Made by a program: the position numbers and the translations under genes | The notes under the pieces: generated by a model | What the model saw: only the letters and a program-made list of their open reading frames with translations | What the model was told of the DNA's origin: nothing | Databases searched by the model: none | From: a virus | Strand: one strand, 5' to 3' | Virus record (IMG/VR): IMGVR_UViG_3300021960_007102 | Coordinates: 1-24,089 of that record | Length of the DNA stretch: 24,089 bases | In this document: positions 1 through 24,089 of the stretch, in pieces | Layout: the number at the start of each line of letters is the position of its first letter | How positions within the stretch are numbered: position 1 is the first letter of the stretch

Positions 1-73
1 TATAGTCTTTACCATCAATTGTAAAAGTTTGTTCTTTATTCACATCTGTTTGTGTATTCAATTCACTACTCAT
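1..73 (-). CDS. Partial small phage protein, DUF6447-like N-terminus
   Basis: The gene starts with ATG at 73 and runs off the left edge, so only the first 24 residues are visible, ending in TFTIDGKDY. That phrase resembles the start of the DUF6447-type small proteins common in marine T4-like phages, which usually continue with a short alpha-helical segment. The start is well supported by AGGAG five bases upstream. It lies 14 bases downstream of the stop of the structural-type gene at 88-423 and is read in the same direction, so the two are probably cotranscribed. Family assignment rests on a short match from memory and is tentative; no function is known to me. Confidence 0.5.
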   Translation of the reverse strand, partial: MSSELNTQTDVNKEQTFTIDGKDY

Positions 74-87
74 TTTTTCTCCTATTA

Positions 88-423
88 TTAAACGTTTGGT
101 TTAACGGTGATTAAACCTTCAATTATTCTTGTTACAGTACTGTCACTTGCCGTTATATCTAAATCATAAACATAACGTGCTGGTGCGTCTAAAGCTGCAG
201 TTTGAGCTGCAGTTAAAGAAAGTGTTATAACACCTGTTGTTCTATCGGCATCAAAAGTTGTTGTAATATCTGTTCTTGTTCTTGTTGAAGTAAAACCTAA
301 AGCCATCTTTGCACTTGCTGTATAATTAGTCAAGTCTAAAGGATTTCCATCACTACCTTTAACGGTAACTGCTGATGAAAACGTTGTTCCTTGGTCTATT
401 ACATAATTTGCTACTGCTGCCAT
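88..423 (-). CDS. Probable virion structural protein, Ig-like/BppU-N-like, 111 aa
   Basis: The protein is 111 aa, rich in Thr, Ser, Ala and Val, with alternating beta-strand patterns and a terminal phrase RIIEGLITVKPNV. It strongly resembles the ~110-aa proteins found beside tail and baseplate genes of marine T4-like phages (opening like ANYVIDQGTTF, ending with a binding or adaptor-type beta sandwich). The role is probably a virion or tail-fibre accessory protein; this is from family resemblance, not direct evidence. Its composition is less AT-rich than the neighbours: 44 of 120 bases are G or C at 121-240, against 11 of 60 at 481-540. That fits a core phage gene beside acquired accessory genes. 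There is no Shine-Dalgarno sequence; a TATAAATA late-type promoter ends five bases before the ATG. Confidence 0.6.
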   Translation of the reverse strand: MAAVANYVIDQGTTFSSAVTVKGSDGNPLDLTNYTASAKMALGFTSTRTRTDITTTFDADRTTGVITLSLTAAQTAALDAPARYVYDLDITASDSTVTRIIEGLITVKPNV

Positions 424-428
424 AATAC

Positions 429-436
429 TATTTATA
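429..436 (-). promoter_or_regulatory. Candidate T4-late-type promoter (TATAAATA) for 88-423
   Basis: Reading the minus strand, TATAAATA is followed by GTATT and then the ATG of the structural-type gene. T4 late promoters consist of this octamer at about -13 to -6, which would place the transcription start on the A of the ATG. This octamer is expected roughly a dozen times by chance in 24 kb of DNA this AT-rich, so only its exact placement makes it notable. Confidence 0.4.
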
Positions 437-449
437 CTTGTTTTTTACT

Positions 450-1127
450 TTATTTTTTTGAAAAATAATTATCAATATATTTAGGCATTTTCATATCCTT
501 TTTTGATATATATGAATTTTTATACTTTATATATGAATCAGATATTAAATCTTTATACTCTTTATTTGAGTCATCAGCATCCCAAGGAGATCCCATTGCT
601 AAAGTAAATTTTATATCATTGTCGTTATTTTCCATTGTATGTGGCCAACAACCAGACATAATAAAAGGGTGATTTTTTAAGTTTTCTGATATATAATGAT
701 TTTTATTTTTTCCATTAAAATATAAATTATTTGTTTGACCATTTATTACAACTCTAAACTTATGTTCAAGTGTATTATTATCAAAATTCTTTCTACCACA
801 ATCTATGTGTGTAGGATTATATTCTTTAGGTTTTGTACATATAATAACTATTCTACCAAGATATTTGGACCACGGTAAAATATTATTCTCTATATATGAC
901 CTAACTTCAGGTAACTGTTCACTTTGTTTAGACCATTGTTTTTTTATTTCGTTTTTATTTTCTATATTATTTCCTTCAGTTACATATATTGGAATGTGTC
1001 GGCAGTTTCTAAAATTATCTTTAAAATTTCCTTCTTCATTTACAATTTTTTTTAATCTTAAAATTAAATCTTCGGTTACAGGAAACTTTGGTAAATCCAA
1101 ATATAAAAATGCTAAATCTTTAATCAT
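450..1127 (-). CDS. Cupin-fold Fe(II)/2OG oxygenase-like, Asp/Asn hydroxylase type
   Basis: This 225-aa protein carries the Asp/Asn beta-hydroxylase-like layout in its second half: HID at residues 107-109, a basic strand around R125, a distal His at 163 in GCWPHTMEN, and a basic residue ten positions later. In the related proteins at 3298, 4609 and 6129 that residue is Arg; here it is K173, which could still bind the 2-oxoglutarate carboxylate. The first ~95 residues have no recognisable motif. The ATG at 1127 overlaps the stop of the upstream gene by eight bases (ATGATTAA), indicating translational coupling. Substrate unknown; hydroxylation of a protein side chain or small molecule is the family expectation. 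Confidence 0.6.
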   Translation of the reverse strand: MIKDLAFLYLDLPKFPVTEDLILRLKKIVNEEGNFKDNFRNCRHIPIYVTEGNNIENKNEIKKQWSKQSEQLPEVRSYIENNILPWSKYLGRIVIICTKPKEYNPTHIDCGRKNFDNNTLEHKFRVVINGQTNNLYFNGKNKNHYISENLKNHPFIMSGCWPHTMENNDNDIKFTLAMGSPWDADDSNKEYKDLISDSYIKYKNSYISKKDMKMPKYIDNYFSKK

Positions 1128-2004
1128 TTATTTCAATCATAGGTTTTGTGTATCTACTCCAAGGTGTATAATAGCCTTTAATAGAATTTTTATAAGTATC
1201 ATCTTTTTTCATCAAATGAAATGTTATGCCTAATTTCCATTTACAATCTAATTCATTAAAACCTGCTGGTGCGTGTAATACTGATGTGTCTTGTACTATA
1301 GCTGTTTTTGGTTCCCACTTTAATATTTTTTCAATAGAAAGACCATCATAAGAACCTAAAGGTATATGTGTTGGCATTATTTTTTCTAAAATTTTATGAT
1401 CTTTGTTAGAATAATCCAAATCTTCTACACCATATTCATCATAAGATTGTATTCTTATTACATTATGATAATTAGCGAAACTATTAATTAATCTACCTCT
1501 CATAAATTGTGTAGCGTGTCCTCTATATCTTTGATTAAAAGTAACGTATTCACTTGAATCAACATGATCAATCGCAATAGGAATTATTATATCTTTATAC
1601 GGCCTATATCCATCTATATGAGTAACACTATCCGTATGAAGGCCATAAGGTCTAACAGCTTTAAAAAACTGATCACCTACACTTATAGGGTCGTTACTTA
1701 TATCACTATAAAAATAAATATCATCACCAAAGTGTTCGTGTATTTTAGGTCTTAAAATATCTGATATGATTTTTTCTTTTAGAGGAAATATTATATGGTA
1801 AATATGATTATTAACAACTTCAACATTTTTATATTTTTCGTAAAAATCAATTAATGTATTTTTTTCTTTATCATTAATAAATTCGTCTATTACATAAGAG
1901 TCTTCATATTGATCCTTAAACAATTTTACATCTGGATTATGAATAATATCCATGTTTCGCAATTCATCATCTTTAAATATTTTATTTGTTTTGTAACTAG
2001 GCAT
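1120..2004 (-). CDS. Fe(II)/2-oxoglutarate oxygenase, paralogue of the next gene upstream
   Basis: Read from ATG at 2004 the protein is 294 aa. The open frame reaches further upstream only to a TTG at 2037, deep in the preceding gene, whereas the ATG gives an eight-base overlap (ATGCCTAG) of the kind repeated elsewhere in this string. The facial triad is HTD at 123-125 and H244 in VLHAPAG, with K257 thirteen residues after the distal His as a possible 2OG-binding residue. It shares a chain of motifs with the gene at 1997-2836: PKI.HFG, HTD..THI, KDI.IP, NQR..R..T.F, and DT...H.P. The two are therefore an ancient tandem duplication. Mid-length single-domain oxygenases like this are common in marine phages, usually with unknown substrates. 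Confidence 0.65.
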   Translation of the reverse strand: MPSYKTNKIFKDDELRNMDIIHNPDVKLFKDQYEDSYVIDEFINDKEKNTLIDFYEKYKNVEVVNNHIYHIIFPLKEKIISDILRPKIHEHFGDDIYFYSDISNDPISVGDQFFKAVRPYGLHTDSVTHIDGYRPYKDIIIPIAIDHVDSSEYVTFNQRYRGHATQFMRGRLINSFANYHNVIRIQSYDEYGVEDLDYSNKDHKILEKIMPTHIPLGSYDGLSIEKILKWEPKTAIVQDTSVLHAPAGFNELDCKWKLGITFHLMKKDDTYKNSIKGYYTPWSRYTKPMIEIND

Positions 2005-2836
2005 TATGATATACTCTTTTATTTTTAGATTGTTCAAAACTTCTTGTACTAAAAGTTGTGTCGGGATTCCAATCTTCTATTTTTTTAAACATACGAATTG
2101 ATATGTTTAGTTTTTTACTTGCACCTTTTAAGTGATAGTTAGATGGACCGTGAATTAAAGCTGTATCTTTTATGATTGCATTTCCAGGTATATTTTTTTC
2201 AATACTGTGTACTGTCATACCTTCAAAATAAGTTGGTGAAAATCTATCACCAATATGATTTTCAACAAAGTCATAATCAATTTTATTACCATTTAAATAT
2301 TTAATACCTTCTATATCATATGTTTCCCTTAATGCATTTGAGTAAACATTTAAGCCTGTGTCTTTTGATCCTTTTCTAAAATGTGTTGATCTTCTATAAC
2401 ATCTTTGATTAAAATTGTATGTATATACCTCAGCATCATTTTCAATCCATAGTGGTATAACTATATCTTTTTGAGTTAACCATTTAGGTATATGTGTAAT
2501 TGCGTCTGTATGAGGTGCAAATATTTTTGTCTGTTCTATAAAAAAATCTGCCGAATGTGGATGTTCATCATTATGAATTTGATTATATAATCTAAATTCA
2601 CCAAAGTGTTTTTGTATTTTAGGTAACAGTATTTCTGATACTTCTTTAAAATTTTCTATGTAATTAAGATTGCCGCCTTGTATGTGCCAACCTTGATTGT
2701 TTATATTTTTATAATACCAATCTACTAAAAATTTAACTTCGGTATTATCAAAAAACTTTTCTATTTGATAAACATCTTCTTCTGGAAAGATACCATCCCA
2801 TAGTGTTTCATTAGGATTATTAAATTCATTTATCAT
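1997..2836 (-). CDS. Fe(II)/2-oxoglutarate oxygenase, paralogue of 1120-2004
   Basis: This 279-aa protein has HTD at residues 109-111, a distal H229 in LIHGPSNY, K242 thirteen residues on (as in its paralogue) and R248. It matches the gene at 1120-2004 across nearly its full length, including the NQR..R..T.F motif near 143-153 that lies between the two metal-ligand motifs. The paralogues have diverged well beyond recent duplication. The ATG at 2836 overlaps the preceding coding sequence by 11 bases, and the eight-base overlap at the other end couples it to its paralogue. A role in hydroxylating a phage or host product is inferred from family only. Confidence 0.65.
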   Translation of the reverse strand: MINEFNNPNETLWDGIFPEEDVYQIEKFFDNTEVKFLVDWYYKNINNQGWHIQGGNLNYIENFKEVSEILLPKIQKHFGEFRLYNQIHNDEHPHSADFFIEQTKIFAPHTDAITHIPKWLTQKDIVIPLWIENDAEVYTYNFNQRCYRRSTHFRKGSKDTGLNVYSNALRETYDIEGIKYLNGNKIDYDFVENHIGDRFSPTYFEGMTVHSIEKNIPGNAIIKDTALIHGPSNYHLKGASKKLNISIRMFKKIEDWNPDTTFSTRSFEQSKNKRVYHNA

Positions 2837-3305
2837 TTATTTTTATATCTTCAAAAGGTATATCGTGCAATCCCATATGAAAGACTATTCTTTCAATCGT
2901 AGGCGCTTTTACGCCATGAGCCACCTTTGTATTAATTACTGTCATATTTTGATATAACACTTCCGTACCGTCATCAAAATATAAAGGTCCTGTCATTTCT
3001 GTTACTGGAATAACAACTGAACTTTTACTTAATACATCAACGTGTAAAGGCAATTCTCCTCCAGGCAATACTCTAAAAAAATTACATCTCCACTCCTTAG
3101 GTCTTATTCCTAAATAGTTCCATATTTTTTTTATTTCTCTTAATAAGGGTCTATCAAAATCTTTTATTTCCTGAACAAAAAACTTTCTGTTTTCCCAAGA
3201 CATATATTCTTTATATAATTTGTTACTATCTTCCCACTTATTATTAATATATGATTTAAAAAACTCTTTGTCGGTATTGTAGTTAGTTTCAATGTAGTTA
3301 GACAT
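2826..3305 (-). CDS. Small 2OG oxygenase-like cupin protein, Asp/Asn hydroxylase type
   Basis: In this 159-aa protein the double-stranded beta-helix core occupies the second half: LPLHVD with H88 and D90, VVIPVTE strand, PLYFDDG, then H130 in VAHGVKAP and R139 nine residues later. That is the complete Fe(II) triad plus the likely 2OG-binding Arg. The N-terminal third is charged and unassigned. The ATG at 3305 overlaps the preceding stop in the eight-base arrangement ATGTCTAA. Among the seven oxygenase-like genes it is one of the two shortest, near the minimum size for a functional fold. Substrate unknown. Confidence 0.6.
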   Translation of the reverse strand: MSNYIETNYNTDKEFFKSYINNKWEDSNKLYKEYMSWENRKFFVQEIKDFDRPLLREIKKIWNYLGIRPKEWRCNFFRVLPGGELPLHVDVLSKSSVVIPVTEMTGPLYFDDGTEVLYQNMTVINTKVAHGVKAPTIERIVFHMGLHDIPFEDIKINDK

Positions 3306-4125
3306 CTAAATCCTCTTGTGTCAAAAACGAAATAATAATATGAGCTCTTGTAGTTTTTCCTTTATTCCAAGCACTATGTTTAAGGCCTTGATTTAAAAAC
3401 CAACACTCTCCTGGCAACATTTTTTGTTCGTGTTTTACACCGTTTCTGTCAATGACGTGAAACCCACAATCTTCATTTGTTGTTAAAGGTATGTGATAAC
3501 GTACAGAATAATCTGTATTATAATCAATATGATCACCAATAAATGCACCTGGATCCATAACAGCAATTCTTGCTCTTGTATGTTCAGCTTTAAAACTTTT
3601 TAATACTTCTTCAAGGTATGTTCCTGCTACCCAATCTTTTACCTTATTATAGTGTCGTTCATCTAATCGTGTTTTAGGTATTTTTTTATCATAAACACGA
3701 TCTTCCATTTCAGGATTATATTCTGTAAGTGCTATTTGTTTATATGGAGAACCATTAACTTCATACTTTCCATCTTTGTCTTTTACGATATAATTTTCAT
3801 AAGGCTTAACATAACTTCTATAATCCCAAGCCATTCTCTTACCACCTAATGCTTTAGTTATTTGACTTTCATTTTTGTATAATTCAGATTCAGCCACATC
3901 ATTGTTAACTAAAAATTGATATGCGTCTTCTATTGAAGTAAATTTTAAACCAAATGCTTTTTGTAGTTTTGCTGTTTTACCACCCACAAGGTCACCGTAT
4001 CCTTCTTTAACCTTTAAATCATCTTCTTGTTCAACTGGCATATTTCTAACAACTTCATTGATACGTTCATAATCAAATGTATATGATAGTTTTTTAAATG
4101 CTGGTAATTGTTCTCGTTTTAACAT
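3298..4125 (-). CDS. Aspartyl/asparaginyl beta-hydroxylase family protein
   Basis: This 275-aa protein is the clearest member of the Asp/Asn hydroxylase family (PF05118-like) in the window. The C-terminal domain shows GDHIDYNTD (H199, D201), a VRYHIPL strand with R209, LPGECWFLNQ, then KHSAWN with H250 and R260 ten residues later. These correspond to the metal ligands and the 2OG-binding Arg. The N-terminal ~170 residues are not recognisable and could provide substrate specificity. The ATG at 4125 overlaps the upstream stop by seven bases (ATGTTAA). Classical family members hydroxylate Asp or Asn in proteins; bacterial and phage members also act on peptides and small molecules, so the substrate is open. 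Confidence 0.75.
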   Translation of the reverse strand: MLKREQLPAFKKLSYTFDYERINEVVRNMPVEQEDDLKVKEGYGDLVGGKTAKLQKAFGLKFTSIEDAYQFLVNNDVAESELYKNESQITKALGGKRMAWDYRSYVKPYENYIVKDKDGKYEVNGSPYKQIALTEYNPEMEDRVYDKKIPKTRLDERHYNKVKDWVAGTYLEEVLKSFKAEHTRARIAVMDPGAFIGDHIDYNTDYSVRYHIPLTTNEDCGFHVIDRNGVKHEQKMLPGECWFLNQGLKHSAWNKGKTTRAHIIISFLTQEDLDV

Positions 4126-4634
4126 AATCTTGCCTTGTATTGCTCACTACCATGTGAAACTTGTATCTTTATATCAGATACATTCCAAATAGTATTTGTT
4201 TTTTGTCCTAAGTTATATATAAACTTTTTAAAGTATCGTAAAGACTTCTCTCTACTAATAAAGATTTTGGAATAGCCTAGTTTTTTTGCTATATCTATTT
4301 GTTGTAAAACCATTTCACAAACGTGATCGTCTGCTATTACTTTTGATGTTCTTCTCATTTTAGGCATTTCATAATATCTATTCAATATTCTTACTTCATT
4401 TTTATCAAAGTATTTATCTCTTTTTAATATAGTTGAAAATCCTACAATTTCATCTTTCATTGTGTATATACTAATAGCTTCAAAGGACAACCAATTCATA
4501 TCTATATAATTTTTATAAAGAGCATCTTTACTATTAAAAGTTATTTTATTTAACTGTTGAATAATATCAGGTCTGTCTTTAGGTATAAAAGTAGTGCTTA
4601 TAGCTGGTTTATGGCTGTGCAAAGGTTTTAACAT
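4119..4634 (-). CDS. Putative GNAT-fold acetyltransferase-like protein
   Basis: This 171-aa protein has an order of elements suggestive of a GNAT fold: a strand with DEIVGFSTIL near 61-70, a strand with VRILNRYYEMPKMR, a helix with VCEMVLQQIDIAKKLGY, then SKIFISRE and a C-terminal RYFKKFIYNLG segment. The usual acetyl-CoA pyrophosphate loop (R/Q-x-x-G-x-G/A) is not evident; its position is taken by PKMRRTSK, so activity is uncertain. It overlaps the preceding gene by 26 bases and the following one by seven. It is the only clear non-oxygenase in this stretch besides the desaturase, the SDR-like protein and the 100-aa unknown. It may be a hypothetical phage protein without acyltransferase activity. 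Confidence 0.4.
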   Translation of the reverse strand: MLKPLHSHKPAISTTFIPKDRPDIIQQLNKITFNSKDALYKNYIDMNWLSFEAISIYTMKDEIVGFSTILKRDKYFDKNEVRILNRYYEMPKMRRTSKVIADDHVCEMVLQQIDIAKKLGYSKIFISREKSLRYFKKFIYNLGQKTNTIWNVSDIKIQVSHGSEQYKARLC

Positions 4635-5190
4635 AATTATAAAATTCTTTTGTTTTTTTACCGTGGACTAGTAAGTGTATTCGTTCTTCATCTGAATTAT
4701 TTTCAACATAGTGTTCATAATGTATATTTAAGACTACACTCATACCAGGTTCATATTTCAATTCTTTGTTATTTAAAATAAACTTGTTACCTTCTGGATA
4801 AGTAATACTTATATTCAAAGGTTCAAGCCAATTTTGTTCAGGTATATCAATATGTTTTGCAATGTAACCTTTAGGCTTGATAACTAAAAACCTTACATCA
4901 TCTATACGAGAATACGGTAAAGTTTTTACCCAATTCATAGTATTAGAACATTTCTCTCCTATATCTGTAGTAAAAGGTTTTAATCCTTTTTGTCTATATT
5001 CCCAATGACTATTTGTTTTATCAGAACCAAAGCCATAGAGAGTTACAGCAAACCAATCTTTATGTCCATCTTCTGGTCTGTGAATTATTAAACTTTCTTT
5101 TATTGAATTATATTCTTTTAATATGGTATCACAAGGAACATTAAAGTCCATGGACACCCATTCTACGTTACTGTTTCTATCAAAGGTCAT
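4609..5190 (-). CDS. Asp/Asn hydroxylase-like Fe(II)/2OG oxygenase
   Basis: The 193-aa protein has a beta-helix domain in the second half: GYIAKHIDIPEQ with H113 and D115, LNISITYPEG, then YEPGMSVVLNI, H160 in YEHYVENN and R170 ten residues on. The spacing from HxD to distal His and Arg matches the proteins at 3298 and 6129, so these three are likely one subfamily. The ATG at 5190 shares its G-A-T end with the stop of the desaturase gene as TAATG, a one-base overlap typical of termination-reinitiation coupling. The intact triad predicts activity; the substrate is unknown. Confidence 0.6.
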   Translation of the reverse strand: MTFDRNSNVEWVSMDFNVPCDTILKEYNSIKESLIIHRPEDGHKDWFAVTLYGFGSDKTNSHWEYRQKGLKPFTTDIGEKCSNTMNWVKTLPYSRIDDVRFLVIKPKGYIAKHIDIPEQNWLEPLNISITYPEGNKFILNNKELKYEPGMSVVLNIHYEHYVENNSDEERIHLLVHGKKTKEFYNYVKTFAQP

Positions 5191-5819
5191 TATATAAAAA
5201 GTTTTTTAGCAACTAATCCTGCAAAATCATATTTACTTAATTGTATCTGCCCAGGATTTGCGTGATGAACATTATGATGTCCTTCACCTGCAGATAAAAT
5301 TCCTATCAACCAGTTATATGCTGGTTTACCGTCTTTATGTCCTAACGCATTAAATATTCCATAACTTACAAAACCTAACACTAAAGGGGATAAAACAAAT
5401 ACAATAAACAACGGCACACTTATTAATAAAGTTATGATTGCTGTTGCAATATGTAATTTAAGCCAATGTTTATGAAAAAACATAATACGAGGATTGTTAT
5501 ACAAATCCCTTACGTAGTGTCTAGGAATTTGTTTTACTCTCCAATTGTTTATCAACACGTTCCAAAAACCTTTATGTGCTGGTGAGTGTGGATCTTCCTC
5601 TGTATCTGAATGTCTGTGGTGTATTCTGTGAGCGCCTACCCAACCTAATGGTGATCTACTACCTGCTAACATAGCAAGATATAAAGCAATCACCTCAAAC
5701 CATTTAGGTGTTTCAAATTGTTTGTGAGCAAATTTTCTATGTAGGCCTATTGATAGACCAAACATAGCAATAATTTGATACCAAATAAACCCAAGTATTA
5801 GCATAACGAAATATTCCAT
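5190..5819 (-). CDS. Delta-9-type acyl-CoA/fatty acid desaturase
   Basis: This 209-aa membrane protein carries the diiron desaturase signature: HRKFAH at 27-32, HRIHH at 64-68, NALGHKDG around H161, and GEGHHNVHH at 178-186. The extra His in the NALGH segment and the GEG.HN.HH form are characteristic of stearoyl-CoA delta-9 desaturases rather than delta-12 types. Hydrophobic stretches lie at about 3-20, 42-58, 124-145 and 146-160. It is shorter than typical bacterial family members (~250-380 aa) but keeps every His cluster. No ferredoxin or cytochrome b5 domain is attached, so host electron carriers would be needed. It could introduce double bonds into host membrane lipids during infection; that is inference. 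The ATG at 5819 has no clear Shine-Dalgarno sequence and follows the upstream stop by six bases. Confidence 0.85.
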   Translation of the reverse strand: MEYFVMLILGFIWYQIIAMFGLSIGLHRKFAHKQFETPKWFEVIALYLAMLAGSRSPLGWVGAHRIHHRHSDTEEDPHSPAHKGFWNVLINNWRVKQIPRHYVRDLYNNPRIMFFHKHWLKLHIATAIITLLISVPLFIVFVLSPLVLGFVSYGIFNALGHKDGKPAYNWLIGILSAGEGHHNVHHANPGQIQLSKYDFAGLVAKKLFI

Positions 5820-5825
5820 AGCTTA

Positions 5826-6128
5826 TTAATATGTTTCTACTGACCAAGAAATGTTATTAGCAAGACAATAAGTTGCTCTTTCTTTAGCACTTTTAATCAT
5901 TGCAGGATCTTCTTCAGCATCAAATGCTGACAATGGTGTTCTAAAAGTAATCGACATAACTTTTGATAGTGCATTTGGATCGCCATCAGATAGATCATAA
6001 CTAATAATTTCTCCAGAAGCTTTAAGTTCATCCATTTTACTTATAGTTTCAGCTGGCATATTAGATTGTGACCAAAAATTAGTAGATGTATTATCTCTTT
6101 GTTGAACTAATTTTACTGTATAACTCAT
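5826..6128 (-). CDS. Unknown 100-aa phage protein
   Basis: I do not recognise this protein. It is 100 aa, soluble, acidic overall, and free of membrane segments; a helical region (PAETISKMDELKASGE) is followed by strand-like segments and a C-terminal helix. The start is strong: AGGAG lies about nine bases upstream and the ATG follows the TAA of the preceding gene directly. Its composition is less AT-rich than the flanking oxygenases (22 of 60 bases G or C at 5881-5940), resembling the structural gene at 88-423. This suggests a resident phage gene rather than part of the acquired enzyme set. A small virion or regulatory protein would fit, but nothing in the sequence identifies it. Confidence 0.6.
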   Translation of the reverse strand: MSYTVKLVQQRDNTSTNFWSQSNMPAETISKMDELKASGEIISYDLSDGDPNALSKVMSITFRTPLSAFDAEEDPAMIKSAKERATYCLANNISWSVETY

Positions 6129-6575
6129 TTATATAACTCCTATTATGTGTATTCTATCTTGCTTTGAAGCATTTAATGCTGTGTGATTTTGTGTGGTATC
6201 AACAACATAATAATTACCGTCAGCAGGATAATGTTTTACTTGCTTATTTATAATAAAAAAACATTTGTCATTAGTTATCACTGGTATATGTATTCTTTTT
6301 GTAGTATCCTGATGATATGTATAACAAGTTTTAGGTCTTAAAGTCATTACTCTTGTTCTATACATATTCAAATCCTTTATGATTGAATTTATATATGGCA
6401 AGTCAAATATAGGTACGTCAAACTCTATTTCTCTACGGCCTGTATTATTAAAAATTTCTGCACCTATTCCATAAAAAGGATCTAAATTATCTTTTGTTCC
6501 TTGAAGACATATTTGATCTTTGTAATTAGGTAAAGTTTTAAGTTCTTCTTTTATTTTTTCTAAATCTAATAACAT
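6129..6575 (-). CDS. Small Asp/Asn hydroxylase-like Fe(II)/2OG oxygenase
   Basis: In this 148-aa protein the fold core is nearly the whole chain: YTYHQDTTKRIHIPV with H88, D90 and R94, KCFFIINKQ, YYVVDTTQNHTALN with H131, and R141 ten residues on. The HQD motif followed by R.HIPV closely parallels the HIDYNTDYSVRYHIPL segment of the protein at 3298, supporting the same subfamily. It is the shortest of the seven oxygenase-like proteins. Its ATG overlaps the SDR-like gene by ten bases, and its TAA abuts the ATG of the 100-aa protein. Substrate unknown. Confidence 0.6.
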   Translation of the reverse strand: MLLDLEKIKEELKTLPNYKDQICLQGTKDNLDPFYGIGAEIFNNTGRREIEFDVPIFDLPYINSIIKDLNMYRTRVMTLRPKTCYTYHQDTTKRIHIPVITNDKCFFIINKQVKHYPADGNYYVVDTTQNHTALNASKQDRIHIIGVI

Positions 6576-7000
6576 ACGGTTATTTCTTTTACTCTATGTG
6601 GTTGTTTTAATATCCATTCTATAACTGATATACAATATTCAACAGACATTTTAGGTCTATCAATATCTGCAACTCTTGGAGTATCTATAAATCCAAAATT
6701 AATTATACAAGTATCAACGCCTTCATAAAACAATTGATCATTAACATCTCTTAATGCTTTCTTTTCAATGCCATACTTATAGGCAGGCTTATGACCTTTA
6801 GTCCAATCTGATCCAGCAGATCCTATATTGATTATTTTTTTGTGTAATTTTGCTGCTTCATACAGCATATTGACTTGTGTAAATCCGTCGTGTTTATTAT
6901 TGATAAATACATCTGCTTCGTTTAGATTATCAACACACTTAAATTTTTTACTCAATGCCTCACCAAGACCTCGTCTTGTGCCAGTTATATAGAATTTCAT
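6566..7000 (-). CDS. Minimal short-chain dehydrogenase/reductase-like protein
   Basis: This 144-aa Rossmann-fold protein keeps the SDR landmarks in compressed form: TGTRRGLG at 6-13 (cofactor glycine motif), INNK at 33-36 in place of NNAG, S61 in INIGSAGS, Y76 and K80 as the YxxxK catalytic pair, and NFGFIDTP at 101-108 resembling the PGFxxT segment. Normal SDRs are about 250 aa; here the region between the NNxG-like and Ser motifs is shortened to about 25 residues, and the substrate loop and C-terminal part are reduced. It is the first gene of the minus-strand oxygenase string and starts 67 bases from the divergent plus-strand cassette. An NAD(P)-dependent reductase is likely, though it could be a degenerate binding protein. 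Confidence 0.65.
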   Translation of the reverse strand: MKFYITGTRRGLGEALSKKFKCVDNLNEADVFINNKHDGFTQVNMLYEAAKLHKKIINIGSAGSDWTKGHKPAYKYGIEKKALRDVNDQLFYEGVDTCIINFGFIDTPRVADIDRPKMSVEYCISVIEWILKQPHRVKEITVCY

Positions 7001-7012
7001 ATAGTTATTTAG

Positions 7013-7040
7013 TCTATAAATATTGTTATCTAATTGACAA
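7013..7040 (-). promoter_or_regulatory. Possible minus-strand promoter for the oxygenase string
   Basis: On the minus strand TTGTCA (7040-7035) is followed after 16 bases by TATAGA (7018-7013), putting a start site near 7006, just ahead of the ATG at 7000. The -35 element overlaps the -35 of the plus-strand promoter. The -10 match is weak (four of six), so this is a candidate only. Confidence 0.3.
7015..7022 (+). promoter_or_regulatory. Candidate T4-late-type promoter (TATAAATA) for the plus cassette
   Basis: An exact TATAAATA octamer lies in the only intergenic region of the window, 45 bases upstream of the first plus-strand ATG. It would add late expression to the early-type promoter just downstream. 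Chance matches are common at this base composition, so the location is the only support. Confidence 0.3.
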
Positions 7041-7062
7041 ATTAATCAAACTATGATATAAT
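7034..7062 (+). promoter_or_regulatory. Consensus sigma70 promoter with extended -10
   Basis: TTGACA at 7034-7039, a 17-base spacer and TATAAT at 7057-7062 match the sigma70 consensus perfectly, and TG one base before the -10 makes it an extended -10 element. From base frequencies I estimate well under one such match expected by chance in the window. The ATG of the first cassette gene begins at 7068, only six bases past the -10, so the transcript would be leaderless or nearly so. Strong host-type promoters like this are typical of phage early genes. Confidence 0.8.
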
Positions 7063-7067
7063 TTAGT

Positions 7068-7928
7068 ATGAAAAATGTAAATATAATATGTACAACTAAA
7101 CCTGGTGATGGCCTTCTACACTACAGTTATGAACATTGTTGTTTTCTTAATGATTTAGGTATAAAAGCAAAACTAATAATTATAAGAGACCATAGATTTT
7201 CTGAACAATCTTACATCAATGCTCTAAATGAATGTTATGTCAAATATGAAAATGTAATATTTGATTTTTACACACCCACATCAAACGATATAACATTGAT
7301 TATGGGAAGAAGTCAGCTGACTTTAGCATACTTAAATAAACATACTTACAATAATGATCAACTTCTAACTTTACATTTATTGTTTAGTGGCAATCTTATA
7401 TCTGTATATTCTGAAAATCATGTTAAAGAATATCCTATTGCGTTACAATATTTCAAACCTAAAAAAGTTTATGACTTATGCGACCATGATGTATATGTTA
7501 ATGGTATAGGAGAACAATTTGAAAAGATAATAAACTTTAGTATATACAAACCTGTAAAAGAAGATATACAATTTAAGTATTTGTTTTTAGGCACAAATGA
7601 AATATATTATAGAGAAGTAGAAAAACACATACACAATTATCCTGATCACGGTATTATAACATACAATGACAAATTTATAAACCCTAAACTAAACAATCTA
7701 ATGGTGCCAATCACAAATGTATTAGGTAAATTTGAATCATATGTTTACACAAAACCTAACTTTGATCCTGCACCTAGACTATTCATGGAGTTTAGATGGC
7801 TAAAAAAACAGGTCATTTATTTAAGGGATAAATATAAGCAAGATGGTGGTAAAGTTTATTGGAATAGACCTGTTACCTGCTTATCACAAAGCAAAGATAA
7901 GTTAAAAAATTTATTAAAACTATTATGA
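7068..7928 (+). CDS. Putative GT-B-type glycosyltransferase
   Basis: The 286-aa protein has a two-half Rossmann-like organisation. The N-terminal half opens with a strand and loop (NVNIICTTKPGDGLLHYSYE) like the acceptor domain of GT-B enzymes. The C-terminal half begins with KYLFLGTN near 170-177 and contains YVYTKPNFDPAPRLFMEF at 225-242, reminiscent of the nucleotide-sugar-binding region where Pro and Glu contact the donor. No GT-A DxD motif is seen. It is the first gene of the plus cassette, has no Shine-Dalgarno sequence, and its ATG sits just after the consensus promoter. Its stop overlaps the next start as ATGA. Assignment as a glycosyltransferase is moderate; a phage protein of unknown function with this fold is the alternative. 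Confidence 0.5.
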   Translation: MKNVNIICTTKPGDGLLHYSYEHCCFLNDLGIKAKLIIIRDHRFSEQSYINALNECYVKYENVIFDFYTPTSNDITLIMGRSQLTLAYLNKHTYNNDQLLTLHLLFSGNLISVYSENHVKEYPIALQYFKPKKVYDLCDHDVYVNGIGEQFEKIINFSIYKPVKEDIQFKYLFLGTNEIYYREVEKHIHNYPDHGIITYNDKFINPKLNNLMVPITNVLGKFESYVYTKPNFDPAPRLFMEFRWLKKQVIYLRDKYKQDGGKVYWNRPVTCLSQSKDKLKNLLKLL

Positions 7929-8617
7929 ATAAGAATATGATAACAGAGGAAGAAAAAAGAAGAATAAAGGAAGAGAGAAGAATACAAAAAGATATTAATT
8001 ATTTTTTAGGTAGAAAATTTATTAATATTGATATTGGTTTCAGATGTCCTCTTCAATGTCCAAGATGTCAAAGACAAAGACAACATTTAAATCATGGTGA
8101 AAAAGTACCAGGATATGATTTGACTATGAGTGAGATTGAAAAATTATCTAATTTTTATACTACTTTTGGTTTCTGTGGTCAGTTGTCTGATCCTATATTT
8201 CATCCTAAATTTCCACAAATACTAAAATTATTATATGATAAAGAAGTTCATTGTCAAGTTCACAACGCTGCTTCACAAAAATCTTTAGATTGGTATATTA
8301 AATGTTTTAAAGCAAATCCACGAGCTGATTGGATTTTTGGAATTGATGGTATGCCTGAAGAAAGTCATAAGTACAGAATTAACCAAAATGGTGTTAAGTT
8401 ATTTAATGTTATGTTAAAATCAAAAGAGTACTTAAAAAGACCACCAACGTGGCAATATATTGCATTTAGTTATAATGAAAATAATGTAGAAACTGCAAAA
8501 AAACTAGCAAAAAAATCAGGCGTAAAGTTTTTACTTGTAGAGTCATCACGTTGGATAAATTCAGAAGATCCACTTAAACCAAAAAATGATGAGGTATCAT
8601 TAAATGCCAGAAGATAA
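7925..8617 (+). CDS. Radical SAM core protein, partner of a separate SPASM-like ORF
   Basis: The 230-aa protein has CPLQCPRC (C41, C45, C48), the CxxxCxxC site for the radical SAM [4Fe-4S] cluster, after a charged ~25-residue N-terminal helix. FCGQLSDP near 83-90 occupies the place of the usual GGEP motif, and DWIFGIDGMPEESH lies later in the barrel. It is close in sequence to the protein at 21502, including SHKYR, WQYI and KFLL phrases. The core stops before any auxiliary-cluster domain; that domain is encoded by the next ORF, which overlaps by 14 bases in another frame. The ATG overlaps the preceding stop as ATGA. The product is presumably a SPASM-type enzyme acting on a peptide or sugar; substrate unknown. 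Confidence 0.8.
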   Translation: MNKNMITEEEKRRIKEERRIQKDINYFLGRKFINIDIGFRCPLQCPRCQRQRQHLNHGEKVPGYDLTMSEIEKLSNFYTTFGFCGQLSDPIFHPKFPQILKLLYDKEVHCQVHNAASQKSLDWYIKCFKANPRADWIFGIDGMPEESHKYRINQNGVKLFNVMLKSKEYLKRPPTWQYIAFSYNENNVETAKKLAKKSGVKFLLVESSRWINSEDPLKPKNDEVSLNARR

Positions 8618-9002
8618 TAAATTAAAAAACGAAGAAATAATAATGGAACCTAGATGTATGCCAGCTTCAGCTCCTGATGATTATGAACACAGGATGCAGG
8701 CAGCTGTTACTAATAGAGGCCATCTTATACCTTGTTGTTGGTTGGATCAACCTGAAGTATTAAGAGGTGCAACAATGAAAAAACTTTTAGAAGTAAGTAA
8801 AATAAGTGAACACAACACTATTGAGGATATTTTACTTCATCCACGATGGAGAAAATTTGCTAAAAATTTGGCAGAGAGGAACATAAGTAAAATTTTACCT
8901 ACGTGTATAGATCATTGTCGGAAAAGAAGAGGAAGATTTAAGATTAAAAAAGAAACATATTTAGAATATGATGAAACAAAAGAAAAAGAAACTAATAGTT
9001 AG
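8604..9002 (+). CDS. Stand-alone SPASM-like domain, partner of 7925-8617
   Basis: This 132-aa protein has C18, a CC pair at 44-45 in GHLIPCCWLD, and C101/C105 in PTCIDHC, with IEDILLHPRWRKFAKNL between. This is the layout of a SPASM/twitch auxiliary [4Fe-4S] domain, normally fused C-terminal to a radical SAM barrel. The ATG at 8604 has GATGAGG ending nine bases upstream, so it can be translated independently of the radical SAM ORF. The same Cys pattern recurs in the ORF at 22056, which also follows a radical SAM core. It most likely forms a heteromeric enzyme with the upstream product, although a frameshifted fusion cannot be excluded from sequence alone. Confidence 0.65.
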   Translation: MPEDNKLKNEEIIMEPRCMPASAPDDYEHRMQAAVTNRGHLIPCCWLDQPEVLRGATMKKLLEVSKISEHNTIEDILLHPRWRKFAKNLAERNISKILPTCIDHCRKRRGRFKIKKETYLEYDETKEKETNS

Positions 9003-9807
9003 CGGATGCAGTTATACTATTAAAAATTATATATCAGATTCATATCCAGAATTAGATTGCTCATGGCCAAAATGGCCTGAATTACTAGGTGAAAAACTTA
9101 ACATGGAAGTTATCAATTTAGGTTTTAGTGGTGCTGGTAATAGATATATTTTACAAACATTAATCGAAACAATAGAAAGAACACCTAAAGATGAAATAGG
9201 GCTTGTTATAGCTGCATGGTCTCAATCTAATAGAGATGATTGGCAAAATTACTATGATTTTAACCGTGAACATAAATTTGATAATGAAAGATATTTAAAA
9301 AACTTTAAATGGATGAATAATAGAAAAAACAGACCTGGAAGTGTATTTTATTGGGTTAGAGAAGCGTGTCTTTTTTATATAATATTACAAAATATATGCA
9401 AACTGTACAAATTACCTTACTTTCAATTTCAAATGTTAAGTCTGTTTGAAGGATGGTTACATGGACTTTTAAAAACTGAAACAGAAATTATTGAAAACTT
9501 AAATAATCCAAATTTTGTTCCAAAATATGAATATACAGGAAACAAAAATAAAGATTATAGAAAACTGGTTAAGTTATTATATGAATATGAACCATTTATT
9601 GATACCAAAAGATTTATAGGGTGGCCATTAGTAATAAGACTTCATGGATTTGCTATTGAACAAAAAACATTGATGAAAAGACAATTGCCTGGTCAAATGG
9701 ATATGGAAATGAATGAAGAATATATAATAGGAGGAACTGACACACACCCAAACGAAAAAGGACACAAAAAACTAGCTGAATTTATTTATGAAAAAATGAA
9801 AATATGA
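8968..9807 (+). CDS. SGNH/GDSL hydrolase-like protein, copy 1 of 3
   Basis: The 279-aa protein shows SGNH blocks in variant form: GCSYT at 13-17 with nucleophile-candidate S15, GFSGAGN at 52-58 (oxyanion Gly block), AAWSQSNRDD at 82-91 in the block III region, and TDTHPNEKGH with D258 and H260 as the DxxH-type acid/base pair, here compressed to DxH. SGNH enzymes remove or transfer acyl groups on sugars, lipids or peptidoglycan. Beside glycosyltransferases and a sugar aminotransferase, sugar O-acyl transfer or removal is plausible. It overlaps the preceding ORF by 35 bases and the next by four (ATGA). It is the most divergent of the three tandem copies. Two adjacent ATG codons make the exact start ambiguous by one residue. 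Confidence 0.65.
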   Translation: MMKQKKKKLIVSGCSYTIKNYISDSYPELDCSWPKWPELLGEKLNMEVINLGFSGAGNRYILQTLIETIERTPKDEIGLVIAAWSQSNRDDWQNYYDFNREHKFDNERYLKNFKWMNNRKNRPGSVFYWVREACLFYIILQNICKLYKLPYFQFQMLSLFEGWLHGLLKTETEIIENLNNPNFVPKYEYTGNKNKDYRKLVKLLYEYEPFIDTKRFIGWPLVIRLHGFAIEQKTLMKRQLPGQMDMEMNEEYIIGGTDTHPNEKGHKKLAEFIYEKMKI

Positions 9808-10598
9808 AAAAAATATTATTAGTAGCAGGTTGTAGTTATTCAAACGAAAGATTTACATCTATACATCATCCTGAATTAGATGTTAGTTGGCCTAAATGGC
9901 CTACAATACTTGCTAAAAAGTTAGATATGGAACTTATAAATGTTAGTGAGTCAGGTGCAGGACAAGAATACATCTATAGTAATATAATTGATAAATTACA
10001 AACTATTGATCACTCTAAAATAGGTTTAGTTATAGCAGCTTGGAGTACAGCGCCTAGACGTGATTGGCAGTATGAAGAATTACACTCAAAGAAAGCAATA
10101 TGGTCAAATGATATGAACGACTCAAAAGGTTATATGATCTACTGGATAAACAGATCATTAAGATACTATTATAGTTTTCAAAGTGTGTGTGAAAATTTAA
10201 AATTACCTTATATGCAATTTCAAATGTTAGACTTATTTAAAAGTTATCTACGGCAAGAAGTTATTAAAAGAAGATTTAAAAGTGTCAACACTAGAGATGT
10301 TGCTGAAACATATTTGAATGCGGCTATTGATTTTAATCCAGAAGAAGGATACTGGAAAGAACAAAAAGAAAAAGAATACTTGGCACATATACATAATAGT
10401 CCATACTACGAAAAAATTAATAATAATTTTATAGGGTGGCCTACTCATTCTAAATTAGATGGTTTTTGTGTGGCAAAAAAAGTATTAGATCCAGATACTG
10501 ATAGAATATCAGAATTAGATAGACACCCTAATAAACAAGGGCAAAGAAAAATAATGGAGTTTCTATATGAAAAAATACTTAATAGTTGCTGGTTGTAG
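9804..10598 (+). CDS. SGNH/GDSL hydrolase-like protein, copy 2 of 3
   Basis: The 264-aa protein is a close paralogue of the next gene. GCSYS (S11), SESGAGQEY near 48-56, AAWSTAPRRD, and D239/H241 in DRHPNKQGQ mark the SGNH blocks, with IGWP shared by all copies. The region at 9945-10028 is identical at DNA level to 10708-10791 in copy 3. The last nine residues (ILNSCWL end) are translated through the start of copy 3 in another frame, because the coding sequences overlap by 32 bases; the C-terminus therefore differs from its relatives. No signal peptide is present, so it acts in the cytoplasm unless it is virion-borne. Confidence 0.65.
   Translation: MKKILLVAGCSYSNERFTSIHHPELDVSWPKWPTILAKKLDMELINVSESGAGQEYIYSNIIDKLQTIDHSKIGLVIAAWSTAPRRDWQYEELHSKKAIWSNDMNDSKGYMIYWINRSLRYYYSFQSVCENLKLPYMQFQMLDLFKSYLRQEVIKRRFKSVNTRDVAETYLNAAIDFNPEEGYWKEQKEKEYLAHIHNSPYYEKINNNFIGWPTHSKLDGFCVAKKVLDPDTDRISELDRHPNKQGQRKIMEFLYEKILNSCWL
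9945..10028 (+). repeat. 84-bp direct repeat, copy A (within SGNH copy 2)
   Basis: These 84 bases match 10708-10791 without a mismatch, 763 bases apart, in the same relative position of two tandem paralogues. The flanking DNA is clearly diverged, so the block points to gene conversion, to strong local constraint, or to a recent duplication with uneven divergence. Confidence 0.9.
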
Positions 10599-11343
10599 TT
10601 ATTCAAACGAAAGATTTAGTTCAGTACATCATCCTGAATTGGATGTCAGTTGGCCCAAATGGCCACAGTTACTTGCTGATAGATTAGATATGGAACTTAT
10701 AAATTTAAGTGAGTCAGGTGCAGGACAAGAATACATCTATAGTAATATAATTGATAAATTACAAACTATTGATCACTCTAAAATAGGTTTAATTATTGCA
10801 GCTTGGAGTACAGCACCTAGACGTGATTATCAGACAGAAAGTTTATATTTTAAAAAGGCAATATGGTCAAATGATATGAACGACTCAAAAGGTTATATGA
10901 ATTATTGGATTGATAGGTCATTAAGATATTATTATAGTCTTCAAACTGTGTGTGAATATTTTAAGCTACCTTATAAACAATTTCAAATGGTAGATTTATT
11001 TAAAGGTTATCTGTGGCAAGAACTTATCAATAGAAGAACAAAACAAGTTTTAGACAATAAACAAATTCCTGTTTTAAATAAACCAGAAGATTTAAAAGTT
11101 GATGAAAAACATTGGAAAGAAAAAAAAGAAAAAGAGTACTTGGCACAAATACATAATAGTCCATATTATGAAAAAATTAATAATAATTTTATAGGATGGC
11201 CTACTGATCCAAGACTAAACGGATATAGTTTAAGTGATAAAGTATTAGAAAATGTTGCTGATAGAATATCGAACATAGACTTACATCCTAATGAACAAGG
11301 ACAAAGAAAATTAACGGAGTTTATATATGACAGGTTGGGATAG
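10567..11343 (+). CDS. SGNH/GDSL hydrolase-like protein, copy 3 of 3
   Basis: The 258-aa protein is built like copy 2: GCSYS near the N-terminus, SESGAGQEY, AAWSTAPRRD, FIGWP, and D238/H240 in DLHPNEQGQ. Relative to copy 2 it differs most in the segment after residue 150, where an insertion around QVLDNKQIPVLN is unique. Its end overlaps the aminotransferase start by 17 bases. Its own ATG lies inside the tail of copy 2, so each repeat unit starts at the ATG and ends in the next gene's start. Function as acyl-group hydrolase or transferase is inferred from fold and neighbours. Confidence 0.65.
   Translation: MKKYLIVAGCSYSNERFSSVHHPELDVSWPKWPQLLADRLDMELINLSESGAGQEYIYSNIIDKLQTIDHSKIGLIIAAWSTAPRRDYQTESLYFKKAIWSNDMNDSKGYMNYWIDRSLRYYYSLQTVCEYFKLPYKQFQMVDLFKGYLWQELINRRTKQVLDNKQIPVLNKPEDLKVDEKHWKEKKEKEYLAQIHNSPYYEKINNNFIGWPTDPRLNGYSLSDKVLENVADRISNIDLHPNEQGQRKLTEFIYDRLG
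10708..10791 (+). repeat. 84-bp direct repeat, copy B (within SGNH copy 3)
   Basis: Identical to 9945-10028; see that entry. It codes for the oxyanion-block region and the strand leading to AAWST. Confidence 0.9.
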
Positions 11344-12589
11344 AGAATACCTAGAACACAAAGATGAATACCTAGAACTTTTTGATAAGTCAATGCAAAA
11401 AGAACAAGAAGGTAATGTTGAGTTTTTAGAAGACAAACTTAAATTATACACAGGTAGAAAATATGCTGTAGCCTGTAGTAATGGAACAGACGCATTACAT
11501 TTTGCTTTAAGAAGTTTAGATATAAGAAAAGGTGATGAAGTATTAACAACACAATTCTCATGGATATCTACAGCGTCTTGTATATCAATGGTAGGTGCAA
11601 CACCTGTATTTTGCGAAATAGATTTATCTTCTTATCATATGACTTTAGATAGTATTAAACGTATGTATTCAGATAAAGTAAAAGCAATTGTTTATCCACA
11701 TCTATTTGGCAATATGTCAGATACAAAAGAGATATTAGAATTTTGTAAAGAAAAAAACATTACATTTATAGAAGACGCAGCTCAATCATTAGGAACAAGT
11801 CTTAATGATGTTAAAGCAGGATCGATAGGTGATATATCAACTTTAAGTTTTAATGCAAACAAAGTTGTTGCTGGGATTGCAGGAGGCGGTGCTATACTTA
11901 CAGATGATAAGGATAAAGCAGAAATGTTTAGAAAATTAAGAAGACACGGTAACAATGAGATTTTAGGATATAATTCTAAAATGTTACTAATGAATGCTGA
12001 ATTTATAAACTTTAGATTAAACAGAATGAAAGAATGGCAAGCTAAAAGGCAAGAAATAGCAAAACAATATGATGAACAATTAAGTGAATATGTTATAGTA
12101 CAACCTACAACAAATGGCCTTGACCATAATTATCACAAATATGTTATTAGATTGCAAAATAAAAAAGTTAGAGATCATCTTAAAAAAGTATTAGCCGCAA
12201 AAGTACATTATGATCTACCCCTATCTGAAAATAAAATGTATAAAGACATAGAATATAGATCAGATAAAATGTTTATAAGTAAAATAGTTTGTGATACTAT
12301 ATTAACTTTACCTATTCATCCGTATATGACAAAACAAGAAGTTAATAAAATTATAAACACAATTATAATAACATTAGAACATAAAAAATATGAATTTGTA
12401 AATAATATGAAAAAAATATTAGGTGATGAAATATTTGATAACAGTTTATTAAATAAACCAACTGAACCTATCTATGATTATATTGTAGAAAAAATTTATC
12501 AAACACCAGATTATATTGAAGATGAACTATTTAAAAATAAACAAAAATTGAAAACAGCATTTAATAAATTTTATGAAAACATTATCTGA
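11327..12589 (+). CDS. DegT/DnrJ/EryC1-family PLP sugar aminotransferase
   Basis: The 420-aa protein belongs to the PLP-dependent family that aminates nucleotide-linked keto sugars. Landmarks are SNGTDALHFAL at 51-61 (cofactor phosphate binding), QFSWIST near 77-82, YPHLFGNM, IEDAAQSLG at 148-156 with the PLP-ring Asp and Gln, and SFNANKVVAGIAGGGA at 174-189 with K179 as the likely Schiff-base Lys. RRHGNN and the NFRLNRMKEWQAKR segment are also typical. The usual family length is ~370 aa; a ~55-residue helical, Lys-rich C-terminal extension is unusual. A nucleotide-sugar 4,6-dehydratase partner is not in the window; the epimerase fragment at the right edge hints that sugar genes continue outside. 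Product: an amino sugar for the cassette's glycosyltransferases. Confidence 0.88.
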   Translation: MTGWDREYLEHKDEYLELFDKSMQKEQEGNVEFLEDKLKLYTGRKYAVACSNGTDALHFALRSLDIRKGDEVLTTQFSWISTASCISMVGATPVFCEIDLSSYHMTLDSIKRMYSDKVKAIVYPHLFGNMSDTKEILEFCKEKNITFIEDAAQSLGTSLNDVKAGSIGDISTLSFNANKVVAGIAGGGAILTDDKDKAEMFRKLRRHGNNEILGYNSKMLLMNAEFINFRLNRMKEWQAKRQEIAKQYDEQLSEYVIVQPTTNGLDHNYHKYVIRLQNKKVRDHLKKVLAAKVHYDLPLSENKMYKDIEYRSDKMFISKIVCDTILTLPIHPYMTKQEVNKIINTIIITLEHKKYEFVNNMKKILGDEIFDNSLLNKPTEPIYDYIVEKIYQTPDYIEDELFKNKQKLKTAFNKFYENII

Positions 12590-13397
12590 AATACAAGAAA
12601 ATTATTTAGCTATAGATTTTTTTATGTCAATGTCTTGTAACAAAGACTGTCATTACTGTACAAGTTACACTTTAGAAATGCGTAATCTTACAGTAGATAT
12701 AGATTTTTTAAAGATGACTTTAGGATTCTTAAAAGATTATAAAGTAAGAATTAATCTTTTAGGTGGTGAGCCAGGACTAATTAAAAATTTAGATGATGTG
12801 ATAAATGAAATAAAAAAATATCCAAACTTTGTATGTTCAGTATTGTCTAACTCATTTATAAGAAAAAGATATCCACATATACTTGAAGATAAAGATATAC
12901 TTTATGTTGAACATAATATATTAGATTGGTATGCTGACGGTGTAAAAAAATTAGGCAACTTTGACTTTGTACCTGAAAATGAATTTAATAATTATAATGT
13001 TGTTGTACAAACACCAAACTACTTTACTTTTAGTCACAAATTTCCTGATATAGTTAAAAAGCTAGATCACAAAAACACTATGTGGAAAGCATTTAATGGA
13101 AGATCAAAACAGTTTACAGACATTATTCAGGCAGATGAGATTGATCGTAAAATGTGTGCAGCTTTTCCTATGGTACCTGTTATAGATTTTGAAAAAAGAC
13201 ATATAGTACATTGCAGTAAAAAATTTGCTAATAATACTGAACTGTCAAAAACATTTGAACTAACGAAAGAAAATATAGACAAGATGATGAACTTCCAATT
13301 ATTTAAATATGAAAACTATTGTAAAACTTGTACAGAATGGGTACAACCAAAAGGTCACTTTCCTATGAGAAAATATGCGAGGGTCTTAAATGGTTAA
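12573..13397 (+). CDS. Radical SAM protein with C-terminal Cys cluster
   Basis: The 274-aa protein has CNKDCHYC (C22, C26, C29) for the radical SAM cluster and LLGGEPGL with GGEP at 64-67, the canonical SAM-contacting motif. The C-terminal part has C195, C214 in HCSKK and C250/C253 in YCKTC, enough for one auxiliary iron-sulfur cluster of the SPASM/twitch kind. Unlike the pairs at 7925 and 21502, core and auxiliary region are in one chain. It overlaps the aminotransferase by 17 bases and the carbamoyltransferase by eight. Placement between those two suggests a step on the same sugar or small molecule, such as epimerisation or dehydration, but the family also includes peptide-modifying enzymes. 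Confidence 0.8.
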   Translation: MKTLSEIQENYLAIDFFMSMSCNKDCHYCTSYTLEMRNLTVDIDFLKMTLGFLKDYKVRINLLGGEPGLIKNLDDVINEIKKYPNFVCSVLSNSFIRKRYPHILEDKDILYVEHNILDWYADGVKKLGNFDFVPENEFNNYNVVVQTPNYFTFSHKFPDIVKKLDHKNTMWKAFNGRSKQFTDIIQADEIDRKMCAAFPMVPVIDFEKRHIVHCSKKFANNTELSKTFELTKENIDKMMNFQLFKYENYCKTCTEWVQPKGHFPMRKYARVLNG

Positions 13398-14871
13398 AAT
13401 ATATTCAATAGCATTAAATTTACACGACCATAACACTTACGATGGTATATTTCATAATCAAAAAGAAAGATTTACAAGATTTAAGCACAATCTTCCATAT
13501 CACGCTGAAGCATACAATCATCAATCAGATATATTAAATCCAGCCGACTATAGACTAAATGATGAATTTGTAAAAGAATATTGGAAAAAGAAAGATGATG
13601 TTTTAGCATTTACATATACGTACGGCGGTGTTAGAATGTGTAGAGATATGTTACCAAAAGATGTGTTTGATTATGAACCTAAAAAACTATGGGATCACTA
13701 TTACAAAGATGGAATTTATTTTATAGACCACCATCAATCTCACGCCACATACGCTTTTCTCAATTCAGGCTATAAACAATCTGATATATTGGCAATAGAT
13801 GGGATTGGGTCAAAATACAGATGTGTATTTTTTGACAATGAACATAATTTAATTGACCTATCAGACAAATTACCTATTGGATGGTTATGGAATCATATGT
13901 CTGGACTTACGGGTTTTGGCACACTCGGTGCAAGTAAATTAATGGGAAAAGTTGGATATGGTAAATATAGTGAATATTATTATAATATATTTGAAACCAT
14001 ACTTGATGGCCCTATTACTGAAAAGAAACAAAAACATTTTGCACATATCAAGTTAGATAATATAGATGATTTAGCACACACACTACAAAAATTTACAATA
14101 GATAAAATAAAAGAATACGTATATCCATTAAAATCTTGTGATAACTTGTGTATTGCAGGTGGTGTTGCATATAATGGTTATATGAACGAAGAATTTACTA
14201 ATCATTATGAAAATGTATTTGTGCCACCAGCTGTTGGTGATGAAGGACAAGCAATTGGCACATATCAACACGCTGATTATGTATTAAACAATAATATACA
14301 CAAATCAGAAACATTTGCTGGTAAAGAATATGAATATAATGAAGGTGAACAAGTGAATTATAAAGAGATTGCACAGGCCATTGCTGACGGTAAAATAGTT
14401 GGTTGGTTTCAAGGCAAATCAGAAAGTGGTAATCGTGCATTAGGCAATAGAAGTATATTAGCTGATCCTCGAAATCCTGACATCAAAGATATTATTAATC
14501 ATACTATAAAGATGAGAGAAGATTTTAGACCATTTGCACCTGCTGTATTAGAAGAACACTATGAAGAATATTTTGATACAAGATTACCTAGTCCTTATAT
14601 GAGCAGAATATGTAAAGTTAAATCAGATAAAGTGCCTGGTATTACACACGTTGATAATACAGCAAGAATACAAACTGTTAATAAAGAATTTAACCAAAAG
14701 TTTTACAATATTATCAATGAGTTTTATAAGATAACAGGAATACCTATGTTGTTAAATACAAGTTTTAACTGTAGAGAACCTATAGTAGAGAGTCCTAAAC
14801 AGGCGATAAATACCTTTAAGAGAACGGCATTGGATATATTAGTAATTAATGATAAGGTAATATGTAAATGA
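13390..14871 (+). CDS. NodU/TobZ-family O-carbamoyltransferase
   Basis: The 493-aa protein is a two-domain carbamoyltransferase. The N-terminal Kae1-like domain has KERFTRFKHN, DHHQSHA at 113-119 (metal ligands), LAIDGIGS near 134-141 and IAGGVAYNGYMN at 255-266. The C-terminal YrdC-like domain has GWFQGKSESGNRALGNRS at 338-355, DPRN, EDFRPFAPA and MLLNTSFN. These enzymes use carbamoyl phosphate and ATP to make carbamoyl-AMP and transfer the carbamoyl group to a hydroxyl of a sugar or antibiotic. The length is slightly below the usual 530-600 aa. The ATG overlaps the preceding stop as ATGGTTAA. With the aminotransferase and glycosyltransferases around it, a carbamoylated sugar is the most likely product. 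Confidence 0.88.
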   Translation: MVKIYSIALNLHDHNTYDGIFHNQKERFTRFKHNLPYHAEAYNHQSDILNPADYRLNDEFVKEYWKKKDDVLAFTYTYGGVRMCRDMLPKDVFDYEPKKLWDHYYKDGIYFIDHHQSHATYAFLNSGYKQSDILAIDGIGSKYRCVFFDNEHNLIDLSDKLPIGWLWNHMSGLTGFGTLGASKLMGKVGYGKYSEYYYNIFETILDGPITEKKQKHFAHIKLDNIDDLAHTLQKFTIDKIKEYVYPLKSCDNLCIAGGVAYNGYMNEEFTNHYENVFVPPAVGDEGQAIGTYQHADYVLNNNIHKSETFAGKEYEYNEGEQVNYKEIAQAIADGKIVGWFQGKSESGNRALGNRSILADPRNPDIKDIINHTIKMREDFRPFAPAVLEEHYEEYFDTRLPSPYMSRICKVKSDKVPGITHVDNTARIQTVNKEFNQKFYNIINEFYKITGIPMLLNTSFNCREPIVESPKQAINTFKRTALDILVINDKVICK

Positions 14872-15557
14872 AACATTTTGATTTGTTAGAACAAAAAAGA
14901 AAACACGTTAGAAGATATAATAAAAAAATACCTTCTAAAAATTTAATAGAAACTTCTTTATATAAAGCCTGGAAGACAACACCATCAAAAAACAATGCCA
15001 TACCATACAAAGTCTTTGTTTGGGGTCCAGATAAAGAAGCTGATAAAGAAAAAATATACAATCTTTGTTTAAAAGGTTGTAAAGATGCCGAACAACGTGC
15101 TGTTAATGACCGATTGTCAACAAAAACATCTTCAATAAATAATCCAAATTTTGAACATATAAAAAATAACCCATATCTATTTACAATACATGGTAGAATT
15201 TCAAAACCAAATGTATTTCATAAAAATTTAATTGACAATCACGGTATGTTTTATGATCAAGGTTATGAGAGTCATATGAAAAAAATTGAAAATAGTGTTG
15301 CTGTTGAAGTTGGAATATTTATTTCAAACCTATCAACTTATTTGCTTGAAAATGAATTAGACATTTCATATAATTTATGTTTTAAAAGGTCTCCTAGTGA
15401 TTGGCATAAAGTTGGTCTAAATATGATTAAGACAAGACCTATATTAATGATGAGTTGTGGCTATGCTGAAAGATACAGATATGAAGACGTGGAAGAATGG
15501 AAAATGATAGGTGATGATATAAAACCTGAAATAAAAGAAATTATAGAATGGATATAA
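14868..15557 (+). CDS. Nitroreductase-fold protein, tandem copy 1
   Basis: This 229-aa protein starts with a nitroreductase-type segment (KRKHVRRYNKKIP, with basic residues that contact FMN phosphate in the family), then TTPSKNNAIPYKVFVWG corresponding to the APSxxNxQPW region. The dimer helix SVAVEVGIFISNLSTYL is followed by a C-terminal SCGYAERYRYE segment in place of the IGYP element. The middle carries an unusual insertion containing HGRISKPNVFH and MFYDQGYESH. Family members use FMN and NAD(P)H to reduce nitro groups, quinones or double bonds, and some dehydrogenate peptides or cobalamin precursors. The ATG overlaps the carbamoyltransferase stop (ATGA). It is a tandem paralogue of the next gene. 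Confidence 0.65.
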   Translation: MKHFDLLEQKRKHVRRYNKKIPSKNLIETSLYKAWKTTPSKNNAIPYKVFVWGPDKEADKEKIYNLCLKGCKDAEQRAVNDRLSTKTSSINNPNFEHIKNNPYLFTIHGRISKPNVFHKNLIDNHGMFYDQGYESHMKKIENSVAVEVGIFISNLSTYLLENELDISYNLCFKRSPSDWHKVGLNMIKTRPILMMSCGYAERYRYEDVEEWKMIGDDIKPEIKEIIEWI

Positions 15558-15560
15558 TAT

Positions 15561-16262
15561 ATGAAACACTTTGATTTATTAGAACAAAAAAGAAAACACG
15601 TTAAAACTTATAGTAAAAAAATACCTCCTAAAGAACTAATAGAACGAGCATTGTGGAAAGCATGGAAAACATCTCCGTCAAAAAATAATGCTATGGCTTA
15701 TCAAGCTCTAGTGTGGGGGCCAGATAAAGAATTAGAAAAAATTGCAATACACAGTTTAGTTGTTAAATGTCACGCTGATGTTGAAGATAAAGCTGTTACA
15801 GACGGACAAGCAACAATAACTCAAGGCGCTAAAGTAGGCGGATATGAAAATCCATACTATAGACATATAAGAGAAAATCCTTATTTAATAACCGTACACA
15901 GCAGACTTTCTACACCAAATAAATTTTATGAAAGACAAGTTAAAACAGGTCATTTTTATGATCAAGGCTTCAAAAGCCATATTGAAAAAATAGTTGATAG
16001 TGTTGCTGTTGAAGTTGGAATATTTATTGCCAATTTAACAAACTATTTGTTAGAAGAAGGACTTGACATATCTTATAATTCTTGTTTCAAAAGAAGACCT
16101 GAAGAATGGCATAAAGTCGGTTTAAAAATGGTAGACACTAGACCTATTGTTATGTTAAGTTGTGGGTGGGGTAAAAAGTACAGATATGAAGACCTACGAG
16201 AGTTAAAGATTCAACACGAAGACATTAAACCAGAAATAGGAGACATAATAAAGTGGATATAG
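15561..16262 (+). CDS. Nitroreductase-fold protein, tandem copy 2
   Basis: The 233-aa paralogue of the preceding gene lies three bases after its stop. The first nine residues are identical (MKHFDLLEQ) and the N-terminal 40 bases of DNA are nearly so; a 31-base stretch is also identical between 15293-15323 and 15998-16028. The dimer helix SVAVEVGIFIANLTNYL and SCGWGKKYRYED match copy 1, but a Cys and His-containing stretch (VVKCHADVEDKAVTDG) and a longer insertion differ. Retention of both suggests a heterodimer or two related substrates. FMN dependence is expected from the fold, not shown. Confidence 0.65.
   Translation: MKHFDLLEQKRKHVKTYSKKIPPKELIERALWKAWKTSPSKNNAMAYQALVWGPDKELEKIAIHSLVVKCHADVEDKAVTDGQATITQGAKVGGYENPYYRHIRENPYLITVHSRLSTPNKFYERQVKTGHFYDQGFKSHIEKIVDSVAVEVGIFIANLTNYLLEEGLDISYNSCFKRRPEEWHKVGLKMVDTRPIVMLSCGWGKKYRYEDLRELKIQHEDIKPEIGDIIKWI
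16238..16255 (+). promoter_or_regulatory. Shine-Dalgarno and GTG start of the PP-loop gene
   Basis: AGGAGA at 16238-16243 lies nine bases before GTG at 16253. No ATG occurs in frame until residue 41, after the catalytic PP-loop, so GTG must be the start. Confidence 0.75.
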
Positions 16263-17107
16263 AAAAATTAAACAATATACTAGATGAAGTATTTACACCA
16301 GAAATTGATGATGTAATAAGTAAACAAAAATTGATAGGAGTTAGATTAAGTGGAGGTATAGACTCAGCGTTTATGACCTTTCTTACTATGAGTAAATATC
16401 CAAATATAAAAATATTACCTATCACTATGTTTAATAAGTTGAGGCCTGCAGCTATGGATGCTGTAGATAATGTTATTAATACATTAAAATTATTAAATCC
16501 AAATAATAACAATCTTTTAGACTCTGAAATATCATTTTTTGACTCATCAGGATTTGTTAAAACACAAGAGATGATAGATGAATTTGAAAAAACAGGCAAA
16601 AAATATAATCCTAAAGATATATTTCAAAAAAAATGGTTTTATAGTTTATGGAAAAAATACGAAAACTTAAATATATATTTTTCTGGAGAAACTTTAAATC
16701 CACCAATAGAAGAACAACCTAAGATAATTACTGGAGAGTTACGTAAGTTTCCAGAAGATAGAAATCATAAAAAAGAAAAAGTACTTTCAAAAAGAAGAGC
16801 ACATCACATTCAGGCTCCTAATAACTTTAAATATGAATTTAGACCTTTTCGTAATAAAAACAAAAAACAAGTAGCACAATGGGTAAAATCTTTAGGACTT
16901 GATAAGACATTATTTCCCGTAACTGAAACCTGTGAAACTGAAGTGGAAATGTATAAAGAATATGGAAAACCAGATTTTTTTAATTTAGTATATAAAAAAC
17001 CTGGAGCAGAACCGTGTAAAAGATGTTGGCCATGTAGAGAAAAATATTGGGCATACGGTTACTATGATTTCGGTGCAACTGAAACAATTAATGAATTTAA
17101 ATTATAA
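16253..17107 (+). CDS. PP-loop ATP pyrophosphatase with QueC-like Cys site
   Basis: The 284-aa protein has RLSGGIDSAF with the SGGxDS PP-loop at 33-38, which binds ATP and adenylates a carboxylate or amide-type substrate. Near the C-terminus C227 (TETCE) and C255, C258, C261 (PCKRCWPC) resemble the zinc site of QueC, the 7-cyano-7-deazaguanine synthase, although the gap before CxxCxxC is longer (27 residues). Asparagine-synthase-like amidotransferases share the PP-loop but lack these Cys. It starts with GTG inside the end of the nitroreductase gene and stops in TAATG with the methyltransferase. No QueD, QueF or GTP cyclohydrolase is visible, so deazaguanine synthesis is only one possibility. 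Confidence 0.75.
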   Translation: MDIEKLNNILDEVFTPEIDDVISKQKLIGVRLSGGIDSAFMTFLTMSKYPNIKILPITMFNKLRPAAMDAVDNVINTLKLLNPNNNNLLDSEISFFDSSGFVKTQEMIDEFEKTGKKYNPKDIFQKKWFYSLWKKYENLNIYFSGETLNPPIEEQPKIITGELRKFPEDRNHKKEKVLSKRRAHHIQAPNNFKYEFRPFRNKNKKQVAQWVKSLGLDKTLFPVTETCETEVEMYKEYGKPDFFNLVYKKPGAEPCKRCWPCREKYWAYGYYDFGATETINEFKL

Positions 17108-17715
17108 TGGATATTGATCTACAATTATTTAAAAATATAATGGCTGAGGCTAGGCATAATAGTGATTTGTTAGACTCATTTAGTCCAAATCAATTTAAAA
17201 CTAAAGAAAGGCTTGTATCTTATATTAATGATTTAAATATTGTAGATAATAATTCTGAAATAGTTATATTGGGTGGATGGTATGGCAGTATATTGATACC
17301 TGCATTTAAAAAAGCAAAAAGAATAACATTAATTGATTTAGACAAAAATGTTACAAGCATAGCAAAACAAAGAATATTCAAACACTATGAAAACGTAGAT
17401 TTTATAACAAGTGATGTTTTTGATAAAAATAGACATGGAAGAATACGATATGCTAATCTTATAATTAATACTTCCTGCGAACATATGAAACCTATGAAAG
17501 ATTTAGAAGCATTACAAAAATCAAATGCTTATTTTGCTTTTACTTCTAATAATATGTTAAAGATAGAAGGTCATATTAATTGTGTATATGATTTAGATGA
17601 TTTTGAAAAACAAATGCCCGATAATGCAAAAGTACTAGTAAAAGATAGTATTAAAGATGAACGTGGAACTAGATTTATATTAGTTGGTAAATTTTATGAA
17701 AAGAATAATCTATAG
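17107..17715 (+). CDS. Class I SAM-dependent methyltransferase-like protein
   Basis: This 202-aa Rossmann-type protein has SEIVILGGWYGSI at 50-62 as motif I, ITLIDLDKN at 73-81 with the acidic residues expected to hold the SAM ribose, VDFITSDVF at 97-105, and ANLIINTSCEHM at 116-127 at the motif IV position. The INTSCEH phrase is not the usual DPP or NPPY of nucleic acid methyltransferases, which argues for a small-molecule or protein substrate. It is translationally coupled to the PP-loop gene (TAATG). Methylation of a sugar or of the product of its neighbour would fit the cassette. Confidence 0.65.
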   Translation: MDIDLQLFKNIMAEARHNSDLLDSFSPNQFKTKERLVSYINDLNIVDNNSEIVILGGWYGSILIPAFKKAKRITLIDLDKNVTSIAKQRIFKHYENVDFITSDVFDKNRHGRIRYANLIINTSCEHMKPMKDLEALQKSNAYFAFTSNNMLKIEGHINCVYDLDDFEKQMPDNAKVLVKDSIKDERGTRFILVGKFYEKNNL

Positions 17716-18559
17716 TTTTTATATTGACATTCCAAAAGATGAACTCGATATTTTTGATAAAAATATAATAGGTAAAAAGGGTGTTCCTATTAACTTTGTA
17801 ACAAAGGATGCCTTTAAAGAACATTATACAAAATTAGTAGCTTGTAAAGAACTGTACGCAAAAGAAATAGGAGTTCCTTTCAAACTATTTGAATATGACT
17901 CAGATTTTATAATATATAAAGAAAAATTACAAACAGAATATCCGTTTTTAACAACATATAATATTGTAAATTTTTATAAAATACATTTACTATATAAACT
18001 TTCAACAGAATATGATGAAATACTTTATTTAGATTTTGATGTTGTACCTATGAAAACAGATAATTTTTTTGATAATTGGAATCTATCAAAAGGAATTGCA
18101 ATTCAATATAATACACATAAAGTTATTTCTATGAGTGAAGTAACTGAGCGATCACAAACAATCCGTAGTCCAACATCAAAATATTATAACGCTCAAGCAA
18201 TGTTAATAGATAGAGGTTTAAATCCAAAACACCACGTTGTAAATACAGGAATTATTGGTGCAAGTAAAAAATATTTACAACAATTAAAATACTTTAATAA
18301 TTTTAGTGCAGATTTAGCTGAAATGAGTAAACTAACAAAAGGCCATGATATGTTTCCTAAAAAGATAACAGATTTTTTTGGTTGGGATAATGAAACATTA
18401 TTTGCAGTAAAACTTATGGAAAATAATGTAGATGTTCAATGGTTAGACAATAAGTGGCATTATTTTTTTTCAGGTCAAGGATATGTGCCAGATAACGTAG
18501 TTTTATGTCACGCTATTAATAAAAGATTTGATATTGTGTGGAGAAAATACGATGCTTAA
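17696..18559 (+). CDS. GT-A-type glycosyltransferase
   Basis: Taken from ATG at 17696 the protein is 287 aa; the frame extends upstream only four residues to a TTG, so the ATG start is preferred (it overlaps the methyltransferase by 20 bases). Features are a leading strand RIIYSFYIDIP, YKIHLLYKLSTEYDEILYLDFDVVP with the metal-binding DFD at 113-115, and VVNTGIIGASK later, where the NTG turn is common in GT-A enzymes of the GT8/GT32-like kind. The C-terminal region has DNETLFAV and a WHYFFSG segment. Nucleotide-sugar donor and acceptor are unknown. It is followed by another GT-A gene with an eight-base overlap, suggesting consecutive sugar additions. Confidence 0.72.
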   Translation: MKRIIYSFYIDIPKDELDIFDKNIIGKKGVPINFVTKDAFKEHYTKLVACKELYAKEIGVPFKLFEYDSDFIIYKEKLQTEYPFLTTYNIVNFYKIHLLYKLSTEYDEILYLDFDVVPMKTDNFFDNWNLSKGIAIQYNTHKVISMSEVTERSQTIRSPTSKYYNAQAMLIDRGLNPKHHVVNTGIIGASKKYLQQLKYFNNFSADLAEMSKLTKGHDMFPKKITDFFGWDNETLFAVKLMENNVDVQWLDNKWHYFFSGQGYVPDNVVLCHAINKRFDIVWRKYDA

Positions 18560-19283
18560 AATATGTACTGTTTATTTTGAAGGTTTATATAAGCCTGAAC
18601 ACGTATCAAAATTATATAGATCGTTAAAAAAATACAGTAGTGTGCCTTTTGAGTTTATATGTTTAAGTGACACAGATGTTGAAGCGGATATAGTATTGCC
18701 GTACAACCATCACAGTAATATTAAAAAACATTGGCATAAGTTAAAATTTTTTAGTAATCAATTTGCATATCAACAAGCAGGCGATGATATTATTGTTATG
18801 GACATTGACCAACAGATTGTAGGTAATATTGACGATATATTAAATTTTTCTGTAAAAGAAAATGAGTTTGTTACCTATGATAGCTGGTGGAATATTAAGA
18901 CAAATAGGTTTGCTGATAAAGTTATATTACCTATCAATGGAGGTTTCTATAAATTTAAGTCAGGCAGTTTTAACTACATATGGGATGATTTTTCACTAAA
19001 TCCAGAATACTGGCAACTACACTATTACAATAAAGGTGATGTTCATTACAAATATTATGGGGAACAAAATTATGTATTTTGGAAATTAGATGAACACAAA
19101 GTTGATATAAAGTATTTACCTGGTGAATGGATTGTTAAATACACAAATGAAGACAGACAAAACATAGAACTAAATAAAATGTATGCTAAAAAATTTAATA
19201 CAGATTATATGATACTAGGTGAACCTCATAATAATATAAAAATTATTCACTATCTAGGACCAAAAAATGGAAAAAATATTTAA
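18552..19283 (+). CDS. GT-A/GT8-like glycosyltransferase
   Basis: From ATG at 18552 the protein is 243 aa. The frame reaches a TTG at 18528, but GGAG at 18540-18543, eight bases before the ATG, and the ATGCTTAA overlap favour the ATG. Features are an N-terminal ICTVYFEGLY strand, FICLSDTDVEADIV, DDIIVMDIDQQIVGNI with the DID motif at 84-86, PINGGFYKFKSG, and a C-terminal IIHYLGPKNGK that mirrors the HFxGxxKPW end of GT8-type enzymes. It lies between another GT-A gene and a radical SAM gene. Likely role: transfer of one sugar to a phage- or host-made acceptor. Confidence 0.72.
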   Translation: MLKICTVYFEGLYKPEHVSKLYRSLKKYSSVPFEFICLSDTDVEADIVLPYNHHSNIKKHWHKLKFFSNQFAYQQAGDDIIVMDIDQQIVGNIDDILNFSVKENEFVTYDSWWNIKTNRFADKVILPINGGFYKFKSGSFNYIWDDFSLNPEYWQLHYYNKGDVHYKYYGEQNYVFWKLDEHKVDIKYLPGEWIVKYTNEDRQNIELNKMYAKKFNTDYMILGEPHNNIKIIHYLGPKNGKNI

Positions 19284-20673
19284 AGATAAAAAAATGGCAG
19301 CAGTGACTAATAGTAGTCCAGGTAATGTGGATACATCAGATTGGTTTAAATTTTTGTCTAAAGAGGGTGAAGAAAGAAAACTAGATCCTAACTCTATTAT
19401 GAATAGAGCAAAAGATAAAAAAAGTTGGTTTTGTGTTCATCCTTTTGCTGAAATGTTTATAGAACTAGACGGCTCTTACAAAGCTTGTTGTCTTGCAGGT
19501 AAAAGTGATAAACATAATATAAACAATACCCCTATAAAAACATGGATGCAAGATAGTGATTATTTAAAACAGTTAAGAAAAGAAATGTTAGATCCTGTAA
19601 AACATGGAACTAAAGCTATTAATGAACATTGTATAAGATGTATTAGTGATGAAAAGCGTTATGGTAAATCCAGAAGAACACATCATATGTGGCGTGAGTC
19701 AAATAGTAAAGCACGTTGGGATGCTATAGAAAGAAATGTTAGAATGTATGAAAAAACTGGCGAATGGGCATTTGATGAAAGAATAATGCAAATACAACTA
19801 AAGTCATTTGGTATTGAATGTAATTTAGATTGTCATATGTGTAACCACGACAGCTCATCTATGCGTATTGATATGATGGATAAACATAATGTTTATAGTG
19901 AAAAGATGTTTGGCTCGATGGCAAAAACTAAACGAAAAATTAAACTTGTTGAGGATAATCTAAATAAAATAGATAAAAAGGATGTTACTGAACAGATAAA
20001 AGAACTTGCACCATATCTAAACAGTATAAAAATTATAGGTGGTGAACCATTAATAATGAAAAGATACTTTGATTTTTTAAATGAAATAGTTAAAACAGGC
20101 CACGCACCTCACATAACAGTTAAGTTTCAAACTAATCTTACAAAATTGGGAGAAGGTAATCACAAATTTATTGACTTTATACCAAAATTTAAACAAACAT
20201 CATTTACAGCTTCTATTGATGGTATTAATCAATATGCTGAATATTTAAGAAGAAGATCAAACTGGAAAGAAATAGAAGAAAATATAGCTTTATTAAATTC
20301 TGAAAAATATAAAGATAAAGCATTTGTTGATGTAAATTCTGTTGTCACGTGTTTTAGTGTGTTGCGTTTTAATGAGGTAATTAAATATTGTGCTGAGAAT
20401 CCAGGCATAAGAAGTGCTGGTTGGTTAATGATTGAAAGACCTAAGTCATTAAGAGTAAATAATTTACCTAAAAAATTAAAAGAACAACTTATTCCAAAAT
20501 ATGAAGGATGGCCTGATATTCAAGCAGCATTACGACTTGACGAAGAACCAAACAATGATTTTCAGGACACACTAAACTATATGTTAAAACAAGACAAGGC
20601 ATACAAAGGAACAAAATGGGAACTAAATCTATTTGATGTGTTTCCAGAATTAAAGGAGTATTACAATGGCTGA
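19267..20673 (+). CDS. Radical SAM protein with N-terminal SPASM/twitch-like domain
   Basis: In this 468-aa protein an N-terminal auxiliary-type domain comes first: FCVHPF (C56), YKACCLAG (C74, C75), IKTWMQDSDYLKQLRKEML, then EHCIRC (C122, C125). The radical SAM core follows with CNLDCHMC (C185, C189, C192) and IIGGEPLI with GGEP at 258-261. This resembles the twitch-domain radical SAM proteins found in marine phages. The C, CC, CxnC layout of the N-terminal domain is the one seen in the separate ORFs at 8604 and 22056, but here it precedes the core. The start is supported by AGGA about six bases upstream. Substrate unknown; family relatives modify peptides, sugars or cofactors. Confidence 0.8.
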   Translation: MEKIFKDKKMAAVTNSSPGNVDTSDWFKFLSKEGEERKLDPNSIMNRAKDKKSWFCVHPFAEMFIELDGSYKACCLAGKSDKHNINNTPIKTWMQDSDYLKQLRKEMLDPVKHGTKAINEHCIRCISDEKRYGKSRRTHHMWRESNSKARWDAIERNVRMYEKTGEWAFDERIMQIQLKSFGIECNLDCHMCNHDSSSMRIDMMDKHNVYSEKMFGSMAKTKRKIKLVEDNLNKIDKKDVTEQIKELAPYLNSIKIIGGEPLIMKRYFDFLNEIVKTGHAPHITVKFQTNLTKLGEGNHKFIDFIPKFKQTSFTASIDGINQYAEYLRRRSNWKEIEENIALLNSEKYKDKAFVDVNSVVTCFSVLRFNEVIKYCAENPGIRSAGWLMIERPKSLRVNNLPKKLKEQLIPKYEGWPDIQAALRLDEEPNNDFQDTLNYMLKQDKAYKGTKWELNLFDVFPELKEYYNG

Positions 20674-21505
20674 TATAGAAAAAGAAAAGAAGTATATAAA
20701 AAAAATACAACAATGTCAAAGAAATTGGGACTATTCAAAACCAATACCTGATGAACATATTAATTATCTCTTATGGGTTGCTCAAAACGCACCATCTAAA
20801 CAACACGAAGCCTACTATGACATACATTATACAGCAGATAGAAAGGTTATAGAGGAACTTTATAAAGACACATGGGGTTCAACACATTCTGGTGCTTTTA
20901 ACAATAAACCTCCTGCTACATGGCGTAATCCTCAGGTTAATGCTAGTCTGTTTATGTTATTTGTTATGAAACATCCCCCTACAGCAAGAAACTCAATGGT
21001 TGACGGATCAGTTGCTAAAACAAATCATGCACCTAGATGGGAAAATGGTTTAGTTGCAGTAGGTATGGCTCTAGGTTTAGTTATGAGAGCTGCAGCTGAA
21101 TTAGGATATGCAACAGGTTGCAATAAAAATAATAGTCAAGGTCCTGATTCTGATTTTAGTTGGGAAAGAAGATTAGGCATTTATGAAGATCAATATATTC
21201 ATAAAACTAAAAAAATGTTATATGGAATAGGTATAGGTTATCCACAAGAAGGAAGACCTAGAAACGAATCAGATGACCATGAATTATTAATTGGTGCAGC
21301 TAATGGTCATAATTTATCTTTAAGAGATAGAGGAGAAGAACGAGATATACGAGGTTGGAAATTTAGACAATGTAAAATTGTTGATGTAAGAACTTCAAAT
21401 ACAGCGGTAGATCCATATGGAAACACACACGAACTTCCAGAAAAACCTATATTTTGGACAAACACACAATATCCACGTGAAATTAAATGTATTGAAATAA
21501 AGTGA
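20666..21505 (+). CDS. Nitroreductase-family flavoprotein, divergent third member
   Basis: The 279-aa protein has VAQNAPSKQHEAYYDI at 38-53 (FMN-contact region), ENGLVAVGMALGLVMRAAAE at 126-145 as the dimer helix, LGYATGCNKN, and YGIGIGYPQEGRPRN at 186-200, the C-terminal element of nitroreductases. It is a better match to the family than the tandem pair at 14868-16262 and clearly not their recent duplicate. About 60 extra residues follow the last family motif (VDPYGNTHELPEKPIFWTN) and are unassigned. It has a strong Shine-Dalgarno (AAGGAG at 20653-20658) and overlaps the radical SAM gene by eight bases. Expected to be an FMN-dependent oxidoreductase; substrate unknown. Confidence 0.75.
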   Translation: MADIEKEKKYIKKIQQCQRNWDYSKPIPDEHINYLLWVAQNAPSKQHEAYYDIHYTADRKVIEELYKDTWGSTHSGAFNNKPPATWRNPQVNASLFMLFVMKHPPTARNSMVDGSVAKTNHAPRWENGLVAVGMALGLVMRAAAELGYATGCNKNNSQGPDSDFSWERRLGIYEDQYIHKTKKMLYGIGIGYPQEGRPRNESDDHELLIGAANGHNLSLRDRGEERDIRGWKFRQCKIVDVRTSNTAVDPYGNTHELPEKPIFWTNTQYPREIKCIEIK

Positions 21506-22056
21506 TTCCTTATAATGAAAGAACTATTAATATAGACGCAGGTCCACGTTGCACCTTAGAGTGTTCTGCTTGTGTCAGACAAGTATTCAGAAAACAAGGT
21601 AAAAAGATACCTGGTAAAGATTTAACACCAGAACAATTTAGTAAAATTATAAAATTTTTTAAAAGAGTTTCTTTTTGTGGAACATTTTCTGATCCTATAT
21701 TTAATGTTCATTTTATTAAACTATTAAAGATGTGTAAAGATCAAAATATATTTGCCGAGGTACACGCTGCTGCTTCACATAAACCTGAAAAATGGTGGAA
21801 AGAAGCATTTTTAGCAAATTTAGATGCTAGGTGGGTTTTTGGTATAGACGGTTTACCTAAAGATAGTCATAAATATAGAAAAAACCAAGATGGTGAATTT
21901 CTATTTGATATGATGTTATTAAATAAGCAATTAGGCTCAAATCCTGAATGGCAATATATAATATTTGACTATAACAAAAATAATGTTGATGAAGCAATAA
22001 AGATCGCAAAACAACACAAAATAAAATTTTTACTAATAAAATCAGAAAGAATATAA
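21502..22056 (+). CDS. Radical SAM core protein, second split pair
   Basis: The 184-aa protein carries CTLECSAC (C17, C21, C24) near the very start, then FCGTFSDPIF, RWVFGIDGLPKDSHKYR, WQYIIFDYNKNN and KFLLIKS. All of these align with the protein at 7925, which has an additional ~24-residue N-terminal helix and a longer tail. Translation starts at GTG in a GTGA overlap with the nitroreductase stop; no ATG precedes the cluster motif, and the Shine-Dalgarno is weak, so expression depends on reinitiation. It ends right after the last barrel strand, and the next ORF supplies a SPASM-like domain. Likely the catalytic subunit of a two-protein radical enzyme. Confidence 0.8.
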   Translation: MIPYNERTINIDAGPRCTLECSACVRQVFRKQGKKIPGKDLTPEQFSKIIKFFKRVSFCGTFSDPIFNVHFIKLLKMCKDQNIFAEVHAAASHKPEKWWKEAFLANLDARWVFGIDGLPKDSHKYRKNQDGEFLFDMMLLNKQLGSNPEWQYIIFDYNKNNVDEAIKIAKQHKIKFLLIKSERI

Positions 22057-22421
22057 TGACAGAATTTCACGGAAAAATAGGTTGGAAAAAAAGTATTTCG
22101 TATAAAGAAAATCCTAATAATACATTAAAACCTAAATGTCTTTTAACTGATAGGGATTTGTCATATTCAGTTACAGGCCACATTCTTCCTTGTTGTTGGG
22201 TAAACAGTAGTTTTGAAGACAAACATTTAAAAAAATTATTTAAAGATAACTTACATATAGATAATAATGATTCTATAGAAGATATTTTAAACAGTAATGA
22301 ATGGAAAGAATTTATGGATTTATTACAAAATGGTTCAGATAATGAACTTCCTAAAGTATGTAAATTTTTTTGTAGTAAAGGATTAGATATTAATGTTGAA
22401 AATGAGAGAGCTGAATTTTGA
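22056..22421 (+). CDS. Stand-alone SPASM-like domain, partner of 21502-22056
   Basis: This 121-aa protein has C28, a CC pair at 46-47 in GHILPCCWVN, and C102/C106 in KVCKFFC, with IEDILNSNEWKEFMDLL between. The pattern and phrases match the ORF at 8604 (GHLIPCCWLD, IEDILLHPRW, PTCIDHC). The ATG shares a base with the preceding stop (TAATG), a classic coupling arrangement. It is in a different relative frame from the 8604 pair, which argues against the split being one repeated sequencing error. Expected to bind an auxiliary [4Fe-4S] cluster and complete the radical SAM enzyme encoded just upstream. Confidence 0.65.
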   Translation: MTEFHGKIGWKKSISYKENPNNTLKPKCLLTDRDLSYSVTGHILPCCWVNSSFEDKHLKKLFKDNLHIDNNDSIEDILNSNEWKEFMDLLQNGSDNELPKVCKFFCSKGLDINVENERAEF

Positions 22422-22987
22422 GAATAATTTGTTGTAGATTTGGTAATAAGTTTAGTCAATGGCACGTTGATAACTTAAAACATATGATTGATGAATACTC
22501 TGGTATAAAATATGACAGCTTTGAAGTTATAGAAGATGATTTATATGGTAACTGGTTCAATAAGTTTCAAATGTATGATAAATTTAAAGACGGCGAGAAC
22601 TTATATTTTGATTTAGATATAGTTATATATGACAGACTTCCTAATCTTATAAGAAAAAACTTTACATTATTAGATGATACATGGTGGAGGGAAACAGCTC
22701 ATACACCTCTTAATTCATCTATTGTATCTTGGACAGGTGATGTATCTTACATATGGGATAAATTTAAAAAAAATGATGAATTTTTTATTAGTACATATAC
22801 TAGAGGTAGTGATGAATGGTATTATAAAAATATTAAATACGAAACGTATAATAGAGTATGCCCTTCAATTAAAGATTATATGTATCAACAACCACCTCAA
22901 TTTAGTGTTTGCACACTAGGTCAAATGCACCACCTACAAGAAAAAGGATGGACAGGCTGGTATTCTAATTATTTTTTAAATAGGTAA
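22418..22987 (+). CDS. Small GT-A-type glycosyltransferase-like protein, TTG start
   Basis: This 189-aa protein runs from TTG at 22418, in a TTGA overlap with the preceding stop. The first in-frame ATG is at residue 23, after the conserved first strand (RIICCRFGNKFS), and a purine-rich GAGAGAG lies nine bases upstream, so TTG is likely the true start. GENLYFDLDIVIYDRLPNL carries the DLD metal motif at 65-67, similar to DIDQQIVGNI in the protein at 18552. It lacks about 60 C-terminal residues compared with that relative. It is the last gene of the plus cassette, and its 3' end overlaps the convergent gene by 12 bases. Substrate unknown. Confidence 0.65.
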   Translation: MRIICCRFGNKFSQWHVDNLKHMIDEYSGIKYDSFEVIEDDLYGNWFNKFQMYDKFKDGENLYFDLDIVIYDRLPNLIRKNFTLLDDTWWRETAHTPLNSSIVSWTGDVSYIWDKFKKNDEFFISTYTRGSDEWYYKNIKYETYNRVCPSIKDYMYQQPPQFSVCTLGQMHHLQEKGWTGWYSNYFLNR

Positions 22988-23473
22988 TTCTAAATCTGAA
23001 AATTCTTTACAAATTTCTATTTCAAAACAACTATGTTCTTTTATATGTTTATAAAGTTGTGCAAATCCATATAAATTTCTTTCAAAGTCATTAATACCTT
23101 TATGTTCGTATTCAACACACATAGGTAAATATATTTTAGTTTTATAACCTTTTATAGTCCAATAATAAGCACCTAAATTTTGTTTTTTAAACACACAGCC
23201 TGAAGTGTTTGTGCCAGTTACTATTACTTGTTCTACATCTTCTGGTATATCACCAACCCAATTAAACCCATTTGTTACAGCCATATTTTTAAGCTCTATG
23301 AGTTTTAAATCACGTGGATCTATAGGTGTTGAATAGAATAAAATTTGTTTTTTATCTATATGTGATGATGATATTATTTCAGTTAACGCTGAATATCTTA
23401 TATTATCACTATACTTGTCTATGGTTAAATTAGGATGTCCATAAAAGTCAATCAATAAGATTAATGTTTTCAT
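22976..23473 (-). CDS. Isochorismatase-like cysteine hydrolase
   Basis: From ATG at 23473 the protein is 165 aa; one upstream TTG is in frame, but the ATG forms a TGATG overlap with the previous stop. The first strand LILLIDFYG places D9 at the catalytic Asp position of the isochorismatase/nicotinamidase family. VIVTGTNTSGCVFKKQNL puts C93 at the nucleophile, preceded by the family's G..T..CV pattern, and YKTKIYLPMCVEY follows as the next strand. The catalytic Lys is not certain. Family members hydrolyse amides or vinyl ethers such as nicotinamide. A role in NAD metabolism or in trimming a cassette product is possible. It converges on the plus cassette with a 12-base tail overlap. Confidence 0.5.
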   Translation of the reverse strand: MKTLILLIDFYGHPNLTIDKYSDNIRYSALTEIISSSHIDKKQILFYSTPIDPRDLKLIELKNMAVTNGFNWVGDIPEDVEQVIVTGTNTSGCVFKKQNLGAYYWTIKGYKTKIYLPMCVEYEHKGINDFERNLYGFAQLYKHIKEHSCFEIEICKEFSDLELPI

Positions 23474-23970
23474 CAACTTTCAATAATTTCTATCGCAGTT
23501 TTAAGAACCTCTAATTTAGTTTTTGCTTGTCTTAATCTTTTTTTAGCGTCATTGTTAGTTGACTCACTTATTTGTTTATGTTCAAAACAAGCTAGTTTTA
23601 AAGCAAAAATATGATCAACATTTTCTACATCTTCAAATAGTGCAGATAAGATTTTAGGGTAAAATTTAGTATCAAGTTTTTTGTTTTCAAACTCAAATAT
23701 AAGACCTTGTTTTTCAGCTATTCTTAATACTGATTTTTCAAATTGTTCTTGTTGATCTTTATTTTTTTGATAGGTCGACTCATGTAATTGGTCGATATTC
23801 ATAAACTTTGATAGTGCTTTAAACTGTTCTCCATCTTCTTCATATGGTATAATAGTAGAAAAAGTCTTTTTATTATCTTCAGATGTTGTTAACACTTCTA
23901 TATTTTTTCTTTCACTATCTATAAAATATGCAGTTAAAAAATTATCTTTTAAATATTCTTCAGTTATCAT
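23473..23970 (-). CDS. Phage hypothetical protein, helical C-terminus
   Basis: I do not recognise this 165-aa protein. The N-terminal ~50 residues look beta-rich (LTAYFIDSERKNIEVLTTS, TFSTIIPYEEDGEQF), and the rest is charged and helical, ending in a likely coiled-coil stretch (AKKRLRQAKTKLEVLKTA). Such a beta head with helical tail is seen in small phage structural or chaperone-like proteins, but that is only a shape argument. The start has a strong AAGGAG with good spacing, inside the end of the upstream epimerase-like gene (11-base overlap), and its stop overlaps the hydrolase start (TGATG). Confidence 0.6.
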   Translation of the reverse strand: MITEEYLKDNFLTAYFIDSERKNIEVLTTSEDNKKTFSTIIPYEEDGEQFKALSKFMNIDQLHESTYQKNKDQQEQFEKSVLRIAEKQGLIFEFENKKLDTKFYPKILSALFEDVENVDHIFALKLACFEHKQISESTNNDAKKRLRQAKTKLEVLKTAIEIIES

Positions 23971-24089
23971 TTCGGTTCTCCTTTATATAATTATATAAGT
24001 CAATTTTTGGTGACCATCCAATTGTATTTAGTAGGGTATTATCAGCAAGGTTATCTAATCGTTCAAACGCATTTCCCACAACACGTTTA
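23960..24089 (-). CDS. Partial C-terminus of a probable nucleotide-sugar epimerase/dehydratase
   Basis: Only the last 42 codons are inside the window; the frame is open to the right edge and ends with TGA at 23962-23960. The visible part includes RLDNLADNTLLNTIGWSPKI, which resembles the tail of extended short-chain dehydrogenases of the UDP-sugar epimerase/dTDP-glucose dehydratase type. There an Asp-rich segment precedes the LGW.P(K/R) motif and a final helix. If correct, it would supply nucleotide sugars to the aminotransferase and glycosyltransferases. Too little is present to name the reaction. It overlaps the next gene by 11 bases. Confidence 0.5.
   Translation of the reverse strand, partial: KRVVGNAFERLDNLADNTLLNTIGWSPKIDLYNYIKENRNDN

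Follow-up and report, generated by a model that had tools for sequence, protein, structure and literature searches.

A probable two-polypeptide, twitch-type radical SAM enzyme in a viral gene cassette and the history of its split genes

The question raised by this locus is whether two adjacent viral genes at 21502-22421 encode the two halves of one radical SAM enzyme and, if so, when the break between them arose. They lie in a 24 kb viral window (the whole stretch of DNA that was analysed, 24,089 nucleotides), for which the nearest named relative was found to be Pelagibacter phage Mosig EXVC030M, a member of the Kyanoviridae, with 76.6% identity over ~3.6 kb. An initial sequence-only reading had taken these genes (pair 2) and a second pair at 7925/8604 (pair 1) to be paralogous radical SAM/SPASM enzymes broken at the same domain boundary and had argued, from their different junctions, that the split was genuine and old. 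The answer reached here, which is held to be likely though well short of certain, is that pair 2 is one twitch-type radical SAM enzyme in two polypeptides, split recently from a fused gene.

The two gene pairs and their surroundings

The first gene of pair 2 (21502..22056, + strand) encodes a radical SAM barrel subunit of 184 aa with the motif CxxxCxxC, which matches phrog_21308 (E 4.8e-14) and also Pfam Radical_SAM (E 2.9e-4, a score below the gathering threshold). Its GTG start matches the homologous ATG start of the orthologues and it stops just past the last barrel strand. The second gene (22056..22421, + strand) encodes a predicted one-cluster Fe-S subunit of 121 aa, recognised by its invariant Cys together with a Pfam SPASM match and a weak match to NF033640. 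The one-base TAATG overlap that had been claimed for the pair is there at 22054..22058 on the + strand, with both ORFs and the shared base present (stop TAA at 22054-22056, ATG at 22056-22058). Alignment of the DNA at this site revealed 23 nt between AGA and GGAAAAATAGG, compared with 51 nt in the fused relative L003, a net loss of 28 nt, and the window loses more bases relative to L003 further along, inside the linker, which is 59-67 aa long in the fused genes. According to the linker alignment the first 25 aa of partner 2 are a leftover of the linker of the fused orthologues, including the fragment GKIGWKKS.

Pair 1 consists of a radical SAM barrel gene of 230 aa (7925..8617, + strand; ORF call, profile match and tree) and a twitch gene of 132 aa (8604..9002, + strand; ORF call and tree). 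Both halves are homologous across the two pairs, as had been proposed, the barrels sharing 49% identity over 177 aa (E 6e-59) and the partners 26% over 95 aa (E 2e-10), and the Cys pattern is likewise common to them, with CxxxCxxC in both barrels and C..GxxxPCC..CxxxC in both partners. The junctions do differ: the genes of pair 1 overlap by 14 bases and those of pair 2 by one, and the relative frames are not the same.

The identification of the partners as SPASM domains did not hold up. SPASM domains carry two auxiliary clusters and twitch domains one (PMC9012708; PMC10470005), and at least seven Cys are required for the two. In the partner motif an early Cys is followed by GxxxP with a CC pair behind it and by a closing CxxxC, and all five of these Cys are invariant or almost invariant across 142 homologous domains. 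Five are enough for one auxiliary cluster, which makes the partner a twitch domain and not a full SPASM domain, with a single auxiliary cluster predicted from its Cys. Partner 2 scored 21.7 bits against Pfam SPASM, for which the cut-off is 21.5, and partner 1 fell below it. The twitch class is defined by CxxxCxxC in a partial TIM barrel and by four Cys able to bind one cluster; the former motif is invariant in the barrel homologues and the fold was predicted for L005, a fused relative, while the latter are supplied by the C, CC and CxxxC of the 142 domains. In that class the cluster domain extends the barrel's own polypeptide, whereas in both window pairs it is a separate ORF. Neither partner could be placed in NF033640 (cut-off 170 bits), partner 2 reaching only 20.3 bits (E 2.5e-4) and partner 1 giving no match. 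Barrel 2 scored 30.3 bits against the tungsten cofactor oxidoreductase maturase TIGR04317 (cut-off 380 bits), which is a superfamily resemblance only.

Pair 2 is closely packed between its neighbours, all on the + strand. Barrel 2 overlaps by 4 bases a nitroreductase-like flavoenzyme gene (20666..21505; PF00881 E 1.3e-6), a possible electron donor, and the order of nitroreductase then barrel is kept in L003. Partner 2 overlaps by 4 bases a GT-A-type glycosyltransferase-like gene (22418..22987; phrog_1962 E 3.3e-5 and a fold match), and a second glycosyltransferase-like gene occurs at 18528..19283 (phrog_1962 E 3e-12). The window also encodes a DegT/DnrJ/EryC1 sugar aminotransferase (11327..12589; PF01041 E 1e-80), a PP-loop ATPase that is QueC/NAD synthase-like by profile matches (16253..17107), a carbamoyltransferase and further nitroreductases. 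Among the latter, 14868-15557 and 15561-16262 are tandem nitroreductase-like paralogues, judged alike by eye and the first without a Pfam match; the third window nitroreductase, which is matched by Pfam, is the one overlapping barrel 2.

Several other genes of the window deserve mention in their own right. The gene at 19267-20673 encodes a full-length NF033640 N-terminal-twitch radical SAM protein (277 bits, cut-off 170), a single chain with its twitch ahead of the barrel and thus the fused counterpart of a reversed split order found in relatives. A fourth radical SAM gene at 12573-13397 has the viperin family as its top NCBIfam match (33.9 bits, cut-off 180), and its homologues in relatives adjoin DegT, split pairs or carbamoyltransferase. 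Three related, SGNH hydrolase-like genes lie in tandem at 8968-11343, with the start motif G-C-S-Y and the end motif DxHPNxxGxxK, and homologues of these come after 41 of 142 barrel/twitch pairs. On the - strand, a block at 450-6575 includes aspartyl/asparaginyl hydroxylase-like genes (Pfam match at 3298-4125) and a fatty-acid desaturase, and several of its ORFs look by eye like 2-oxoglutarate oxygenases.

Split, fused and reversed relatives

Relatives were collected by alignment-based searches of viral contigs, from which the best 80 of 355 and the best 80 of 502 were taken. For 159 distinct barrels, the twitch was in the next ORF in 107 cases, in the same ORF in 29 and in the preceding ORF in 8, the 15 left unassigned including contig ends and distant fused proteins missed by the twitch profile. 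Of the 144 distinct barrels to which a twitch was assigned, 115 have it in a separate ORF. At the 82 distinct junctions of barrel and twitch the genes overlap by 1, 4, 8, 11, 14, 20, 23 or more bases or are separated by short gaps, and both relative frames occur. Split pairs were found in marine phage contigs, in the isolate Mosig EXVC030M and in two Hyphomicrobiales chromosomal contigs, and it is clear from this occurrence in an isolate phage, in bacterial chromosomes and in many contigs that the split architecture is no artefact. The chromosomal cases (L093:4947-5899 and L095:4932-5899) are lone split pairs with a 4-base overlap, from two Hyphomicrobiales MAGs, and have differing neighbourhoods; one is set amid gcvT, a methyltransferase and a short-chain dehydrogenase (Pfam) and the other beside ORFs whose translations read as guaB and guaA.

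The reversed order, with the twitch before the barrel, was clear in L102, L113 and L089. In L102 and L113 the twitch gene sits between a DegT-like gene and the barrel. The reversed pair at L089:3723-4654 lies outside any sugar cassette, its twitch preceded by a terminase large subunit-like gene and a tail-sheath-like gene lying on the other side of the pair. L039 was scored as reversed but left out, as its twitch may belong to a barrel past the end of the locus. The barrels of L101, L102, L104, L110, L111, L113 and L089 were considered as partnerless, until a partner was found upstream of each. On a tree across the family at least 10 changes among the fused, split and reversed states were counted, and for the split/fused distinction the starred branches alone force at least 4.

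The modules have also been joined to other enzymes. In L019, L021 and L023 (e.g. L021:4623-5552) the twitch forms one protein with a homologue of the window gene at 22418-22987, and in L030, L049 and L092 (e.g. L030:4633-5691) with a homologue of that at 18528-19283, which makes two different glycosyltransferase-like fusion partners in different phage lineages. The fold predicted for a twitch-glycosyltransferase fusion was of low confidence (pLDDT 68, pTM 0.56), matched GT-A and is used solely as support for the GT-A fold. A PP-loop ATPase-like domain, similar to the ATPase at 16253..17107 in the window, lies N-terminal to the barrel in one ORF at L072:3206-4582, with the twitch separate at 4587-4919, and long ATPase-barrel ORFs of this type also occur in L073 and L080. 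The reversed order and the fusions indicate that barrel and twitch are separately encoded, recombinable modules. Since neither readthrough nor frameshifting can yield such arrangements, the twitch must act from another chain. It is possible, if somewhat doubtful, that in a two-subunit radical SAM family the domain with the auxiliary cluster exists as a free subunit that can be exchanged. Were this true, phages would place the twitch before or behind the barrel, duplicate it, fuse it to glycosyltransferases, and repeatedly cut it and rejoin it, and one twitch might serve several barrels, coupling the radical step directly to sugar transfer.

Additional twitch genes without an adjacent barrel were observed at L113:6561-7013 and also in L108 and L114, in cassettes that already have complete pairs.

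Whether each barrel keeps its own partner was approached through patristic distances, which for barrels and partners of 70 split pairs were correlated with r = 0.76 (maximum of 0.25 in 2000 permutations). For the window pairs the correlation was 0.745 with each barrel joined to its own partner and -0.258 with the partners swapped, as inheritance with the own partner predicts, and the suggestion that each barrel has a partner of its own is to that extent supported. One caveat is that congruence of trees is to be expected for adjacent, co-inherited genes and so is not, alone, proof of binding specificity, and another that the closely related tandem pairs in L118 and L130 are indistinguishable by the distance correlation. 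A twitch that is not dedicated, being either a free redox or scaffold protein or a domain that docks on several barrels per genome, is considered unlikely: the barrel-less twitch genes of L108, L113 and L114 and the twitch-glycosyltransferase fusions are in keeping with it, but pairing is adjacent at nearly all loci and the trees are correlated. An apparent conflict between barrel and twitch trees in one group (L097, L118, L130, L141), which would also have favoured it and for which partner exchange between paralogous pairs was considered, was not significant (p-AU 0.10).

Age and reality of the split in pair 2

Pair 1 was placed in a clade of nine rows, all of them split, that was recovered identically from the barrels (SH-aLRT 99) and from the partners (96), and the split in the pair-1 lineage is, as judged from these trees, old. 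Pair 2 has a different history. Its closest relatives, L002, L003 and L004, whose barrels are 77-79% identical to its own, are single ORFs of 343-351 aa and the next relatives, L016, L017 and L022, are also fused. The joint tree groups pair 2 with L002-L004 (support 100/99), and a tree that holds the six fused relatives together with pair 2 outside was rejected (p-AU 0.012), so that pair 2 nests among fused genes and the great age proposed for its split must be given up. On the simplest reading, a fused gene appears to have been divided recently by deletion in a dispensable linker, giving pair 2. Fission is favoured by parsimony, with the caveat that fusion in the relatives costs just one extra step, and the pair-2 fission rests on one viral population. 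Pair 2 is thus a late, lineage-specific case of the split architecture. Of the original description of the split as genuine and old, the first part stands and extends to a widespread feature (82 junctions), and the second stands for pair 1 and fails for pair 2; the differing junction frames, which had been offered as an argument for age, reflect independent events instead.

The earlier view would be rescued if both pairs came by duplication from one old split ancestor and the fused relatives were re-fused later, which is improbable. Most of the family is indeed split, and re-fusion seems to have occurred at least once within a split clade, in L134. However, a tree making the two window pairs sisters was rejected by the AU test (p-AU 5e-6), and with it a single split ancestor for both, and the rejection of the six fused relatives as one clade without pair 2 means that at least two fusions would be required immediately beside it.

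Little probability is likewise attached to a sequencing or assembly error, in which a missing base has split a gene that is truly fused. The AT-rich junction and the fused state of the six nearest relatives would suit such an error, as would the frames themselves, since one added base near 22050 rejoins them and no stop interrupts the partner frame as far back as 21993. Against this, the loss from the linker greatly exceeds a single base (28 nt net and a second gap), the ATG falls exactly on the stop codon and splits are certain elsewhere in the family. When the pair-2 junction was sought in other contigs it was found, in identical form, in one only, L001 from sample 3300021959, which has no mismatch to the window across 8588 bases and hence belongs to the same viral population as the window.

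Decay of the gene, with a frameshift that killed pair 2 and left the partner ORF as a remnant, has a slim chance. The event is recent and confined to one population and pair 1 persists as an intact paralogue, yet the cluster Cys are all intact, there is no additional stop, the restart codon sits on the stop and split pairs are maintained by the rest of the family. Comparison of pair 2 with the fused orthologues gave dN of ~0.14-0.22 and dS of ~0.6-1.0, with dN/dS of ~0.2-0.3 in both halves as an average that covers the time before fission too, and a third-position excess in both halves; together these argue against a degenerate gene. Programmed frameshifting, by which the overlapping ORFs and open frames of both pairs would be joined into a fused product, is very improbable and was dismissed, because the differing junction frames demand opposite shifts in the two pairs, junction types vary widely and the reversed gene order is not joinable in this way.

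A proposed reaction and comparison with known systems

The predicted fold of the fused relative L005 (pLDDT 85, pTM 0.85) matches BlsE, anSME, SuiB, SkfB, MoaA and BtrN, and a search of solved structures by sequence gave weak matches only. The model is of low confidence at residues 200-211, in the linker that is the site of the break in the split genes. On the strength of this model barrel and twitch may assemble from two chains into the shape of the fused form. A DegT homologue was found within 4.5 kb of 73 of 142 barrels which, with the twitch-glycosyltransferase fusions and the barrel-PP-loop ATPase fusion, points to a sugar pathway. From these associations the two-chain enzyme most likely modifies a sugar in a glycan pathway, both the complex and its substrate being putative, and analogy with BtrN leads to the more tentative suggestion that the pair oxidises a sugar that is later aminated and transferred.

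In the model favoured here, the barrel (21502-22056) would carry the SAM-cleaving [4Fe-4S] cluster and the partner (22056-22421) one auxiliary [4Fe-4S] cluster, with the partner docking at the open end of the barrel like the C-terminal domain of the fused relatives and TAATG coupling the translation of the two. The fission would have come about through loss of DNA in a disordered linker, as an event distinct from the earlier split of pair 1. On this proposal a cut in the linker is tolerated since the twitch acts in trans; in related phages it is encoded first or fused elsewhere. A 5'-deoxyadenosyl radical might then attack a sugar or nucleotide-sugar while the auxiliary cluster takes an electron, as in BtrN, and the product would feed the DegT aminotransferase, the carbamoyltransferase and the glycosyltransferases that decorate a glycan. 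A DegT-family aminotransferase also acts on the BtrN product.

In published accounts SPASM and twitch domains extend the barrel at its C-terminus (PMC9012708), and the open-access literature yielded no description of a split radical SAM/SPASM or twitch enzyme with its auxiliary-cluster domain as a separate subunit. What is new here is the auxiliary-cluster domain as a separate gene, within a known enzyme class. What auxiliary clusters contribute to radical SAM enzymes has yet to be settled (PMC9012708, PMC10470005), and a cluster on its own polypeptide could be mixed, omitted, swapped or pre-reduced without mutating the enzyme, with fused and split orthologues that are ~78% identical serving as matched pairs for such tests. 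For annotation, the missing subunit would be found in many phage 'hypothetical proteins' encoded next to radical SAM genes that look truncated.

BtrN, MoaA and SkfB resemble the phage family in having a CxxxCxxC barrel and a small C..Gx4C..C..C domain able to hold one cluster, and the predicted fold of the fused relative matches BtrN 4m7t (E 6e-6) as well as SkfB 6efn and MoaA. In all three the twitch is C-terminal on the same chain (PMC9012708), whereas in the phage family it is a separate gene and has, unlike theirs, a fifth invariant Cys (CC). In the butirosin pathway the substrate oxidised by BtrN is an aminocyclitol (PMC9012708). A likeness to such a sugar or cyclitol dehydrogenase is hinted at, indirectly, by the DegT neighbours and the glycosyltransferase fusions, the reaction being read from this context. 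The best solved-structure match of the fused relative was BlsE 7vob (E 4.6e-11, 14% identity), the cytosylglucuronate decarboxylase of the blasticidin S pathway, which has a sugar nucleoside as substrate (PMC3715490); BlsE is one chain of very low identity and likeness of fold does not give the reaction. The NF033640 N_Twi_rSAM proteins, to the N-terminal twitch part of which partner 2 is matched, also put the twitch first but are, unlike the split pairs, single chains.

Radical SAM genes are numerous in some large phages, with 12 in one marine T4-like phage (PMC5332604) and 11-12 in the Campylobacter phages CP220 and CPt10 (PMC2853527). The latter are large phages with many radical SAM and sugar-transferase-like genes (PMC2853527) and have homologous barrels (29% identity, phrog_21308) but, unlike the window pairs, these are in one ORF with a Cys-rich C-terminal part (gp083, gp084). 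A parallel among named phages is Mosig EXVC030M, where the split genes Mosig_00084/00085 overlap by 8 bases and lie, within genes 83-89, in a cassette resembling that of the window in its aminotransferase, MoaA-like gene, carbamoyltransferase and nitroreductase. One pair of the family, of the pair-1 type, was found in Mosig compared with two in the window, and in the Mosig record the barrel is annotated as a molybdenum-cofactor enzyme and its partner as hypothetical.
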